Source: a virus. From it: DNA of 64,000 nucleotides. Position 1 is the stretch's first letter; each line of letters begins with the position of its first letter. The stretch is from IMG/VR virus record IMGVR_UViG_3300020182_000026, positions 1 to 64,000 of that record; one strand, written 5' to 3'. A program made the position numbers and the translations under genes. This document shows positions 1 through 64,000 of the stretch, one piece after another. Under the pieces are notes generated by a model. That model searched no databases, had not been told where the DNA came from, and worked only from the letters and a program-made list of their open reading frames with translations.

Positions 1-48
1 TATATCAATGCTTTCGACATGATATGTCACTCTATACGAATCGTTCAT
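1..48 (-). CDS. 5' end of an unidentified protein (partial)
   Basis: An ATG on the minus strand at 48 opens a frame of 16 codons that runs off the left edge without a stop. An AGAGGT ribosome-binding site lies just upstream, and a T4-type late promoter (77-84) precedes it. Too little is present to name the product. Confidence 0.6.
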   Translation of the reverse strand, partial: MNDSYRVTYHVESIDI

Positions 49-75
49 ATTTACCTCTGTTAGTTATGTATGTAC

Positions 76-783
76 TTATTTATACTCTTTAATACATGCA
101 TCAATATATTGCGCAATTAATTTATGTCCAGTTTCATCTGGGTGTCCCGACCTCTTGAGATTAAAATCACTCAGGTCGTATCTAGAATTCGCATGCCAGT
201 GCCAATCTGATGATGAAATGTCCTTTATTTTTCCGTCGGTTGCAACGTCAAGTAATGTTCTATCAGCAAAAACCATTCGATCAACACTATTATGAACTTT
301 ATTATCATAGAATGCATTAACATTGATGATTGGGATATCTTTAGCTAACCAATGTGCAGTGCATAATTCATTATAAAATGTATCTATAAATTCATCATCT
401 GCCAATGTTTTTGTCACAGACACAAAACGATCATGTGTATTGGTTTCTAACTCCCAATCACAACGCCTGTTGGATGCTCTAAATTGTGAGGTCCATGCTA
501 GAATTATTATATCAATAGTAGTATCCATTGTCAAGCGATCATGTAATATTTCTAATATTTGCCTATTAGACACGCCAGACTGACTTAGATTTTCTACCTG
601 GTATTCACCGCTAAGAGATAGTATAGTTGACCACCGATGAGTGTCTACATACGCATGATTTTTTTCACACTTTACAGTAAAATCCGGACCGTATTTTGTT
701 ATAGCTTCTTCTTCTGTACAAATAGAACGGTCCCATAATTCAGCGCCCCATGTCCAACTATCACCTATACATAATACTTTCAC
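76..783 (-). CDS. SGNH/GDSL-family hydrolase
   Basis: A 235-residue protein opening with a GDSW nucleophile block (Ser9 expected to be catalytic) and ending with an SGHPDETGH block that resembles the family's C-terminal His motif (His214). SGNH enzymes are esterases or acylhydrolases acting on acylated sugars and lipids; the substrate here is unknown. No signal peptide is seen, so it should act in the cytoplasm or on virion parts. The start is GTG and overlaps the cupin gene's stop as GTGA, so the two are probably translationally coupled. The neighbouring glycosyltransferase-like genes suggest a role in editing glycans, for example removing acyl groups; this is inference. A second SGNH gene lies at 31221. 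Confidence 0.75.
   Translation of the reverse strand: MKVLCIGDSWTWGAELWDRSICTEEEAITKYGPDFTVKCEKNHAYVDTHRWSTILSLSGEYQVENLSQSGVSNRQILEILHDRLTMDTTIDIIILAWTSQFRASNRRCDWELETNTHDRFVSVTKTLADDEFIDTFYNELCTAHWLAKDIPIINVNAFYDNKVHNSVDRMVFADRTLLDVATDGKIKDISSSDWHWHANSRYDLSDFNLKRSGHPDETGHKLIAQYIDACIKEYK
77..84 (-). promoter_or_regulatory. T4-type late promoter TATAAATA
   Basis: On the minus strand the octamer reads TATAAATA, the exact T4 late consensus. It overlaps the stop codon of the SGNH gene and points at the partial gene at the left edge, about 29 bases from its ATG. Confidence 0.6.
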
Positions 784-1106
784 TCAACTACTACCTTATC
801 GTTAAATCCTAAGCTAGGTGTTTTAACGCATACGATATGACATTCTTCTAACAACTCTACAATCGTTACTTCCTTAGGATCAAATATGAATATGTCACCT
901 GGTCCTAATGTTTCTCCGTTTGCAATTAAACTGCCAACAAGCAACAGATTGTACTCAGTAGATAACTCCTGATAATGTTTCTCTGGTGTATCTTCTTTCT
1001 TGTGAATTTGAAATCCAACTTCAAATTCTTCAGTTTTTAAAATTGCAGGTTCAAAGTTTCCTATGAACCACCCTCTTGTAAAGTTTTCAATACGTTCTCG
1101 TTTCAT
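780..1106 (-). CDS. Small cupin-fold protein
   Basis: A 108-residue protein with the pattern of a single cupin barrel: an HYQE segment, a TEYNLLLVG strand, then LGPGDIFIFDP and a closing VKTPS strand. Small cupins of this type sit in phage and bacterial sugar-modification clusters as isomerase-like or binding proteins. The metal-ligand set is not complete enough here to claim catalysis. The ATG at 1106 has only weak Shine-Dalgarno similarity. It is the first gene of a two-gene unit with the SGNH hydrolase and is preceded by a late promoter at 1157-1164. Confidence 0.65.
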   Translation of the reverse strand: MKRERIENFTRGWFIGNFEPAILKTEEFEVGFQIHKKEDTPEKHYQELSTEYNLLLVGSLIANGETLGPGDIFIFDPKEVTIVELLEECHIVCVKTPSLGFNDKVVVE

Positions 1107-1124
1107 TTGACAAATCCTTTGGTA

Positions 1125-1132
1125 GATAAATA
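1125..1132 (+). promoter_or_regulatory. Late-promoter-like GATAAATA
   Basis: GATAAATA on the plus strand, 54 bases before the ATG at 1179. A TTGACA at 1107-1112 followed after 17 bases by ATAACT could instead be a sigma70-type promoter, so which box is used is uncertain. Confidence 0.4.
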
Positions 1133-1156
1133 ACTATGTATATAACTATATGTGTA

Positions 1157-1164
1157 TATTTATC
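1157..1164 (-). promoter_or_regulatory. Late-promoter-like GATAAATA
   Basis: The minus strand reads GATAAATATAC, pointing at the cupin/SGNH pair. Together with the plus-strand octamer at 1125 it makes this intergenic gap a divergent late control region. Confidence 0.5.
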
Positions 1165-1178
1165 AAGAGGTGAAATGA

Positions 1179-2117
1179 ATGAAAATTGGCGTATTATTAA
1201 TGGGACAGGTTAGAAATTTTGACGTAACGACAGAATTTCTAAAAAAAGAATTTGACTTGCCGGGAGTAGATGTAGACTATTTCTGCCATACGTGGGACTC
1301 AGTTGTTAATTTTTCACCATGGAATAATATGAAAACAACTGACGAAAGATTTTCTGATTTGCAGATGCATGATCAAGGCAAACTCATGGACACTATTAGC
1401 CTTATTAATCCAAAAAAATCCATTATAGAAAGTTATGACAAATTAGAAGAAATTTTTGATACAATTTATCACCCAGAATACAAAAATGAGACAACCAATG
1501 TTGTACATGACAAATTTTTAGGATGTGGTTGGGCGGCTTTTGACAGTGATAGCACTCTCAAGTTCTCTGATTGGAATTACTATTTCAGTCTATTAGGTCA
1601 ATTTTATAGTACTAGCCGGGCATTAGATTTGCTTTGTGAGTATGAAAGAGAAGTTGGAATAAAATATGATGTCATTGTGCGTTGGCGTTATGATTTGGTA
1701 TCGAACACTCATTACCGAGATACTGATGCCCGTGTTAACCAATGGTGTGTTAACCCAATGAAACATGAACACGGAGATACTATATTCTTTAATTCTTTAA
1801 GTATCTGGCGGGGCATGCAATGCGCTACTGATCATATGTGGTTTGGGGCGGCTGGTGCATTTAAGAGTTATACCGCAAACTTTGATCAAAAATATATTAG
1901 TTTGGTTCGTGCAAAAATAATGAACAACAAGACAGTACTCAATGAAAACGCAGTACAAGATATTATTATTAATCAGAAGATGTCTTCTAAAGAATCCAGT
2001 ATGGGATTAGCGGTCGTAAGACCTGGCGCAACTAAAGAAATGTCGTTTGACGAATTATATGATTTGGAAATCGCACATGAAGCGCAAAAACGATCATTAG
2101 CATTGAGGAGTCAATAA
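1179..2117 (+). CDS. Predicted glycosyltransferase-like protein
   Basis: A 312-residue protein that opens with a MKIGVLLMGQVRNF strand-loop and carries a Tyr-Asp-Val-Ile-Val-Arg-Trp-Arg-Tyr-Asp segment at mid-protein. This 'GQxRxF ... YDVxxRxRxD' layout occurs in polysaccharide-cluster proteins thought to be GT-A-type transferases, with the RxRxD segment in place of the usual DxD. The donor and acceptor are unknown. An AAGAGGTG ribosome-binding site precedes the ATG. The stop overlaps the next gene's start by one base (TAATG), and the next gene is a paralogue, so the two are an operon and perhaps a functional pair. Confidence 0.55.
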   Translation: MKIGVLLMGQVRNFDVTTEFLKKEFDLPGVDVDYFCHTWDSVVNFSPWNNMKTTDERFSDLQMHDQGKLMDTISLINPKKSIIESYDKLEEIFDTIYHPEYKNETTNVVHDKFLGCGWAAFDSDSTLKFSDWNYYFSLLGQFYSTSRALDLLCEYEREVGIKYDVIVRWRYDLVSNTHYRDTDARVNQWCVNPMKHEHGDTIFFNSLSIWRGMQCATDHMWFGAAGAFKSYTANFDQKYISLVRAKIMNNKTVLNENAVQDIIINQKMSSKESSMGLAVVRPGATKEMSFDELYDLEIAHEAQKRSLALRSQ

Positions 2118-2950
2118 TGAAGATAGCATTAGCATTTTTTGGACAGCCGAGAGGCATAGACAATGATATGATTATCGAACAATGGTTAAGGATACTAAGA
2201 GATTCTTCGGAAACTTGCACTTTTGACGTGTATGCTCATTTTTGGGATAACCAAAGTAATACTAAAATTTCAGATACATATGAAGAATTTGTTAAAGAAA
2301 CCCAAGTTGATGCTAACACACATTTTGACAAATTTATAAAGGCATTTAGACCGAAACAACTACACATTGAGCCTTCAAACGTACTAGATAAATTATCTAG
2401 TTTGTATTTTAGCAATAATGAATATGTAAACGCACGAGTTGATCCGGCTATTCCAAGTACTGGACGAGCGACTATTGGCCAATGGTATAGCACCGAACGG
2501 GTACTGGACCAGGTTATTAATAGCGGAGTAGAATATGATATAGTCATCAGAATCAGACCAGATATAATATTCGAACAGACCGAAAGCCATCATAGATTTT
2601 TTGAATTTTCGCTAATAAACCATTTTAAGGCATGTGCTGTCGGTAACAGATGTATTGGTGTTCCTTCTATAGAAATAAAATCAGGAACTCCGATTCTGAA
2701 TGATTGGTGGACGGTTATGTACGGAGGTTTTGTTGAAGAGTTTAAAACAAACTTAACAAAAAATATATCATCGCAAATCAATGCAATATTTACAACTTTA
2801 GATACACCAAATAGTATACAAGAAAATGCACTACACCGACATTGCATCAAACTTGACATCAACGCAGTTTCAACAAAAGCTGAGGCGAGAATTTATAGAA
2901 AAGAAGAAGGAACTTGGGTATGGCCTAATTACTTAGTAGATAGCAAATAG
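2117..2950 (+). CDS. Predicted glycosyltransferase-like protein, paralogue
   Basis: A 277-residue relative of the preceding protein: it begins MKIALAFFGQPRG and contains YDIVIRIRPDIIF, a cleaner version of the RxRxD motif. Both also share a GQWYST/GQFYST segment about 30 residues before the motif, which supports descent by tandem duplication. The gene ends five bases from the convergent radical SAM operon. Glycosyl transfer is inferred from family resemblance and context only; the protein could instead be a glycan-binding or sugar-nucleotide-processing protein. Confidence 0.55.
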   Translation: MKIALAFFGQPRGIDNDMIIEQWLRILRDSSETCTFDVYAHFWDNQSNTKISDTYEEFVKETQVDANTHFDKFIKAFRPKQLHIEPSNVLDKLSSLYFSNNEYVNARVDPAIPSTGRATIGQWYSTERVLDQVINSGVEYDIVIRIRPDIIFEQTESHHRFFEFSLINHFKACAVGNRCIGVPSIEIKSGTPILNDWWTVMYGGFVEEFKTNLTKNISSQINAIFTTLDTPNSIQENALHRHCIKLDINAVSTKAEARIYRKEEGTWVWPNYLVDSK

Positions 2951-2959
2951 ATTATCTAC
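2936..2959. terminator. Hairpin at convergent gene ends
   Basis: GTAGATA (2936-2942) and TATCTAC (2953-2959) form a perfect 7-bp stem spanning the stop codons of the two converging transcription units. There is no long U-tract on either strand, so termination is plausible but not assured. Confidence 0.4.
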
Positions 2960-4179
2960 GTGTGATACTTAGTCTTAACACTGTCCCACGTACTTTGCAT
3001 TTCTGCATTAGTATCTTTTCCACAGAAAATTGAACAAGTGCGTAAGCGTTTATTTCTTACATTGTTATCGTTAAAGTTTTCGACATATTTTTCTTGGAAC
3101 ATTGGACCATCAATTATATCTTTCAGTGTAACATGGCGAAGAGAAATTTTATCTTTACCATAATCATTGATAAACGATTTTAATTGTGATGTTTCTTCAT
3201 TATCATATGCATAATACTTGCTTGCAGTGAAGCAACAGGGCCATACTAATCCTTCACTACTGACAAAGAAACTATCGGATTTCAAAACTAGACAATCAAT
3301 TTTTGTAGAACCTAAATCTTTTTCCCATTGGGTCAATGGTCTAGTGTTATCCATTTTAAATGGCTTCGGAATATACTTAGGCCTATGTTCCTCTAACTTA
3401 AAAGTTTTTAATGCGTGTTTCGATTCTACATCCTCGCCGTCAACCTTGTTAAACGTTGTCTTACTAATATAATCCTTGATGACATTATTTTGCCAGCGAC
3501 CTTCCATTGGAGGTTCAAGTACATAATCTAACTGTCCAGTTTCATTAAACACATGCATTGCCGGAGTAGCCACTCTATCCGTATCACTATTGACAAATCC
3601 GAGTGCCTTTTTATGAAAGAAGTGATCAAACCCCATTTCTTTAGCTAGTGCCTCTGCTTCAGTAACTTGATGTTGATTGTGCTTGAATACTAAATAATCC
3701 CAACGTGCAGTTCCGCCAGCCCCTATATAATTTTTGGCTGCGGACATAATCTTATGCCAGTGAGTCCCACGACGATAGATATGGTTCGTATCTTCTAACC
3801 CATCGATACTAAAAGTAACATGCCCGTTACTACCGACAAGCCTACCTAAATCCTGCCAGAACTTTTCATTACGTCCACTTGCATTAGTATTCATAGTCAC
3901 TTTGATGTTTGGATTCAATTCCTTTGTGTACTCTAGAATTGAAATCAATTCTGGGTTTGTCATCGCATCGCCATAATTACCACAGAAAGAAATAGAAAAT
4001 AATCTAGAGATTAATTCAACTGGGAACCATTTTTTGTATTGTTCTAACGTAACATACGTTTCTGTAAACATCGGATTCTTTATACCGCCGGATTGTCGTC
4101 TGTTACAAACCGGACATAATGCGTTACACAAGCTGCTCACTTCTAAGTCCAAATGTTGTAGTCTGTCATATGTATACAT
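2956..4179 (-). CDS. Radical SAM protein with C-terminal SPASM-like cysteines
   Basis: A 407-residue radical SAM enzyme. The cluster motif CNALCPVC (Cys18, Cys22, Cys25) lies almost at the N-terminus, followed by a TNAS strand and an FSIDG strand typical of the barrel. Instead of the usual GGEP the second strand has CGNYGD. The C-terminal quarter carries further cysteines (IDCLV, PCCF, TCSIFC) resembling a SPASM/twitch auxiliary cluster domain. SPASM enzymes modify peptides or sugars; the substrate here is unknown. It is the last gene of the minus-strand operon, two bases after its neighbour, and differs in architecture from the five others, which have their extra cysteines at the N-terminus. 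Confidence 0.85.
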   Translation of the reverse strand: MYTYDRLQHLDLEVSSLCNALCPVCNRRQSGGIKNPMFTETYVTLEQYKKWFPVELISRLFSISFCGNYGDAMTNPELISILEYTKELNPNIKVTMNTNASGRNEKFWQDLGRLVGSNGHVTFSIDGLEDTNHIYRRGTHWHKIMSAAKNYIGAGGTARWDYLVFKHNQHQVTEAEALAKEMGFDHFFHKKALGFVNSDTDRVATPAMHVFNETGQLDYVLEPPMEGRWQNNVIKDYISKTTFNKVDGEDVESKHALKTFKLEEHRPKYIPKPFKMDNTRPLTQWEKDLGSTKIDCLVLKSDSFFVSSEGLVWPCCFTASKYYAYDNEETSQLKSFINDYGKDKISLRHVTLKDIIDGPMFQEKYVENFNDNNVRNKRLRTCSIFCGKDTNAEMQSTWDSVKTKYHT

Positions 4180-4181
4180 AA

Positions 4182-5372
4182 TTAATGTATCCTCTTAAAT
4201 TCTGGTAAATAATCGCCGATAACTTGGTTACGTATCGTATCTAAGTTACGAGTGTATTCTTTTGCTTGTTCCCATTTCTCTGGTTTATCAGGTCCACCGA
4301 ACATGTTTTTAAATTCTTTTAATTTGTAATCTTCAAATACATTACTAAATCGTTCATGTATGCTATCACGCATAGCTTTAGGTAATGCTGCAGGGGATAG
4401 AATGTCTGGATCATACACATAGTTATGATGAACCCATACTCCATGTTCTCTATGGAAGAAGTTATAAAAGTCTCCTAGAGTAGAGTAGTTCATCCATGAT
4501 ACAGTTTGCGTTACATCAATTTCAAAGTCTTCTTCCTTAATACGTAAGAAGTTCTTCATAACAGTGTCCCATTTAGTTGGGTATCGAATGTAATGATTTC
4601 TATCACCTAGGTCGTCGATGCTACAACTAATCTTCACATGATCGAACTTTCTCCATAACTCTATCACTTCTTCACTCATTAGCGTCATGTTGATATTGTA
4701 CCACAGTTTGATATCTGTTTTACCCATATCAACTAAACGCTCTAAGAACTTAAAGTGTTCTTTGATTAGTGTTGGTTCTCCACCATTAATATAGAATGTC
4801 TTTACTCTGTCGCAATGCTGTAGTAAGTCATTCCAGAACTCTTCACGTTCAGGCCATCTAAAGCCTTCCATCGTGTCATAGCTTGTGAGTTTGAATGTTG
4901 TACTGCTTTGTAGTTTGTCGTAATCGTTACGCCATTTAGATGATGATGCTGGATTACAAGTACGACATGCAACATTGCAAACATTACCTAATCTAAGCTC
5001 AACGAAATCGAGTTGTACATCTTTCATGTAGCCAGTATCGTCAGTGGCGTCCCTAGCGACTCCTACAGTGTACTCAGGATAGTTCTTAATCTCTTCTAAC
5101 CGTTTGCTTTGCATACCTTTTGCTTCTTCCGAGTAACAACGCATACATGCCTTAGGCTTCTTTCCATCAAGTACTTGTACTCTTGCTTTGCGGAATGACT
5201 CGCTATTCATCGTTTCGAATACGGTATCTCTGTTGAGATTATAATAACGTCGATCACCATCTTTCGCACTACTAAGTGCTTGTCTGTGATCCGCAATACA
5301 GCAATGCGTCACACCCCCATGAGGATGTGTCGCTAGGTGTTGAAATAGTAATGGGCAGAATGTATCAGTCAT
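4182..5372 (-). CDS. Radical SAM protein with N-terminal twitch-like domain (1 of 5)
   Basis: A 396-residue enzyme. N-terminal cysteines Cys6, Cys24/25, Cys76 and Cys79 precede the 4Fe-4S/SAM motif CNVACRTC (Cys132, 136, 139) and a GGEP strand at 197-200. This order matches the 'twitch domain-containing radical SAM' type, in which an auxiliary cluster domain comes first. Radical SAM enzymes cleave S-adenosylmethionine to a 5'-deoxyadenosyl radical and abstract hydrogen from the substrate, which is unknown here. The start overlaps the upstream gene by eight bases, so translation is probably coupled. It is the shortest of the five N-twitch paralogues. Confidence 0.85.
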   Translation of the reverse strand: MTDTFCPLLFQHLATHPHGGVTHCCIADHRQALSSAKDGDRRYYNLNRDTVFETMNSESFRKARVQVLDGKKPKACMRCYSEEAKGMQSKRLEEIKNYPEYTVGVARDATDDTGYMKDVQLDFVELRLGNVCNVACRTCNPASSSKWRNDYDKLQSSTTFKLTSYDTMEGFRWPEREEFWNDLLQHCDRVKTFYINGGEPTLIKEHFKFLERLVDMGKTDIKLWYNINMTLMSEEVIELWRKFDHVKISCSIDDLGDRNHYIRYPTKWDTVMKNFLRIKEEDFEIDVTQTVSWMNYSTLGDFYNFFHREHGVWVHHNYVYDPDILSPAALPKAMRDSIHERFSNVFEDYKLKEFKNMFGGPDKPEKWEQAKEYTRNLDTIRNQVIGDYLPEFKRIH

Positions 5373-6645
5373 TATCTATTTGCCCGTGTACATACGCAGA
5401 TAACTCAGGGTATACCGCTCTCCAATCTAAGTTTCTACGTTGATCCATCTTGTCGGAGTATGAAACGAATTCTCGTAACATTTCTAAATCAGGTTCATTA
5501 CTTTCGATTGCTTTATAATATCCCGTTAACATATCAAATTCTTTAGTATCGGGGTTAACCAAATCTATTAGTTTTTGCAAGTCCGGTAACACGTAACTTC
5601 CAAACTTAGTTGGATCTAAAAATGGTGGGTTTTGAATAATGTTCCAGCTTTGTTCAATCTCTTTATCGTAACGTAGTTGATAGTCCAATACTTTTTGTCG
5701 TAATTCCCAATTAGTAGGCGTGGTCAGCGGACAAATTGTACTATGTACTTGAACTGTAATGCCATCTAATTCCATTAGTGTATTGAAGTTCTCTTCCCAT
5801 TGCTCCAAGTCTATCCCGTAACGTGAATATTCTTGTTCAGGTCCCCATGCATCAATACTACATACAACAATCCAATTGTCAATTTTCCCAGTAGCGATCA
5901 TTTTTTGAATCCTTGCAAGTTTCTGTTTGAACAGGCGAGGTTTATGCATCAAATTACTAAACATCTTTATACCGATATTAGAATTATCATTCTCCGATTC
6001 TTCAAAGAATGATAAACATTCCTCGAACTCTTCTTTCTGATACAGTGGTTCGCCACCTAAAATATGAAACATTTTAATTTTGTGTGAATGTTCGTGCATC
6101 CATTCCCAGAACTCACCCTTGCGCTTTTCGTATCTATTTGAACTTGAGAAATTACCATCAAGACTATAGTACTTACTAGCAGGACCATACTTTTTAATCT
6201 CTGCTTCAATTTTACTACTAAATTGCGGTGTGCAATATGTACATGCTAGATTACATGTATTCTTAAAGTATACCTCAACACAGGTAGGAGTCACTTCGTC
6301 TTGTAATTCGTTGTTTTCAGAATACATAATTTCATGCGGATTCCAATTATTCATCGGAGTGAAAACCTGTCTTTCACTCTTGCCGCCGGAATCTTCGACA
6401 CGTTTGCAGTATTGGCAACTGTCCTTAGGCCACTTCCCATCAACCATGCGCTTGCGTTCTTCAACTAATTTCGGATGCTTGTTAAAATCTTTAAAATTAT
6501 CGTCCGGCGATAGATTAAATCCGCCGGTTCGGTGACACATATTGATTTGGTCAAGACTTAGATATAATGTTAACCAACTCCATTTTAACGCACACGCTGC
6601 CTCATTCTGAATAGGGAACATTCTTCCTGATTTATTTTCTTCCAT
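5365..6645 (-). CDS. Radical SAM protein with N-terminal twitch-like domain (2 of 5)
   Basis: A 426-residue enzyme. A TTG codon lies just before, but the ATG at 6645 is chosen because a GGTGGAG ribosome-binding site sits nine bases upstream. N-terminal auxiliary cysteines are Cys18, Cys37, Cys77 and Cys80; the radical SAM motif CNLACTYC is at 131-138; a LGGEP strand follows. The Cys37 position is a single Cys-His rather than the CC pair of its neighbours, so cluster ligation may differ. The gene overlaps both neighbours within the operon. Chemistry is clear at family level; the substrate is not. Confidence 0.85.
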   Translation of the reverse strand: MEENKSGRMFPIQNEAACALKWSWLTLYLSLDQINMCHRTGGFNLSPDDNFKDFNKHPKLVEERKRMVDGKWPKDSCQYCKRVEDSGGKSERQVFTPMNNWNPHEIMYSENNELQDEVTPTCVEVYFKNTCNLACTYCTPQFSSKIEAEIKKYGPASKYYSLDGNFSSSNRYEKRKGEFWEWMHEHSHKIKMFHILGGEPLYQKEEFEECLSFFEESENDNSNIGIKMFSNLMHKPRLFKQKLARIQKMIATGKIDNWIVVCSIDAWGPEQEYSRYGIDLEQWEENFNTLMELDGITVQVHSTICPLTTPTNWELRQKVLDYQLRYDKEIEQSWNIIQNPPFLDPTKFGSYVLPDLQKLIDLVNPDTKEFDMLTGYYKAIESNEPDLEMLREFVSYSDKMDQRRNLDWRAVYPELSAYVHGQIDND

Positions 6646-8032
6646 CAAATCGTCTCCACCAAAGATACAGTTCTGTATCTAATTTGTAAATATCTTCTAG
6701 CCGATATTGTTCTTGTCTAATCTGGTCAAGTCTATCTTGATATCCTTTACCATTCTTAAACTCTTGTTCGTGTGTATCTGGCCATTGTTCTGCAAATGTC
6801 GGACGTTTCTTCATTTCATGTAGAGTGTTAATAAGTGTCTCTTGCTTTTGTGTACCACGTGGTTCCATATATGCTAATAACTCATCAATTTTTCTGTCAA
6901 GAATATGACGTGGCCACGCAAACGGTGACATAACAATATCAGCATGAAATGCAAACATGATTTTTGTTTCCATGCGCACATCTAATTCTAGTGATAAGTC
7001 AAACAAATCTTTTAATGAGAACATGCCTGGACCTGTGATAGTCAAGTCAAATAGCATTTTATGCTTACCACCAGGTGCTGCCAGTCCTTGCTTGAAGTTA
7101 TCTAGCCATTCTTCCCATACGATACCCTTACGAATAAACTCTACAATATCACCAGTACCATCGATAGATGCGCACATTAACCAGTCTTTAAACTGTGGTA
7201 GATAATCAAATAGATTTTTACCTTTGAAGTCTACACGTGATAGATTAGAATTATAACGCAAATAACAGTTCTTTGCAGAACCGTTGTTTACCATTTCTTC
7301 TAATGCCCACCAATGCATATCATACATAAGAGGTTCGCCGCCGACCCAATAGATTTCTTCTACTATGCCGTCACTAATTGCTTTCTTGAACTCAGGTTCA
7401 GCAACGTCTTTCTGAAACTTTTGCATTTTCTGTTTAACAGTAGGTTGCATAAAGGGCTGATTTTCAATACTCCACATGTCGTGTTTCTTCTTTTCAGCTT
7501 CCCATGCACTTGATAATTGCTCACCGCACATACGACACTTGAAGTTGCACAAGTTTGAATAACGATAGTCAAAGGAAATTACTGGCATTTCTGTACGCCC
7601 ATCATCATCTGTCTTATCAAATGCTTCTTGTATCTTATCTTTGAATAGTACACCTGTGAACCATTTGCGATACGAACTTAGTGATAGAGTGTCATCATTA
7701 CACACATCACATTGTGGAATGCGCTCTCCTGCCATTAGCTTCTTACGAATGTCACGCATGTAAGGAGAGTTCCAATGTTCTTCTAGCGTTGTTGGATTAA
7801 AGTCATCAACGTCAGTTTTAGAATCTGTTACTTCCCCATACTTTGAATCATTTGATGCATCGATATACTGCTTTTGAAAAGAGTGTTCTTCACGTGATGC
7901 ACAACACATTCTACGTTCACCTTGTGGCGAGATATAAGTATGTGACCACGGTGCCATACAGAAAGTTTTGTTTTCACTTTCTTCAGCACAACTTGCATCA
8001 TCTTTCCAGATTGGTACGATTCGTTTAGTCAA
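6632..8032 (-). CDS. Radical SAM protein with N-terminal twitch-like domain (3 of 5)
   Basis: A 466-residue enzyme with the most canonical N-twitch signature of the set: FCMAPWSHTYISPQG with Cys25, then MCC (Cys43/44), then CDVC (Cys108/111). The radical SAM motif CNFKCRMC is at 162-169, followed by VGGEP. The FC-x-PW-x-H...G...CC pattern is typical of the auxiliary-cluster modules in peptide- and sugar-modifying radical SAM enzymes. A late segment is rich in charged residues. It overlaps the genes on both sides. The substrate is unknown. Confidence 0.87.
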   Translation of the reverse strand: MTKRIVPIWKDDASCAEESENKTFCMAPWSHTYISPQGERRMCCASREEHSFQKQYIDASNDSKYGEVTDSKTDVDDFNPTTLEEHWNSPYMRDIRKKLMAGERIPQCDVCNDDTLSLSSYRKWFTGVLFKDKIQEAFDKTDDDGRTEMPVISFDYRYSNLCNFKCRMCGEQLSSAWEAEKKKHDMWSIENQPFMQPTVKQKMQKFQKDVAEPEFKKAISDGIVEEIYWVGGEPLMYDMHWWALEEMVNNGSAKNCYLRYNSNLSRVDFKGKNLFDYLPQFKDWLMCASIDGTGDIVEFIRKGIVWEEWLDNFKQGLAAPGGKHKMLFDLTITGPGMFSLKDLFDLSLELDVRMETKIMFAFHADIVMSPFAWPRHILDRKIDELLAYMEPRGTQKQETLINTLHEMKKRPTFAEQWPDTHEQEFKNGKGYQDRLDQIRQEQYRLEDIYKLDTELYLWWRRFDGRK

Positions 8033-9575
8033 CTATAATTCCTCCGAGGGCATCAGTCTCCGTATCCCACCCACCTACTTTTATTTTCTGTTCGTGTGCG
8101 TCATCTCCGCTACCATACTCTTCAGTCGTAGCAGGATCAAGCCCACGTGGTGCATTTTCAAGAATAAATGTCTTAGACTTTATTTGTTCAGCGGTGGGGA
8201 CTTCTGCCTCAAGTGTGTTATACCAATCAGCCATCGGACCTTTAAAGGTTTCAGCGAAACTCTTATTACGTCTTACATCAAACTGTGAAAAGAATGCCTT
8301 AAAGTCGTTGTACAATTTACCTTGATCTGCTGTGTTCTTATGTGGTGTTTTAACAATATCAAGATAGTCGATCAGTCTGCGTACACTTGCGCGTTCATGT
8401 TCGAATATTTTTTTACTATTAAGAAAAAGCCATGAAGTCAATTTGTCTTTGTAGTATTTTTTAAGATGTTCTGGTAAAATCGCGGCACTCTGAAAACTTG
8501 GGAATCGTAGAATGTTCAATGTAAGCGAAGGAGCACGTGGTCCGTATTCTTCACGTAGTTCAACTATTTCATCCATAAATTCAGTGATGCTATTTAAGCA
8601 CAACGAATTGATTGTCATCATCATATGTAGTTTCTGTACATTAGATTCTTTAAGAACACGATGGATACTATTCATCCATTTGTCATAATCCAAACCGTCA
8701 CGTATATACTCAGCTTGATCTTTTGTTGCTTCCATAGAAGTGTAGATTTCAAAGTTAGGAACATACCAAGACTTTTCAATCAACTTGTCTAGTACTTTAG
8801 GAGTTTCTGGTGACAAGTTACTATTAATAGCAAATCGCATATTACGACCACGATCTGGGTTCTTTTCAAACCAATCAAACAACTTCCAAGTACCCGTATG
8901 CATGATGGGTTCGCCACCAGTAATACGAATTTCTTCTAGACTGTCTGCTAAATCACTTTCCCACCATGTATGAAACGCTTGAATGAATGGATTGTCTTCT
9001 GCTTTCTTTGTTGTAGGTTCTGCCCACGGAGCAGTGTCCATAAAGTGGCCGCGCCCATCAGACTGAATATTTTGATATGCGCCATAATCATTGATGTCTT
9101 TAACCCATGCAGTTGAGAATGCTGGATTACAGTAAGTACACTTTAGATTACATGCTCTATCAAATGAGATTTCAAGTGTACGCAACGGTACATTGGAATC
9201 CCATGGCATTTCCATACTCTTGTCAAGGTCTTCATTGCTGAAGATTTCAGTTTTGAATACGCGGTCAGAGATATGGTCTTTGCCCATATCTTCTACTTTC
9301 CAACAGTATTCGCATTCACTAGGACGTTCGCCCTCTTGCATCATCTTACGCATCTTCTTCTTATGCATAGTATTATGAATTGCAGAAGGATTGTCTTTTA
9401 GTTCTTCGACTGGAATCCAGTGTCCAGGTGGGTGATGACAACTTGTAGTTTGCCCATGACCCAACCAAATAGTTGCATTATACCATTTTGCACCACAATA
9501 GCTTGCGCTCTTGGTATCAATTATACGTTCTTTATACTGATGAAGGGTTTCCCCATTCTTGTTGTCACGCGCCAT
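8025..9575 (-). CDS. Radical SAM protein with N-terminal twitch-like domain (4 of 5)
   Basis: A 516-residue enzyme closely related to the next gene upstream. N-terminal cysteines are Cys27, Cys46, Cys88 and Cys91, with a shared C-x-AKW ... CHHPPGHWIP block. The radical SAM motif CNLKCTYC is at 142-149, then TGGEP. The start lies inside the end of the upstream gene (11-base overlap). After the barrel there are about 150 residues with no recognised domain, ending in an acidic, Gly-rich tail. The HPPxHxIP block conserved between this and the next protein may mark a shared substrate or ligand site; that is inference. Confidence 0.86.
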   Translation of the reverse strand: MARDNKNGETLHQYKERIIDTKSASYCGAKWYNATIWLGHGQTTSCHHPPGHWIPVEELKDNPSAIHNTMHKKKMRKMMQEGERPSECEYCWKVEDMGKDHISDRVFKTEIFSNEDLDKSMEMPWDSNVPLRTLEISFDRACNLKCTYCNPAFSTAWVKDINDYGAYQNIQSDGRGHFMDTAPWAEPTTKKAEDNPFIQAFHTWWESDLADSLEEIRITGGEPIMHTGTWKLFDWFEKNPDRGRNMRFAINSNLSPETPKVLDKLIEKSWYVPNFEIYTSMEATKDQAEYIRDGLDYDKWMNSIHRVLKESNVQKLHMMMTINSLCLNSITEFMDEIVELREEYGPRAPSLTLNILRFPSFQSAAILPEHLKKYYKDKLTSWLFLNSKKIFEHERASVRRLIDYLDIVKTPHKNTADQGKLYNDFKAFFSQFDVRRNKSFAETFKGPMADWYNTLEAEVPTAEQIKSKTFILENAPRGLDPATTEEYGSGDDAHEQKIKVGGWDTETDALGGIIVD

Positions 9576-11133
9576 ATTTTACCTCGTATTCTTCTTTAGC
9601 TTCATTCCAAAAGTCTGTCATTTCAGGGAATGTTTCTAAGAAATTTAGTCCCCTACGCTTATCATACTGTGTAAAGTATTCGTAGAAACGAATTAACTTA
9701 TCACTTAATTCTGCGTCACTCATATTTAGTCCTTCTTTTGCCCAAGCCAAATCACGCTCAAGTTTTAAGACTTCATAGTTCTTAAATCCAGTATACTTAC
9801 GTCCATACAAATCATTTGGTAGAACATTTGCTTTCATGTAATCGATATTGCTTTGAATAGTATCAAGCATGATTGGATCTGCTAGTTGAATTGTCATCCA
9901 GTCTGGATAACGTAAGTAAGGAATATCAAACCAAACACGTTGACGTTTCTTGCGCACAAATTTTGGATGCTTAAATCCATTTCGGTCGGGAGGCTGAATA
10001 ACTTTGTCTTCTTGATTTTCATACCCAAATTCTTCGCGCAACTTTAGAATCATATCTAAGAACCCACGTAAATTTGGTATACTAAGGAGAGTAAAAGTGT
10101 TAATAAACGAAATCTCTGTACCATCTGTTTCAGACAATACTCGACGGCAATTTTCATACATCGTATCAAAATCAAGGCCATCACGAAGATATTCAGCCTG
10201 CTTCCCGACACTATCAACACTAACATATAAACTAAAATGCTTACATGCTGGTGCGACATACCAATGATTTCCGCTATCTGGGTTGAAACGTTCTGGATCT
10301 TCCCAAACGCGGACTTCTTCTAATTTCTGTATTTTCTCAATGAACTTATCCATTAACGCTGGTTGAGGAGGCGCCATGTTTGACGTAATACTCAAGTCTA
10401 AGAATGCGTTTGGATTTTCATTGACATAATCTAATACTTTGAATGTATTCTTATCCATAAGAGGTTCACCACCTGTCATTCGGAATACTTTCAATTCGTT
10501 GTACACTTCTGGAAACCATTTCCAAAATGCTTCAATATAAGGATTATCTTTACGTGCTACTTCAAGTGGCATCATACCAGTCTTACGTAGATAATCAATA
10601 TCATTATGCCCAGTACCGTTAGCAAATCTAAAGCCACCATGTTTCTTAACATCATCTTCCCATGCAGTAGATAGATGCGGAGAACAATAAGAACACTTTA
10701 GATTACATGCTTGATTGAAATTTACTTCAACGTATCGCGGTGTTATCTTGTGATCCCAAGGATTGTTTACTACTTCGTCCCATGCTTCTTTGACCCACCA
10801 CTCACTACTGCGATAGTGTCTATCACTTAGACGACCACCTTCCGGGGCATTCGGTGCATCTTCTACATTCCAACAATACTGACAACCTTCAGGACGTTCA
10901 CCCTGCAACATTTGCTTACGCTCTTGCATCTTAAATGTTGTATTGTGTAATGCACCTACATCTTTTTTCAGTTCATCTAACGGAATAGCATGTGTAGGTG
11001 GATGATAACAACTATGTGTACGGCCTTGCGGCAGATGCAAACTTACTTGCAACCACTTTGCCATACACATAGATGGTGAAATAGAATTTAGCTTTTGACG
11101 TGTGCTTACTGCATCGTCATCATAATTTGACAT
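9565..11133 (-). CDS. Radical SAM protein with N-terminal twitch-like domain (5 of 5)
   Basis: A 522-residue enzyme. N-terminal cysteines are Cys23, Cys42, Cys84 and Cys87; the radical SAM motif CNLKCSYC is at 143-150; TGGEP follows. It shares with the downstream paralogue the blocks C-x-AKW, HPPTHAIP, ALHNT, GERPxxCQYCWxVED and AxYLRDGLD, showing a tandem duplication. The ATG directly follows the TAA of the glycosyltransferase-like gene, so it belongs to the same transcript. It has an insertion before the second half of the barrel (roughly residues 275-300) that its sister lacks. Confidence 0.86.
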   Translation of the reverse strand: MSNYDDDAVSTRQKLNSISPSMCMAKWLQVSLHLPQGRTHSCYHPPTHAIPLDELKKDVGALHNTTFKMQERKQMLQGERPEGCQYCWNVEDAPNAPEGGRLSDRHYRSSEWWVKEAWDEVVNNPWDHKITPRYVEVNFNQACNLKCSYCSPHLSTAWEDDVKKHGGFRFANGTGHNDIDYLRKTGMMPLEVARKDNPYIEAFWKWFPEVYNELKVFRMTGGEPLMDKNTFKVLDYVNENPNAFLDLSITSNMAPPQPALMDKFIEKIQKLEEVRVWEDPERFNPDSGNHWYVAPACKHFSLYVSVDSVGKQAEYLRDGLDFDTMYENCRRVLSETDGTEISFINTFTLLSIPNLRGFLDMILKLREEFGYENQEDKVIQPPDRNGFKHPKFVRKKRQRVWFDIPYLRYPDWMTIQLADPIMLDTIQSNIDYMKANVLPNDLYGRKYTGFKNYEVLKLERDLAWAKEGLNMSDAELSDKLIRFYEYFTQYDKRRGLNFLETFPEMTDFWNEAKEEYEVKYGA

Positions 11134-12111
11134 TTAATGTCCGCTCCAACCAGTGGTTTTTTCTGTTGCTAATGGATTCTTTACTCTTGGGGGATTTGAG
11201 TATACTCGCTTGAAAAATGCTGCTACTTCTGGAGTTGGATCACATAGTTCCATACCAATCTTATCAACTAAGATATCACCGATACGCAAACATTCATCAA
11301 ACAACTTATCATAGTCCCATTCTACTTTTGTGTTTTCGCATTTCATTTCACCGCCTTTAAATGGTGGGAAGACTTCGTTTTCGAAATACTCTTTGAACCA
11401 ATCATAGCTAGAAATGTTTTCTAGTACGAAATCAGGGTTAAGATTGATATCATAGCAACCAAGACGTGCGCCGAATAATGCCCAGATGCCGTTCTCTACA
11501 TCAGAACCAATGTTACACCATGTAATTAAACGCTCATAGTTCTTAGGCCAGATACGTTTCTTAAAGTCTTCTACAGGAACTTTCTTACCTTCATCAAGTG
11601 ACATTTTAGCACCTTCACGATAACCAGCACGGAATGCTTGGAACGGTGATCCTGCATTATATACGAGTGAGTACACATTGTTCATCTGAATATAGTTCAA
11701 GTCCCAACAGAAGTCAACCTTTTTTGTTTCATCTTCTGCATTTTCATGTGTCTTCATATCAAGTACAAGTTGTACTGGCCAGCATTTAATTCCGCCGTTG
11801 CCATAAACAAGTCCGTTCACAACGTTCTTCGCTGACCATGAGATAACCGAGTTAGCTAAGTCAGTGTCTTCTGGGAACGTAAGTTCAATATCAAAGAACT
11901 TTTCATCTACGATGTTATCACCGTCGATAGTAATAAATCTGTCTGTATCACTTTGTCTCGCACATTCCTTGTGCGCATTATCAAAACCTTTAACGCCATC
12001 TACACGTTTTGCAAATGGAAACTTCTGTAGCAAGTCTGCCCAGTGTTTCTCTTTATTTGGTTCATCGTAACTTAGATAAAAGATATCTAGTTCACCAATT
12101 TCTAGTTTCAT
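11134..12111 (-). CDS. GT-A-type glycosyltransferase-like protein
   Basis: A 325-residue protein with an RFITIDGDN segment near residue 95, which fits the metal-binding DxD strand of GT-A glycosyltransferases. It is preceded by an alternating helix/strand region like a nucleotide-sugar fold (FAKRVDGVKGFDNAH). Sugar transfer from a nucleotide-sugar donor is the likely role, possibly onto virion or host-surface material. It sits directly ahead of the five N-twitch radical SAM genes, so the products may act in one pathway. No transmembrane segment is apparent. The family is only loosely recognised; an N-acetylglucosaminyl- or hexosyl-specific assignment is not possible. Confidence 0.6.
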   Translation of the reverse strand: MKLEIGELDIFYLSYDEPNKEKHWADLLQKFPFAKRVDGVKGFDNAHKECARQSDTDRFITIDGDNIVDEKFFDIELTFPEDTDLANSVISWSAKNVVNGLVYGNGGIKCWPVQLVLDMKTHENAEDETKKVDFCWDLNYIQMNNVYSLVYNAGSPFQAFRAGYREGAKMSLDEGKKVPVEDFKKRIWPKNYERLITWCNIGSDVENGIWALFGARLGCYDINLNPDFVLENISSYDWFKEYFENEVFPPFKGGEMKCENTKVEWDYDKLFDECLRIGDILVDKIGMELCDPTPEVAAFFKRVYSNPPRVKNPLATEKTTGWSGH

Positions 12112-12113
12112 TC

Positions 12114-12689
12114 TTATGCTCTCCTTAACGAATAACTATCAAAATACTTACGAGTGTAAATACTTATATCGTATTTATAGTCGTAGTTAATTGTTACTTT
12201 TTCACCACTCAGCAAATCACTAAACTTAATCATTTGCATACTAATCAGGAACTCTGGTTTATCTTTGTGTGTAATAAAGAAAGGATGTGAATCAGTTCCA
12301 GCAACTACAACTGATTGGTTCTTGTCTACGTTTGAACGTGCTACTAGGTCATCACTTGCACTGATAACAACAGCATCATCTGTCATTTCTATATTGATAT
12401 CAGCACCATCAATTTCTACAATCTTTGATATTTGGTTCTCTGCACTACGTTGCTTAATATTAACTTTACGCTTTACAATATCATATATCAATGGATTGTC
12501 ACTACGCTTTACAGTATAATCTGAAAACTTATATGTACCATCGATAAACGGAAGAATATCATCTAGTTCAAATATCGCATACATGTTATCAGTGTCATCT
12601 GTTCTTCCACTGATACTTGTTATGGTACCAGTGTCATCAAAGTATACATATCTGTTTGTTCTATTTTCTTCTAATGTACTTGTAATCAT
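12114..12689 (-). CDS. Unidentified protein, all-beta appearance
   Basis: A protein of 191 residues if started at the ATG at 12689, which overlaps the upstream stop as ATGA; a longer frame begins at 12734 but would run well into the upstream gene. The sequence is strand-rich with many Asp, Ser and Thr residues and no cysteine beyond the discarded leader, and no catalytic motif. I do not recognise it. Its position between two glycosyltransferase-like genes in one operon suggests a structural or acceptor role, but that is inference. Confidence 0.6.
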   Translation of the reverse strand: MITSTLEENRTNRYVYFDDTGTITSISGRTDDTDNMYAIFELDDILPFIDGTYKFSDYTVKRSDNPLIYDIVKRKVNIKQRSAENQISKIVEIDGADINIEMTDDAVVISASDDLVARSNVDKNQSVVVAGTDSHPFFITHKDKPEFLISMQMIKFSDLLSGEKVTINYDYKYDISIYTRKYFDSYSLRRA

Positions 12690-13543
12690 AACACTGCCTT
12701 TTCGTAAGTCGCAATCTTTTCTTGTGTCATCCATTCTTTCTGTACATAGTGTACTGGAAGGTTCTGAACAAAGTTACCGATACGAACTTCAAGATTGTCT
12801 GCTAATTCACTTGGGATACTCTTTGTCCAGATGTTATCAATCTTTGCTCTTTCAATATTCTGAACATGTGATTTCATATGAACGAATGTAGGAACATCCT
12901 TAATATCATAATCGCACACAACTTCTTCAATGTCAAGTAGTTTAATCGCAAGAGCATATGCCATATCAGCACTCATCCAATTCTGACCGATACCTTTAAG
13001 AAACTTATCGTAGTAAACATTCCAATGTGTCATAATAAGTTCAATCATACGGAAAAACTCATATGCAGGTTGTGTCTTTTTAAAATACGAAAAGTTGCTG
13101 TATACGTCTGGCAGTTCTAGTTCTGTAAACTTCTTACGGTAGAAGTCATCTACTACATCTTCGCCGCGAAATGTTTTTACGTTTGTACAACACCATACGT
13201 CTTTAGTAGCTAGATAATCCCACCAATGATCCACGCTGTGTGTAAACACCATATCACTATCCAAGATAATCGTTTCATCAAACGGAGACATGTGAATGTA
13301 CTTCCACTTATTATGAATCTTCCAATTATCTGTACCAGCATCATCATTCCAAGGAATATCTACAATATGGTCAAAGACTTTACGGTGTTTATCTTGTACT
13401 AAACTCTTAGTGTGTTCATCTACGCATACACAAATTGCGTTCTCTTGCTGTGTGGCTTTTAAACTAAGTGCTAGAGCATATGTCATTTCTAGGTAGTCAA
13501 ACTCATTATTATTCTGAGCAATTACAATGTAACCTTTACTCAT
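12686..13543 (-). CDS. Glycosyltransferase-like protein with DSD motif
   Basis: A 285-residue protein with ETIILDSDMVF near residue 95, the DxD metal/nucleotide-sugar motif of GT-A enzymes, set after an HNKWKYIHMSPF segment as in GT8-like proteins. The N-terminus (GYIVIAQNN) looks like the first strand of the nucleotide-binding fold. It should transfer a sugar; donor and acceptor are unknown. It overlaps both neighbours by four bases (ATGA type), so expression is tightly coupled with its paralogue at 13540-14406. Confidence 0.7.
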   Translation of the reverse strand: MSKGYIVIAQNNNEFDYLEMTYALALSLKATQQENAICVCVDEHTKSLVQDKHRKVFDHIVDIPWNDDAGTDNWKIHNKWKYIHMSPFDETIILDSDMVFTHSVDHWWDYLATKDVWCCTNVKTFRGEDVVDDFYRKKFTELELPDVYSNFSYFKKTQPAYEFFRMIELIMTHWNVYYDKFLKGIGQNWMSADMAYALAIKLLDIEEVVCDYDIKDVPTFVHMKSHVQNIERAKIDNIWTKSIPSELADNLEVRIGNFVQNLPVHYVQKEWMTQEKIATYEKAVL

Positions 13544-14406
13544 AGTGTTTCTCCTAGTTCTAACATCATATCAACATTACGTTCAATCGCACGTTTATTC
13601 ATAATATGTAAATCTGTATTAGTGAAGCGGGACAACAAGTGTTCTTCGATTGTTTCTGCTTTAGCACAATACATGATAACATCATTCGCACTATTTACCC
13701 TAAAGATATCATCTAAGTCAAACGAGTTGTTAAGATAGTCTATAGGAAGTGACGGCGCACTAAATGCTACATTTCCGTTTAACATGTGCAATGCAATTGC
13801 AAATGCAAAATCGTTTCTAAACAGATTACCAGAGCAATTGTATAGAGCATAATAGTATTTGTAGTTGTACTTGATATGTGTGATTAGATTGAACAAGTTT
13901 TCTGCGAACTCGCTCTTTCTAAAGAAGAACACAGTCGCCCAACACATTGGAATAGTAAAATCATCAATATAGGAAACATTACCGCCATGTCTACCAGCAA
14001 TGTCCCTATATTGATAATTAATCATGAAGTCATTCTCGCTTCCCCATACCTGGTCAAGTGTGTCACTCATTATAAAGTAATCACAGTCAATGACCAATGT
14101 TTCTTCATATGGTGAAAGTTCATATACTTCACTGCGTCCCATATTTTTAAAGGATGCATACTCAGGACTGTTCGCAGTATCTTTGAACAGTCTAGTATTC
14201 TCTGGTTGAAAGTTATCTGAAATAATAGTTCTATCAAAATATTGCTTGATTAGTTCCGGATGTTCATCTGCCGAGGCGCTATCTGTAACGAGACAAATTT
14301 CGTCAAATTCACTAAGATTTTTCCTAGCATAACCAGCACTTGCACATGCAATCTTCACATAATCAACGTAACCATTATTTCTTGCAAAAAGAATAATACC
14401 GCGCAT
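13540..14406 (-). CDS. Glycosyltransferase-like protein with DCD motif
   Basis: A 288-residue paralogue of the next protein: it begins MRGIILFARNNG and has EETLVIDCDYF near residue 100 as the DxD site. It also shares the 'SPYEET/SPFDET' lead-in. The pair resembles the cytoplasmic GT-A transferases often seen beside tail genes in aquatic phages. It may decorate tail proteins or modify host glycans; the sequence does not decide. The ATG overlaps the upstream stop by one base (TAATG). Confidence 0.7.
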   Translation of the reverse strand: MRGIILFARNNGYVDYVKIACASAGYARKNLSEFDEICLVTDSASADEHPELIKQYFDRTIISDNFQPENTRLFKDTANSPEYASFKNMGRSEVYELSPYEETLVIDCDYFIMSDTLDQVWGSENDFMINYQYRDIAGRHGGNVSYIDDFTIPMCWATVFFFRKSEFAENLFNLITHIKYNYKYYYALYNCSGNLFRNDFAFAIALHMLNGNVAFSAPSLPIDYLNNSFDLDDIFRVNSANDVIMYCAKAETIEEHLLSRFTNTDLHIMNKRAIERNVDMMLELGETL

Positions 14407-14786
14407 TAGATTTCAAGTACCTTTTCAATCTTGCGTGAACTACGCAATTTTTGATAGTCATTGTAGTACTCATTGATTACTTCGAAGTAAAGACTGCTAA
14501 TATCTTCTAAAAACTTTTCAGTGTCATCAATTTGGATTGGAATATCATTCTTGTCCAATAAAATTAGACTTGTCTTACCAGATACAACAGCCATATTTAC
14601 AAAAGCAATAAGCTCCTGTGATACGCGGAATGTACCGCCATTAGTGCTGTGTGACAATAGGTTTTGTGTCTTGACTTTAAGATTATTCTTAGCCAAGTTA
14701 AATGTTTGCATTGTGTTTGAAAAGTCCAGTGCTTTAGCAAGACGTTCTTGTTCAGCACTAGAGGAATTGATAGTTTCGTTTGACAT
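14406..14786 (-). CDS. Conserved-looking small phage protein, first gene of the radical SAM operon
   Basis: A 126-residue helical protein with a central STNGGTFRVSQELIAFV segment and a basic C-terminal helix (YQKLRSSRKIEKV). Proteins of similar layout occur near tail genes in marine myoviruses, with no known function. An ATTAGGAGAA ribosome-binding site precedes the ATG. It is the first gene after the sigma70-type promoter at 14811-14839, so it is expected to be made together with the glycosyltransferases and radical SAM enzymes. Confidence 0.65.
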   Translation of the reverse strand: MSNETINSSSAEQERLAKALDFSNTMQTFNLAKNNLKVKTQNLLSHSTNGGTFRVSQELIAFVNMAVVSGKTSLILLDKNDIPIQIDDTEKFLEDISSLYFEVINEYYNDYQKLRSSRKIEKVLEI

Positions 14787-14810
14787 GGTTATTCTCCTAA
14801 TATTACTTCT

Positions 14811-14839
14811 ATTATATAGAAATATTAGAGAAATGTCAA
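14811..14839 (-). promoter_or_regulatory. Sigma70-type promoter of the radical SAM/glycosyltransferase operon
   Basis: On the minus strand: TTGACA (14834-14839), 17-base spacer, TATAAT (14811-14816), a perfect consensus. The -35 box is part of TTAACACTTGACA (14834-14846), which overlaps the stop codon of the preceding structural gene. The same 13-base string precedes gp55 and the small RNA. Confidence 0.85.
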
Positions 14840-14842
14840 GTG

Positions 14843-15817
14843 TTAAAGTTCAGAAATATGAGAATATGTCGGAGTTGGAGTAACAACACCTAATCCAGAT
14901 ACATCATTATCATCTGCACGTTGTTGATCAATCGTTACAGTAAGTGTGCCTTCTGTATAGTCAGTGCCTGTCCAAGTGCCACCACCGTCATTTGTCCATG
15001 TACCTGTATCAGATACGTGACCATCATTGTATTCAATCTTAACATCAATCGCAGAACCATTTGTTTTCGCATACACATTAAGTTGGTTTTGTACATAATC
15101 ACCAATGCCACCTTTTGTATACACAAGCGCATATGTTGCAGTTAGACCAGTAAATCCTACACCCGGAGTACCAACACTTGCTGAACTTTCTGTAGAATTA
15201 TTTGATAATTTAACAGTTGCAATATCTGTTAATAAATCCGCCCATGCATCACTTTGTGCATGTGATATATCATAACCTGTTAATTCAGTTGATATACGAA
15301 TTTCACCACCTGAGTTAAAGAAGTTACGCATTGCATCTGTATCTGAGAATGTAGTTTTGAATTCGTAATTTTGTGGGTTATTTGAATTATCCCAATGATT
15401 ACCTGTTGATCCAGGATCTACGAATGTCTTTGATGACGAAATTTTGTTTGTCTCAAGCGTCATCAAAGAGATGTCGTAGTTTAGTTTATTAGCACGAACA
15501 CTAGTAATATCATTTTCTAGGTCTGGAATTAACTGAATGATTTTGTTTGGTGCTGGGAAATCTGAGTCACTAGTACTAGCCGGAATATTAATAGCTGTTG
15601 ATTGGTGTTGAGCGGCGAACTTAATAGATGTTAATAGTTCATCCCAATTCGCCGCCCGTACTTTTGAACCAGCGGTCACAAGAGTTACCAGTAGCTGTGA
15701 TTGGCCATAACCCGAATCACCTGCCCCTAATCCAACAATCTCATTAATATCATTTGCGAAACCGTTGAAATCAGATGCCCTGATTTTGCCTCCCAGATAG
15801 TAACTTTGTGGTGCCAT
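14843..15817 (-). CDS. Virion structural protein, tail/baseplate-associated
   Basis: A 324-residue protein, Gly/Ser/Thr/Asn-rich and all-beta in appearance. Its N-terminal part (KIRASDFNGFANDINEIVG) and a FFNSGGEIRIS block are shared in pattern with the next gene upstream, as is the C-terminal TGTWTNDGGGTWTGTDYT. Such paired proteins lie after the baseplate wedge genes in marine T4-like phages and are virion components of unknown position, perhaps baseplate-peripheral or short-fibre proteins. The last codon overlaps the -35 region of the next operon's promoter. Confidence 0.65.
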   Translation of the reverse strand: MAPQSYYLGGKIRASDFNGFANDINEIVGLGAGDSGYGQSQLLVTLVTAGSKVRAANWDELLTSIKFAAQHQSTAINIPASTSDSDFPAPNKIIQLIPDLENDITSVRANKLNYDISLMTLETNKISSSKTFVDPGSTGNHWDNSNNPQNYEFKTTFSDTDAMRNFFNSGGEIRISTELTGYDISHAQSDAWADLLTDIATVKLSNNSTESSASVGTPGVGFTGLTATYALVYTKGGIGDYVQNQLNVYAKTNGSAIDVKIEYNDGHVSDTGTWTNDGGGTWTGTDYTEGTLTVTIDQQRADDNDVSGLGVVTPTPTYSHISEL

Positions 15818-15841
15818 TTAATTTGTCCTCAGTGTATTATT

Positions 15842-16759
15842 TTATAATGTATTTGTTACTGTACATGTTGGGTTAGTCAATACCACCGAACCACTTGCAT
15901 TCGATAATTTTAGTGAAGAAACATTTACAGTTGATGTACCTGCCACGCTATCTGCACCAGTCCAAGACCAAGCACCGCCATAACCAGAGCCTGAACCAGT
16001 ACGTGCAACGTGTGCGTCTACTAGACGTACTGTGATGTAAAGGTCTGAACCAGAAATGTAAGCTGAAATGTCTGCATAGTTTGATGAATAATCACCGTCG
16101 TCTGCATACTCACGTTTTACATAAGCGTTTGATGATGTTAAGTCTGAGTACTTCTTACGTGTTGATGTATCAATGTTAGTTGAATCTGTCGCACGAACCG
16201 AGAAACGATATGTTCCCATTTCACCTGTAAGTTGTTCCCATGAAGTGCCTTGTTGGTTACCTGTTGGATCATCGTGTGACATTGAAACGCGAATTTCACC
16301 GCCAGCAGCGAACCAGGCATGCATATTAGTTGTTGAACCGAAAGCTACTTTCGTTACTGTATCACGTGTGCCGTTCCAGTTTGAAACAGTTTGCGTTGTT
16401 TCTGTTGCAGTTGTTGTGTCCCAACCTGATGAATAGCTCCATGGTGAGTTGAAACGTGTGTTAATATCGCTTTCAAATGTTGCCGCGGCGCCCGCATAGT
16501 GTGACCATGCAACGACTGTGCCTGCATTTACTGCTGTAAATGGGTTTGTAATATTATAATAGTTTGAAATTTTTGCTGCTGCCGAGTAAAGTGAATCGAA
16601 GTATGCATCATCGATTAAATCACCTGTACTTGGGTTAGCAGCAATTGTGTGACCTTGGTTGTAACCACCTGCTACACCGGTTCCGTTAAGAATAGTGTTC
16701 ATTTTGGTACGTAGGCTTGCAAATGGGTCATTTGCATTAATTGTATCTCCTACAGCCAT
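15842..16759 (-). CDS. Virion structural protein, paralogue
   Basis: A 305-residue paralogue of the preceding entry, with NANDPFASLRTKMNTIL at the start, WFAAGGEIRVSMSH in the middle and a WSWTGADSVAGTSTV block near the end. The shared GGEIR(I/V)S block and C-terminal Trp-Thr-Gly-Thr/Ala block show common origin. It lacks recognisable enzymatic motifs. The ATG follows a TTAGGAGC ribosome-binding site. A terminator-like hairpin lies between it and the upstream gene, so some of its expression depends on read-through. Confidence 0.65.
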   Translation of the reverse strand: MAVGDTINANDPFASLRTKMNTILNGTGVAGGYNQGHTIAANPSTGDLIDDAYFDSLYSAAAKISNYYNITNPFTAVNAGTVVAWSHYAGAAATFESDINTRFNSPWSYSSGWDTTTATETTQTVSNWNGTRDTVTKVAFGSTTNMHAWFAAGGEIRVSMSHDDPTGNQQGTSWEQLTGEMGTYRFSVRATDSTNIDTSTRKKYSDLTSSNAYVKREYADDGDYSSNYADISAYISGSDLYITVRLVDAHVARTGSGSGYGGAWSWTGADSVAGTSTVNVSSLKLSNASGSVVLTNPTCTVTNTL

Positions 16760-16805
16760 ATTTTTGCTCCTAAGTTGACTAGTCGTTTAGTTGGCTTACG
16801 CCTTT

Positions 16806-16838
16806 AAAAACCAAGAAAGATTTTCCGGATTCTTTCTT
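16806..16838 (-). terminator. Rho-independent terminator
   Basis: On the minus strand AAGAAAGA and TCTTTCTT form a perfect 8-bp stem with a 10-base loop, followed by GGTTTTT. The stem begins at the stop codon of the gene ending at 16837. Confidence 0.7.
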
Positions 16839-17499
16839 AATTAATTTGTATTGTAACCGTATAATCGATTACGATTGTTCTATTCGCCGATAGTAACACT
16901 GGATGGAAAGTCACATGTGTTAGCATCAATGTTTTATCCTCGTCCAAATCCGACCAATCGTTTGTATCAGTAATCAAATTGCCAGATAGTAGTGCAATTT
17001 CATCAAACGTGAAAGTCTTTGATACTGTTGAATCGTTTTCTGGAACTGTTTCGTTATTCATATCAGCATATTGCTGATGATCCATTTCTACTCTAAAATT
17101 AATCTTTGATGTATTATCAGGAACAATTTCGCCCTCTCCCATGTCTTGACCTGGGAAGTAGACTGTGTTCTCTGTTCTTTGTTGATACTTTTTAGCGTAT
17201 AATGTTGAATTACTTGAAGTGATAGGTAGTTGGTCGTAAATACCAAATACTCTAGGAGAGCGATATGAAAGTGTTGTAGTTGAACTACTACCACCGTTAC
17301 CGAATGCCATCCAATTTACAAAAGGTGCAGTGCCGCCAGTATTCACATCAACTGCGGATCCCGCTAATGCACTTGCAAGTACATATGCCATATTACCTGG
17401 GTGAATGGCATTTCTCTTTTGTACAAGAATGTCACCACTATCTTTATCAAAGATTTTAAGTGTGCCGATAACTTGTGATTTAATATCTTCGTTAAACAT
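16837..17499 (-). CDS. Baseplate/tail structural protein (gp8-position)
   Basis: A 220-residue protein. A TTG at 17517 would extend it, but the AAGAGAGA ribosome-binding site sits between that codon and the ATG at 17499, which is therefore the start. It has a conserved-looking VQKRNAIHPGNMAYVLA block near the N-terminus and a strand-rich C-terminal half ending in DYTVTIQIN. It follows the giant wedge-like gene, the position where T4 has gp8, but sequence similarity to gp8 cannot be judged by eye. A late promoter (17528-17535) drives it. Confidence 0.6.
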   Translation of the reverse strand: MFNEDIKSQVIGTLKIFDKDSGDILVQKRNAIHPGNMAYVLASALAGSAVDVNTGGTAPFVNWMAFGNGGSSSTTTLSYRSPRVFGIYDQLPITSSNSTLYAKKYQQRTENTVYFPGQDMGEGEIVPDNTSKINFRVEMDHQQYADMNNETVPENDSTVSKTFTFDEIALLSGNLITDTNDWSDLDEDKTLMLTHVTFHPVLLSANRTIVIDYTVTIQIN

Positions 17500-17527
17500 T
17501 CGTATCTCTCTTTTCAAATTCTAAGTA

Positions 17528-17535
17528 TATTTATC
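17528..17535 (-). promoter_or_regulatory. Late promoter GATAAATA
   Basis: The minus strand reads GATAAATATACTT in the 58-base gap between the giant gene and the gp8-position gene, 29 bases before the ATG at 17499. Confidence 0.6.
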
Positions 17536-17557
17536 ATTTTAACTGATATGTCTTTTC

Positions 17558-20500
17558 TTATGTGTCCTCATGAGAATAAATCTGATCAGGTGCGCCCAAT
17601 ACATAAATTGTATTGCCATTATCTACACTTGTAGCAACGCCATTGTACACCCCACGCTCTGAAATTCTCAGATTATTTGTAGATTTGCTATCATACACCA
17701 TAAACTCTACGTTTCCATTTGCATCCTCGACGGCAACTAAACGTATAGTTTTAGATTTTGCCGCTTTGAATTTAGATGCTTGGTTAACAACTAGAGTTTC
17801 GCCATCGAATGATGAAATTGTACCACTGTCTGTTACAGGAATATGATATCCTCTTCCAAATTTATCATACACGTAAAACTCTTTTCTGTCAAGTGTCGTC
17901 CTTGTCTCATCTGTAAATGTATCTACTGTTACGATTGAAGCGTCTCTCGCTGATGCACTAAATTCACCAGTATCAAATCCATCTGCACTGTATGTATATC
18001 CAATATCATTGCGTAGGAACTTACCACCCAGATACTCGCCGTCTACCAGTGGTTCAAATAAACTTGTATCTGTTACTTCTTCATCGCCGCCATCGATCCC
18101 ATTAAGTTCAAATCTACTATGTTCACCAAAGTATTTTGTAATATGCATGTGATGCAATGCATCAACTGTCAGGTCTGCTGTTTCATCTGTAGGATAGATA
18201 CGTTCTGTTGTTCTAATCTTTGTGTGATATGGTTTTGTTTCCATAACATAATCGATTGTATCCTGATATGTATCACGCTGATAGATAGCATATTGACGTA
18301 ATGGTTTATTAAACATTGTCAAGTCGATATAACTAGTCTTGAATATCCATTCCGGATGTGTTCTTTCTGTGTACATATATTCAATCATATCAAAGAATAT
18401 TGTTTTAATTTCAGAAACTTCTGCATACTTATAAATCATATTCATTAGTTCATGCAATTGTACACTAAGCTGATTAGCAGTTAGACGCACAGTTTCTGGA
18501 ACTGTTAACTCTGTAATACTGAAATCTAAATCAAGAACTGAATTAGTTTTGTGTACTAATCTAATCTCGCCGTTGACTGGGAAATAGTACTCATCGCCAT
18601 CTGGTAGTTCAACTTTGAATGATGATACTCCGCTGTTATGTAACGCAATCATGTCGATGTTACGAGTACGTGATAGATATTCAAATGTATCTATAGTTTC
18701 GTATTCTTCTGCATGATACCAATTAGTTGTTGCAAATACGCCGTGATTTAATGCAATGTAGTCGTTGTACATTGGGAAGTCAGTTGCAATCATTCTCTTG
18801 GACAGTGTAGAAAGAACAGTACTTGCAAAGTTATCTCTAGCGTCTGTGATATTTGCAAACCAACTATCGTATTCAGAAACATGATACACACGTACCACGT
18901 CATCTTCTAGTATATCTACTGCTGAAAGTATTGTCACTTCATCAACGTTAATAACGAAATCATTATTTGATACGATTACATTATTGACGGTGACTACGAT
19001 ATCATTATGTGTCAGTGAATTGTCACCAATCCAATCATATGAGAATGCCACACCAGTAGAAGTTATATCTGTCGCAGATACTTCAAACTGTTCATAGTGA
19101 GAAATTTCACTATTCGCAATAGAATTCTTAAAGTCTTGTAAGAATATATCTTCTAATGGTGCGCTTGATTTACGAGAAACTAGTTCCCAATCAGTGTGAT
19201 GTGTTTCTCTATTATCATCTACATTATACTCAATTGAATATGTAATCGTATCTGATGTTAATATATTCGCATTATTAGAAACGATAACAGTGTCACCATC
19301 TACTGGGAAGAATTTGTTTACAGTTGTTGGCGAAGCAATCATCATTGAAATTTCTTCAACTGAGAACTCTTTTGCATATCTTGCTTCATCGCCAGTTGCA
19401 ATCCAGTAGTAATACTTCGTTACAGTTTTATTTTTGATGCTATCAAAATATGTTTCTGTATTGAATTGTGAAACTCCGTCTGGGAGTTTTTCACTTGTTA
19501 CCCACTGCTTCACTACTACTTCTGATCCTGGCACAATCTTGCCCCAGAAACGTTTTGCATAATCAATATCGATGTTGCCATTTGCATCACCATAATCGTC
19601 ATATCTATAATAACGTGTTAGATTAGTATCCCACCAGATTTTACCCAACGATTGTGATAACCATAAATCACTATTCAGTGTAACATCATATTTTGCAGGG
19701 TCATTCCAGTCTACATAGTCAATATCTTTAGCAATTGACCCTGCAATCTTAAAGTTGATTGGATCAAACAATTGATAATCATAGAACTCGTCACCAGATT
19801 TTGCAACTATGCGATTTACGTAGTCTGTATTTACTGGCTTAGCACGTCTATTTAAAATATGAAGTGTACCATATTCATTACGGTTTAGAACTGCCCAACC
19901 AGAATTTAAATATTCGTCTGCCCAAATTAAACTTGTATAGTTTAGTCCAAGTTCTGCATAGAACTCATCGAAATCATCACCATTGTATCTAGGAGTAAAG
20001 CGAACAGACTTCCAGCGCATAACTTTGAAGTCTGCGTTACTGGTAACACTTGTATATTCATTTGATAATCCAATCTTATCAAGCATCGCTTGCGTTGTAC
20101 CAGAGAATGTCATTGTGTTATTTTCACTTGTGAAAATCATTCTACCGTCACTTGAAATATTAACTGTAACATTATCAGACGCATCGTTGATTTGTTCTTG
20201 GAACTCTGCTGCGCTAGAACTTAATGTATTTGTATTGCTATAAGTTCCTACTGCTATTCCTAAATCATTCCACGCATTACCAGTGATATCACTTAGAACG
20301 ATACTACTCTCATCACTTGCGATTAGAACACGTCTGTCAAATTCTTGTGCTGATGTTCCCAACAAGTCACTTAGTGCTGAATTCAAGTCTGTAATAATAC
20401 TATCAATAGAATTAACTTCTACTGATGTTTGTGAAAATCCAATACGCAACATCGATCCTGGCGTAGACACATTTTCTTCAATAATTATGTTAGCTGAATT

Positions 20501-23500
20501 TGAAGATATTTTTAATCTACCAACTGATACTGACGCACTAATGTTAGGAATGTTAAGTGAATTTATCTGCTGTGCAACACTAGACGCCGTTGGGTTAGAA
20601 TTAGTCTCAAATGTATTTGATGGGAATCCCAAGTCATTAAACGCTGAACCAGATAACGTAAGTTCATCTTCGTCTGTTTCAATAATTAATATATCACCCG
20701 ATATGTATGAATCTAAGTATGTTAATGAATTTAAGTCATCGGCTAAATTTGCAAGTTTACTCTCAATGATAGAACTAGAACCAAAGCCAATGTCAAGTAA
20801 TGCATTACCTGTCATCGTAAGCTGTGCTGTAGAACTAATAAGCATAACAAAATTAGAAACGTCAATTGAAGCAGTTACTGGTGCGCCGGTTGAATTTATT
20901 TCATCAATGATATCCTGGGTACTTAAAAACTGTGCTACTGGTTGTGCTACAAGTTCAACTGTTATATCCACAAGACCATCTTGGTCTACATCAGGAGTTA
21001 ACGGATCACCGTCATCATCTACTTGTCCATCTGCGATGGGAGTATTGAATGTAATTACATCGTTTGCGTATGTGTATGCACTAGTGGTTAATACGTATGG
21101 CGTATCTACTCCGTTGTCTACTGTAATATCACCCGGTAAAAAGTTAGTCATATCAGTTGTAAGGGTTATACTACTAACATCGGTTGCGACCCCTGTTTGT
21201 ATTTCCTCACTATCCGAACCAGTTACTGGTCCAGGTACAGTAAAAGTAACTGTTACACCATTAATTCTAATAGATTTCGTTTCCGTAATTGTAGGATATT
21301 CAATAGAACCAACAACTTCGATATCTCTAATCGTAACATTATCATTATTTCCATTAGAATCTATAACTAAAGTCTCACCAGTGGTTAAATCTGTTGTTAC
21401 CGTTGCAGTACTTTCTGCACGTATACTTTGAGTAGCACTGTAGTCGATGGTAATTGTTTCGCCATTAATATCAATCTTATCACCTGCTAAACTCGTTACA
21501 GTCTGTGTTGCTGTTGCATTAGTTCCGCTAAATGTCACAAGTGTATTTGTATTTGCAATTAGACCATCATCTCCGTACACAACGATACGAACTTGTTCGC
21601 CTTCACTTACAATTGGGTCTGCTGTAGCAGTACTACCACCAATAGATATACCTGTACTTGTTCCACCTGTTCCTGGCACATATGTAAATATTTCGCCGTC
21701 GATAACAAGAGTATCACCAGAAAGAATAGTAGGGTTAGAAACATAACTGATCGCTTCAACTCCGATTGTCCCGGATGTTGGAATATAAACTGAGTTATCT
21801 GTTGTTGTGTCAATCTCAACAACAAGCGGTTCATATGTCTGGTCGAACACTAAGTATTCGTAAACATTAACACCGTTTGATATACGTGTTCCATCACTCA
21901 CAAGATAATAGTTACCTTGGATTTCTGGGTCTACGTTGCCATTAATGATTTTAAGATAAACTGTTTCACTTGTACTAACTTCATTTGTTAGCGCAACTTT
22001 CAATTGACCATCAGATGTTTCGCTAATAAAGTTAATTTCAGCAACTTCACTAAGTCTCTTAACATCCCAATCACGTTCTTCATCAAATCTTACCCATGCA
22101 AGGTCACCTTCATAGTATGGAAGTGTAGAAGTTTCCAGTGTATCTGAATCTTGCACAACATAATTTACGTCTGATGGGTCAACATAACCAGCAGTTTTGA
22201 TTGCTACTCGTTTACCAAACTCAACTGTTGGCATTTTATTATCCATATTAAAGTGGACAACATGTGGGTCGCTTACGATATCAATTGTATTGACAGTAGA
22301 AGAAACTGATAGATTATTATCAAGTTTACCATAGTCAGCAATCTTAATAGCCCATATATCACGGTGCTTCAAGTCTTCAAAGTTGGAATTGAAGTTAATA
22401 ATTCTATTGATACTTGAAACTGTAGATTTACCAGCTAAGAACCCTTTGTAGAATTCTAACTGAGACTCACGCTCTACACCATGATTAGTAAGATATGTTC
22501 TTGGCGAATATCCAATTTGATTTGATTTTAGGTTGTTGATGTTCTTTAGACTTTGGTCTACGATTGTATCTCTGTAGTAACGTGTCTCACCTACCATTGT
22601 TTCTAAGTTAGGAACAAGTTCATTCTCATACACAATGTAACCATCTGCTGCAAGTGTGCCGTCCCAATCTGTTGTTCTGTTACAATCTACAATCATACGT
22701 AGGTTTCTGTTATGTGAGAATGGATCGTAAATTACATCACCGTAACTGTCTACTCTATCAACAACAAATGCTTGTTCAATATCTGCTACATCAAGTTTAA
22801 TACCGTAAACTGGTGTCGTACTTTCCCAAGTAATCTTTGAACCATCTGAATTAAATTTAATGTCTGTGTCTGGAAGTTGTCTACCATTTTCATCTACTAC
22901 ACGATAGTAGTTCTTATTTGTTTCTCTACCTACAGTTGCAACACCGTAAGGAGCTTCAAATGAACCGCTTAATAATATCGGAGTTAGCGTAATGAAATCG
23001 CCTGGTTGATGTACTTCTGCACTCCAGTCTAAGAATTTTTCTAACAGTCTTTCAAAGTCAACAACACGATTGTCTTCATCTACATCCGTAAAGTCCCAAC
23101 CGATTGCTTTAAGATACGCTTGATATCCTACCATTAAATGTGCTACTTCATCACGTGTACTAAGAATGTCACCGTAGTTATAAGTTTTAATTTGGTCAAG
23201 TAAAGTTTCACGATAGCCATTAGCTTCTACTTTGTTTACTCTAGGCCATTCTGGAAGTAGCTTCCAGTTTTTAATATCATTGTCGAATAGTGAACTAGCT
23301 GTGTGATTTAATAATGAAACATACGGCTTATTATTGTAAACTGTATAACTATCTTGTCTGTAGTACTCGCCACTCGTCCAAACATTAATATTAGCTTGAT
23401 CTCCATCTGTTGACCATACTTTTCTCTTGCTGGTCTTATCCCAATCTAAAGTAAAGAACATCGGATTGTAATCATCATAACCGTGAATACGATAGCCAAA

Positions 23501-26500
23501 TTCACGTGTCTTAGGCTGTGATATCAACGTCCACATCGCATAATCAAACTTTATTGAGTTTGCAGTTTCTTTTGCACTCTCACCAGTTGTTTTACGTTTA
23601 TAATATTTGTGGTCGTATGGGTTTAGGACAACGTCTCCTGCATTGTATGTTGCAGTAGAATTCATATCGTATGTTGGGTATGCTACATCTGTAGAAACTT
23701 TTTCGATAACAATTGCAGAAAAACTTTCTGAACGATTAGGCTCACCAGCATGTACAAATAAGTCGTAATTGTCACTAGGAATGTCGGTATAGTGACTATT
23801 AGACAGTCCCGAATTTTCTGATAGTAGTTTGAAGTTATTAACAAACCCACCTAGCTTTGAACCTAATTTAAATTCATATTGCTCACGCTGTGCTGTGATA
23901 GAAGACGTACTGAATCCTTCACGTGCATGATAGTATGAAATGATATTATCTACTTGTGTCGCATAGTTATCTAGCACTTCAAACGGCTTAGTCAAAATCA
24001 TTAGTAAGAATTCTGCAAATGCATATTCACTACTGCGTCTCCATGCCATCTCAACAGGTGATCCGTCTCCGAATTCCCAATCTTGATCCATAGTTGAAAT
24101 TTCTGCGGCTGTGATTGCTCCGCTGAAAAACAAATCATTCATAGTAGCAATCTGACCGTAACTATCTACTGGTACTGGCCAGTCTTTCTGACGAGCCGAT
24201 TTTAGATTTTCCCAAAATGAAATCTGAGTGTAGTCGCTACCATACAATGCATCAAAGTTATCTGGCTTTTGTGATAGACCAACTGCTACCCACGGCTCAA
24301 CTACTGGGTTATCGGTACCATATACATATTGCATGATGCCGCGCCAATGCCCAGGTGATTGTTCGTTAATAGAACGATAGTTCCATGTCTTCCAGTTGTC
24401 TGGATCGAATGTATCATTGTATAGATTATCGATATTGTTTCTAATCATCCACTTCTTAAAGAATGGATACTGTATATATTTTTTCTCTGCGATTGAATAT
24501 TCGACTGTTGCATCACGGTATATACCGTAATCAAAATGATTGATAGTGTTATCTGATACAGATGGGGCAAGTCTATTGTATATGAGAGTTTCGAATTCTA
24601 ATAGAATGTCATCTGTTCTATCGCCCCATGCTGGAGTAACAGAACCATCGTGTCCTACAATCATTTCAGTTGTAGGTGTGTATTCAATATCAGTTACACG
24701 TCTCGGAACATACAAAGCATTGATATCTAACTTAGTTGAACTGGGTGGGATGAATGTGTCAGCAAGTTTTTCAAAATATCGTATCTGTATGATGTCAGTT
24801 GCTTGCGCTGTGTATTCAGTAAATACTACTTCGCTACCTTGAAGTTCATAATCTGTAATATTCTTTTGTAGAACACCGTTAAGATACACAGAAAGTTTTT
24901 CTGTATCAATAACGTCTGCAATCATGTTATCCGGGATCGGTTGAAAACGAGAACCAACAGCAATATCAATTTCGCCTAATGTATAGTGACTTAGATTGTT
25001 ACCGAAATTAACCATACCAGTTCCGTCAAATACACTAATACTTGAACGTTTTGCTAGAGATATTTCTGCAATTGCTTGTTCTAAAATTTCGGTTGTCGTT
25101 TTCGTATCACTGCTAGTATCTTCTAGTATATCTCTTACAACGGTTACTAATTTATTTTTATAATTGCTATAAGCTGATGCTAAGAATTCAACAGACTTAA
25201 CTGGATCATAGTCATCACGTGTTACTGCAAAATATGCTTTCTTAATATCGATAGAATTACGAACTAACACACTGCCCAAATTATTGAAGCGTGTCTTATC
25301 TGTGTTATCACCAATCTGTCTATAATTGTTTACACCATTCGCTTCGCCAGTTAGTCCATCTGTCGTTTCAATCAATCTAATCATATGTTCATAGACTGTT
25401 GAGTACGTCATTTCTTTAAGATTGTGATATTCGTTATCTGTATTGTATTCGATTGCTGGATCAATACGCTGCCATACAAAATCGCCATCTACTACAACAT
25501 TATCTGCGGTAGCATAGTCAATGTATACATAACCTTCTACTGTGCTATCAAATTCGACTGCACTGTTTGAATATGTATAGTTACCGATTTGTTTGATACC
25601 ATCTACATATACATCAATGTCATTTGCACTTAGTGCTGGTTGTGTAAGTTCTACACGATCCACTTCACCAGTGCCAACTTCATGGCGTAAGTTTCTGTAA
25701 TTGAAATCACATTCAGTATACAAGTCAACAAATGAACTGTCAAGCTCAAACTTTATTCCTTGTGGCAAATCTATTCTGAATACATATTCACTATGATAAT
25801 CTCCAGCTTTAACTTTAGGAGCAAATCCCAATTCAATGTCAAGTGGGAAGTTATCATTTACAACATACTCAAAAATACTGTAAGTATTATCGCCGTCGTC
25901 TGATACGAATTTAGGGACTTCCCATTCTGTTACACTAGCATTTGCAATTGTTAGTCTTGCATCAAATTCAATAATAGGACGAGTAGCTTGTTCGATATAT
26001 TGTTTGTTGTCGCTCGTAATGAACTCACGAATGTCATCATAGTGGTACCATGCGTTGTTTTCGCCCCACCAGTTACCAGTAGAGTTTTCAACAGTAACGT
26101 AATGTTTATTATCGCTACCTTGTAATCCGTTTACAAAGAACCCGGGACGTACCCAATAATATAAACTCCAGTTCGCAAACTTGTCCGCATCAATCGGTAG
26201 ACTAACTGTAAAAGATGTTGACTTAAACAATCTTCTGTGGTCATTTGTCAACATACCTTTATTGAACATTGCATTTAGCAAATCATCATAGTATATGTTA
26301 TCGTTTATTTGAGTATTTGAAAATACAGGTTCTAGTCCGTAATTGTCACGCTGAAACAAATGTTCAGGGAAAGACATATAAACATCTTTGTCACTGTAAA
26401 TACCTTTCTCTTTTCTACCAAGGAATGCTTTTTCTTTTTGCATTGATCCTTTAGAGAACGCACGTTCTAGTGTAGCATCAAAGATACTTTCTAGTTCACT

Positions 26501-26545
26501 ATTGCGTAAGTGTGCTGGGAGAAAGTTATATATTTTATTCGCCAT
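17558..26545 (-). CDS. Giant baseplate wedge-like structural protein (gp7-position)
   Basis: A 2,995-residue protein, translated three bases after the gp6 gene. The N-terminus (KIYNFLPAHLRNSELESIFDATLERAF) and many Trp/Tyr-rich segments such as NWSLYYWVRPG look like those of very large virion proteins that follow gp6 in marine T4-like phages; T4 itself has gp7 (about 1,030 residues) here. Residues about 1,875-2,170 hold a run of roughly 65-residue repeats, and the region before them is Val/Thr/Gly-rich and low in complexity. No enzymatic motif is seen. The likely role is a baseplate wedge scaffold with an added receptor-facing or adhesive module. Confidence 0.65.
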   Translation of the reverse strand: MANKIYNFLPAHLRNSELESIFDATLERAFSKGSMQKEKAFLGRKEKGIYSDKDVYMSFPEHLFQRDNYGLEPVFSNTQINDNIYYDDLLNAMFNKGMLTNDHRRLFKSTSFTVSLPIDADKFANWSLYYWVRPGFFVNGLQGSDNKHYVTVENSTGNWWGENNAWYHYDDIREFITSDNKQYIEQATRPIIEFDARLTIANASVTEWEVPKFVSDDGDNTYSIFEYVVNDNFPLDIELGFAPKVKAGDYHSEYVFRIDLPQGIKFELDSSFVDLYTECDFNYRNLRHEVGTGEVDRVELTQPALSANDIDVYVDGIKQIGNYTYSNSAVEFDSTVEGYVYIDYATADNVVVDGDFVWQRIDPAIEYNTDNEYHNLKEMTYSTVYEHMIRLIETTDGLTGEANGVNNYRQIGDNTDKTRFNNLGSVLVRNSIDIKKAYFAVTRDDYDPVKSVEFLASAYSNYKNKLVTVVRDILEDTSSDTKTTTEILEQAIAEISLAKRSSISVFDGTGMVNFGNNLSHYTLGEIDIAVGSRFQPIPDNMIADVIDTEKLSVYLNGVLQKNITDYELQGSEVVFTEYTAQATDIIQIRYFEKLADTFIPPSSTKLDINALYVPRRVTDIEYTPTTEMIVGHDGSVTPAWGDRTDDILLEFETLIYNRLAPSVSDNTINHFDYGIYRDATVEYSIAEKKYIQYPFFKKWMIRNNIDNLYNDTFDPDNWKTWNYRSINEQSPGHWRGIMQYVYGTDNPVVEPWVAVGLSQKPDNFDALYGSDYTQISFWENLKSARQKDWPVPVDSYGQIATMNDLFFSGAITAAEISTMDQDWEFGDGSPVEMAWRRSSEYAFAEFLLMILTKPFEVLDNYATQVDNIISYYHAREGFSTSSITAQREQYEFKLGSKLGGFVNNFKLLSENSGLSNSHYTDIPSDNYDLFVHAGEPNRSESFSAIVIEKVSTDVAYPTYDMNSTATYNAGDVVLNPYDHKYYKRKTTGESAKETANSIKFDYAMWTLISQPKTREFGYRIHGYDDYNPMFFTLDWDKTSKRKVWSTDGDQANINVWTSGEYYRQDSYTVYNNKPYVSLLNHTASSLFDNDIKNWKLLPEWPRVNKVEANGYRETLLDQIKTYNYGDILSTRDEVAHLMVGYQAYLKAIGWDFTDVDEDNRVVDFERLLEKFLDWSAEVHQPGDFITLTPILLSGSFEAPYGVATVGRETNKNYYRVVDENGRQLPDTDIKFNSDGSKITWESTTPVYGIKLDVADIEQAFVVDRVDSYGDVIYDPFSHNRNLRMIVDCNRTTDWDGTLAADGYIVYENELVPNLETMVGETRYYRDTIVDQSLKNINNLKSNQIGYSPRTYLTNHGVERESQLEFYKGFLAGKSTVSSINRIINFNSNFEDLKHRDIWAIKIADYGKLDNNLSVSSTVNTIDIVSDPHVVHFNMDNKMPTVEFGKRVAIKTAGYVDPSDVNYVVQDSDTLETSTLPYYEGDLAWVRFDEERDWDVKRLSEVAEINFISETSDGQLKVALTNEVSTSETVYLKIINGNVDPEIQGNYYLVSDGTRISNGVNVYEYLVFDQTYEPLVVEIDTTTDNSVYIPTSGTIGVEAISYVSNPTILSGDTLVIDGEIFTYVPGTGGTSTGISIGGSTATADPIVSEGEQVRIVVYGDDGLIANTNTLVTFSGTNATATQTVTSLAGDKIDINGETITIDYSATQSIRAESTATVTTDLTTGETLVIDSNGNNDNVTIRDIEVVGSIEYPTITETKSIRINGVTVTFTVPGPVTGSDSEEIQTGVATDVSSITLTTDMTNFLPGDITVDNGVDTPYVLTTSAYTYANDVITFNTPIADGQVDDDGDPLTPDVDQDGLVDITVELVAQPVAQFLSTQDIIDEINSTGAPVTASIDVSNFVMLISSTAQLTMTGNALLDIGFGSSSIIESKLANLADDLNSLTYLDSYISGDILIIETDEDELTLSGSAFNDLGFPSNTFETNSNPTASSVAQQINSLNIPNISASVSVGRLKISSNSANIIIEENVSTPGSMLRIGFSQTSVEVNSIDSIITDLNSALSDLLGTSAQEFDRRVLIASDESSIVLSDITGNAWNDLGIAVGTYSNTNTLSSSAAEFQEQINDASDNVTVNISSDGRMIFTSENNTMTFSGTTQAMLDKIGLSNEYTSVTSNADFKVMRWKSVRFTPRYNGDDFDEFYAELGLNYTSLIWADEYLNSGWAVLNRNEYGTLHILNRRAKPVNTDYVNRIVAKSGDEFYDYQLFDPINFKIAGSIAKDIDYVDWNDPAKYDVTLNSDLWLSQSLGKIWWDTNLTRYYRYDDYGDANGNIDIDYAKRFWGKIVPGSEVVVKQWVTSEKLPDGVSQFNTETYFDSIKNKTVTKYYYWIATGDEARYAKEFSVEEISMMIASPTTVNKFFPVDGDTVIVSNNANILTSDTITYSIEYNVDDNRETHHTDWELVSRKSSAPLEDIFLQDFKNSIANSEISHYEQFEVSATDITSTGVAFSYDWIGDNSLTHNDIVVTVNNVIVSNNDFVINVDEVTILSAVDILEDDVVRVYHVSEYDSWFANITDARDNFASTVLSTLSKRMIATDFPMYNDYIALNHGVFATTNWYHAEEYETIDTFEYLSRTRNIDMIALHNSGVSSFKVELPDGDEYYFPVNGEIRLVHKTNSVLDLDFSITELTVPETVRLTANQLSVQLHELMNMIYKYAEVSEIKTIFFDMIEYMYTERTHPEWIFKTSYIDLTMFNKPLRQYAIYQRDTYQDTIDYVMETKPYHTKIRTTERIYPTDETADLTVDALHHMHITKYFGEHSRFELNGIDGGDEEVTDTSLFEPLVDGEYLGGKFLRNDIGYTYSADGFDTGEFSASARDASIVTVDTFTDETRTTLDRKEFYVYDKFGRGYHIPVTDSGTISSFDGETLVVNQASKFKAAKSKTIRLVAVEDANGNVEFMVYDSKSTNNLRISERGVYNGVATSVDNGNTIYVLGAPDQIYSHEDT
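20040..20920 (-). repeat. Tandem ~65-residue repeats inside the giant protein
   Basis: Within the giant protein, four to five units recur with a pattern of INS/ITDLNSAL, a beta strand ending in GRxxISS or DxLIIETDE, then a 'LxxIGFS' or 'NDLGF' turn. The layout resembles the flagellin/hook 'IN' motif seen in exposed adhesive domains. Units are divergent at DNA level, so this is an old expansion. Confidence 0.5.
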
Positions 26546-26547
26546 TC

Positions 26548-29500
26548 TTATTCACCTGTTAATTCATTGTCTGCAATTGATGAAATTATTTTTACATCTT
26601 TTGATGTTACTACGCTCAAGAAAATCTCATGCGGTTCACAATTAATACTTAGCAAGTTCTTAAAATCATTTCCTGAATATTTTGGAGTAATCACAACACT
26701 TGAAATATAATCTGAAAGTTCTTGGTGTAGATATGCTGCTAGTTCAGAGAAGTAGAATTGATCCCCAAAATCCCAGTTATCTAAATTAAAATATTCATTA
26801 ACTTTTTTAGCAACTACACTTTTAATTTCACTGTTAGTGTATGCTGTGCCACGTTTAGCAATAACTTTAAATACTGCTTGATTTTCTGCATCTGCATAAT
26901 CACCAAATAACATTTTAAACTTTACCGGGATATAACTTACGTGATCGCCGATAGCTGCCTTGTCTTCAATAGATTCCATAATCTTGCGAAGTTCAAAATT
27001 GTTAGGAGATGCTGGGATAACATCACTGAACCCATTAGCAATCCACTCGTTGATGTTTCTAACGTAGTCTGACGTAAGAACATACATATCAATGATGTTG
27101 CTTGTACTCGGGTCAATTCTCTTATCTACATCGGCATAATGATCCCATCGGAAACTCATAAACGTATCTTCAACGTAACTACGTCCCATAACAACACGAT
27201 AATGAACGTTGTTATAATCAATTTCAGTGCCATCTTCATTTACCAAACCATACTCAAAACTAGGTGTCCAGATTCCTGAAATCTTACGTTTCCAAACATT
27301 TGTCTCTGGGTTATACCAAATAATAGCAGTAGACGGTAGTGCTTCTGTATCCGTTGCTGCAATTGCACGACTTGATACTTTTTCGTAAGTAACGTCATCA
27401 TAAGTGTAATCTTCAAGTATGATATATGATACAACTTCACCATTGAATACATTAAGAATTCCGTGAGGATCCTTCTCTGAATCCATATGCAACACTTTAA
27501 CTTTTGAATAATCTGTATAACCTGCATCGGTAATAAATTTACCATACACGTAACTTTGTACATCTTTATATGATTGTACTTTTACATTAGTTCTATATGT
27601 AACATCTACTACTGCTTCAACTTTAACTGAGAACGTTGATAAATCTGCGATACCTACGCCTGCAATACTTACGTCAAGTAATGATCCTTCACCAGGATCA
27701 TATGTCCAGAATGTAATCGTATATGTTGATGCATCTACTTCCATATCCCAATGTTCATTAGAAATGAATGTGCCGTTTGGCATCTGAACTAAGATACCTT
27801 CTTCTGATAAAACTGTTGTAGAATTAAAAACGATTTTACCATATGCTAACTGCTTCCATTTAACATCGTTATCATTTAAGTCAATTCCCCAACCATCGTT
27901 TCTTGGAAATTCAAACTCATACATGTTGCCGTTCACTGTAGTGAAATACTCGGTCTGTACTCCACGCATTGGGTCTTCTGCCGTATCAATTGTTTCACCT
28001 TCTGGAAGTTCGTTTTGGTCTACCCAAATAAAGTTCGCACTATCACTTGCGTCTGAGAAATATGATGCACTCGGTGTTCCCTTGAATCCTGTATCAAGTA
28101 AATCTGCTGAACTCAACGTCACTGTAGAAGATGTAGATGCAACGTTTGCGGCGTCTACTGTTTCGACATTAACTGCTAGAGCAGGATAAATGAACTCATT
28201 ACTGTCTTCAACATCTACGTCACTTTCTACTATACTAGATTCACCAATAAACCCAGAAGTATCTGCGATATCAAATGAGATTATATATTGAGGTTCTTCT
28301 CCGATAATTGGAACATCGCCGTTTACGTCTAGTTCAGGAGTAATTGGATATTCTATACCTAGCGGAGATACCAAGTAATGTTGTGTACTTCTGTGTACAA
28401 TTTGACCTGGGTGACCATTGATAAATTCTAATGTTTCCTTTGCACCAGTATATTGATATACCGCATCAAACGTTGCTCCATTGCCGTCTGGTATGTAATT
28501 AGAAATTGGAGTGTAACCAATTGCAACTGAATCTGATTGTAAGTTGTCTATTGCAACTGAATCAGCTTGTACATCGTAGTAGTTAATTAAAAGCTGGTCG
28601 CGCTCTGCTAAATTAGTTTCATTGTCAACAACCATTTCATTATTGCCATAATAAAATTTAACTTGATCATTACTTTCAAATACAATTTTCTTACCAGTGA
28701 AACTTACTGAATATTCTGCTTCATTATCTCTGATGCCAGGGTTATATGATAGTTCTAAGAATACATCTGTTCCAGGAACAAGTTCAGTAGTCTCATCATG
28801 AATTTCCCATCCCCACTTCACTCCATCAAATACATATTTGATAATAAATGATGACACTGAAAGGTCTTCAATCTTTTGAGATTTAATATCTGTGATTTCA
28901 GTGTCTTCAAAACGTGTTCTATAACCTCTAACAATAGCTTCTATCTGTCCTGATAATTCTGGAATAATATCTGTAACTTCAAAGTTATTGAGGTTAGATA
29001 CTGGTGAACTCGAACTATAATTCATTCTTGTCCAATACTCTGTTTCGCTATCACCAACAAGTTTAACAAAGTCACCAGAGCGTATACCATTAATCATAGT
29101 AATACGAGGAACAATAACTTTAGGGTCTGTTGGGTCGATATCAAACATCTCTGGTGCTAGAGTTAAATCAATAACCGCGTCAGTGTTTGTTTTGTTTGCG
29201 GAATAGAAAAGATTTACTAAACTTGGGTGTCTAATTGCTTTTGCAATTTCGTTTCTGATAAAATCAGTAGCGTTACCATTCTGTCTGTTGAAACGTAAGT
29301 TCATGGTAACAGCATCATCGTCCATATACACAGAACCATCTGTGCCAGTAATACTGATATTAGAATGATGTCCTGTAACATCGTCCATTTCAAAGTAACG
29401 TGAATTACCTGCGTATGTTGTGTTTACTGCTTTTACTTTTGATACGATATTTGAACCAAGTGATAGCGGAAGAACGTTATAATCTTGTGCGTTCACCATT

Positions 29501-30786
29501 CTATCTTGTGCATAGTATGAGCGCGGCGCAATGCGTCTTACACTTGTGTATGATTCTGCTGCAAAGTTTTCAGAGAAGTCACGGGTAGACGAAAGAGTAA
29601 GAACTAAGCGATAGTTCTTTTTGTCTGCGCCAGTGTATGGAATAGAAATTGTTTTTTCTTTAACGTCATTTCTGTCTACTCTATAGTTTTCATTATCTGT
29701 TACACGATACCAAACACGATAGTTACCACTTGCAGCATTACCAAATACACCATCGCCATAATGCAATTCAATTGCATTGTTATTGATTGTGTTAACGCTT
29801 ACGATATCACCGTTACCGTTACGAAGTGAATTATAGACTGCTGTTTCTCTTGTATCGTTGTCTACTTTTGTTACACTAGATGAATATGTGTTAGTATTAT
29901 CTACACGTTGTACCCAAACATCGGTGTTTGAAATATTATTAGTCGCAACTGTTTCGATAAGATTTGAGATTTTTGTACTGTATGAAAAGTTTTCAAACTG
30001 TAGTGTACCAGTCTTTGCATAAACAAAGAAGCCTGTTCTATCACTTGCTGGGCCTAGATTGTCATTTCTGTTTACGATTGTAAACTTCTTTGTTTCAATT
30101 GGCTCTGCTTCAAGAATTTTATCATCTGTGAATGCAGTACGCACTGCTTCAAATCTTCTATTCTTACCAGAGACTGGAGCTTCAAAAGAAAATGATACTG
30201 CACGTGACGCATCTGTTTCATTAAGTTCATAAAGATAATTCTCAACACCAGCAACTACCATACTTGCCATTGGGTCTTGAATTTTTGAAGATGATGCAAG
30301 CGCGGCATTGATAACGTCAATAAAGTTTTCATACCAGTCAGTATTGTTAGAGTCATTCCAATTGATTGTGCGATTGGCTAGAGAGTTACCTTCGTTATCT
30401 GCAATTGGTTGATCTGTTGTAATACTTGTAATTTTTAAGAAGCCACGTGCGTTTGTCGGACGCGTCTTATTATATCCCAACGTCTTAGCCATACGTAGAA
30501 CACTTTCACGGCGTTCTGCTGTATCTAAGAAGTTTTCGCGTGTGTTCATATCAAGTCTAAATGACAATGAATGTCCTAGATATGCAACCAAATCTAAAAT
30601 TGCAATAAATTCTGAACTTGCGATAAAGTCATTAAACTTATCTGGGTATGTTGTCGCAACATAATCAACTAGTGCGGCTCTGATAGTATCAAAGTCGTAT
30701 GCTTTTAAACTTACATTTGTAAACGCTGTATAAACTGCTGTCCAGCTTTCACTTGCAAATAAATTGTCAACTCTTTCTTGACTCAT
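26548..30786 (-). CDS. 6: Baseplate wedge protein gp6
   Basis: A 1,412-residue protein; the N-terminal ~130 residues (LDLVAYLGHSLSFRLDMN, then RENFLDTAERRESVLRMAKTLGY) are characteristic of T4 gp6, which forms the inner wedge ring of the baseplate. The C-terminal ~150 residues again look gp6-like (NEYFNLDNWDFGDQFYFSEL). T4 gp6 is about 660 residues, so this version carries a large insertion, mostly strand-rich, between the two ends. It is translated two bases after gp25, the usual gp25-gp6 pair, and followed by the giant gene, all from the late promoter at 31183. Confidence 0.9.
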   Translation of the reverse strand: MSQERVDNLFASESWTAVYTAFTNVSLKAYDFDTIRAALVDYVATTYPDKFNDFIASSEFIAILDLVAYLGHSLSFRLDMNTRENFLDTAERRESVLRMAKTLGYNKTRPTNARGFLKITSITTDQPIADNEGNSLANRTINWNDSNNTDWYENFIDVINAALASSSKIQDPMASMVVAGVENYLYELNETDASRAVSFSFEAPVSGKNRRFEAVRTAFTDDKILEAEPIETKKFTIVNRNDNLGPASDRTGFFVYAKTGTLQFENFSYSTKISNLIETVATNNISNTDVWVQRVDNTNTYSSSVTKVDNDTRETAVYNSLRNGNGDIVSVNTINNNAIELHYGDGVFGNAASGNYRVWYRVTDNENYRVDRNDVKEKTISIPYTGADKKNYRLVLTLSSTRDFSENFAAESYTSVRRIAPRSYYAQDRMVNAQDYNVLPLSLGSNIVSKVKAVNTTYAGNSRYFEMDDVTGHHSNISITGTDGSVYMDDDAVTMNLRFNRQNGNATDFIRNEIAKAIRHPSLVNLFYSANKTNTDAVIDLTLAPEMFDIDPTDPKVIVPRITMINGIRSGDFVKLVGDSETEYWTRMNYSSSSPVSNLNNFEVTDIIPELSGQIEAIVRGYRTRFEDTEITDIKSQKIEDLSVSSFIIKYVFDGVKWGWEIHDETTELVPGTDVFLELSYNPGIRDNEAEYSVSFTGKKIVFESNDQVKFYYGNNEMVVDNETNLAERDQLLINYYDVQADSVAIDNLQSDSVAIGYTPISNYIPDGNGATFDAVYQYTGAKETLEFINGHPGQIVHRSTQHYLVSPLGIEYPITPELDVNGDVPIIGEEPQYIISFDIADTSGFIGESSIVESDVDVEDSNEFIYPALAVNVETVDAANVASTSSTVTLSSADLLDTGFKGTPSASYFSDASDSANFIWVDQNELPEGETIDTAEDPMRGVQTEYFTTVNGNMYEFEFPRNDGWGIDLNDNDVKWKQLAYGKIVFNSTTVLSEEGILVQMPNGTFISNEHWDMEVDASTYTITFWTYDPGEGSLLDVSIAGVGIADLSTFSVKVEAVVDVTYRTNVKVQSYKDVQSYVYGKFITDAGYTDYSKVKVLHMDSEKDPHGILNVFNGEVVSYIILEDYTYDDVTYEKVSSRAIAATDTEALPSTAIIWYNPETNVWKRKISGIWTPSFEYGLVNEDGTEIDYNNVHYRVVMGRSYVEDTFMSFRWDHYADVDKRIDPSTSNIIDMYVLTSDYVRNINEWIANGFSDVIPASPNNFELRKIMESIEDKAAIGDHVSYIPVKFKMLFGDYADAENQAVFKVIAKRGTAYTNSEIKSVVAKKVNEYFNLDNWDFGDQFYFSELAAYLHQELSDYISSVVITPKYSGNDFKNLLSINCEPHEIFLSVVTSKDVKIISSIADNELTGE

Positions 30787-30787
30787 G

Positions 30788-31150
30788 TTATTCTCTCTCT
30801 AAATCTATTTGTAGGATCACAGGTTCATCTTCGTTTACGATTGATACTGTAAGTTCTACGTTTATGGTATGGTCTGTATCTGATACATCAATATTATCTA
30901 AGTTGACTCTAGGGTCTTCGTCAATAATTGCTGTGATATCTTCTTCAATAATATCTTTGATTGCAGGAGTTAACGGTTCAAATATTAGTTCATGAATAAT
31001 GCTACCATATGTAGGCATCATTACACGCTCACCTTTGCGAGTCATAATATGGTTCATCAAGTCTTCAATAACAAGGTCTTTGCCTGTTAAGACATGATTA
31101 ATAGCACTTTTATTCTTTGTGCTAAAACCTGAAAATCTAATATTGTTCAT
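30788..31150 (-). CDS. 25: Baseplate wedge protein gp25
   Basis: A 120-residue protein (T4 gp25: 132). It has the family's LTGKDLVIEDLMNHIMTRKGERVMMP segment and GSIIHELIFEPL. gp25 binds the gp6 ring and helps start sheath assembly. A longer frame begins at 31222, but the ATG at 31150 is preceded by an AGAGAGAA ribosome-binding site and gives the normal family length. It is the first gene of the gp25-gp6-giant operon. Confidence 0.9.
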   Translation of the reverse strand: MNNIRFSGFSTKNKSAINHVLTGKDLVIEDLMNHIMTRKGERVMMPTYGSIIHELIFEPLTPAIKDIIEEDITAIIDEDPRVNLDNIDVSDTDHTINVELTVSIVNEDEPVILQIDLERE

Positions 31151-31182
31151 GTTATTCTCTCTGTAGTTTATTCGATTAAGAG

Positions 31183-31190
31183 TATTTATC
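31183..31190 (-). promoter_or_regulatory. Late promoter GATAAATA for the gp25-gp6 operon
   Basis: The minus strand reads GATAAATACT 33 bases before the gp25 ATG. It lies back to back with the plus-strand octamer at 31208. Confidence 0.65.
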
Positions 31191-31207
31191 AACGTATAAA
31201 CTACGAA

Positions 31208-31215
31208 CATAAATA
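31208..31215 (+). promoter_or_regulatory. Late-promoter-like CATAAATA, leaderless spacing
   Basis: CATAAATA starts exactly 13 bases before the A of the ATG at 31221. T4 late boxes lie at about -13 to -6, so transcription would begin at or next to the start codon. No Shine-Dalgarno sequence is present. Confidence 0.5.
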
Positions 31216-31220
31216 TATAC

Positions 31221-31925
31221 ATGAATATAGGGATATTAGGATCAAGTTTTTCAGTAGGATGTCACCATAACTCAGAGACAGGTGAAAACAATCTTGCTGC
31301 TCCATTTGAGTCATGGTTAGTGAAATATCTACCAGAATACTCATATCATAATAGCGCATGTTCTGGTAAGGGAACTGAATTATACCTTGACAAAATCGTG
31401 TACTTGAAAGAAAAACATGATGTAGATTTCATTTTGATGGAACTCGTAAATAATCGTTCTATGCTTAATGTAAAATCACAAGATTACGACTTGACAAATG
31501 TATCAAGCGATGTATATAAAGATAGTGCATCTATCTGGGAACATGTCCGAGGCATCACACAACCAATCAACTATGATACGTTTGGATCAAAACGAGAATT
31601 TGATATTTGGAAACGTGTGCAAGAACAAATAGCATATAATGAAAATGCGTTTGAGTTTTGGGGTATTTTAGATTGTCAACAAGCAATAAAACTGTGTAAG
31701 ATGTTGAACATAGGTGTTATTACTTGGCAAAAATCATTTGATTTTAGAGAACACGTAGACACTGATGTTAAGTTCGACAAATACCCAAATGCACACGAAT
31801 ATTACATAAGTAGATACAGTGAAGAAGAAATTCTATGCGACCATGTACACTTCAATGACTCTATCAATGAAGAAATGATACGTGACTTTATATTACCGGC
31901 GATAAAAAGTAAAATTAACGCTTGA
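31221..31925 (+). CDS. SGNH-like hydrolase (second copy)
   Basis: A 234-residue protein with an N-terminal GILGSSFSVG block (candidate nucleophile Ser8/Ser9) and a C-terminal CDHVHFNDSIN block fitting the DxxH catalytic pair of SGNH hydrolases. It is distinct in sequence from the SGNH gene at 76-783. It stands alone between two baseplate blocks on the opposite strand, so it may modify a virion or host glycan late in infection. The ATG has no ribosome-binding site and appears to be at the transcription start. Substrate unknown. Confidence 0.65.
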   Translation: MNIGILGSSFSVGCHHNSETGENNLAAPFESWLVKYLPEYSYHNSACSGKGTELYLDKIVYLKEKHDVDFILMELVNNRSMLNVKSQDYDLTNVSSDVYKDSASIWEHVRGITQPINYDTFGSKREFDIWKRVQEQIAYNENAFEFWGILDCQQAIKLCKMLNIGVITWQKSFDFREHVDTDVKFDKYPNAHEYYISRYSEEEILCDHVHFNDSINEEMIRDFILPAIKSKINA

Positions 31926-31950
31926 CAACAGAATAAATTACTACTATACT
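31922..31950 (+). promoter_or_regulatory. Sigma70-type promoter of the clpP operon
   Basis: TTGACA (31922-31927), 17-base spacer, TATACT (31945-31950). The -35 box overlaps the SGNH gene's stop. It makes ClpP an early or middle gene, unlike the structural genes around it. Confidence 0.75.
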
Positions 31951-31977
31951 ATTAACATAATGATTAGGAGACTCGAA

Positions 31978-32400
31978 ATGGGTAAAATGAAAGAGATTGT
32001 AATGCAAGAAGAACAAATGGAACTGTTCGCGCTGGATGGGCTAGACTACTCAGAATATGATGTGAACGTAGATTTTGAATTTGTGGAAACAGAGTACGAT
32101 GGGTTCAAAGTTGACTCGATGATTTCATTCGATGAGTTTAATACAGAAGTTTCACCAATTGATGTAACATATAATTACTCAGATACGTATTCACGTGATT
32201 GGATCATGTGGGAAGAAACAAAGCCTTTGGTATCATCAAGCGAAGCTGATATGTTACGCATTGAGATCGCTGACCTAACAAAGTCACTTTACGCACAATA
32301 TGAACGTGTGAAAGAACTTCTGGAAGAGAACGATTCTCTTAAAGCACAAATCGAAAATATGTCAACTACAAAAGTTTACACTAACACAAGGAAGTTTTAA
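31978..32400 (+). CDS. Unidentified acidic protein with C-terminal coiled coil
   Basis: A 140-residue protein; the ATG at 31978 is chosen because TTAGGAGA sits just upstream, while the ATG at 31960 lies before that site. The first ~85 residues are very acidic and aromatic (repeated DxEFxE-like runs). The last ~55 form a heptad-like helix ([22 protein letters not shown]). It overlaps clpP by one base (TAATG) and shares its promoter, so a link to proteolysis, such as adaptor or substrate tether, is possible. No family is recognised. Confidence 0.6.
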
Positions 32401-33026
32401 TGCCAAATCTAGTCCCAATGGTCGTTGACCAGTCAGCTAATGGTGAACGAAGTTATGATATCTTTTCACGTCTTCTCAAAGAACGTGTAATTTTCTTAAC
32501 TGGCGAAGTTAACGATTACCAAGCAGACTTGCTTTGCGCACAATTGCTATTCTTGGAAGCAGAAAACCCAGATAAAGATATTCACTTTTATATCAATTCG
32601 CCGGGAGGTGCTGTAACCTCGGGTCTTGCTATCTACGACACAATGCAGTTCATCAAGCCGGATGTATCTACAACTGTTATTGGACAAGCATGTTCTATGG
32701 GTTCATTTCTAGCACAAGCTGGTGCGTCAGGTAAACGTTATGTTCTACCGAATTCTCGTACAATGGTACACCGTGTTAGCTCAGGTACTCGAGGCACTGG
32801 TGGGTCTGTTTATGTACAGGAACTTGAAATGGAAGATAATATTCGTCACTTCGAGGAATCAAAGAATATCAATAAACGATTGACTGAATTATATGTGAAG
32901 CACAATACTGCTGGAAAAACATTCGAAGACCTATCAGCGACTATGAAGTTTGATACATTCCTATCTGCTGAACAAGCAGTAGAATATGGTCTAGCAGATA
33001 TGATGATTGAGGAGCGCCCAGCTTAA
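32400..33026 (+). CDS. clpP: ClpP-like ATP-dependent protease subunit
   Basis: A 208-residue serine peptidase of the ClpP family, the usual full length. The triad is intact: Ser99 in GQACSMGSF, His124 in TMVHRVS, and Asp185 in [25 protein letters not shown] (residues 65-70) forms the oxyanion region. ClpP rings work with ClpX/ClpA-type unfoldases; none is encoded in this window, so it must use a host unfoldase or one elsewhere in the genome. The upstream partner gene is translationally coupled. The gene is under a sigma70-type promoter, which argues against a purely capsid-maturation role. Confidence 0.93.
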
Positions 33027-33655
33027 AAGCCAGGAACATAACTCCATATTTTAGCACTTCTAATTTTTATGGCGGCAAGGTATTCATCTACTTTGCCGCT
33101 ATTTCTTTTTATATTAGTTTGCATTTCATCTGTAATATCATACCAACGTTTCATGTTAATTAGTTCAATGACTGAACTAGTTTCAATTTTGTCAACTCCG
33201 ATATAGTAAAAATAATGCAATAGTGCATCGAACTGTGTTTGTGATAATGGTTCTCTAACAAATTGTTCTAGAACATTACCGATGTTTCTTAGCTGTCTCT
33301 CTAATATAAGTCTTGCAGACGCAGGTGAAATAGTACCTTGTGTTATGTCGATACGTTTCGATGCAACAGTTATATAACCGTACTTTATTTCTACATCACT
33401 AATCTGATACCCGTAGCCTATTTTACCATCTGTTATTTTTAACAATGGTTCACTGTTATTGATAATAACATCTTTGCTCATTTTAGAAAAAATCAAATCT
33501 GTGACCGGGTAAGTTACTACACGTACATGCGATAATATATACTTTGGTATATCAAAATCGTAACCAATACCCAAGTACGTTCCATTAGGTGTTACAACAT
33601 GTAGTGGTAGTTGAATATAATTTAGCAGTGAGCCTTTTTTCTTATCATATATCAT
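33023..33655 (-). CDS. Degenerate GH24 lysozyme-like protein
   Basis: A 210-residue protein whose ATG overlaps the gp5-like stop as ATGA. The C-terminal half looks like a phage lysozyme: [17 protein letters not shown] matches the conserved 'QxDALVSFxxNxG' helix, followed by a 'SSVIELIN' helix. The catalytic region is eroded: the segment [18 protein letters not shown] lacks the normal E-x8-D-x5-T spacing and has Lys where Thr is expected. It may be an inactive peptidoglycan-binding relic or a specialised virion protein. The stop overlaps that of clpP by four bases. Confidence 0.55.
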
Positions 33656-35415
33656 GCCATAATAGTCCTTAACCAACTCGGAGCGCCAGCAGCCCTACTG
33701 CCTGTCCCCCAATATCTTGCAGAAGCTACTGGTATTGTAGCACCAGGAGATATATCAACGTGCATGCCTACTCCGTCCATATAGCCAGCTCCAGCTCCAA
33801 TAGATAGTGCACCTGCACTTCTTGCTGCTTGAGCAAACTGTGCCGCTATTGTAGTGTCACGTGTCATACTTATTCTTCTTCCGCCCCTACCTTCATACAA
33901 CCAAACATCTGCCGCATACCCGTGGTCATGTCTATTTGATCCAACTGTACCTGTAGTATGATCTTGTCCTCCAGAGAAAATAACAACATGTAAGTTTGTT
34001 GCGTTTGCTGCTGATAGTAGAATTCTTTCAAGTGCTGGTACAACTTTAAGTCTACGAGTCGCACCTTGGTTTCTATATTCAAGTGAGCCACCTTCTCCAT
34101 CATCGATAACATCTTCGATATCGGCTACGTCAAGTTGTTCTTCTGCACTATTCGGGTTAGGAGCAATTTCTGATGCTGTACTTCCTGGTTGTGCACCTGC
34201 GCTAGGTGGGACATTATTACGTGTCATTGGTTCATGAGATGGCAGGGATGATACAATACTGTCATCTAATTGTGTGCTTTCTAAATTCTGAATATCAGCA
34301 TGTGATATTGTAGTCATACCTGGTGATTGTGCTGCTTGTGGTCCGTTAAGATGTAATATCCCACCTGTAGAAACATACATGTTACTTCTTACTTTAGTAT
34401 GATTTGATCCAGCACTATCGTAGAATTGTGACCCCCCACTCTTTAAATGTATTTGATCGGCAGTGTTTAGATGATAATCATTGCCTGCTTTTATGTGTAC
34501 ATTCTCTCCAGCTTCCATATTGATGTTCTTATCAGCTCGGATATTAAAGTCTTTTTCTGCTCTCATTGAGATAGAACCTTGAGCGTACGCCATTATCTCA
34601 CCAGTTGCACCAATTTCTACCCAGCCGGATCCACTTGAATTAATCATATAAATTGTATCATTAGTACCGTCTAGAATAATACTTGCACCTGAACCTGTTT
34701 GTAATCTAATTTGATTTGGGTGAACTGTGCCATCTGGCGCAACAGATCCATCATCCATTGTTAGTGCGTTATTACCGGGCGTTTTCATTCCGAATACTTT
34801 AGAGTGTTGTGGATTTTCGTAACTTGCATCACGTTGTGGCGATGCAGTACTTTGTCCTCTAACACTATCAGCGTATATACCTTGCTGTGCTACGTTGACA
34901 TTTCTATCACTATTTTCTATTTCATCTTCTGCGTTTTCATTTCTATCGCTAACAGATGCAGGAGTTGATTTTGCTGATGGCACATCCTTGTGTACCCCTT
35001 CGCCTTGTCCTGTTCCATCTGGTTTCGCTTGTCCGGAAGCACCACCTGCAACAACATCAGGAACTTCCTGTGCTACTGCAAACCAGTAACCTCTAGATAA
35101 TTCACCATTGTCTGCAAAGAAAACCATAATAGAGACGCCAGCATCTGATGGTGCGGCGAACATCCCATAAGACCCTCCAGCATTACTACCGCCGAACGGT
35201 GCGGCATATTGAAAGTACATTGGTTCTTCAGGCGTTCCGCCCAATTTGGGAACATATGCACTAACTCTGCCTCTACCTTCTGGGTCTGGTTCACCAGTAG
35301 TAATAGCGATAAAAATACCACTTTCAATATTCGATAGTATGGGAGATTGTCCGTGCTTACGTTCACGTCTTAAAGCTCCCGCTAAACTATTTGCATTTTG
35401 GTTACTTATTGACAT
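33652..35415 (-). CDS. 5: gp5-like tail spike with C-terminal M15-like peptidase domain
   Basis: A 587-residue protein. Residues about 30-115 resemble the gp5 OB-fold (GEPDPEGRGRVSAYVPKLGG). Residues about 225-345 form a gp5-type beta-helix with repeated (K/R)DFNIRADKNINMEAGENVHIKAG-like strands, the membrane-piercing needle. In T4 a lysozyme domain sits between these; it is absent. Instead residues about 440-587 carry HDHGYAAD (His496, Asp503) and GMHVD (His552), the HxxGxAxD/HxD zinc-ligand layout of M15-type D-Ala-D-Ala peptidases. The spike would thus cut peptidoglycan peptides rather than glycan strands during entry. It lies just after the hub gene. Confidence 0.82.
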   Translation of the reverse strand: MSISNQNANSLAGALRRERKHGQSPILSNIESGIFIAITTGEPDPEGRGRVSAYVPKLGGTPEEPMYFQYAAPFGGSNAGGSYGMFAAPSDAGVSIMVFFADNGELSRGYWFAVAQEVPDVVAGGASGQAKPDGTGQGEGVHKDVPSAKSTPASVSDRNENAEDEIENSDRNVNVAQQGIYADSVRGQSTASPQRDASYENPQHSKVFGMKTPGNNALTMDDGSVAPDGTVHPNQIRLQTGSGASIILDGTNDTIYMINSSGSGWVEIGATGEIMAYAQGSISMRAEKDFNIRADKNINMEAGENVHIKAGNDYHLNTADQIHLKSGGSQFYDSAGSNHTKVRSNMYVSTGGILHLNGPQAAQSPGMTTISHADIQNLESTQLDDSIVSSLPSHEPMTRNNVPPSAGAQPGSTASEIAPNPNSAEEQLDVADIEDVIDDGEGGSLEYRNQGATRRLKVVPALERILLSAANATNLHVVIFSGGQDHTTGTVGSNRHDHGYAADVWLYEGRGGRRISMTRDTTIAAQFAQAARSAGALSIGAGAGYMDGVGMHVDISPGATIPVASARYWGTGSRAAGAPSWLRTIMA

Positions 35416-35417
35416 TA

Positions 35418-38400
35418 TTAATATTCCTCATTACGCTTTTCTTCTAGTTGTTTCTGTACTTCTGCTAATTTTTCTTCATCTTCTTTACGTGCCGCAGATG
35501 TCCAATACCAACTATCTAGGTCACCTTGAATTTCAGCTTCTTGTTCTTCCAATTCAACAATTTGTCTATCACGTCTTTGTTCTTTGAACTGTACATTCTG
35601 TTCACCACGTTCTCCAGTGGTCGCTGCTTCGACCATACCATTGACACCGCGTTCTAACTCTTTGACTTCTCGGTATTCTTGTTCTGTCATTTTACTTAGT
35701 GGTGTAGCTTGTAGCTTTTGTTTAAGTTCACTCTGTATACGTTGTGCTTTTTCATATTCAATAGGAGTCAGTGTATCTTTTGGTATTTCTGAATTCACGC
35801 TTCTAAACCCAGTACTAGTGCTATCAGACGTAACACGCAATCTTGAACCTCTAGACGTATACGGATTGTTGTCTCCTGATATATCAATCATATCAGCCGA
35901 GACAGTACCATCTGATGGGTTCTCTACAATTCCATTCGTACCAACATAAAACGATGCCGCATCATCATCTACTTTTTGGGTGTACGCATCTACCTCAGCT
36001 TGTGTTATACCATCAATATCATCTGCATTAAATGTTTCATGTCCATTGGCTTTCATACTTTCCTGTATGATAGAAATACCTTCTGGTGTTACTTCTATGC
36101 CACTTTCATTTATGTCGTTAACTATTTGCGCATTATCGTATGGAGGTTCGCCTGCAATATTCTGAACAATCATTTTATCTATAGTATTATTAACAGATTG
36201 CAATTCAATACACGAAGACTCATTTCCCTGCGCACAATAATATTCAACTTGACTTTTTGTTTTATTAAATTGTTCTGCTTGTTCTGCTGTTGGTATACCG
36301 TCATTTTCAAGTAAATTATTAGTAAGAGAACGTAGTGAAGAATTTGCATTTGGTGCACCATCAGGGTCTAATAACAAACCTACATTACCGTCGGGATCTA
36401 TCACTGCGGTCGAACCTGCACCTATAGGTAACTCGTTAGGGTTGGGTAGTTCTGCTCTTGGAACAACGACTGGCGCAGTAACTGGCGATGGCGTTTGCTC
36501 TCTGCCTCTAGGATCAGCAGCATCCGGATCGTATACTATTTGTCCCATGACAGTTTCTTCATCTAAATCAACAGATGATGTACTAAAGAATGGGTTGACT
36601 GGTAGGAAACTATCTGGAACAGGTATTCTAATCATATCAAGCTGCTGAACAAACTGTCCATTACTAAACGAACTTGTTACATTTCTAACTGCATATAACA
36701 TTGTTACTAGATTTGCTATCTTTGTGTTGTCATTTTCATCTACGCCTGCCGCTTTGTTACTTACAATAGTAACATAGTTCGCTCCATTAATAGATGTTGG
36801 ATGACTACGATATGTATCGATAGCATTACTGTTACCAAATAATTCTTTTGCAGTCTTAGGTGTCAAGTATGTATCAATCCAATACGGGTCACCTTTGATA
36901 GTTAACTTTAGCTGTTCCATACTGATGTCCATATTTACAGCCTCGTAAAACTTTTCTTTTGCTAGGTCAACTTCTTTCTCATTAGACGAAGTATAAATTC
37001 TTATATTATTCTTTTCTGTCAGATAAGGCAAAACGCCACGTTTGAATATCACTGGGTTAACCAATAATGCTTCTACAATATCTTCTAACTGTTGAGTAGT
37101 TAAAGTTGATATTAAATCATCATCTAATTCTTCCATAATAATTTGATTACTATTACTTAACTGTCCGGCGATACCAGAGAAGTTTTCAGATATATCACTC
37201 ACTTGTGAATTCGTGTATGCTGAAAAATTAGCACCAAGTGCTTGCATCGTAACTTCGTCAACTTGTCTTTCAATATTACGCAGTGAAGTATCTACTCTGT
37301 TAACTCCAGTTTCCGCAGAGTTATAGCGTTCCAATAACTTATTATATTTTTCACGTTCTTCGCTTGTTGTATTCAGAACGTCAGGGTCATACTGTTGCGC
37401 CGCTTGTAATTGTGCTTGCAACGGTTTATCACGTAATGCGGCAGCAGTTTGTCTAGCAATTTCTGGAGGGACTCCTTGTGCAAGTAATGCATCTCTCTGA
37501 CCAATAACTATTGCGTTAGTTAATTCTTCGCTAGAATTTTCTACTTGTGAACGAATAGAATCTAAATTCTCATTTGCTGATGTTCGGTCGCCCTCTAGTA
37601 CAGACAATTGCGATTGTAGTTCTTCTAATTTTGCTCTTGCACGAGGATTTAAATCTTGTATAATTTGTTCGTTACCTTCAATGAAGCGTTGTGCAAATGC
37701 GTCATCTTTTGGTAAGTTATATGCTTTAATCAGTTGTCGATTTAAACTAATATTCAAATCTAAGATTTGGTCATTAAGTCCAGTATACTGGTAATAATAT
37801 ATCTTCTTACATTGTTGTCTATCAAAAATCTCTTTTACCATTTTAGCAGCGTTTGTTATCTTGTTTGCATTATCATAATTGTTCTGTACTACAATTTGAT
37901 TCTTAGTTGTAATGAAATATTTTACATTATGTCCAGCTTCCCCACTTAGTGGATTCAATCCGTTTGGTTTAGGAGAAGCATCTGGTAAAATTGAAACTGT
38001 TTTAGTAAACGTATCTTTTTCAGTAGTAAGTTCAGTTCTGATATCAATAGATTGAATGCATATGTCGTATAACACATCTATAACACTTAATCCGGGAGTT
38101 ATAACTCCAGTTTGTTGTGATATATTAACAGAACCAGTTCTAGTAGCAACTTGATTTCTTGCTGCGCCGCCGACATTAGGGTCGTCTCCATTCATTTTAG
38201 ACTCGCCAAATTCAGTCATAAAGTCATTATCAAATTCAAATTCGTATGTGTGAATATACTGATTCTCGGCGGCATTGTCTGTACTGAAATCATTCTTTTG
38301 TATATTTTCATTTAACTTTGAAAAGAATTCTTCTATCGTTTCTTTTAGTGTTTCTTTAATATCAAACTCAAAATTATGTTGAATAAGGTTAACACTACGA

Positions 38401-39539
38401 CTAACTGCATAGTCTGGCGTAATAGTACCGTCGATTGTAGTAATAGTTCCTCTAGCATCTGTACTAGATGGAACATCGCCTACATTTGAAATAACGAATG
38501 GGAAAACTTTAGTTAGATTTTGATTTTCACTTCTGATAGTGACACCATCATCACTGTAACCTTTAAAGTTTACCTTTAAGAAATACTTTGCCTCTGCGAT
38601 ACTTGCGTAACCTGAAAGTAGTGCGGCATTCATAAGATTATCATTTAAACTTGTGTTACCAACTTGAACAATAGAGAATGATAATTTTGTTGCAGTACCA
38701 GCTAGTCTAGACACACTACTCGAACCTGCACCCAAAGATTGTATTTCTAAATCTTGAATATTAAATTCTGTTGTTACACCTGTTTCTGCAATAGTAATAT
38801 ACTGAATATCACTACCTGGCCAACTGTTTGAAATAATAGAATCCAAATCTTGCGCTTCATTCATTAAAAACTCAACTGCATCCTGTTGCTTAACAACAAA
38901 CAATTCTAAGTGATAGGTATAGTTTTGATATTCATCAAGTGCGTTTTCCCACCACTCTCCTGCATTTTCCATTTGAGTTACAATATCACTTAGACTTCCT
39001 GCTACGTTAAAATTTGTCCCTGGTTCTGCATTTGGCAAAGGAGCATCACTTCCACCAGTACCAGACGTTGATCCTGGGCCACTGTATTGTGGTGGGGGAG
39101 CAGTAGGGGTCGCTGGAGCTTCACCGCCAGTGAATATCGCATATTCTGCGTTTCGTCTGTCTACTAGACCTGGAACAGTCTGTCCACTAGCTTTGTTATA
39201 TAATAACATAGCTTGAGCGACTTCTTCTTTTGATCTAGTGCCATTTGCTGTTACTTGGGCAAGACTACCGATGTTATATGCAAAACTAGTCATTGCTTGA
39301 CGTTCAGCTGGTGTCCAATTATAAGTACTGTCGTACTTGTCAACACTCGCTTCATATTTACCAAGTTGTTGCTGTAACTTAGTTCTTGCTTCACTACGTG
39401 ATACTGTGATATTAGGTGGGTTATTTCTATCTCTACTGCCAGCATATGACCCATAACCAATAGACCATTGTCCGTGGTCCCAGTATGGGGTAGCACTGTA
39501 TCCTTCATATTGTGCAATTAAATCAACAGTGTTTGTCAT
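35418..39539 (-). CDS. Baseplate hub protein with N-terminal GH24 lysozyme domain
   Basis: A 1,373-residue fusion. Residues 1-150 are a GH24 lysozyme: YEGYSATPYWDHGQWSIGYGSY supplies Glu12 and Asp21, with Ser26 near the catalytic Thr position, and WTPAERQAMTSFAYNIG matches the conserved helix. A Pro/Gly/Ser linker (about 150-185) follows. Residues about 190-640 are strand-rich and look like a gp27/VgrG-type hub. Later parts include heptad helices (about 650-700, 1,290-1,373) rich in Glu, Lys and Arg. So the hub carries the lysozyme that T4 places in gp5. It lies between gp53 and the gp5-like gene. Confidence 0.75.
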   Translation of the reverse strand: MTNTVDLIAQYEGYSATPYWDHGQWSIGYGSYAGSRDRNNPPNITVSRSEARTKLQQQLGKYEASVDKYDSTYNWTPAERQAMTSFAYNIGSLAQVTANGTRSKEEVAQAMLLYNKASGQTVPGLVDRRNAEYAIFTGGEAPATPTAPPPQYSGPGSTSGTGGSDAPLPNAEPGTNFNVAGSLSDIVTQMENAGEWWENALDEYQNYTYHLELFVVKQQDAVEFLMNEAQDLDSIISNSWPGSDIQYITIAETGVTTEFNIQDLEIQSLGAGSSSVSRLAGTATKLSFSIVQVGNTSLNDNLMNAALLSGYASIAEAKYFLKVNFKGYSDDGVTIRSENQNLTKVFPFVISNVGDVPSSTDARGTITTIDGTITPDYAVSRSVNLIQHNFEFDIKETLKETIEEFFSKLNENIQKNDFSTDNAAENQYIHTYEFEFDNDFMTEFGESKMNGDDPNVGGAARNQVATRTGSVNISQQTGVITPGLSVIDVLYDICIQSIDIRTELTTEKDTFTKTVSILPDASPKPNGLNPLSGEAGHNVKYFITTKNQIVVQNNYDNANKITNAAKMVKEIFDRQQCKKIYYYQYTGLNDQILDLNISLNRQLIKAYNLPKDDAFAQRFIEGNEQIIQDLNPRARAKLEELQSQLSVLEGDRTSANENLDSIRSQVENSSEELTNAIVIGQRDALLAQGVPPEIARQTAAALRDKPLQAQLQAAQQYDPDVLNTTSEEREKYNKLLERYNSAETGVNRVDTSLRNIERQVDEVTMQALGANFSAYTNSQVSDISENFSGIAGQLSNSNQIIMEELDDDLISTLTTQQLEDIVEALLVNPVIFKRGVLPYLTEKNNIRIYTSSNEKEVDLAKEKFYEAVNMDISMEQLKLTIKGDPYWIDTYLTPKTAKELFGNSNAIDTYRSHPTSINGANYVTIVSNKAAGVDENDNTKIANLVTMLYAVRNVTSSFSNGQFVQQLDMIRIPVPDSFLPVNPFFSTSSVDLDEETVMGQIVYDPDAADPRGREQTPSPVTAPVVVPRAELPNPNELPIGAGSTAVIDPDGNVGLLLDPDGAPNANSSLRSLTNNLLENDGIPTAEQAEQFNKTKSQVEYYCAQGNESSCIELQSVNNTIDKMIVQNIAGEPPYDNAQIVNDINESGIEVTPEGISIIQESMKANGHETFNADDIDGITQAEVDAYTQKVDDDAASFYVGTNGIVENPSDGTVSADMIDISGDNNPYTSRGSRLRVTSDSTSTGFRSVNSEIPKDTLTPIEYEKAQRIQSELKQKLQATPLSKMTEQEYREVKELERGVNGMVEAATTGERGEQNVQFKEQRRDRQIVELEEQEAEIQGDLDSWYWTSAARKEDEEKLAEVQKQLEEKRNEEY

Positions 39540-39540
39540 T

Positions 39541-39831
39541 TTATCTCATCTTATCTATGTTTGTTCTACTTGGAACATATATCTTTTTTCCAGCAGTAAA
39601 GTCATCAATAGGATCAATGATATCATCTGGGTTACGTTGTGCAAATATCCACCAATACTTAGCAGTGCCATACTTTTCAAAACTGAATAAGTCAGGACGT
39701 TTATCAAACTGTTGTGGAATAGAAACGTATTCGTCAAGAGGATCTCTAAACAAGTTACGCTTTGTCTGAATATCAAGTACTTTACCATATAGTATACTTG
39801 TCTTGCTCCAAGGCGAATGTGACTTATACAT
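39541..39831 (-). CDS. 53: Baseplate wedge protein gp53
   Basis: A 96-residue protein of the gp53 type: KYGTAKYWWIFAQRNPDDIIDPIDDF and an ending in GKKIYVPS are the conserved core, which is LysM-like. T4 gp53 is about twice as long, so this is the minimal form common in marine relatives. gp53 clamps wedges together in the baseplate. It overlaps the upstream gene by eight bases and precedes the hub gene by one base. Confidence 0.85.
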   Translation of the reverse strand: MYKSHSPWSKTSILYGKVLDIQTKRNLFRDPLDEYVSIPQQFDKRPDLFSFEKYGTAKYWWIFAQRNPDDIIDPIDDFTAGKKIYVPSRTNIDKMR

Positions 39832-40390
39832 AACCGCTGCTCCTTAATCCACCACTCAAATAACTTCCAATTGTAAAGTTTTCTCTTACGTTCTTCGGAG
39901 AGTATGTAGTTGTCATACTCAAAACAAAAGTACTTGTTACTGGTAGTCTAAAATCGTCTACTTCAATGTAATCAACATCTGCATCTAGGTTGTATGTAAA
40001 ATCTCTGATAAGTACTGGTACATTCTTGTAAACACCGTGCGCTGTAAATCGCAGAACAGGCGGCGGGAGTCCTTTATCAGGATCGTTTTTACCAAAGTTC
40101 ATTTTCATTGCACCACGAAAGTATTGCATCCCAGCTAGTATATGTCGTGCCTGTTCTTCATTCTCAATTACAATCGGTGCCGCAAGTGTAAGTTCTGTAT
40201 TAGCAGACATTTCAAACGCACGTTGCTGAAAGTTCGAATGTGCAGGATCGTAAGAACTATAGTTAGCACTTGAAATACTTGTTACAGTCGGAGTGTATGG
40301 GAAGTTAAAGGTAGTCATACCTGAGCTACCAAGTCTCCCACTCGGATCTGTGATAAAAACATTCTGTGTAGATGCATATGGATTAGACAT
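39824..40390 (-). CDS. Baseplate tail-tube-cap-like protein (gp48/gp54 type)
   Basis: A 188-residue protein from the second of two adjacent ATGs, which has the better spacing from GGAG. The segment LPPPVLRFTAHGVYKNVPVLIRDFTYNLDADVDYIEV is typical of the gp48/gp54 proteins that cap the baseplate and initiate the tail tube. T4 has two such proteins; only one is seen here, and which it represents is not decidable. It heads the minus-strand hub operon under the late promoter at 40417. Confidence 0.7.
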   Translation of the reverse strand: MSNPYASTQNVFITDPSGRLGSSGMTTFNFPYTPTVTSISSANYSSYDPAHSNFQQRAFEMSANTELTLAAPIVIENEEQARHILAGMQYFRGAMKMNFGKNDPDKGLPPPVLRFTAHGVYKNVPVLIRDFTYNLDADVDYIEVDDFRLPVTSTFVLSMTTTYSPKNVRENFTIGSYLSGGLRSSGYV

Positions 40391-40416
40391 CATAATCTCC
40401 TAGATATTGTTATCAG

Positions 40417-40424
40417 TATTTATC
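40417..40424 (-). promoter_or_regulatory. Late promoter GATAAATA for the hub operon
   Basis: The minus strand reads GATAAATACTGATAAC, 27 bases before the tube-cap ATG. It drives gp48/54, gp53, the hub and gp5-like genes. Confidence 0.65.
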
Positions 40425-40449
40425 GTTGAATAATATACGCACTTAACAC

Positions 40450-40478
40450 TTGACAATGCATCACTTAGGATGTATAAT
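40450..40478 (+). promoter_or_regulatory. Sigma70-type promoter of the gp55-gp47-gp46 operon
   Basis: TTGACA (40450-40455), 17-base spacer, TATAAT (40473-40478): a perfect consensus, with TTAACACTTGACA as the extended -35 string. It allows gp55 to be made before late transcription starts. Confidence 0.88.
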
Positions 40479-40505
40479 ATTAATAATATTTAGGAGAATA
40501 CCATA

Positions 40506-41402
40506 ATGGCTCGTAGAGTACAAAAATATTTAAACAATAAAGATATGCTGAAACAGATCCATATCTCTAAATCAAATTTCTCGTGGTTTGAAGACCGTGA
40601 TAAACATCATCAGTTTGATGTTATCATTGATAACGTTGCAGGTGAATTGGATGTTGCCGCTGAAATCCGTGAACTGGAAGCAGTAGCACGTGAAAATCGT
40701 GCAAATCGCATTCAAAAAGAAGCATGGGATTTAAATACAGACACGAAGATGAAGCAAGCTAACTTCGCTGTAGACCATGATTCATTTGCACAAGACGAAC
40801 TTGTATTTCGTGTTATGACGTTTGAACATATTCCAGATGAACCTGGACGTAAAGCAAACCCAAAGACAGTAGCAGATCATAAAGTAAAACTTCCGTTCCC
40901 ACCATTCAAACATTATGTAATTGATGGCAATGATATTCGTGAAGTTGGCATCTCACACTTTAATAAAAAAACTAAAGAGTTTGATATCATTACTGGTCGT
41001 GTAACAGCAACACTTGCTAACATGTACATCAAACTAGTAGAACGTTATTCACAACGTGCCAACTGGCGTGGTTACACATACATTGATGAAATGCGTGGAC
41101 AAGCATTGCTACAGTTGACACAGATTGGTCTACAGTTTAATGAAGCTAAGTCAGATAATCCGTTTGCATATTATACTGCGGCAGTTAATAACTCATTTAC
41201 TAGAGTACTAAACATTGAAAAGAAAAATCAAGGTATCCGTGATGACTTGTTAGAAAATAGCGGACAAGCTCCATCGTGGACACGTCAACTTGAACATGAA
41301 ATGAAATCGAGTGAGCGTTGGCAGAGAGTCATTAAGACTAAAATTACAGACGCTTCTATCCCAACTGAAACAATCAAAGAGATTTATGCAGACGATGACT
41401 AA
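40506..41402 (+). CDS. 55: Late-transcription sigma factor gp55
   Basis: A 298-residue protein. The C-terminal half has the gp55 core: ANWRGYTYIDEMRGQALLQL and NPFAYYTAAVNNSFTRVLN, the region-2-like part that contacts RNA polymerase and melts TATAAATA boxes. T4 gp55 is about 185 residues; the extra ~100 N-terminal residues are charged and include an insertion rich in Pro (PDEPGRKANPK). The ATG follows TTTAGGAGAATA. Fifteen late-promoter-like octamers in this window are its expected targets. The stop overlaps the gp47 start by eight bases. Confidence 0.93.
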   Translation: MARRVQKYLNNKDMLKQIHISKSNFSWFEDRDKHHQFDVIIDNVAGELDVAAEIRELEAVARENRANRIQKEAWDLNTDTKMKQANFAVDHDSFAQDELVFRVMTFEHIPDEPGRKANPKTVADHKVKLPFPPFKHYVIDGNDIREVGISHFNKKTKEFDIITGRVTATLANMYIKLVERYSQRANWRGYTYIDEMRGQALLQLTQIGLQFNEAKSDNPFAYYTAAVNNSFTRVLNIEKKNQGIRDDLLENSGQAPSWTRQLEHEMKSSERWQRVIKTKITDASIPTETIKEIYADDD

Positions 41403-42405
41403 TCTATTCAACAAACTTGCGTTCTTTACAGACATACATTACGGTATGAGAAACAATGCACGACTTCACAATGAAGACTGTAGTGCATTTGTGGACTGGT
41501 TCATCGAACAAGCTAAAGCTAAAGGATGCGAAACATGTATCTTTGGCGGTGATTGGCACCATAATCGTGCAAGTTTGAATATTTCTACTATGAAATATAG
41601 TCTTGAAGGTCTACGTAAACTAAGCAAAGCATTTGACAAAGTGTACATGATTAAGGGAAATCACGATTTGTTTTATCGTGAAAGCCGAGAAATCAGTAGT
41701 ATAGAATTTGCTAAAGAATTTGACAACATCATACTTGTAGAAGATACAATGATTGAAGGTGATGTTGCACTTGTCAGTTGGCTAGTAGGCGATGAATGGA
41801 AGAAGGTTCCAAAGATTAAATCAAAATACATGTTTGGTCATTATGAACTTCCAACATTTAAGCTGAATGCTATGGTGGAAATGCCAGACCACGGTGGACT
41901 TAAAATGAATATGTTTAAGAACCAAGACTATGTGTTCACTGGACACTTTCATACTAGACAAGTTAAAGGAAACGTTATCTACACAGGTAACGCATTCCCA
42001 CACAACTTTTCAGATGCGTGGGACGATGAACGAGGCTGGATGTATCTAGAGTGGGACAAAGAACCTGAATTCTTTGCTTGGCCAGATGCTCCTAAATATA
42101 AAACTATCCGTCTATCTCAGTTGCTAGATGATCCAGCCAAGTTCTTACTTCCAAAAACAACAGCGAAGATTTCACTAGATATTGATATCTCATATGAAGA
42201 AGCAAACTTCATAAAAGATACATTCATTGAAACATATGATTTACGAGATTTAACTCTCGTTCCTGTTAAGAATGATGAACATACCGAAGACGTTGGTGCT
42301 GAAATTCACTTTGAAACAATAGATCAAATTGTTGTTGCACAGTTATCAGCACTAGACGGAACGTATGATAGAAACGTATTGATTGAAATATACAACAACC
42401 TTTAA
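41395..42405 (+). CDS. 47: Recombination endonuclease subunit gp47 (SbcD/Mre11-like)
   Basis: A 336-residue metallophosphoesterase (T4 gp47: 339). Metal-ligand motifs appear in order: FFTDIHYG, GGDWHHN, KGNHD and GHFHTR. With gp46 it resects DNA ends for recombination-dependent replication. A longer frame starts at 41311 inside gp55, but the ATG at 41395 gives the family N-terminus (MTNLFNKLAFFTDIH). It overlaps gp55 by eight bases. Confidence 0.95.
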   Translation: MTNLFNKLAFFTDIHYGMRNNARLHNEDCSAFVDWFIEQAKAKGCETCIFGGDWHHNRASLNISTMKYSLEGLRKLSKAFDKVYMIKGNHDLFYRESREISSIEFAKEFDNIILVEDTMIEGDVALVSWLVGDEWKKVPKIKSKYMFGHYELPTFKLNAMVEMPDHGGLKMNMFKNQDYVFTGHFHTRQVKGNVIYTGNAFPHNFSDAWDDERGWMYLEWDKEPEFFAWPDAPKYKTIRLSQLLDDPAKFLLPKTTAKISLDIDISYEEANFIKDTFIETYDLRDLTLVPVKNDEHTEDVGAEIHFETIDQIVVAQLSALDGTYDRNVLIEIYNNL

Positions 42406-42416
42406 AAGAGATTATT

Positions 42417-43010
42417 ATGAAGAAAATTTTGATTACCGGTAACAGAGATTACGGTCTTTGTCAAGCCATATGCAACATGTTTGATGACAATGGTTATGTG
42501 TACGAATGTGCAAGTCGCGCAACAGGGTGGAGTTTAGATAAGAATGAAGATCAGGTACGACTTGCAAATCACTACGTAATGAATAATTTTAATGTATTCA
42601 TTAATAACTCTGCTATGTGGAAATTTCACCAAATCATGATTGCTGAACAAATGTACAATGCTGCAAATTTAGCACAAGTTAAATCACAGTTCATTCATAT
42701 GGGATCAACTGCTGATACAGGTGTACGTGGTAGGACTTGGAGATACCCAACCGAAAAGAAAGCGTTACGTGATTACAACCGCGATTTGACTTATATGACA
42801 ATGGGCGGATCTAATATAAAAACTACACTGTTATCGCCGGGTAGTTTAACAACGCCGAGTGTGATGAAAAAGCACCCGGACCGGGCTTTAATCGATGTTG
42901 AATACATCGCAGAGATAATTTTATGGTTGCTTAATCAACCAGAATATGTTAATATTAATGAAATTAGTTTAGATCCAGTACAGTCTGGAGCTTATGCAAG
43001 AGAGAGGTAA
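42417..43010 (+). CDS. Short-chain dehydrogenase-like protein
   Basis: A 197-residue Rossmann-type protein. It begins with a KKILITGNRDYGLC nucleotide-binding loop (a variant of TGxxxGxG), has an INNSA block like NNAG, a MGS catalytic-Ser position, and Tyr-Pro-Thr-Glu-Lys as YxxxK. LSPGSLTTP resembles the PG motif. These support NAD(P)-linked oxidoreduction or epimerisation, though it is shorter than most SDRs. It lies between gp47 and gp46, an unexpected place; it could serve sugar-nucleotide chemistry or be a cofactor-binding regulator. Confidence 0.75.
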   Translation: MKKILITGNRDYGLCQAICNMFDDNGYVYECASRATGWSLDKNEDQVRLANHYVMNNFNVFINNSAMWKFHQIMIAEQMYNAANLAQVKSQFIHMGSTADTGVRGRTWRYPTEKKALRDYNRDLTYMTMGGSNIKTTLLSPGSLTTPSVMKKHPDRALIDVEYIAEIILWLLNQPEYVNINEISLDPVQSGAYARER

Positions 43011-43015
43011 GTTGG

Positions 43016-44812
43016 TTGCTAAAACTAAAGAATATAACAATCCGAAACTTCATGAGTGTCGGCAACGTCACTCAAGCCATCGATTTAGAAAGAGATTCAC
43101 TATCACTAGTATTAGGTAATAACCTAGACTTGGGTGGTGATGGTTCCCGTAATGGCACTGGTAAGACTACTCTTATCAATGCTCTATCGTATGCTCTATA
43201 CGGTAATGCACTTACAAATATCAAAAAGAATAACCTAATCAATAAGACTAACGGTAAAGGAATGTTAGTCACTTCTGATTTCGAATATAATGGTAATGAG
43301 TATCGCATTGAACGTGGTCGCTCTCCTAACGTTTTTAGATTGATGCGTGATGGCATTGATATTAATGAAACACAAGATGAAGCGCAAGGTGAAATGCGAC
43401 AAACGCAAATTGAAGTTGATTCAATTATTGGCATTTCACATAATATGTTTAAGCACATTGTTGCACTAAACACATATACTGACCCATTCTTGTCAATGAG
43501 GCCTAATGATCAACGTGAGATTATCGAAGAACTCCTTGGTATCACTGAACTTTCTAGAAAAGCAGATAACTTAAAAGATGAAGTTAAAGCTACTAAGGAA
43601 CAAATCAAAGACGAAGAATATCGTTTGAAAGCTATCGAAGATGCTAACTCACGTATTCTAAAATCTATCAAAGATATTGAACGTAGACAACGTATCTGGA
43701 CTGAAAAGCATGATAGTGAGGTTAAAACCTTATCTTCTGCACTTGATTCGCTTTCTCATATAAATATTGATGAAGAGATTAAGAACCAAGCTCTACTATT
43801 AGAGTATAATGAAAAGAAAACTCGTTTAGATGAAGCGGTACGTTGGATTAACAGTATTGAAGCAGACGATACAAAACAAGAAAAAGTTATCTCTAAACTT
43901 GAAAACGAAATCAAGTTACTAAAAGAACACACTTGCTATGCTTGCGGTCAAGAAATGCACGATGATAAACAAGAAAGTATCCTCTCTGCAAAAGAAGAAC
44001 AAAAGCAAGAAGCATCAATGCAGATTACTGCTAATAGTACACAACTAGAAGAACACATGAAAATAGTTTCTTCTATTGGTGAACTTGGTGATAAGCCTGT
44101 AGTGTTCTACGATTCAGTTAACGATGCATATGAGCATCAAAACTCAGTTCGTCTATTAGAAGAACAAATTGAACAAAAGAAAAAAGCAGAAGACCCTTAT
44201 GAGGATCAGATTAAAGAAATGCGTGAAAGTTCACTTGAAGAACTTGATTACTCACACATGAATACCCTTATATCTTTCCGTGAACATCAGGACTTCTTAA
44301 TGAAACTACTAACCAACAAAGATAGTTTCATTCGTAAAAAGATTATTGACCAGAACTTGTCATTCTTGAACAAGAGACTAGAACGTTATCTAGATAAACT
44401 TGGTCTACCACATGAAGTCAAGTTCCAAAGTGACTTGACTGTAGAAATCACAGAACTAGGCAGAGACCTAGACTTTGATAACTTATCACGAGGCGAACGT
44501 AACAGATTGATCTTAGGGCTGTCTTGGGCGTTCCGTGATATATTCGAATCACTCTATTCAACAATCAACTGTATGTTTGTTGACGAATTGATTGATTCAG
44601 GTATGGACACTAATGGTGTCGAAGCATCACTTGCAATTCTAAAGAAAATGGTACGAGACAGTGGACGTTCAGTCTTCTTAGTTTCACACCGTGATGAACT
44701 TCAAGGACGTGTTAGTGATGTATTGAATGTAGTAAAAGAAAATGGGTTCACTACATTCGCACAAGAAACAGAGACACTAGAACCCGGTGTTGAATTAGAT
44801 TTAGTCATTTAG
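43016..44812 (+). CDS. 46: Recombination endonuclease subunit gp46 (SbcC/Rad50-like)
   Basis: A 598-residue SMC-like ATPase (T4 gp46: 560). Walker A is RNGTGKTTL (about 45-53), a zinc-hook CYACG lies in mid-coiled-coil, the signature LSRGERNRL and Walker B NCMFVDEL follow near the C-terminus. It pairs with gp47. The start is TTG, preceded by GAGAGAGG; no ATG gives the family N-terminus (KLKNITIRNFMS). Confidence 0.95.
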   Translation: MLKLKNITIRNFMSVGNVTQAIDLERDSLSLVLGNNLDLGGDGSRNGTGKTTLINALSYALYGNALTNIKKNNLINKTNGKGMLVTSDFEYNGNEYRIERGRSPNVFRLMRDGIDINETQDEAQGEMRQTQIEVDSIIGISHNMFKHIVALNTYTDPFLSMRPNDQREIIEELLGITELSRKADNLKDEVKATKEQIKDEEYRLKAIEDANSRILKSIKDIERRQRIWTEKHDSEVKTLSSALDSLSHINIDEEIKNQALLLEYNEKKTRLDEAVRWINSIEADDTKQEKVISKLENEIKLLKEHTCYACGQEMHDDKQESILSAKEEQKQEASMQITANSTQLEEHMKIVSSIGELGDKPVVFYDSVNDAYEHQNSVRLLEEQIEQKKKAEDPYEDQIKEMRESSLEELDYSHMNTLISFREHQDFLMKLLTNKDSFIRKKIIDQNLSFLNKRLERYLDKLGLPHEVKFQSDLTVEITELGRDLDFDNLSRGERNRLILGLSWAFRDIFESLYSTINCMFVDELIDSGMDTNGVEASLAILKKMVRDSGRSVFLVSHRDELQGRVSDVLNVVKENGFTTFAQETETLEPGVELDLVI

Positions 44813-44822
44813 GAGAAATAAT

Positions 44823-44999
44823 ATGACAGTAAGCGAACAAATTGAAGAACAAATGGCTGTATACTTGAAAGAGTCAGAAGCATTTGAAACTAAGGGCGTA
44901 AAGGCTGCCGCAGCCCGTGCTAGAAAAGCATTGGGTGAACTTGGTAAACTTACAAAGGCGCGCCGAGCAGAAATTCAAGAAAAAAAGAACAATATGTAA
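44823..44999 (+). CDS. Small basic histone-like protein
   Basis: A 58-residue protein preceded by TTAGGAGAAATAAT. After an acidic N-terminal helix it has KGVKAAAARARKALGELGKL, an Ala/Lys/Arg-rich helix like those of small nucleoid (H1/Hc1-like) proteins found in many marine phages. DNA binding is inferred. It is the last gene of the gp55-gp46 operon and ends just before the small-RNA promoter. Confidence 0.75.
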   Translation: MTVSEQIEEQMAVYLKESEAFETKGVKAAAARARKALGELGKLTKARRAEIQEKKNNM

Positions 45000-45007
45000 T
45001 TTAACAC

Positions 45008-45036
45008 TTGACATGTGGTGTTGAAACTGCTATATT
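45008..45036 (+). promoter_or_regulatory. Sigma70-type promoter of the small RNA
   Basis: TTGACA (45008-45013), 17-base spacer, TATATT (45031-45036), within TTAACACTTGACA. Transcription is expected to start near 45043. Confidence 0.82.
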
Positions 45037-45042
45037 AGTATT

Positions 45043-45154
45043 AATAAAGAAGTGAAGTGTCTCCTCTCAACCTCTCTCAACTATCGGATCTTCTTTATTG
45101 TTTCAACACAGAGCATGAAACAACCCGGTGCATCTCTGATGCATCGGGTTTTTT
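45043..45154 (+). ncRNA. Predicted ~112-nt structured small RNA with anti-ribosome-binding-site loop
   Basis: Three hairpins follow the promoter directly. Stem 1: AATAAAGAAG (45043-45052) pairs perfectly with CTTCTTTATT (45090-45099) and encloses a 37-nt loop. Stem 2: GTTTCA (45100-45105) with TGAAAC (45116-45121). Stem 3 is a terminator with six Us. Loop 1 contains UCUCCU (45060-45065), the exact complement of the AGGAGA ribosome-binding site used by several genes here, and two copies of CUCUCAAC ten bases apart. No convincing reading frame lies inside. A trans-acting translational regulator is inferred; a leader attenuator for the next gene is the alternative. Confidence 0.72.
45124..45154 (+). 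terminator. Rho-independent terminator of the small RNA
   Basis: CCCGGTGCATC, loop TCT, GATGCATCGGG (one G-U pair), then TTTTTT. Confidence 0.9.
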
Positions 45155-45173
45155 AATAGAAGGGATAAAGATT

Positions 45174-45362
45174 ATGAGTGTAACTGGAAATCTACCAAGA
45201 AAGACCGACGAAGAAACTGATGAAATGAAAAAAGAAATTGAAAAGTTTCTTAAAAAAGGCGGCAAGATTAAAAAGATCGAAGAAGGTGAATTCACCGAAG
45301 CAAAGGATATGAAATACAAATTTCGTAAGCCAGCTTTTCCGAAAAAGAAAAAAGAAGACTAG
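45174..45362 (+). CDS. Small highly charged protein
   Basis: A 62-residue protein rich in Lys and Glu, ending FPKKKKED. The ATG at 45174 follows AGAAGGGAT; a longer frame from 45057 crosses the terminator and is rejected. Function unknown. It lies just after the terminator, so it needs read-through or its own promoter. Confidence 0.65.
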   Translation: MSVTGNLPRKTDEETDEMKKEIEKFLKKGGKIKKIEEGEFTEAKDMKYKFRKPAFPKKKKED

Positions 45363-45369
45363 CTAAATA
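45362..45369 (+). promoter_or_regulatory. Late-promoter-like GCTAAATA, leaderless spacing
   Basis: One mismatch from GATAAATA, and placed exactly 13 bases before the A of the ATG at 45375. Confidence 0.35.
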
Positions 45370-45374
45370 CTCGT

Positions 45375-45614
45375 ATGGTAAGTACGAGTAAATTTCTAGA
45401 ATGGGCACAAATGGTTACCGGTTGTACGGCGGCTTTGATAGTGTCATTAAACATTGGGGACACATGGGTCTTTTGGGCTATGTGTCTTTTTTTCGTTAAA
45501 GATAGTATGATGGGGATGTTTGCGTATATAAACAAATACCCAGGTATTATTATGAGTAGCGTAATATACGTACCGATTGATGTTATTGGTATTTACAGAT
45601 GGTGGTTATTTTGA
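45375..45614 (+). CDS. Small integral membrane protein
   Basis: A 79-residue hydrophobic protein with two or three membrane segments (about 14-28, 30-42 and 58-72) and a C-terminal IDVIGIYRWWLF. Such small proteins could affect the host membrane, for example as a holin or superinfection factor, but nothing decides this. There is no clear ribosome-binding site; the start is 13 bases after a late-promoter-like box. Confidence 0.6.
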   Translation: MVSTSKFLEWAQMVTGCTAALIVSLNIGDTWVFWAMCLFFVKDSMMGMFAYINKYPGIIMSSVIYVPIDVIGIYRWWLF

Positions 45615-45874
45615 ACTGGATTCAAATAGATAAGCAGATTATAAGCATGATGCGTGTAATCGATGACAAAGATAAACTTTATGAAGACGTAAAGCAAGTA
45701 TTCAAGTGGAATGAATCACAAGTTGAAGCCGCTGTAGGTCCATTAATCAAACGATGGAACTGGTATGATATGCACACAGATCAAAAGCCAGCGAAAAAGA
45801 AACGTGTTACCAAAGCTAAAACCACAAAAAAAGCCCCTGCTAAAAAAGCAAGAGCCACTAAGAAGAAATCATAA
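45599..45874 (+). CDS. Basic protein with lysine/alanine-rich tail
   Basis: A 91-residue protein. The first ~60 residues are a small folded region (helical, with Trp-rich KRWNWYDMH). The last ~30 are almost all Lys, Ala, Thr and Arg in a histone H1-like tail. Nucleic-acid binding is likely. It overlaps the membrane-protein gene by 16 bases; a TTG at 45611 that would overlap by four is an alternative start. Confidence 0.6.
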   Translation: MVVILNWIQIDKQIISMMRVIDDKDKLYEDVKQVFKWNESQVEAAVGPLIKRWNWYDMHTDQKPAKKKRVTKAKTTKKAPAKKARATKKKS

Positions 45875-45880
45875 CTTCTT
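45860..45880. terminator. Hairpin at convergent gene ends
   Basis: AAGAAG (45860-45865) and CTTCTT (45875-45880) form a 6-bp stem over the overlapping stops of the basic protein and the GIY-YIG gene. It could end transcripts from both sides. Confidence 0.4.
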
Positions 45881-46306
45881 TCTATAATTTTCCAAATATT
45901 CAGTAAGAACTTTCGAACTGCCTATTCGAACATTGATGATACCGTTATAGTATTCATCAGTTTCTAATACACGGCGTTCAAATTGTTCCCGTGCCTCCAT
46001 ATAACTTAAAGCACCACGACTCGGACAATAGTGAAGTATCTCTCTGGAAAACTTGTCTTCTCCTAGTTCTGCTACATCTGCATTAAGATGGTCAGAAGAA
46101 CCCCAATATGTACGCCAATCGCTTTCTTTAAATCCACGCCGTTTGTTCTTACGCCCCTTTAGAGGTGGCTTTGTGGTTTTAAACTTCGCTAATTTCTTAC
46201 CTACATATTTCCTGTTATTTGTAAGATTTGTAATCAGATACACAAATCCCTCAACATCATCCGGTAATTCATTAACTATTTCGTTATTATATGTCCATTC
46301 ACTCAT
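45869..46306 (-). CDS. GIY-YIG-type endonuclease (Seg-like)
   Basis: A 145-residue protein. GFVYLITNLTN (the GIY strand, residues 20-30) and KYVG (33-36) open the domain; WRTYWGSS, a REIL strand and an MEAREQFERRVL helix follow in the expected order. GIY-YIG enzymes cut DNA and include the T4 Seg homing endonucleases. The ATG at 46306 is chosen because an upstream extension to 46528 is AT-rich and shows no domain. It sits beside a 0.67-kb structured non-coding region, which suits a mobile or formerly mobile element. Confidence 0.8.
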   Translation of the reverse strand: MSEWTYNNEIVNELPDDVEGFVYLITNLTNNRKYVGKKLAKFKTTKPPLKGRKNKRRGFKESDWRTYWGSSDHLNADVAELGEDKFSREILHYCPSRGALSYMEAREQFERRVLETDEYYNGIINVRIGSSKVLTEYLENYRKKL

Positions 46307-46443
46307 TATGTATTGTTTGTATCCTTTAAGGTCTAAAGACCTAATACTTTCATAAATCTCATTTCGCTTTCGCTCAACCGATTTAATCAGTATTTCTATT
46401 AATAGATTATAATATAATATCATTATGGTTATATTATTAATCT

Positions 46444-46451
46444 TATTTATA
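46444..46451 (-). promoter_or_regulatory. Late-promoter-like TATAAATA
   Basis: Exact consensus on the minus strand, upstream of the GIY-YIG gene. Confidence 0.5.
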
Positions 46452-46960
46452 TATGCCTGCGGCTGAGCCACAATTGCCCTGTTGCCAGGACAATTGCAAA
46501 AAATTATGGATACATGCCATAGCTTCATCGCCTCTGTTTATGAGCTAGTAGCCAGAAACTACGGGGTCGGTTGGCGATTCCCCCTTCACTCAGTACTGCG
46601 TCTTTCGACCCAACGGCACCTCACAATGTCTAAACAGACAGAACATTATGTAAGTCGATAGTGCTATAGTAGCCTATCATCGGTTATATTATTAAACTGG
46701 TCAACCACGCACCTTTAGAGCCGTGGCTGTTGTAATTAGAATACTTGTATGTGTGGTTAACGAGAAGATTGCAGGAATTCATCCCTACTAGTCCAACGGC
46801 AACAGTATCTTTAAATACTGGCAGATTCAATCCCGAGTTGGCAACCCAACTAACAGTTCCACTATGTCTGATATATTAGCATTTGTCATTGTGTATTAGC
46901 CTTGTGTGCTATGTGTTAGTTTTATATTAGCTTTGTAATAGTTTTCAATAGAGCCTGAGT

Positions 46961-46968
46961 TATTTATA
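46961..46968 (-). promoter_or_regulatory. Late-promoter-like TATAAATA
   Basis: Exact consensus on the minus strand just past the end of the gp26 extension frame. It would transcribe the non-coding region toward the GIY-YIG gene. Confidence 0.45.
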
Positions 46969-46974
46969 TTAGCA

Positions 46975-47205
46975 TTAGAGTATTGGCACACCGGCCTGTT
47001 TACTCATTTCATAGTTGTCTTTTATAATATCATTAATGTGAGCAATGTGCCCAACTGGCATATCATGGAGTTCAGAAATACTTACCCCACCTCTCATATA
47101 CCAAGTTAACTTTAACATATTTTTGTGTATGCTGTCAAGCTCTTTTTTGTATTTTTCTGTTTTTTCTTGGATCTGCGCTGGCGTTGCTGTAATTAACCAG
47201 CTGTG
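46975..47205 (-). CDS. -1 frameshift extension of the gp26-like protein
   Basis: A 76-codon open frame directly overlapping and following the gp26 stop, in the -1 frame. It has no ATG, GTG or TTG near its beginning; the first ATG is codon 30 and lacks a ribosome-binding site. The product segment is helical (QIQEKTEKYKKELDSIHKN, then TWYMRGGVSISEL) and well-formed, unlike random sequence. It is probably reached by ribosomal slippage at 47211-47205, giving a fusion 76 residues longer than the slip-site protein. An isolated ORF using ATT is the weaker alternative. Confidence 0.65.
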   Translation of the reverse strand, partial: HSWLITATPAQIQEKTEKYKKELDSIHKNMLKLTWYMRGGVSISELHDMPVGHIAHINDIIKDNYEMSKQAGVPIL

Positions 47206-48044
47206 AAAAAATTTACAGGGTTGACCTCCAGAGCAACCTCGCCTTTATGTTCACATTCTGGACAAACAAACTCAAATGTTGTTGCATCCTTGGGCTTTTT
47301 AGATAGTTCCTTGACTTTAGTATCAATTTCGTCTACAACCGTTGTTGGAATGTTACTGAGGAACTCCATAATCGAATCATAATCGTTTACATTTCCTTCT
47401 GGAGTTTCAATGTAACTTATTGTATTTGCTAACAAATCTACATTATGTTCAGCGATCTTCCTAAAACTGCCATAGAATCGTCTTGCTAGTTCTGCCTCAT
47501 CAGTTTCCTCATCGTCTTCATTCGCTACGCTATTCTGAATGTGTTGAACGATTCGTTTTTGTTCAACATCAATTAGTGCTAGGCGCGTAATCGCTTCTAC
47601 GCTTGGTGGACGAATATGAATTTTAACTTCATCAAATTCAACTGGCGTAACATGTTCAATATCTGGGAACTTGTTCAAGATATAATTTATATCAATATTG
47701 AAGTCACTAACTTCTTCACAATTTGTACATTTGTGTGCATGTGTTAGTTCACGTCCATACGTTGCATATTGAATAGCAAGATACAATGCTTCCATATCAA
47801 TATTGCACATTGTTCTGGGATTTGGAATATCCGGACAACAACTTTTTGCTATATTGATTAGTGCTTCACCATTAAGAAGCTCATCTGGGTTTTTCATAGT
47901 AATTTCATCTACTGCGGTCATTGGCAATACACCAACTTCTTCTAATAGTGTGGTGCCCCATTCTGGATTAAATTTGCCACCTGTCGGCAGTTTTATATAA
48001 ATCCCTGGTTTTCTGAAATACTTTGCTAGTGGGTTTGTGTTCAT
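47193..48044 (-). CDS. 26: gp26-like baseplate hub / tail chaperone protein
   Basis: A 283-residue protein. The ATG at 48044 is preceded by AAGAGGCG; a longer frame from 48068 lacks such a site. It has LAKYFRKPGIYIKLPTGG at the start, CTNCEEVSDF in the middle and CPECEHKGE near the end, so a four-cysteine zinc-ribbon pattern split over the sequence. This layout fits gp26-type proteins of marine T4-like phages. It is divergent from the tape-measure gene, the classical place of tail assembly chaperones, and ends in a slippery site. I infer a chaperone role for the two protein forms. Confidence 0.75.
   Translation of the reverse strand: MNTNPLAKYFRKPGIYIKLPTGGKFNPEWGTTLLEEVGVLPMTAVDEITMKNPDELLNGEALINIAKSCCPDIPNPRTMCNIDMEALYLAIQYATYGRELTHAHKCTNCEEVSDFNIDINYILNKFPDIEHVTPVEFDEVKIHIRPPSVEAITRLALIDVEQKRIVQHIQNSVANEDDEETDEAELARRFYGSFRKIAEHNVDLLANTISYIETPEGNVNDYDSIMEFLSNIPTTVVDEIDTKVKELSKKPKDATTFEFVCPECEHKGEVALEVNPVNFFTAG
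47205..47211 (-). promoter_or_regulatory. Slippery heptamer for -1 ribosomal frameshifting
   Basis: The minus strand reads T TTT TTC in the gp26 frame, four codons before the stop. A GCTGG/CCAGC stem can form three bases downstream. Slipping back one base moves ribosomes into the 46975-47205 frame. Confidence 0.65.
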
Positions 48045-48057
48045 TTTTTCGCCTCTT

Positions 48058-48065
48058 GATAAATA
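48058..48065 (+). promoter_or_regulatory. Late promoter GATAAATA for the tape-measure gene
   Basis: GATAAATAC on the plus strand, 87 bases before the ATG at 48145. Confidence 0.5.
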
Positions 48066-48078
48066 CAACGATACATTC

Positions 48079-48086
48079 TATTTATG
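48079..48086 (-). promoter_or_regulatory. Late-promoter-like CATAAATA for gp26
   Basis: The minus strand reads CATAAATAG 35 bases before the gp26 ATG, within the divergent gap. Confidence 0.45.
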
Positions 48087-48144
48087 TTCATAGTTATTTA
48101 CTCTATTATAAACTACGAATATAACTGAAAAGAGAGAGATTGAT

Positions 48145-50661
48145 ATGGCAGAAGACGTAATTATTCAGGGTTTTGGTAATGACCGAAGTTTTCCAGACTT
48201 TGCTACCGAAGCAACGCAAAAAGGAATTATGCAAGAAGCAGGCAAGCATAGTAATGCTTTCGCTCAGATGGTACGACTACTGAGTGCGCAAGCTGCTGGA
48301 CAAAAAATCTCTCAAAGTGAATACAAAGAAATACAGCGAGAGTTACGCAATAATAGAAAAGCTACAGACGCACTTAAAAAGCAAAATGATAATAACGATA
48401 AGAAAAATAGAAAGCAAGATGACACCGCATTAGAAGAAGACAAGAAGCAAACAAGCCTTTTCAAGAAACTTCTAATCGCTTCTGTTGAACGTACTCAACT
48501 TTCTGCAAAGCAATTTCGTGAAGAAATGAAGAACGATAGGAGAATGCAAGAGTTGATGAAAGAAGGAATGTCTTCTGATTCTTCTGGCATTATGGCAAAG
48601 TTGGAAGGCTTTGGTGTAGCACTTAAAGGTGTAGGTAAATTTGCTGGGCCACTTGCTAAAGCTGTTACCGGTGTTGCCTCCGCAGTAACTGGAATCAATG
48701 CATATATGAAAGCGCAAGCACAAGATAGATTTAACTTTGCACAAGAGCTACGACAAAGTGGACTTGCTGCAGGATTATCATCTTCACAAGCAAGTTTAAC
48801 TTCATTTGCCGCAACAGTAAGAGAAAATAACTTTACTCTTGGTGAAGCCGCAGAGTTTACACAGCGTTTCGCAAATTCAGTTGGTGTACTTGGTGTAAAA
48901 AGTTCTCTTGAATTTGTAAACTCACTTGCATATGCAGGTGAAGGTGGCGCTGATATGATGCGTAAATTTGGTATGGAGTTTGGTGAAGTAGCGAATGTGG
49001 CAGGTACATATCTTGATAGTGTTCGCAACCTTGGTATGCTTGACAGAATGAACGGTCAACAGTTACGTACTAACATGGACGACTTCATGAGTACTGTAGT
49101 ATCTACATCTAATGTTATGAAAATTAATATGGAAGATGCGGCAAAGATGATTGCTGATACACTTGGAAGAACAGACATTGCTTCATTACTTGCTACTATG
49201 GATCCGCAGAGAGCGGCACAAGTACAAGAAGTCGTTGGTATGGCAGGTGGTATGGATAGTCCAATAGGCGAAGCACTTGCTATGAGACTTGCTGCAGGAT
49301 CACAGGGCGAATTCCAAATGACATCACAGTTCGCAGATTTAATGTCAAGTCCGATTACTGCATCTATTATGCCATTAGTTGAGCAACTTGCAACATCAAC
49401 TGAACAAGGTGGGGTAAGTGGGTTCCAAAGTGCTTTAGCAGGATCACGTGGAGATTTTCAGGCAGCAATAGATAGTACTAGTAGAGAATTGTTACTAAGT
49501 GGTGACCAAGCAGGACAGGCAATGATTGCATCACTTGCTAGGTTACTAGGTACGGTAGAGGATGCAAATGCAGGCTTCACTGCATTATCCGGCGATGATA
49601 AAGCAGTTCTTGGATCAATAGAAGCAAGTAGACAATTTGAGTTAGCACTCCAAGGAGTGAATAATGCATTTATTGAGAATGCGGACTTAGAACAGAATTT
49701 AGGTAGACTCAATACTGCTAATATACAACTTGCAGGAGAAATAGAAGGTGCTGGCACAGCAATCGCACAACATGCAGATATATTGACAAATGCAACTACC
49801 GGATTACAAGCACTTGTGACTGATCTAGCATCTGGTGTTGTAGGCTTAGCTGGTGACGGTTTAGGATCTCTAAGTAAAGACAGTGCAGACTCATTAGCGA
49901 ATGTTAAGCGAATGAGACAAGTTGTTGAACAAACATTTGGCGCAACAAGTTTAGAAGCTATTTCTGCACCTATATTAAAACAATTAGATAATGTAGAAGA
50001 AGCACAATCACGTTTCGAAGCAGACCCGTCTCAAAATAATGAATTTAGATTAAAAATGTCACAACGTGCTTTATTTGATGAAATAGACAAACTTAGTGAA
50101 ACTAATCCAGAACAAGCACAGTCACTACTCAGAGGGTCAGGACTAGAAAACTTTGTAAGAGAAGGCGAAATAATTAATTACGATCCTGCTATTTTAGAAC
50201 AGCAAGGAAGCCAGGATGTGTTTGGCGACCAGATGCGAAATCGTGAAGGCTTTGAACTGCTTGGTGGCGGAACAATGCTCACTAAAGATGATACCGCAGA
50301 TGCATTACTATCAAACATACTGCAAAATGGAAACAATACGTTGGGTACTGATTTTACAAGAAATGCGTTTAATCAATTGTTGAATGGAAATGGTGCAGGG
50401 TTGTTAGATACTATTGGTTTTGAACGTGAAGGTGATTCATTTACTGCCGAAGAAAGACAAATGATTGTATCACTTACTACACAGATGAGTGAGAACAAAC
50501 TAATAAATGACGAAACATTAAATAAACTTATTACTTCAATAGGTGAGGATTCTGGTAGAAGTGCATTTGATTGGGTAGGAGCATCCGAAGAAGACAGAGT
50601 ACAACAGAGAGCATTACAAGCTACTATGAATCAACTACTACAAGCGTTAATTAGTAATTAA
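48145..50661 (+). CDS. 29: Tail tape-measure protein
   Basis: An 838-residue, almost wholly helical protein, rich in Ala, Gln and Leu. A charged coiled-coil stretch (about 60-105) is followed by a small hydrophobic section (FAGPLAKAVTGVASAVTG, about 172-190) of the type tape measures use to meet the membrane. These features and the adjacent chaperone-like gene support the assignment; T4 gp29 is 590 residues, so this tail may be somewhat longer. The ATG follows GAGAGAGATTG. Confidence 0.75.
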   Translation: MAEDVIIQGFGNDRSFPDFATEATQKGIMQEAGKHSNAFAQMVRLLSAQAAGQKISQSEYKEIQRELRNNRKATDALKKQNDNNDKKNRKQDDTALEEDKKQTSLFKKLLIASVERTQLSAKQFREEMKNDRRMQELMKEGMSSDSSGIMAKLEGFGVALKGVGKFAGPLAKAVTGVASAVTGINAYMKAQAQDRFNFAQELRQSGLAAGLSSSQASLTSFAATVRENNFTLGEAAEFTQRFANSVGVLGVKSSLEFVNSLAYAGEGGADMMRKFGMEFGEVANVAGTYLDSVRNLGMLDRMNGQQLRTNMDDFMSTVVSTSNVMKINMEDAAKMIADTLGRTDIASLLATMDPQRAAQVQEVVGMAGGMDSPIGEALAMRLAAGSQGEFQMTSQFADLMSSPITASIMPLVEQLATSTEQGGVSGFQSALAGSRGDFQAAIDSTSRELLLSGDQAGQAMIASLARLLGTVEDANAGFTALSGDDKAVLGSIEASRQFELALQGVNNAFIENADLEQNLGRLNTANIQLAGEIEGAGTAIAQHADILTNATTGLQALVTDLASGVVGLAGDGLGSLSKDSADSLANVKRMRQVVEQTFGATSLEAISAPILKQLDNVEEAQSRFEADPSQNNEFRLKMSQRALFDEIDKLSETNPEQAQSLLRGSGLENFVREGEIINYDPAILEQQGSQDVFGDQMRNREGFELLGGGTMLTKDDTADALLSNILQNGNNTLGTDFTRNAFNQLLNGNGAGLLDTIGFEREGDSFTAEERQMIVSLTTQMSENKLINDETLNKLITSIGEDSGRSAFDWVGASEEDRVQQRALQATMNQLLQALISN

Positions 50662-50666
50662 AAGAG

Positions 50667-50695
50667 TTGACATGTACTCAAAAACATGTTAATAT
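50667..50695 (+). promoter_or_regulatory. Sigma70-like promoter before the portal gene
   Basis: TTGACA (50667-50672), 17-base spacer, TAATAT (50690-50695). Two ACATGT palindromes (50670-50675 and 50684-50689) lie in and beside the spacer, as an operator might. Confidence 0.6.
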
Positions 50696-50715
50696 AAAAA
50701 ATACAGGATATAAAA

Positions 50716-52407
50716 ATGGCAACTTGGAAAAAATACTTTAAAACATACGATGGTCTCCCACAACGAGACTCGTCATCGTCTAATCAAGGATCGGAAGCAT
50801 CCAATAAGCGTTATAGCAGTTGGTTACCTGAAGTTTATCAGGGACAACCAAACCGTGTGCAACGTTATGGGCAGTACGACCAAATGGACTTAGATAGTGA
50901 AGTGAATGCGGCATTGGATATTATTGCTGAATTTTCAACACTACAAGATGAAAACTCTAGGTTGCCATTTAAGTTTGACTTCCCAGAAGATCCAACTGAA
51001 TCTGAGAATGATGTTCTACAGCGTACACTACGACAGTGGTGTTCAGTTAACGAAATGAACAAACGTGTTTTCCGTATCTTCCGAAATGCCATTAAGTACG
51101 GTGACCAAATCTTTGTTCGTGATCCAGAAACATATAAACTATTTTGGGTCGATCCTGCTAAAGTAGATAAAGTAGTTGTCAACGAAGGCAAAGGCAAGAA
51201 AGTAGAAGCATATTATATCAAAGATATTGATATCAATATGGAAAGTATGAATATCACTGCCGATGCAAACAAACTTACACAAACAGGTGCAGGTGCATCA
51301 GGTATGCCTAACTTGAATAGTAATACTACTCAAGGTTATACTGGTGGTTCGGCAGGCGGCTCACGTTTCGCAAACGACCAATCATCTACGCCAGTAGATG
51401 CGGCACACGTTATTCACATTTCATTGAATGAAGGTATCGATGGCTTCTGGCCTTTTGGTACTTCTATTCTTGAACCAATCTTTAAAGTATATAAACAAAA
51501 AGAACTACTAGAAGACGCTATTCTAATATATCGTGTACAACGTGCGCCAGAACGTAGAGTGTTCTATATTGATGTTGGTAACATGCCAACACACAAAGCA
51601 CGTGCGCACCTAGAGCGTATTAAGAATGAAATTCATCAAAGACGTATTCCAAGTAAGACTGGTGGCGGACAAACTGTTACTGATAGTGCTTACAATCCAC
51701 TATCAATTATGGAAGATTACTTCTTTGCACAAACAGCAGAAGGTCGTGGTTCTAAAGTTGAAACACTACCAGGCGGTGAGAACTTAGGACAAATCGATGA
51801 TTTGAAATACTTCAATGACAAGTTATTACGTGGTTTGCGTGTTCCAGCTTCATACTTAGGTGGTATGGATGACGGCGGAGCAACAGTTAATGATGGTCGT
51901 GTAGGTACAGCAATGATTGCTGAATTTAGATTTACAAAGTTTTGTGAGCGTTTACAAGCACTTATTGTTGAACAACTAGACAACGAGTTTAAGATGTTCT
52001 GTAAAAATCGCGGCGTACAAGTAGAAAGTTCGCGTTTCTCATTACAATTTAATACTCCTCAGAACTTCGGCAAGTTCCGTCAAGCAGAAGTAGACCAAGT
52101 TGCTATGAATGTATTCTCAAGTATCGAAGGTGCGGACTATATTAGTAAACGTTTTGCACTACAGCGTTTCTTAGGACTAACAGAAGATGAGATCCTAGAA
52201 AATGAAAAGCTATGGCGCCAAGAAAACGGCGACACCGATGAACTTGCAGGAGCAAGTGACAATCTTAAAGGTGTCGGGGCAGCTCCTTCTCCTGATGACT
52301 TAGGTGGGGGCGATGATTTTGACTTCGATGAAACTGATCAAGATGATACAGATGACGGTTCACCGATATCTGGTGCAGAAAACGCAGAAACAGACGAAGA
52401 AGTATAA
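50716..52407 (+). CDS. 20: Portal vertex protein gp20
   Basis: A 563-residue protein (T4 gp20: 524). It has the family's YDQMDLDSEVNAALDIIAEF near residue 55, a VHISLNEGIDGFWPFGTSILEPIFKVYKQ-type core before residue 265, RAPERRVFYIDVGNMP, and DLKYFNDKLLRGLRVPASYLGG. The portal forms the dodecameric DNA gate of the head. An Asp/Gly-rich acidic tail extends the C-terminus. It begins the capsid block in T4 order. Confidence 0.95.
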   Translation: MATWKKYFKTYDGLPQRDSSSSNQGSEASNKRYSSWLPEVYQGQPNRVQRYGQYDQMDLDSEVNAALDIIAEFSTLQDENSRLPFKFDFPEDPTESENDVLQRTLRQWCSVNEMNKRVFRIFRNAIKYGDQIFVRDPETYKLFWVDPAKVDKVVVNEGKGKKVEAYYIKDIDINMESMNITADANKLTQTGAGASGMPNLNSNTTQGYTGGSAGGSRFANDQSSTPVDAAHVIHISLNEGIDGFWPFGTSILEPIFKVYKQKELLEDAILIYRVQRAPERRVFYIDVGNMPTHKARAHLERIKNEIHQRRIPSKTGGGQTVTDSAYNPLSIMEDYFFAQTAEGRGSKVETLPGGENLGQIDDLKYFNDKLLRGLRVPASYLGGMDDGGATVNDGRVGTAMIAEFRFTKFCERLQALIVEQLDNEFKMFCKNRGVQVESSRFSLQFNTPQNFGKFRQAEVDQVAMNVFSSIEGADYISKRFALQRFLGLTEDEILENEKLWRQENGDTDELAGASDNLKGVGAAPSPDDLGGGDDFDFDETDQDDTDDGSPISGAENAETDEEV

Positions 52408-52410
52408 ATA
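52403..52410 (+). promoter_or_regulatory. Late promoter TATAAATA, leaderless spacing
   Basis: Exact T4 consensus extended as TATAAATACTACT. It overlaps the portal stop and starts 13 bases before the A of the next ATG. Confidence 0.55.
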
Positions 52411-52415
52411 CTACT

Positions 52416-52637
52416 ATGAGATATTCAGACCTAACAGAAAACTATTCTCCTGACGAGGATAATCATAATAGTAGAGAGATAGATGATACACGTAAGGATC
52501 GTCTAACTCTTATCCACCTAGCAAAGTTGCGTAAAATACGTGAGTATCGTAAGTACCAAGAAGGTATTAAATCACAGCAGGTACAACGCCAATACAAAGG
52601 CTCAGGTGACGATGGCGGCGGGGATATGGAGCTTTAA
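52416..52637 (+). CDS. Small prohead core protein-like (gp67/gp68 position)
   Basis: A 73-residue charged protein with a basic helix (LAKLRKIREYRKYQEG) and a Gly/Asp tail. Its place between portal and protease is that of T4 gp67/gp68, the minor prohead core proteins. Identity rests mainly on position and the 'KLRKxRE' helix. No ribosome-binding site is present; a late promoter places the transcription start at the ATG. Confidence 0.6.
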   Translation: MRYSDLTENYSPDEDNHNSREIDDTRKDRLTLIHLAKLRKIREYRKYQEGIKSQQVQRQYKGSGDDGGGDMEL

Positions 52638-52699
52638 TTCATATTAAGTAGTAAGTTTTACTATATACGTCACATACTAAATATCTCTACGACAATGAA

Positions 52700-52724
52700 A
52701 CGGCTCAAAAGTAGCCGTTTTTTT
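52700..52724 (+). terminator. Rho-independent terminator
   Basis: ACGGCT and AGCCGT form a 6-bp stem with a short loop, followed by a run of seven Ts. It ends the portal transcript before the next late promoter. Confidence 0.85.
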
Positions 52725-52753
52725 GCATTTCCCTATTATACACTATCTTTGCC

Positions 52754-52761
52754 TATAAATA
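52754..52761 (+). promoter_or_regulatory. Late promoter TATAAATA of the capsid operon
   Basis: CCTATAAATACTT, exact consensus, immediately after a terminator and 78 bases before the acidic core gene. It should drive core, gp21, gp22 and gp23. Confidence 0.75.
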
Positions 52762-52790
52762 CTTTTGAAACAAAGAGTGTTTCTACAACC

Positions 52791-52813
52791 GCCACAGAAA
52801 GCAGTGGCTTTTT
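52791..52813 (+). promoter_or_regulatory. Leader hairpin with U-tract
   Basis: GCCAC, eight-base loop, GTGGC, then TTTTT, in the predicted leader of the capsid operon. It looks like a weak intrinsic terminator and may act as an attenuator or merely stabilise the 5' end. Confidence 0.45.
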
Positions 52814-52831
52814 AGATAAGGAGACATTAAT

Positions 52832-53674
52832 ATGTCAAGCAAGCTAGAACAAGTACTAGAACTTCTTATCAACGAGGAGCGTGAAGCAGCGGAAGAGCTA
52901 CTGCACGATTTTATCGTAGAAAATGCTCGTCAGATCCACGAGGAACTACTGAACGAAAGTGATGAAGTAGTAGAAGAAGAACTTGAGGAACTAGACGAGT
53001 CAGACGATATCGTTGAGCTAGAAGACGAAGCATCAGAACTAGAAGATGATGCATCAGAAATCGAAAACGAAGAATTCTATGACGAAGACGAAATGGAAGA
53101 TGAAGAAGCAATCGATGATCTAGAAATGGATGACGATGCTGAAGCAGAAGACGAAGGCGTTGAAGCACGTGTAGATGACCTAGAGTCAGCACTTGCAGAA
53201 CTAGAAGCAGAATTCGAAAAAATTATGTCAGGTGAAGACGATGACATGGAAGACGAAGCAGACGATATGGATGCGGAAGACGAAATGGAAGAGTCATTTG
53301 AACTAGAACTAGACGAGTCAGAAGACGAAGACCTAGAAGAAGGTGAAGAACTTGACCTAGAAGAATCAGAAGATGACGCAGAAGAAGATGAAGACCTAAA
53401 TGAGTACGTAACTCCAGTGTCAGCATCAGCAGGCGACAACGGTGATAACACATCATCAACAGTTAATGCAAATCCAAAGCGCCCAGGCGATGATTCAAAT
53501 GCAGCACCAGTAAAAGCGAATGATGGTAACACATCAGGCGGCAAAGGTGACGCACCAAAAGATATGAATACAAAGAATGTAAACGTATCAGGTAACTCAA
53601 AATCACCAGCAATGTCAAATCAAGCGGCAAAGCCAGGTGATAACGGCGTGAATAACAAGTCAATCACATCGTAA
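52832..53674 (+). CDS. Acidic prohead core protein (gp67-like)
   Basis: A 280-residue protein. After a helical start, residues about 45-190 are nearly all Asp, Glu, Ala, Met and Leu; the last ~80 are Asn/Gly/Lys/Pro-rich and disordered-looking. Extremely acidic core proteins fill the T4 prohead and are degraded by gp21 to peptides; multiple ExE/LxE sites suit that fate. AAGGAGAC precedes the ATG. It lies just ahead of gp21. Confidence 0.7.
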   Translation: MSSKLEQVLELLINEEREAAEELLHDFIVENARQIHEELLNESDEVVEEELEELDESDDIVELEDEASELEDDASEIENEEFYDEDEMEDEEAIDDLEMDDDAEAEDEGVEARVDDLESALAELEAEFEKIMSGEDDDMEDEADDMDAEDEMEESFELELDESEDEDLEEGEELDLEESEDDAEEDEDLNEYVTPVSASAGDNGDNTSSTVNANPKRPGDDSNAAPVKANDGNTSGGKGDAPKDMNTKNVNVSGNSKSPAMSNQAAKPGDNGVNNKSITS

Positions 53675-53698
53675 ACTAAATTCTATTTGGAGAAACCA

Positions 53699-54328
53699 AT
53701 GACCGTTCTTATTGAAAGATTTTCACACAGTCAAGCAGGCGTTAAAACCCGCATTGTCGAAGGTGAAGACGGTGGAAAAAACATGTTTATGGAAGGCATT
53801 TTCGTCCAAGGTGGCGTTAAGAATGCTAACCAGCGTGTTTACCCGGTTTCAGAAATCTCAAGAGCAGTAGAAAGCGTTCAGAAAAAAATCTCTGAAGGCT
53901 TCCCTGTTCTAGGTGAATGTGATCATCCACCAGAATTAACAGTTAACGTTGACCGTGTGTCCCATATTATTGAAAATATGTGGATGGACGGACCGAACGG
54001 CTATGGTAAACTTAAAATTGTTCCTACACCAATGGGCAACATCATCAGAACACTAATCGAATCAGGCGCTACATTGGGTGTCTCGTCTCGTGGTTCAGGT
54101 GAAGTTGGCAATGATGGTAACGTGAGTAACTTTGAGATTGTAACTGTAGATATCGTAGCTCAGCCTAGTGCTCCAGAAGCATATCCAAAGGCTATCTACG
54201 AAGGATTAATGAACATGAAGGGCGGCTATCAAACTTGGCAGCTTGCACAGAGTGTTCAACACGACAAGGCGGCACAGAAGTACTTGTCAGAAGAAATAGT
54301 AAAGTTCATTCGTGAACTTAAACTGTAA
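53699..54328 (+). CDS. 21: Prohead protease gp21
   Basis: A 209-residue serine protease (T4 gp21: 212). His76 in GECDHPPEL and Ser129/Ser130 in GVSSRGSG match the catalytic sites; RVYP and SNFEIVTVDIV fit the fold. It cleaves core and capsid proteins after (L/I)xE sequences during head maturation. The ATG at 53699 follows TTTGGAGAAACC; the TTG at 53687 lies within that site and is rejected. Confidence 0.92.
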   Translation: MTVLIERFSHSQAGVKTRIVEGEDGGKNMFMEGIFVQGGVKNANQRVYPVSEISRAVESVQKKISEGFPVLGECDHPPELTVNVDRVSHIIENMWMDGPNGYGKLKIVPTPMGNIIRTLIESGATLGVSSRGSGEVGNDGNVSNFEIVTVDIVAQPSAPEAYPKAIYEGLMNMKGGYQTWQLAQSVQHDKAAQKYLSEEIVKFIRELKL

Positions 54329-54343
54329 ACAGGAGAAGCAACA

Positions 54344-55453
54344 ATGGCAACAGAAATCCTTGCTAACCTTCTAGAGTCCGGCGCACTAAGCGAAGAAGCT
54401 GGTGCGGCTATTAAAGAGGCTATGGAAGCAAAACTAAATGAAGCAAGAGAGGAAATTACAGCCGAGTTGCGTGAAGAATTCGCACAAAAGTTTGAACATG
54501 ACAAAGGTGTTATCGTTGAAGCAATGGATAATATGCTAACTACAGCAATCCAAGCTGAGATGACTGAGTTTAAGTCAGACCGTGAATCTCTAATCGCAGA
54601 ACGAGTTGCGTATAAGAAAGCAATTTCTGAACACGCTAAAATCCTTGAAAAATTCATTACTTCTCAACTTGCAGCAGAAGTTAAGGAACTACAAGCTGAC
54701 CGTGCAAAAGTAGCTGAAAATCTAGAAACGACAAAATCGTTTGTAGTGAAGCAACTTTCACGTGAACTTGCAGAATTCCATAACGACAAGCGTGAATTAG
54801 TAGAAACTAAAGTACGCATGGTAGCAGAAGGCAAACAACTTCTTAACAAAACAAAAGAATCATTTGTCAAGCGTTCAGCAGAGCTAGTAGAGAACACAAT
54901 CTCTAATGCTCTACGTTCAGAAATCGCAATGCTTAAAGAGGACATCACAGCGGCTAAAGAAAACGAATTTGGTCGTAAGTTGTTTGAAGCATTCGCAGGT
55001 GAATTCATGTCATCACAATTAAATGAAGGCACAGAAGTAGCTAAAGTGAACAAAAAGCTAAACGAAACTGCTAACAAAGTTGCAGAATTAGAAGCAGTGA
55101 TTACTGCTAAAGAAGCAGATATTGCTACAGCGCAAAAAGCAAAGCGCGTAATGGAAGATCGTATGAATCGCAAAGCGAAACTAGACGAACTACTATCACC
55201 ACTTGCTGGTCAAAAGCGTGAAGTAATGTCAGACTTACTTGAATCAGTGAAAACAACTAATTTAAAAACAGCTTTTAAGAAATATCTACCAGCTGTTTTA
55301 AATGAATCAGTTTCAGCGCAAGCGGAAACAAAAACCCTAACAGAAAGCAAAGTTACAGAACACACTGGTGACCGCGTTGTAAAAGAAACAACACAGTCAA
55401 CAGGTGACGATGCTGATATAGTCGTGCTAAGAAAACTAGCCGGTCTAAAGTAA
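54344..55453 (+). CDS. 22: Prohead scaffold protein gp22
   Basis: A 369-residue, almost entirely coiled-coil protein, rich in Glu, Lys and Ala (T4 gp22: 269). It lies between protease and major capsid gene, and the segment RKLFEAFAGEFMSSQLNEGTE is typical of marine gp22 proteins. It forms the prohead core and is removed by gp21. AACAGGAGAAGC precedes the ATG. Confidence 0.85.
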   Translation: MATEILANLLESGALSEEAGAAIKEAMEAKLNEAREEITAELREEFAQKFEHDKGVIVEAMDNMLTTAIQAEMTEFKSDRESLIAERVAYKKAISEHAKILEKFITSQLAAEVKELQADRAKVAENLETTKSFVVKQLSRELAEFHNDKRELVETKVRMVAEGKQLLNKTKESFVKRSAELVENTISNALRSEIAMLKEDITAAKENEFGRKLFEAFAGEFMSSQLNEGTEVAKVNKKLNETANKVAELEAVITAKEADIATAQKAKRVMEDRMNRKAKLDELLSPLAGQKREVMSDLLESVKTTNLKTAFKKYLPAVLNESVSAQAETKTLTESKVTEHTGDRVVKETTQSTGDDADIVVLRKLAGLK

Positions 55454-55481
55454 TTAACCAGAACACAGGAGAATCAAACAG

Positions 55482-56642
55482 ATGGAAAATCTTTTTGAAG
55501 GTAACAACTGGGACAACACACGTGATGCGCTACTAGAAGGTCTAGAAGGCACAAAACGTGACGTAATGTCATCAGTACTAAACAACACAAAAGTAGCTCT
55601 TGCAGAATCAGCAACAGCAGGCGCAACACAAGCAGGTAACATTGCGACACTAAACAAAGTGATCCTACCAGTTATCCGTCGTGTAATGCCAACAGTTATT
55701 GCAAACGAAATCATCGGCGTACAGCCAATGACTGGTCCAGTGGGTCAGATTCACACACTACGTGTACGTTATGCAGACAACGCAGCAGGCGTAACAGCAG
55801 GCCAAGAAGCTCTATCACCATTCGATATTGCTAAGTCATACTCAGGCGCAAACGGCTCGGCACCAGCAGCAACAGCAGCAATGGAAGGTACAGCGGGTAA
55901 CCGTATGTCAATCCAAGTAATGAAGCAAACTGTTGAAGCAAAAACACGTAAGCTATCAGCACGTTGGACATTCGAAGCGGCACAAGACGCTAACGCAATG
56001 CACGGTCTAGACGTAGAAGCAGAAATCATGGCAGCACTTGCTATGGAAATCACAGCAGAAATCGACCAAGAAGTTCTAGGTTCACTAGAAAATCTAGCGA
56101 CAACTGGTGCGACTTTCGACATGACAAACACACAGTTTACTGGTACACCAACATTCGTAGGTGATCGTCATGCAGTTCTAGCAACTCTAATCAACCAACA
56201 AGCTAACCTAGTAGCACAGCGCACACGTCGCGGTGCAGCAAACTGGGCAGTTGTTTCACCAGCAGCACTAACAGTGCTACAGTCAGCAACTACATCAGCT
56301 TTCGCACGTACAACAGAAGGTACATTCGAAGCGCCAACAAACACAAAGTTCGTAGGCACACTAAACGGCACAATGCGCGTATATGTAAACACATATGCAA
56401 ATGACGCAGCACCAGTTCTACTAGGCTATAAAGGCTCAGGCGAAATCGATGCAGCAGCATTCTATTGCCCATACGTACCGCTAATGTCATCAGGCGTTGT
56501 TGTGGATCCACAGTCATTCGAACCAGTAGTGTCATTCATGACTCGTTACGGTTACGTTGAGCTAACAAACACAGCATCATCACTAGGTAACGCAGCAGAT
56601 TACGTTTCAAAAATCGAAGTTGCAAACCTAGCATTCGTATAA
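55482..56642 (+). CDS. 23: Major capsid protein gp23
   Basis: A 386-residue HK97-fold capsid protein; T4 gp23 is 521, so this is the shorter form. The N-terminal arm ends in VALAE|SATAG, where gp21 cleavage after Glu42 fits the (L/I)xE rule. Blocks such as VIRRVMPTVIANEIIGVQPMTGP and LSARWTFEAAQDANAMHG are strongly gp23-like. ACAGGAGAATC precedes the ATG, and a strong terminator follows. Confidence 0.95.
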   Translation: MENLFEGNNWDNTRDALLEGLEGTKRDVMSSVLNNTKVALAESATAGATQAGNIATLNKVILPVIRRVMPTVIANEIIGVQPMTGPVGQIHTLRVRYADNAAGVTAGQEALSPFDIAKSYSGANGSAPAATAAMEGTAGNRMSIQVMKQTVEAKTRKLSARWTFEAAQDANAMHGLDVEAEIMAALAMEITAEIDQEVLGSLENLATTGATFDMTNTQFTGTPTFVGDRHAVLATLINQQANLVAQRTRRGAANWAVVSPAALTVLQSATTSAFARTTEGTFEAPTNTKFVGTLNGTMRVYVNTYANDAAPVLLGYKGSGEIDAAAFYCPYVPLMSSGVVVDPQSFEPVVSFMTRYGYVELTNTASSLGNAADYVSKIEVANLAFV

Positions 56643-56670
56643 GTTTTACTTAAACGATTACTAATATTAA

Positions 56671-56698
56671 CCCGGGAGGAAACTCCCGGGTTTTTTTA
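56671..56698 (+). terminator. Rho-independent terminator after gp23
   Basis: ACCCGGGAG, GAAA loop, CTCCCGGGT (perfect 9-bp stem), then a T-run. It closes the capsid operon. Confidence 0.95.
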
Positions 56699-56715
56699 TG
56701 TTCTAAGTTAAATCT

Positions 56716-56723
56716 GATAAATA
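56716..56723 (+). promoter_or_regulatory. Late promoter GATAAATA of the fibre operon
   Basis: GATAAATAGAC, 40 bases before the first fibre ATG and just after the gp23 terminator. Confidence 0.6.
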
Positions 56724-56755
56724 GACATAACACAATCTAAGTTTGGAAGAATAAC

Positions 56756-58456
56756 ATGGCAGAACAAATAAAATTTGACGACCGATTATTTCTAAGAGGT
56801 GAGAAAGTTCTATTTGATAATGGTACAGAAGATGCTATTATCGAATCAAGAAATGGCACCTTAGTTATTAAAGGCAATCTGATAGTTGATGGTACGACAA
56901 CATCAGTTAATACAATCAATACTGAAATATCAGATCCATTTATGTTACTTAATAGTGAACATACTGGTTCAGCATCAGACGATGTTGGTATTGAAATTCA
57001 GAGAGATGTAGACGGAAATGTCAAGTTCGGTTGGGACGAAACGAATGACAGATGGACAACATTTGGAGAAACATTCTATTCCGGTAATATTGAAGCAGAT
57101 ACAATTCTTGCAAATACAAGTATCACTGGGCCGCTTATTTCTTCTAATGTCAATATAACTGGCGGCAATATCAACGGTACTGTAATTGGTGACACTAATC
57201 CAGTGCAAGCATACTTTACTGACATCTATGGTGACGGTACAAATATCACTAATGTTCTTACAAACTATACAACAACAGACTTAGCTGAAGGCACAAACTT
57301 ATATTACACAGATGAGCGTGTTGATGATAGAATTAGTAATCTATTTGACGCATCGTATGGTATTTCTGCTACATACACTGACCCTGCAAATACTTTTGAA
57401 ATTAGTTTTGATGCTACAAATATAGGCACTGGTGAACAAATTCTTGATACTACTAACACCACACAAGCAGCATTTAGAACACTTTCATCAGGTCCTAACT
57501 TAGACTTAACTGTTTCAACAGACGGCGATAATATTGTTGTAGATACAGCAGTTAAAATTAATAATTTAGAATTCAATACGTTTACTGGCACTGGTTCTGT
57601 TAGTCAGTTTGTACTTCCTTATACTGTATCGCAAGATTGGCAAGTCCTAGTCTACATTGATGGTGTAGTACAAGAACCAACAACATCATACACGATGGCT
57701 GGTAATACATTGACACTATCAGCGCCACTCGCACTAAGTTCTGTTATGAATATAATTAAGATGGCAAGTAACACAGTTGCATCAACTGTTGCAGATGCAG
57801 ATACATTGAATACATTTGCAGGATCTTATTACTTAGATTATGCAAACTTTACTAATACGCCTACTATCCCAACAGTTCCGACAAACGTAAGCGCATTCAC
57901 AAACGATGCAAACTACATTACATCAGCCGCAATACCAACAAACCATATGGTAAATGATGCTAACAACACAGTAGCAGGTTCAATTTCGCCATCACAAGAT
58001 GCGACATACGATTTGGGAACAGCGACAGAACAATGGAATGTAATTTATGGACATACAGTAGAAGCAACATACGCTGACCTTGCAGAGAGATATTCAGCAG
58101 ATGCTCCTTATGAACCAGGTACTGTTCTAGTATTTGGCGGCGAAGCAGAAATTACAACAACTACGATGATAGCAGATACTAAAGTAGTTGGTATCGTTTC
58201 AACTGATCCAGCACTTAAAATGAATTCAGCAGCAGGTAATTCACAGACGCATCCTTATATTGCTCTTAAAGGCAGAGTGCCATGCAAAGTAATCGGCAAA
58301 GTCGAAAAGGGAGACCTGTTGGTAACATCAGATAGACCTGGGTACGCTAAAACATCACTGGGTGTTCCAATGATTGGTACTGTAATTGGCAAAGCAATTG
58401 AAGCAAAGCCGGGAACAGGTGAAGGAATAGTCGAAGTATTTGTGAGTATGATGTAA
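56756..58456 (+). CDS. Tail fibre protein with G2-like C-terminal domain
   Basis: A 566-residue fibre. Beta-structured repeats include EGTNLYYTDERVDDRI. The last ~125 residues begin YADLAERYSADAPYEPGTV and contain ALKMNSAAGNSQTHP and LKGRVPCKV. This resembles C-terminal trimerisation/auto-cleavage modules of phage fibres (Peptidase_G2-like), though a catalytic residue cannot be named. The same module ends the next two fibres. GGAAGAATAAC precedes the ATG. Confidence 0.8.
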   Translation: MAEQIKFDDRLFLRGEKVLFDNGTEDAIIESRNGTLVIKGNLIVDGTTTSVNTINTEISDPFMLLNSEHTGSASDDVGIEIQRDVDGNVKFGWDETNDRWTTFGETFYSGNIEADTILANTSITGPLISSNVNITGGNINGTVIGDTNPVQAYFTDIYGDGTNITNVLTNYTTTDLAEGTNLYYTDERVDDRISNLFDASYGISATYTDPANTFEISFDATNIGTGEQILDTTNTTQAAFRTLSSGPNLDLTVSTDGDNIVVDTAVKINNLEFNTFTGTGSVSQFVLPYTVSQDWQVLVYIDGVVQEPTTSYTMAGNTLTLSAPLALSSVMNIIKMASNTVASTVADADTLNTFAGSYYLDYANFTNTPTIPTVPTNVSAFTNDANYITSAAIPTNHMVNDANNTVAGSISPSQDATYDLGTATEQWNVIYGHTVEATYADLAERYSADAPYEPGTVLVFGGEAEITTTTMIADTKVVGIVSTDPALKMNSAAGNSQTHPYIALKGRVPCKVIGKVEKGDLLVTSDRPGYAKTSLGVPMIGTVIGKAIEAKPGTGEGIVEVFVSMM

Positions 58457-60396
58457 TGACTACAAATATTAATTCATATATTTTAGGTGCATCTACTGTA
58501 CAGAATACTAATTTGCACAATAGTGTATTCGGAACAACAGCAGGTACGGCAGTAGAAGGTGATACTCAGTTCACACTAAATGTTGGAGGAGATTTAACAG
58601 GCGGTGGAACTATTACGTTAGGTTCTGGTGGAACTCTTAATGTGAGTTATACTGGTCCTGTTATTCCTACGCTTATAAGTTCATTTACAAATGATAGTGG
58701 CTATCTAACATCATTTACTGAAACAGACCCAACAGTTCCAACACATGTAAAATCAATATCTGGATCTAATATAGCTAATTGGAATACAGCTTATGGATGG
58801 GGAGATCATTCACTAGTTGGATATCTAACATCATTCACCGAGACAGACCCAACAGTTCCAACACATGTAAAATCAATATCTGGATCTAATATAGCTAATT
58901 GGGATACAGCATATGGATGGGGAGATCATTCACTAGTTGGATATCTAACATCATTCACCGAGACAGATCCTATATTTCAGGCGCATCCTGTTTATAATAT
59001 TACTAATACAAAAATCACAGAGTGGGATACAGCATATGGATGGGGAGATCATTCGCTAGTTGGCTATCTAACATCATTCACAGAGACAGATCCTACTGTT
59101 CCAGGGTATGTAAAAGCTATTACATCAACTGAAATATCACATTGGAATACAGCTTATGGATGGGGAGATCACTCTACATATGGTTATATCACATCATTTA
59201 CTGATACAAATGATTATGTTAACAGCTTAACATTTTCTACATCAACTGGTCTTCTTACCTTAGGTAGAACTGGAACACTAAATGATTTGACTGTTGATTT
59301 AGATGGGCGCTATCAACTTACAGGCACATTCGCAGAGACCGATACGCTCGACAGTGTAACTACACGCGGTAATTCTACGACTAACGATATTACAGTACAT
59401 GATTTAATAGTCAATGGTAATCTAACAGTTGAAGGTACTACAGTAACAGTTAACGCAACAGAACTTGTAATTGAAGATAATATGATTTATCTAAACGATG
59501 GATCTACTATTACTAATCCTGACTTGGGTTGGGCAGGCAATTATAATGACGGTACATATAGACATGCCGGTATGTTTAGAGATGCAACTGACGGTATATT
59601 TAAAGCATTTGACGGTTACACACCAGAACCTGGGCAATCTATAGATATTGCACATGCAAGTTTTAGTCTTGCACCGCTACAAGCAGAAACATTTCACGGA
59701 CCATTAAATGGTAATGCGTCAACAGCAAGTTCATTGGCGACTGCACGTACTATTACATTATCAGGTGATGTTACTGGCTCGGCATCGTTTGATGGATCAT
59801 CAAATATTACGATTAATACAAGTGGTACATATTTGTCAAGTGCTTCATTTAATACAACAAATGGTGTACTGACTCTTACTAAAAATGATACGAATACAGT
59901 AACGGTTGACTTAGATGGTCGCTACACTGATAACGTAAATGCGGATGCAATGAATCAGGGTGTAGCAACAACTGACTCCCCTAATTTTGTTGATGTAACT
60001 GCTACTAACTTTCACGGCACTGCGACTACAGCAAAATATGCTGACCTTGCAGAAAAATATACAACAGAAATTGAACATCCGGTGGGAACTGTTATGATGG
60101 TTTCGTCATCAGATGACTACGAAACTTGTCCAGTTCAAACATTGGGATATCCGATTGGAGTAATTTCTGAGAATCCAGCATTCTTAATGAACGAAGAATG
60201 TGATGGGCAGGCACTAGCTCTTAAAGGTCGAGTACCAGTTAGAGTTGTAGGTAAAATTAAAAAAGGCGAAGCTGTTTTTGTATATGAGAATGGTACCGCA
60301 GGTAAACAATATAACGGTGCCCACATTGTTGGTATTGCACTAGAAACAAATACGGACGCAGGTGAAAAACTTGTTGAATGTGTATTAAAAACATAA
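58456..60396 (+). CDS. Tail fibre protein with 40-residue tandem repeats
   Basis: A 646-residue fibre starting with a TAATG overlap on the previous stop. Four copies plus a partial fifth of a ~40-residue unit (YLTSFTETDPTVPTHVKSI ... WNTAYGWGDHS) occupy residues about 83-255. A middle part (DLIVNGNLTVEGTTVTVN) is shared with the other fibres, and a diverged version of the YADLAEKY C-terminal module ends the protein. The repeats should form a triple-beta or beta-helical shaft. Confidence 0.8.
   Translation: MTTNINSYILGASTVQNTNLHNSVFGTTAGTAVEGDTQFTLNVGGDLTGGGTITLGSGGTLNVSYTGPVIPTLISSFTNDSGYLTSFTETDPTVPTHVKSISGSNIANWNTAYGWGDHSLVGYLTSFTETDPTVPTHVKSISGSNIANWDTAYGWGDHSLVGYLTSFTETDPIFQAHPVYNITNTKITEWDTAYGWGDHSLVGYLTSFTETDPTVPGYVKAITSTEISHWNTAYGWGDHSTYGYITSFTDTNDYVNSLTFSTSTGLLTLGRTGTLNDLTVDLDGRYQLTGTFAETDTLDSVTTRGNSTTNDITVHDLIVNGNLTVEGTTVTVNATELVIEDNMIYLNDGSTITNPDLGWAGNYNDGTYRHAGMFRDATDGIFKAFDGYTPEPGQSIDIAHASFSLAPLQAETFHGPLNGNASTASSLATARTITLSGDVTGSASFDGSSNITINTSGTYLSSASFNTTNGVLTLTKNDTNTVTVDLDGRYTDNVNADAMNQGVATTDSPNFVDVTATNFHGTATTAKYADLAEKYTTEIEHPVGTVMMVSSSDDYETCPVQTLGYPIGVISENPAFLMNEECDGQALALKGRVPVRVVGKIKKGEAVFVYENGTAGKQYNGAHIVGIALETNTDAGEKLVECVLKT
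58702..59220 (+). repeat. Tandem 120/123-bp repeats in a fibre gene
   Basis: Units start at 58702, 58822, 58942, 59065 and 59185 (spacing 120, 120, 123, 120). Units 1 and 2 are nearly identical in DNA, others diverge. Copy number could change by recombination without breaking frame. Confidence 0.9.
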
Positions 60397-60409
60397 AGGT
60401 TGAGAACTA

Positions 60410-63400
60410 ATGAGTATAACAAAGGTAAGCAAGTTTGTACTAGAAGATAACAGTGTTTCGTTATCCAAACTAGATACAACTAGTGCATTTGAAGGGCAAA
60501 TTTTAGCAGTTGGTGCAGGTAACACTCTACAATTTGAAGATAAACTTGTAACAGAGGATGTTGAAGATATTGTAGCGGGTTTAATCCTACGAGGAAATCA
60601 CACTAATATCTCAGTCTCGTATGTAGATGGTACGAACCAACTTAACTTGAATGCAAGCGGAGCGGTTACAAGTGTAAACACTCAGACCGGAGCAGTGGTT
60701 TTAGACACAGATAATATAAATGAAGGTGCAGGAAATCTTTATTATACAGATGCTAGATTTAATACTGCACTTGGACTAAAAACTACAGATAATCTTTCTG
60801 AAGGTACGCTCAACCTGTACTTTACAGATCAAAGAGTACACGATGCAATTAGTGTCACTGATTTAAGTGGAGACGGTTCTCTTACATATTCAAACGGTAT
60901 TATCACATATACCGGCCCATCAGCAAATGAAGTCCGCGCCCATTTCTCAGCCGGAACCGGCGTTTCTATTTCAAATGGGGAAATCTCAATCGGACAGGAT
61001 GTATCTCCTTCAAGTAACGTGGTATTCAATGATATTAATGCAACTAACAATGTTATTATTGACGGCAACTTAACTGTATCTGGTACAACGACTACTGTAT
61101 TCTCCGAAACAACACGTATCAATGAAAACTTATTATACCTTAACGAAGGCGGAGAAACGACAATCACTGGTGCCGTCGGTAATGGCACAACAGTAACATA
61201 TACTGCGGACAATACATATAGTTTAGGTTATACAGTTGATATTACGGGTGTAAATCCAAGTAGCTTTAACATTGAAGATGGTATAGTTACTGCGGCAGAT
61301 GCCACATCATTTACTATTACAAGCTCAGTCACAGATACATATGTATCAGGTGGTGAATCATATGGACATGCGCATGTTAACGCAGACTTAGGTTGGGTAG
61401 GTGCATACGATGACGGAACATACGCACACAGTGGTTTATTCAGAGATGCATCAGACGGTGTATTTAAAATCTTTGATAGTTATACTGTTGAGCCAAGCGA
61501 CAGTTCGAATATTAACATAGCACATGCGTCTTATAATTCAGCATCTATGCTTGTAGATAATTTAACAGCAGAAGGTAACATTTCAGCAACAAATATTTCA
61601 GGTGATGGTACAAACATCACTAACGTTCTTACAAACTATACAACTACAAATCTGGTAGAAGGAACAAATCTATATTTTACAGATGAAAGAGTAGATGACA
61701 GAGTTGCTGCATTGATGACTCCAGGTACAAATATCACTATGCAGTACGATGATATTGCTGGCACGTTTACAATAAATGCAAATGGTTTAACAGGTAATAC
61801 TACAGATGATTTACTTGAAGGCGCAAGTAACCTGTACCATACAAATGAACGTGTCGATGACCGTGTCGCAGACCTACTAGTCGCTGGTAATAATATTACA
61901 TTAACTTATAACGATACTGCTGGAACAATAACAATCGATGGCATCGAAGATGATTTTTCAAATAATACTACTGATAATCTTTCTGAAGGTGCAACAAACT
62001 TATACTTCACTGATGAACGTGCGCAAGATGCAGTTGCATCAGCACTAGTAGCAGGCACCAATACTAATATTGTTTATGATGACAATGCTAATACTATCAC
62101 TATTTCTGCAACACCAACAGGCGGCTTTGATTTATCACAGAACACAACAGATGATTTAACAGAAGGTTCAACGAATCTTTATTATACAGATGCACGTGTT
62201 AGAGAAGCGTTAACTGTAGTAGACACAAGTGAGTTTGATACCTTCTCGTTTGATGAAAATACTGGCGTGATTTCACATCAAGGTGTTTCTACATCAGATA
62301 TTAGACAGACGCTAACTGGCGGAACTGGGGTAATTTATAACAATACGACTGGCGAAATCTCAATTGGACAAGACGTTGGTATAGCTGCTGACGTGCAGTT
62401 TGCGAATATGGTTTTAACTGGTAATCTAACAGTTACTGGCGCATATACAGTTGTAAATACTGAAACAATAAATCTTGCGGATAATATTCTTCTATTAAAC
62501 TCAAATGAAACTGGAGTACCAACACAATCAGGTGGTATTGAAATTGAACGTGGTACTGACTTAAATGTGTCATTCTTGTGGAATGAAGGCAGTGATTATT
62601 GGTCACTGGGTGCTGAGAACTTATTCACTAGTGGTACGTTCTTAGGAGATTTACAAGGTAATGTAATTGGTAATGTTACTGGTCAAATCACAGATATTTC
62701 CAATCATGTGACTGATGACCTATCAGAAGGTTTTAGTAACTTATATTGGACAGATACGCGCTTTAATGATGCATTTGAAGGAAAAGATTCAGATGACCTG
62801 TCTGAAGGTATAACAAATCTTTATTGGACAATCCCGCGCGGTCGAGGCGCAATAAGTGCAACTGGTGACTTGACTTATAATAGTGGCACTGGTGTTGTGC
62901 ATTTTAATTTAACAGAACATACAACCAGTGAGTTGCCTGAAGGTACAAACTTATATTATACCGAAGCGAGAGCGGATACACGTGTTGATGTTTTAAGAAC
63001 AGACTTAGCAACATCTGGTGATGCAAACGTACATTTCGATAATATTTCAAACGTGCCCGCAGTAACAAAAGATGTTCTGACTGGTGACAATACAAATGCT
63101 ACATTCAACCTAAGCGCAACACCAGGAAATGCAGATGCAGTAATCGTAACTATGAACGGTGTCACTCAGATGCCAGGTTCAGATTATTCAGTTACCGGCT
63201 CTACGATTACATTTACAACGACCCCACCTGCAGGACAGATAATTCTGGTTCGACATGTTGGTTACCAAATTGTAGGCTCAGTAGCAGATAACGATTTGTC
63301 ACTGACTGGTGGCACAATGAGCGGTTCAATTCTTGTTAATGCAGATAATCAATATGACTTGGGTAGTACAACTAACCAATGGCGTACTATTTATGGACAT

Positions 63401-63796
63401 GAAATTGAAGCTACGTTTGCTGACCTTGCAGAACGCTATGCGTCCGATGCTCCGTATACAGTCGGCACTGTTGTTATATATGGCGGTGAAGCAGAAATCA
63501 CAACAACAGTAGATGAAATGGATGTTTCTGTAGCTGGTATTATATCTGGTTCACCTGCACTTAAAATGAATTCAGCAGCAGGTAATTCACAAACTCACCC
63601 ATATGTTGCCCTTAAAGGTCGAGTCCCTTGTCAGGTAATTGGACCAGTAACAAAGGGTGATTTGTTAGTGACATCATCAACTCCAGGCTTTGCGAAATCA
63701 GTAGGCAAACGAGATTTAGGTCTAGCTGTACTTGCTAAAGCACTCGAAACTAATTTAGATGACGGTAGAAAAATGGTTGAAGTTGCGGTTGTTTAG
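60410..63796 (+). CDS. Long tail fibre protein with repeated LYFTDERV motifs
   Basis: A 1,128-residue fibre. The motif 'TDxLxEGxxNLY(F/Y)TDxRVxD' recurs about eight times along the shaft, separated by strand-rich segments with IDGNLTVSGTT. The YADLAERYASDAPY module with NSAAGNSQTHP closes the protein and is nearly identical to that of the first fibre. The ribosome-binding region reads AAAGGTTGAGA and can pair over nine bases with the small RNA loop. It likely forms part of the receptor-binding fibre. Confidence 0.82.
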   Translation: MSITKVSKFVLEDNSVSLSKLDTTSAFEGQILAVGAGNTLQFEDKLVTEDVEDIVAGLILRGNHTNISVSYVDGTNQLNLNASGAVTSVNTQTGAVVLDTDNINEGAGNLYYTDARFNTALGLKTTDNLSEGTLNLYFTDQRVHDAISVTDLSGDGSLTYSNGIITYTGPSANEVRAHFSAGTGVSISNGEISIGQDVSPSSNVVFNDINATNNVIIDGNLTVSGTTTTVFSETTRINENLLYLNEGGETTITGAVGNGTTVTYTADNTYSLGYTVDITGVNPSSFNIEDGIVTAADATSFTITSSVTDTYVSGGESYGHAHVNADLGWVGAYDDGTYAHSGLFRDASDGVFKIFDSYTVEPSDSSNINIAHASYNSASMLVDNLTAEGNISATNISGDGTNITNVLTNYTTTNLVEGTNLYFTDERVDDRVAALMTPGTNITMQYDDIAGTFTINANGLTGNTTDDLLEGASNLYHTNERVDDRVADLLVAGNNITLTYNDTAGTITIDGIEDDFSNNTTDNLSEGATNLYFTDERAQDAVASALVAGTNTNIVYDDNANTITISATPTGGFDLSQNTTDDLTEGSTNLYYTDARVREALTVVDTSEFDTFSFDENTGVISHQGVSTSDIRQTLTGGTGVIYNNTTGEISIGQDVGIAADVQFANMVLTGNLTVTGAYTVVNTETINLADNILLLNSNETGVPTQSGGIEIERGTDLNVSFLWNEGSDYWSLGAENLFTSGTFLGDLQGNVIGNVTGQITDISNHVTDDLSEGFSNLYWTDTRFNDAFEGKDSDDLSEGITNLYWTIPRGRGAISATGDLTYNSGTGVVHFNLTEHTTSELPEGTNLYYTEARADTRVDVLRTDLATSGDANVHFDNISNVPAVTKDVLTGDNTNATFNLSATPGNADAVIVTMNGVTQMPGSDYSVTGSTITFTTTPPAGQIILVRHVGYQIVGSVADNDLSLTGGTMSGSILVNADNQYDLGSTTNQWRTIYGHEIEATFADLAERYASDAPYTVGTVVIYGGEAEITTTVDEMDVSVAGIISGSPALKMNSAAGNSQTHPYVALKGRVPCQVIGPVTKGDLLVTSSTPGFAKSVGKRDLGLAVLAKALETNLDDGRKMVEVAVV

Positions 63797-63848
63797 TGTT
63801 ATAATACGTTTATAAATTAACTATAAATTAAACTCAAATGGTGTTTAC

Positions 63849-63856
63849 GATAAATA
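63849..63856 (+). promoter_or_regulatory. Late promoter GATAAATA
   Basis: GATAAATACTATTAG matches the extended T4 late consensus, 83 bases before the last gene in the window. Confidence 0.6.
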
Positions 63857-63931
63857 CTATTAGATAATGCTGATCCCCTATTCCAGTGTTGTCTATAACA
63901 AATCGATTTATATATAGACGGGAGAAATAAT

Positions 63932-64000
63932 ATGGCTGCATATGCAATCCAATTCCGCCGTGGTAATACTACTCAACATAACTCTTTCACAGGTCTTCTG
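63932..64000 (+). CDS. 5' end of a further tail-fibre-type protein (partial)
   Basis: ATG after GGGAGAAATAAT, then 23 codons to the window edge. The start AYAIQFRRGNTTQHNSFTG is the 'QFRRG-T-QH-FTG' opening common to fibre proteins of marine phages. Confidence 0.75.
   Translation, partial: MAAYAIQFRRGNTTQHNSFTGLL

Follow-up and report, generated by a model that had tools for sequence, protein, structure and literature searches.

Radical SAM enzymes in phages are usually single or few. Among the closest described systems, the Campylobacter phages CP220 and CPt10 carry 11–12 radical SAM genes, including five-gene modules that are interchangeable (PMC2853527), and the host-recognition regions of pelagimyophages, located in the tail-fibre region, hold radical SAM cassettes together with glycosyltransferases, many of them GT8 (PMC7029224). 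The isolated large Vibrio phage K566 (OZ196521) has six genomic matches to NF033640, the NCBIfam family of radical SAM enzymes with an N-terminal twitch domain (curated cut-off 170 bits), and three of its annotated radical SAM genes lie close together with one gene between. Against this background we analysed a window of 64,000 nucleotides (positions 1 to 64,000 of IMG/VR record IMGVR_UViG_3300020182_000026), in which six adjacent radical SAM genes, RS1 to RS6, span positions 2956–11133 of the minus strand; this count of six is limited by the contig, the end of which cuts the array. The operon is made up as follows.

14811..14839, minus strand: promoter, a perfect sigma-70-type TTGACA-17-TATAAT ahead of the operon, its class kept in relatives
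14406..14786, minus strand: U126, a conserved, cysteine-free protein of 126 aa, first gene of the operon
13540..14406, minus strand: GT1, glycosyltransferase-like, with DxD and a weak phrog_1903 match
12686..13543, minus strand: GT2, GT8/glycogenin-like glycosyltransferase, with glycogenin profile and phrog_1903 matches
12114..12734, minus strand: U206, a fast-evolving protein whose real start is probably 3' of the first ATG
11134..12111, minus strand: GT3, GT-A-like protein with D63xD65N66 and a confident model
9565..11133, minus strand: RS1, N-twitch radical SAM enzyme, NF033640 305.1 bits
8025..9575, minus strand: RS2, N-twitch radical SAM enzyme, NF033640 304.7 bits
6632..8032, minus strand: RS3, N-twitch radical SAM enzyme, NF033640 331.8 bits
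5365..6648, minus strand: RS4, divergent N-twitch radical SAM enzyme, rare in relatives, NF033640 220.6 bits
4182..5372, minus strand: RS5, N-twitch radical SAM enzyme, NF033640 354.5 bits
2956..4179, minus strand: RS6, radical SAM enzyme of classical order with C-terminal SPASM/twitch-like cysteines, PF04055 30.1 bits

Most of what an earlier note had read from this stretch held up. The perfect promoter is there (14839–14811), neighbouring genes do touch or overlap (spacings of −49 to +3 nt, the first value hinging on which U206 start is taken) and all six consecutive ORFs have the CxxxCxxC motif, which is confined to them among the 43 ORFs of at least 150 aa in the window and has a chance frequency of 0.15–0.7% when each protein is shuffled. 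As had also been noted, RS1–RS5 carry extra N-terminal cysteines, four in number and conserved (C-x17/18-C-x40-64-CxxC), plus GGEP, and RS6 has its additional cysteines towards the C-terminus (296, 315, 316, 382 and 386, with CxxxCxxC at residues 18–25 and GNYGD in the place of GGEP).

RS1–RS6 are radical SAM enzymes. The first five all exceed the NF033640 cut-off (220–355 bits), sharing with that family the four N-terminal cysteines, CxxxCxxC and GGEP, while RS6 falls outside it at 52.9 bits; the family entry gives no function. PF04055 was found above its gathering score of 29.5 in RS2–RS6 (30.0–41.0 bits) and below it in RS1 (25.3 bits), in which the CxxxCxxC motif and the radical SAM fold are nevertheless present. 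For RS6, the SPASM/twitch C-terminal family PF13186 scored 20.1 bits (E 8e-4; gathering score 21.5), and a PDB sequence search with RS6 alone returned no match. RS4 sits on a long branch and its cluster has only 4 ORFs. Auxiliary-cluster domains, postulated by the note, were recovered by the profile searches: positions 6–78 of the N-twitch profile align to the auxiliary-cluster (twitch) domain of BtrN, 2-deoxy-scyllo-inosamine dehydrogenase (residues 184–259, E 6.1e-6), the cysteine spacing also being that of a BtrN-type twitch domain, and the radical SAM core of BlsE, cytosylglucuronate decarboxylase, also resembles that of the RS enzymes. However, the twitch domain is C-terminal in BtrN/BlsE and N-terminal in RS1–RS5, and overall identity is low. 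The predicted model of RS1 (pLDDT 91.9) has a radical SAM fold; in a DALI-style comparison its structural neighbours were both peptide enzymes (SkfB, SuiB, anSME) and sugar enzymes (BlsE, DesII), all within about 1 Z unit of one another, so that the fold leaves the substrate class unsettled.

The glycosyltransferase-like partners proposed in the note found support, with different weight for each protein. GT2 matches glycogenin by profile (E 7e-6) and has a DxD, the resemblance to glycogenin/GT8 enzymes covering only its N-terminal ~110 residues. The best PDB profile matches of GT1 are all glycogenin, but at E 0.09, and its D107xD109 is invariant across 24 orthologues. For GT3 there was no convincing PDB sequence-profile match, and its fold thus rests on the predicted model (pLDDT 88.5), which is GT-A-like: its VIA Z reaches 9.8 against a glycosyltransferase, over ~137 residues, but also 9.0–9.1 against nucleotidyltransferases, and Foldseek gives a match at E 2e-3. 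The three DxD motifs are kept among relatives; U126, which opens the operon, is not a DxD protein and has no significant Pfam or PHROG family.

The comparison of gene neighbourhoods across phages that the note had called for revealed a fixed order in related IMG/VR contigs: fibre genes, U126, GT1, GT2, U206, GT3 and then the radical SAM array, the size of which varies from 0 to about 21. Well over a hundred contigs of uncultured viruses have such loci. In 56 of the 64 with enough upstream sequence, U126-GT1-GT2-GT3-RS1 are ordered on one strand, and fibre-like genes lie upstream of the core in 58/64. Fourteen of the 55 contigs with at least 6 kb downstream possess the core without any N-twitch radical SAM gene, which makes the array an add-on; such cores still adjoin fibre-like genes. 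Genes for NDP-sugar enzymes are found in some relatives and not in the window, the islands of three relatives including UDP-sugar dehydrogenase, epimerase, DegT aminotransferase, sugar C-methyltransferase, cytidylyltransferase/mannose-phosphate isomerase and carbamoyltransferase; these NDP-sugar tailoring genes count in favour of the pathway that the note proposed.

Searched by tblastn against isolated phages, RS1, GT2, GT3 and U126 all went unmatched, as did the U126 and GT2 of a divergent relative. In the CP220 genome, where we found 11 radical SAM genes, the cluster comes after baseplate genes with two NDP-sugar transferase-like genes and an amidinotransferase; yet its best NF033640 match is below the cut-off (E 7e-9), gene order differs from that of the operon and no U126-GT1-GT2-GT3 core is seen. 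The operon is accordingly not classed as a CP220-type radical SAM module, on the sub-cut-off match and the different order. Pelagibacter phage Mosig places radical SAM beside tail genes in a similar way but has no NF033640 match and only two PF04055 matches, and the Vibrio phage K566 shows ~24% identity to RS5 with no U126/GT core detected. The Vibrio natriegens phages CZ01 and QD01 have one related gene only. Nothing on these arrays was found in the literature on twitch-type phage radical SAM enzymes, or on radical SAM with tail fibres and glycosyltransferases. The assertion that no system of this form had been described was nonetheless too strong, because cassettes of this kind are known from CP220/CPt10 (PMC2853527) and the pelagimyophages (PMC7029224); what appears to be new is the enzyme family, the arrangement, the scale (in uncultured viruses, 6 to about 21 enzymes after a constant glycosyltransferase core) and a link to Bdellovibrionota.

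This link was unexpected. For each of RS1, RS2, RS3 and RS5 there is a separate orthologue on Bdellovibrionota chromosomes, in supported clades, and N-twitch enzymes occur in 41 of the 144 genomes sampled from that phylum, as opposed to 3/249 and 1/148 in two other phyla. Orthologues of RS2, RS3 and RS5 are kept together there (L158, L184), and Bdellovibrionota homologues of GT3 have N-twitch neighbours; several sets are without an adjoining glycosyltransferase. Bdellovibrionota are likely the hosts, or past hosts, of the phage, which provides this group of uncultured jumbo phages with a host hypothesis that can be tested. Publications on Bdellovibrio radical SAM enzymes or Bdellovibrio jumbo phages yielded nothing on this system.

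A second unexpected feature is the contrast in promoter class between the operon and the fibre genes next to it, for which the relevant features are:

14843..17517, minus strand: TF1–TF3, three genes upstream of the operon and after a 2995-aa virion protein, putatively tail fibres by synteny
40506..41402, plus strand: gene for a T4-type late sigma factor (phrog_12791, E 1e-77)

The operon has a sigma-70-like promoter and the fibre genes a T4-late-type motif (GATAAATA at 17528–17535, ahead of TF1), both common to relatives; a perfect sigma-70 promoter (40450–40478) also precedes the late sigma factor gene. Consensus matches read from sequence, at least 10/12 for sigma-70, precede 34 of 41 U126 orthologues, and the late motif precedes 30/34 TF1 orthologues; the sigma-70 match was weaker in a second sample (45/79 loci). 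As the promoter is of host type, synthesis of the operon products probably precedes expression of the late virion genes or is uncoupled from it.

From the observed enzyme families, gene order, promoter class and orthology, we tentatively favour, short of an even chance, a reading of substrate, reaction, timing and host in which a host-like radical-enzyme toolkit feeds the glycosylation core and edits either a glycan at the surface or a surface protein that carries glycans. An operon beside fibre genes with enzyme relatives in lineages of predatory bacteria points to a virus-borne toolkit for editing surface sugars or proteins, apparently undescribed. The phage glycosylation core (U126, GT1, GT2, U206, GT3) would transfer sugars through its glycosyltransferases, and an expandable radical SAM array would be attached to it. 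SAM, cleaved at the CxxxCxxC cluster of each enzyme, would yield a 5'-deoxyadenosyl radical that may abstract hydrogen from a sugar, glycan or glycosylated protein, while the four-cysteine N-terminal auxiliary cluster would take up or supply electrons, as in BtrN; two [4Fe-4S] clusters would be expected in each of RS1, RS2, RS3 and RS5. Acting in succession, the enzymes could oxidise, epimerise or deoxygenate an unusual glycan, or a glycosylated protein, of the surface. The operon products may act on the host surface or await the fibre proteins of the adjoining genes, and enzymes may have been exchanged between phage and Bdellovibrionota. The earlier proposal of a pathway editing a sugar or residue stands in part: radical SAM enzymes, glycosyltransferase-like partners and the NDP-sugar genes of relatives speak for it. 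Against the reading favoured here are the absence of sugar-pathway genes from the window, the ambiguous fold of RS1 and the several Bdellovibrionota sets that no glycosyltransferase adjoins. If such editing is true, the loci would be an extensive and as yet unused source of C-H-functionalising enzymes, and would offer a possible role for the orphan family NF033640 and perhaps a new layer of phage-host recognition. A bolder version, rather unlikely in our view, is that large marine phages of Bdellovibrionota draw on a radical SAM code, expandable and open to exchange, of as many as ~twenty enzymes taken from their hosts or held in common with them, which in varied combinations would rewrite surface glycans or glycosylated fibres, the enzyme set, and not fibre sequence alone, determining recognition or superinfection immunity.

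We give roughly one chance in four to tail-fibre maturation, in which the glycosyltransferases and radical SAM enzymes modify the adjoining fibre proteins (glycosylation and C-H chemistry on side chains or attached sugars) and so alter host range or adhesion. Fibre-like genes are constant neighbours, even of cores lacking radical SAM, and the placements in Mosig and CP220 are similar. The difference in promoter class and the Bdellovibrionota orthologues in chromosomal sets without tail genes both argue against a purely virion-specific role, and the decoration of tail proteins advanced in the note is left as a suggestion from synteny. Improbable, if worth stating, is that the array boosts or replaces a cofactor or metabolite pathway of Bdellovibrionota during infection, with the glycosyltransferases adjoining by chance in a hypervariable region. 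It would fit the enrichment of N-twitch enzymes in that phylum and chromosomal sets that adjoin varied housekeeping genes, and a metabolic boost is the published guess for the CP220/CPt10 enzymes (PMC2853527), but the strict GT1-GT2-GT3-RS1 order in phages, and N-twitch genes next to homologues of GT3 in Bdellovibrionota, suggest that the enzymes are functionally tied to glycosylation. We hold it very unlikely that the genes form a pathway for a RiPP, a peptide made on the ribosome and then modified: SkfB, SuiB and anSME are among the neighbours of RS1 and RS6 has SPASM-like cysteines, yet the tight spacings leave no room inside the operon for a precursor-peptide gene, and the smallest gene, U126, is conserved, cysteine-free and without a variable core region. 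Slightly less probable still is ordinary variable-region diversity, independent genes gathered piecemeal with no single pathway, as 52 radical SAM clusters at 50% identity, varying numbers and inversions in some loci might indicate, against which RS2 comes straight after RS1 in 51 of the 76 loci, RS3 is present in most and the RS2/RS3/RS5 orthologues stay together in Bdellovibrionota.

Beyond the array, towards the start of the window, lie two further units:

76..1106, minus strand: SGNH-like and cupin-like pair, with a late-type motif at 1157–1164 and phrog_24762 for the cupin-like protein
1179..2950, plus strand: two RxRxD proteins, phrog_13607, with a late-type motif at 1125–1132

The note had proposed these as tailoring steps. 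The RxRxD genes run in the other direction from the operon, and the SGNH/cupin pair is a minus-strand unit of its own; hence neither belongs to the operon transcript. Pfam gave no match to the SGNH or cupin protein, nor to the first of the RxRxD proteins. The source of the window is a large marine virus of bacteria, in which the operon adjoins putative tail-fibre genes.

As the earlier note had described, six consecutive radical SAM genes (RS1 to RS6) stand behind glycosyltransferase-like genes (GT1 to GT3), and the gene order, the tight spacings and the perfect promoter are all present:

14786 to 2956, minus strand: operon U126, GT1, GT2, U206, GT3 and RS1 to RS6 in that order, gene spacings -49 to +3 nt (the -49 nt value hinges on the start chosen for U206)
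14839-14811, minus strand: operon promoter, perfect sigma-70-type by consensus match
40506-41402: T4-type late sigma gene, its own promoter a perfect sigma-70 match

Among window ORFs of at least 150 aa, the CxxxCxxC motif is confined to RS1-RS6, and shuffled copies of these contained it in less than 1% of cases. The division into five enzymes with extra N-terminal cysteines and one with C-terminal cysteines agrees with profile searches, in which RS1-RS5 scored above the NCBIfam cut-off (NF033640, 170 bits) for radical SAM proteins with an N-terminal twitch domain (N-twitch); RS6 fell below it and has the classical order, with SPASM-like cysteines at the C-terminus. Four N-terminal cysteines are invariant across 35 diverse N-twitch members. 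Profile positions 6-78, in the N-terminal auxiliary domain, align to residues 184-259 in the twitch domain of BtrN (E 6e-6); this domain is C-terminal in BtrN and N-terminal in RS1-RS5. The predicted RS1 model (pLDDT 91.9) has a radical SAM fold, and since its closest solved structures (SkfB, BlsE, anSME, SuiB, MoaA and DesII, Z 13–13.9) mix peptide and sugar enzymes, the substrate cannot be read from the fold. As for the glycosyltransferase-like proteins, GT2 gave a profile match to glycogenin (E 7e-6 across the first ~110 residues) and GT1 retrieved the same glycogenin proteins, but at E 0.09. GT3 had no convincing match in sequence-profile searches; its predicted model (pLDDT 88.5) resembles GT-A glycosyltransferases (up to Z 9.8), with nucleotidyltransferases scoring nearly as high.

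The IMG/VR record containing the window comprises 72,893 bases, and related contigs reach up to 342 kb in some cases and 608 kb in one. Besides baseplate, portal and T4-type late sigma genes, the window encodes a 2995-aa virion protein matching PHROG and jumbo phages, among them PA5oct, Salicola phage SCTP-2 and Atu_ph07. Because the window starts at the first base of the record, within a region running tens of kb further in some relatives, the radical SAM array may be incomplete here.

Gene neighbourhoods across phages, which the earlier note had named as a check, showed a conserved core and a variable array. In 64 loci RS1 came with enough upstream sequence to compare; the order U126-GT1-GT2-GT3-RS1 on one strand was kept in 56 of them, and a fibre-like gene lay upstream in 58. 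RS2 immediately followed RS1 in 51 of 76 loci, and the array beyond them fell into 52 clusters at 50% identity. Of 55 contigs that were retrieved through GT3 or U126 and include three or more core genes plus 6 kb of downstream sequence, 14 had no N-twitch gene in the stretch examined, so it is the glycosyltransferase core that stays constant and the radical SAM array that varies. Searches of whole records gave as many as 21 matches to NF033640 (E ≤ 0.001), RS6-like proteins included. By our own gene calls, a 38.6 kb stretch of contig G008 has 13 N-twitch genes and about 8 further radical SAM genes, and 55 kb of G029 has 12 and 5 (the pairs G029/G031 and G008/G019 look like near-copies and each count once). 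The islands of G029, G008 and G001 also encode a UDP-sugar dehydrogenase, an epimerase, a DegT aminotransferase, a sugar C-methyltransferase, a cytidylyltransferase/mannose-phosphate isomerase, a carbamoyltransferase and TylF, along with an acyl carrier protein and a radical SAM protein of the B12-binding type. In one relative's island an acyl carrier protein gene (L129:7261-7497; PP-binding, E 1.5e-13) adjoins a radical SAM gene. A TAA stop counted inside the RS3 frame match in two related contigs (G003:C1:10481-11791 and G005:C1:38702-40012) may be the match end or a broken gene.

Radical SAM genes have been reported before in phages, 11 in Campylobacter phage CP220 and 12 in CPt10 (PMC2853527); the pelagimyophage host-recognition cluster combines radical SAM cassettes with GT8-rich glycosyltransferases (PMC7029224), and both gene types are enriched in Tasman Sea viromes (PMC7150976). 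Unlike RS1-RS5, the proteins of CP220 and of Pelagibacter phage Mosig score under the NF033640 cut-off. The claim that no system of this form had been described is thus too strong: radical SAM cassettes close to the tail genes of phages were already known, and the present system, with its N-twitch enzymes, appears to be a new form of them.

A genome scan found RS1/RS2-like bacterial proteins mainly in Bdellovibrionota MAGs (group names as in record titles). At a threshold of E ≤ 1e-40, full N-twitch proteins occurred in 41 of 144 genomes of the Bdellovibrionota sample, frequently in large numbers, and in 3 of 249 and 1 of 148 in the phylum samples of a Pelagibacterales and a Flavobacteriales MAG, the seed genome being counted among the positives in both. 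Several matches lie on contigs of 0.9–2.7 Mb and are therefore chromosomal. In a quick tree, RS1, RS2, RS3 and RS5 of the window each grouped with sequences from Bdellovibrionota in a clade of its own (SH-aLRT 100 at shared nodes). Chromosomal orthologue sets occur without phage genes (RS2-RS5-RS3-RS2' in L158, RS3-RS5 in L159 and L187, RS3/RS5/RS2 in G057), and eight of these Bdellovibrionota genomes have GT3 homologues (37–49%), several adjoining N-twitch and RS6-like genes. These relationships suggest that genes were exchanged between the phages and Bdellovibrionota, where their host is likely to be found. A chromosomal island (L153-L154; G043:C15, about 638000-665000) shares many gene families with phage islands, one protein being 62% identical to that at G001:45288-46463. 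In another chromosome (L156; G045:C7:80001-100000) an N-twitch run lies right behind the ATP synthase operon, with no adjoining glycosyltransferase. In L137, titled a Neomarinimicrobiota MAG, the fibre, U126, glycosyltransferase and radical SAM genes follow the order of the phages, so this contig seems to be of phage origin and to have been binned with a bacterial genome; L140 (Flavobacteriales MAG) may be a second such case.

Glycosylation machinery with C-H chemistry is the shared trait: in phages it lies near fibre genes, and in Bdellovibrionota its location varies. In one Bdellovibrio MAG (L136:8707-13526) an RS1 homologue (834-aa frame) is flanked by two flagellin genes, with two genes nearby that are glycosyltransferase-like as judged by N-terminal sequence only. 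We tentatively favour the reading that the operon edits a surface glycan or glycosylated surface protein. Modification specific to the fibres, a main rival in keeping with the phage setting, is less probable. Host metabolism, the other main rival, seems less probable still; a metabolic boost was proposed for CP220/CPt10, where five radical SAM genes form an interchangeable module (PMC2853527). A RiPP pathway is unlikely, as the operon spacings leave no space for a precursor gene and its smallest gene (U126) encodes a conserved protein.

The best sigma-70 match before U126 orthologues reached at least 10/12 in 34 and at least 11/12 in 23 of 41 distinct orthologues (these and the following promoter counts being drawn from sequences related to one another), and 11/12 was never attained in the shuffle control. 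Before the putative tail-fibre gene TF1, a match of at least 11/12 was absent in all 34 distinct orthologues, and [TG]ATAAATA was present in 30 of 34 (7% of shuffles). In the window this T4-late-like motif also precedes the tail operon, the SGNH/cupin pair and the RxRxD genes. Together, the two motifs suggest that the operon is expressed early or middle and the fibres late. In a wider second sample a sigma-70 match preceded the operon in 45 of the 79 loci that carry N-twitch genes and in 2 of the 13 that lack them. The divergent region at 40380-40510 holds the perfect sigma-70 promoter of the late sigma gene and, on the opposite strand, the late-type motif GATAAATA for the tail operon. A second perfect sigma-70 match (506-534, minus strand) lies inside the SGNH-like gene and is probably due to chance or an internal promoter.
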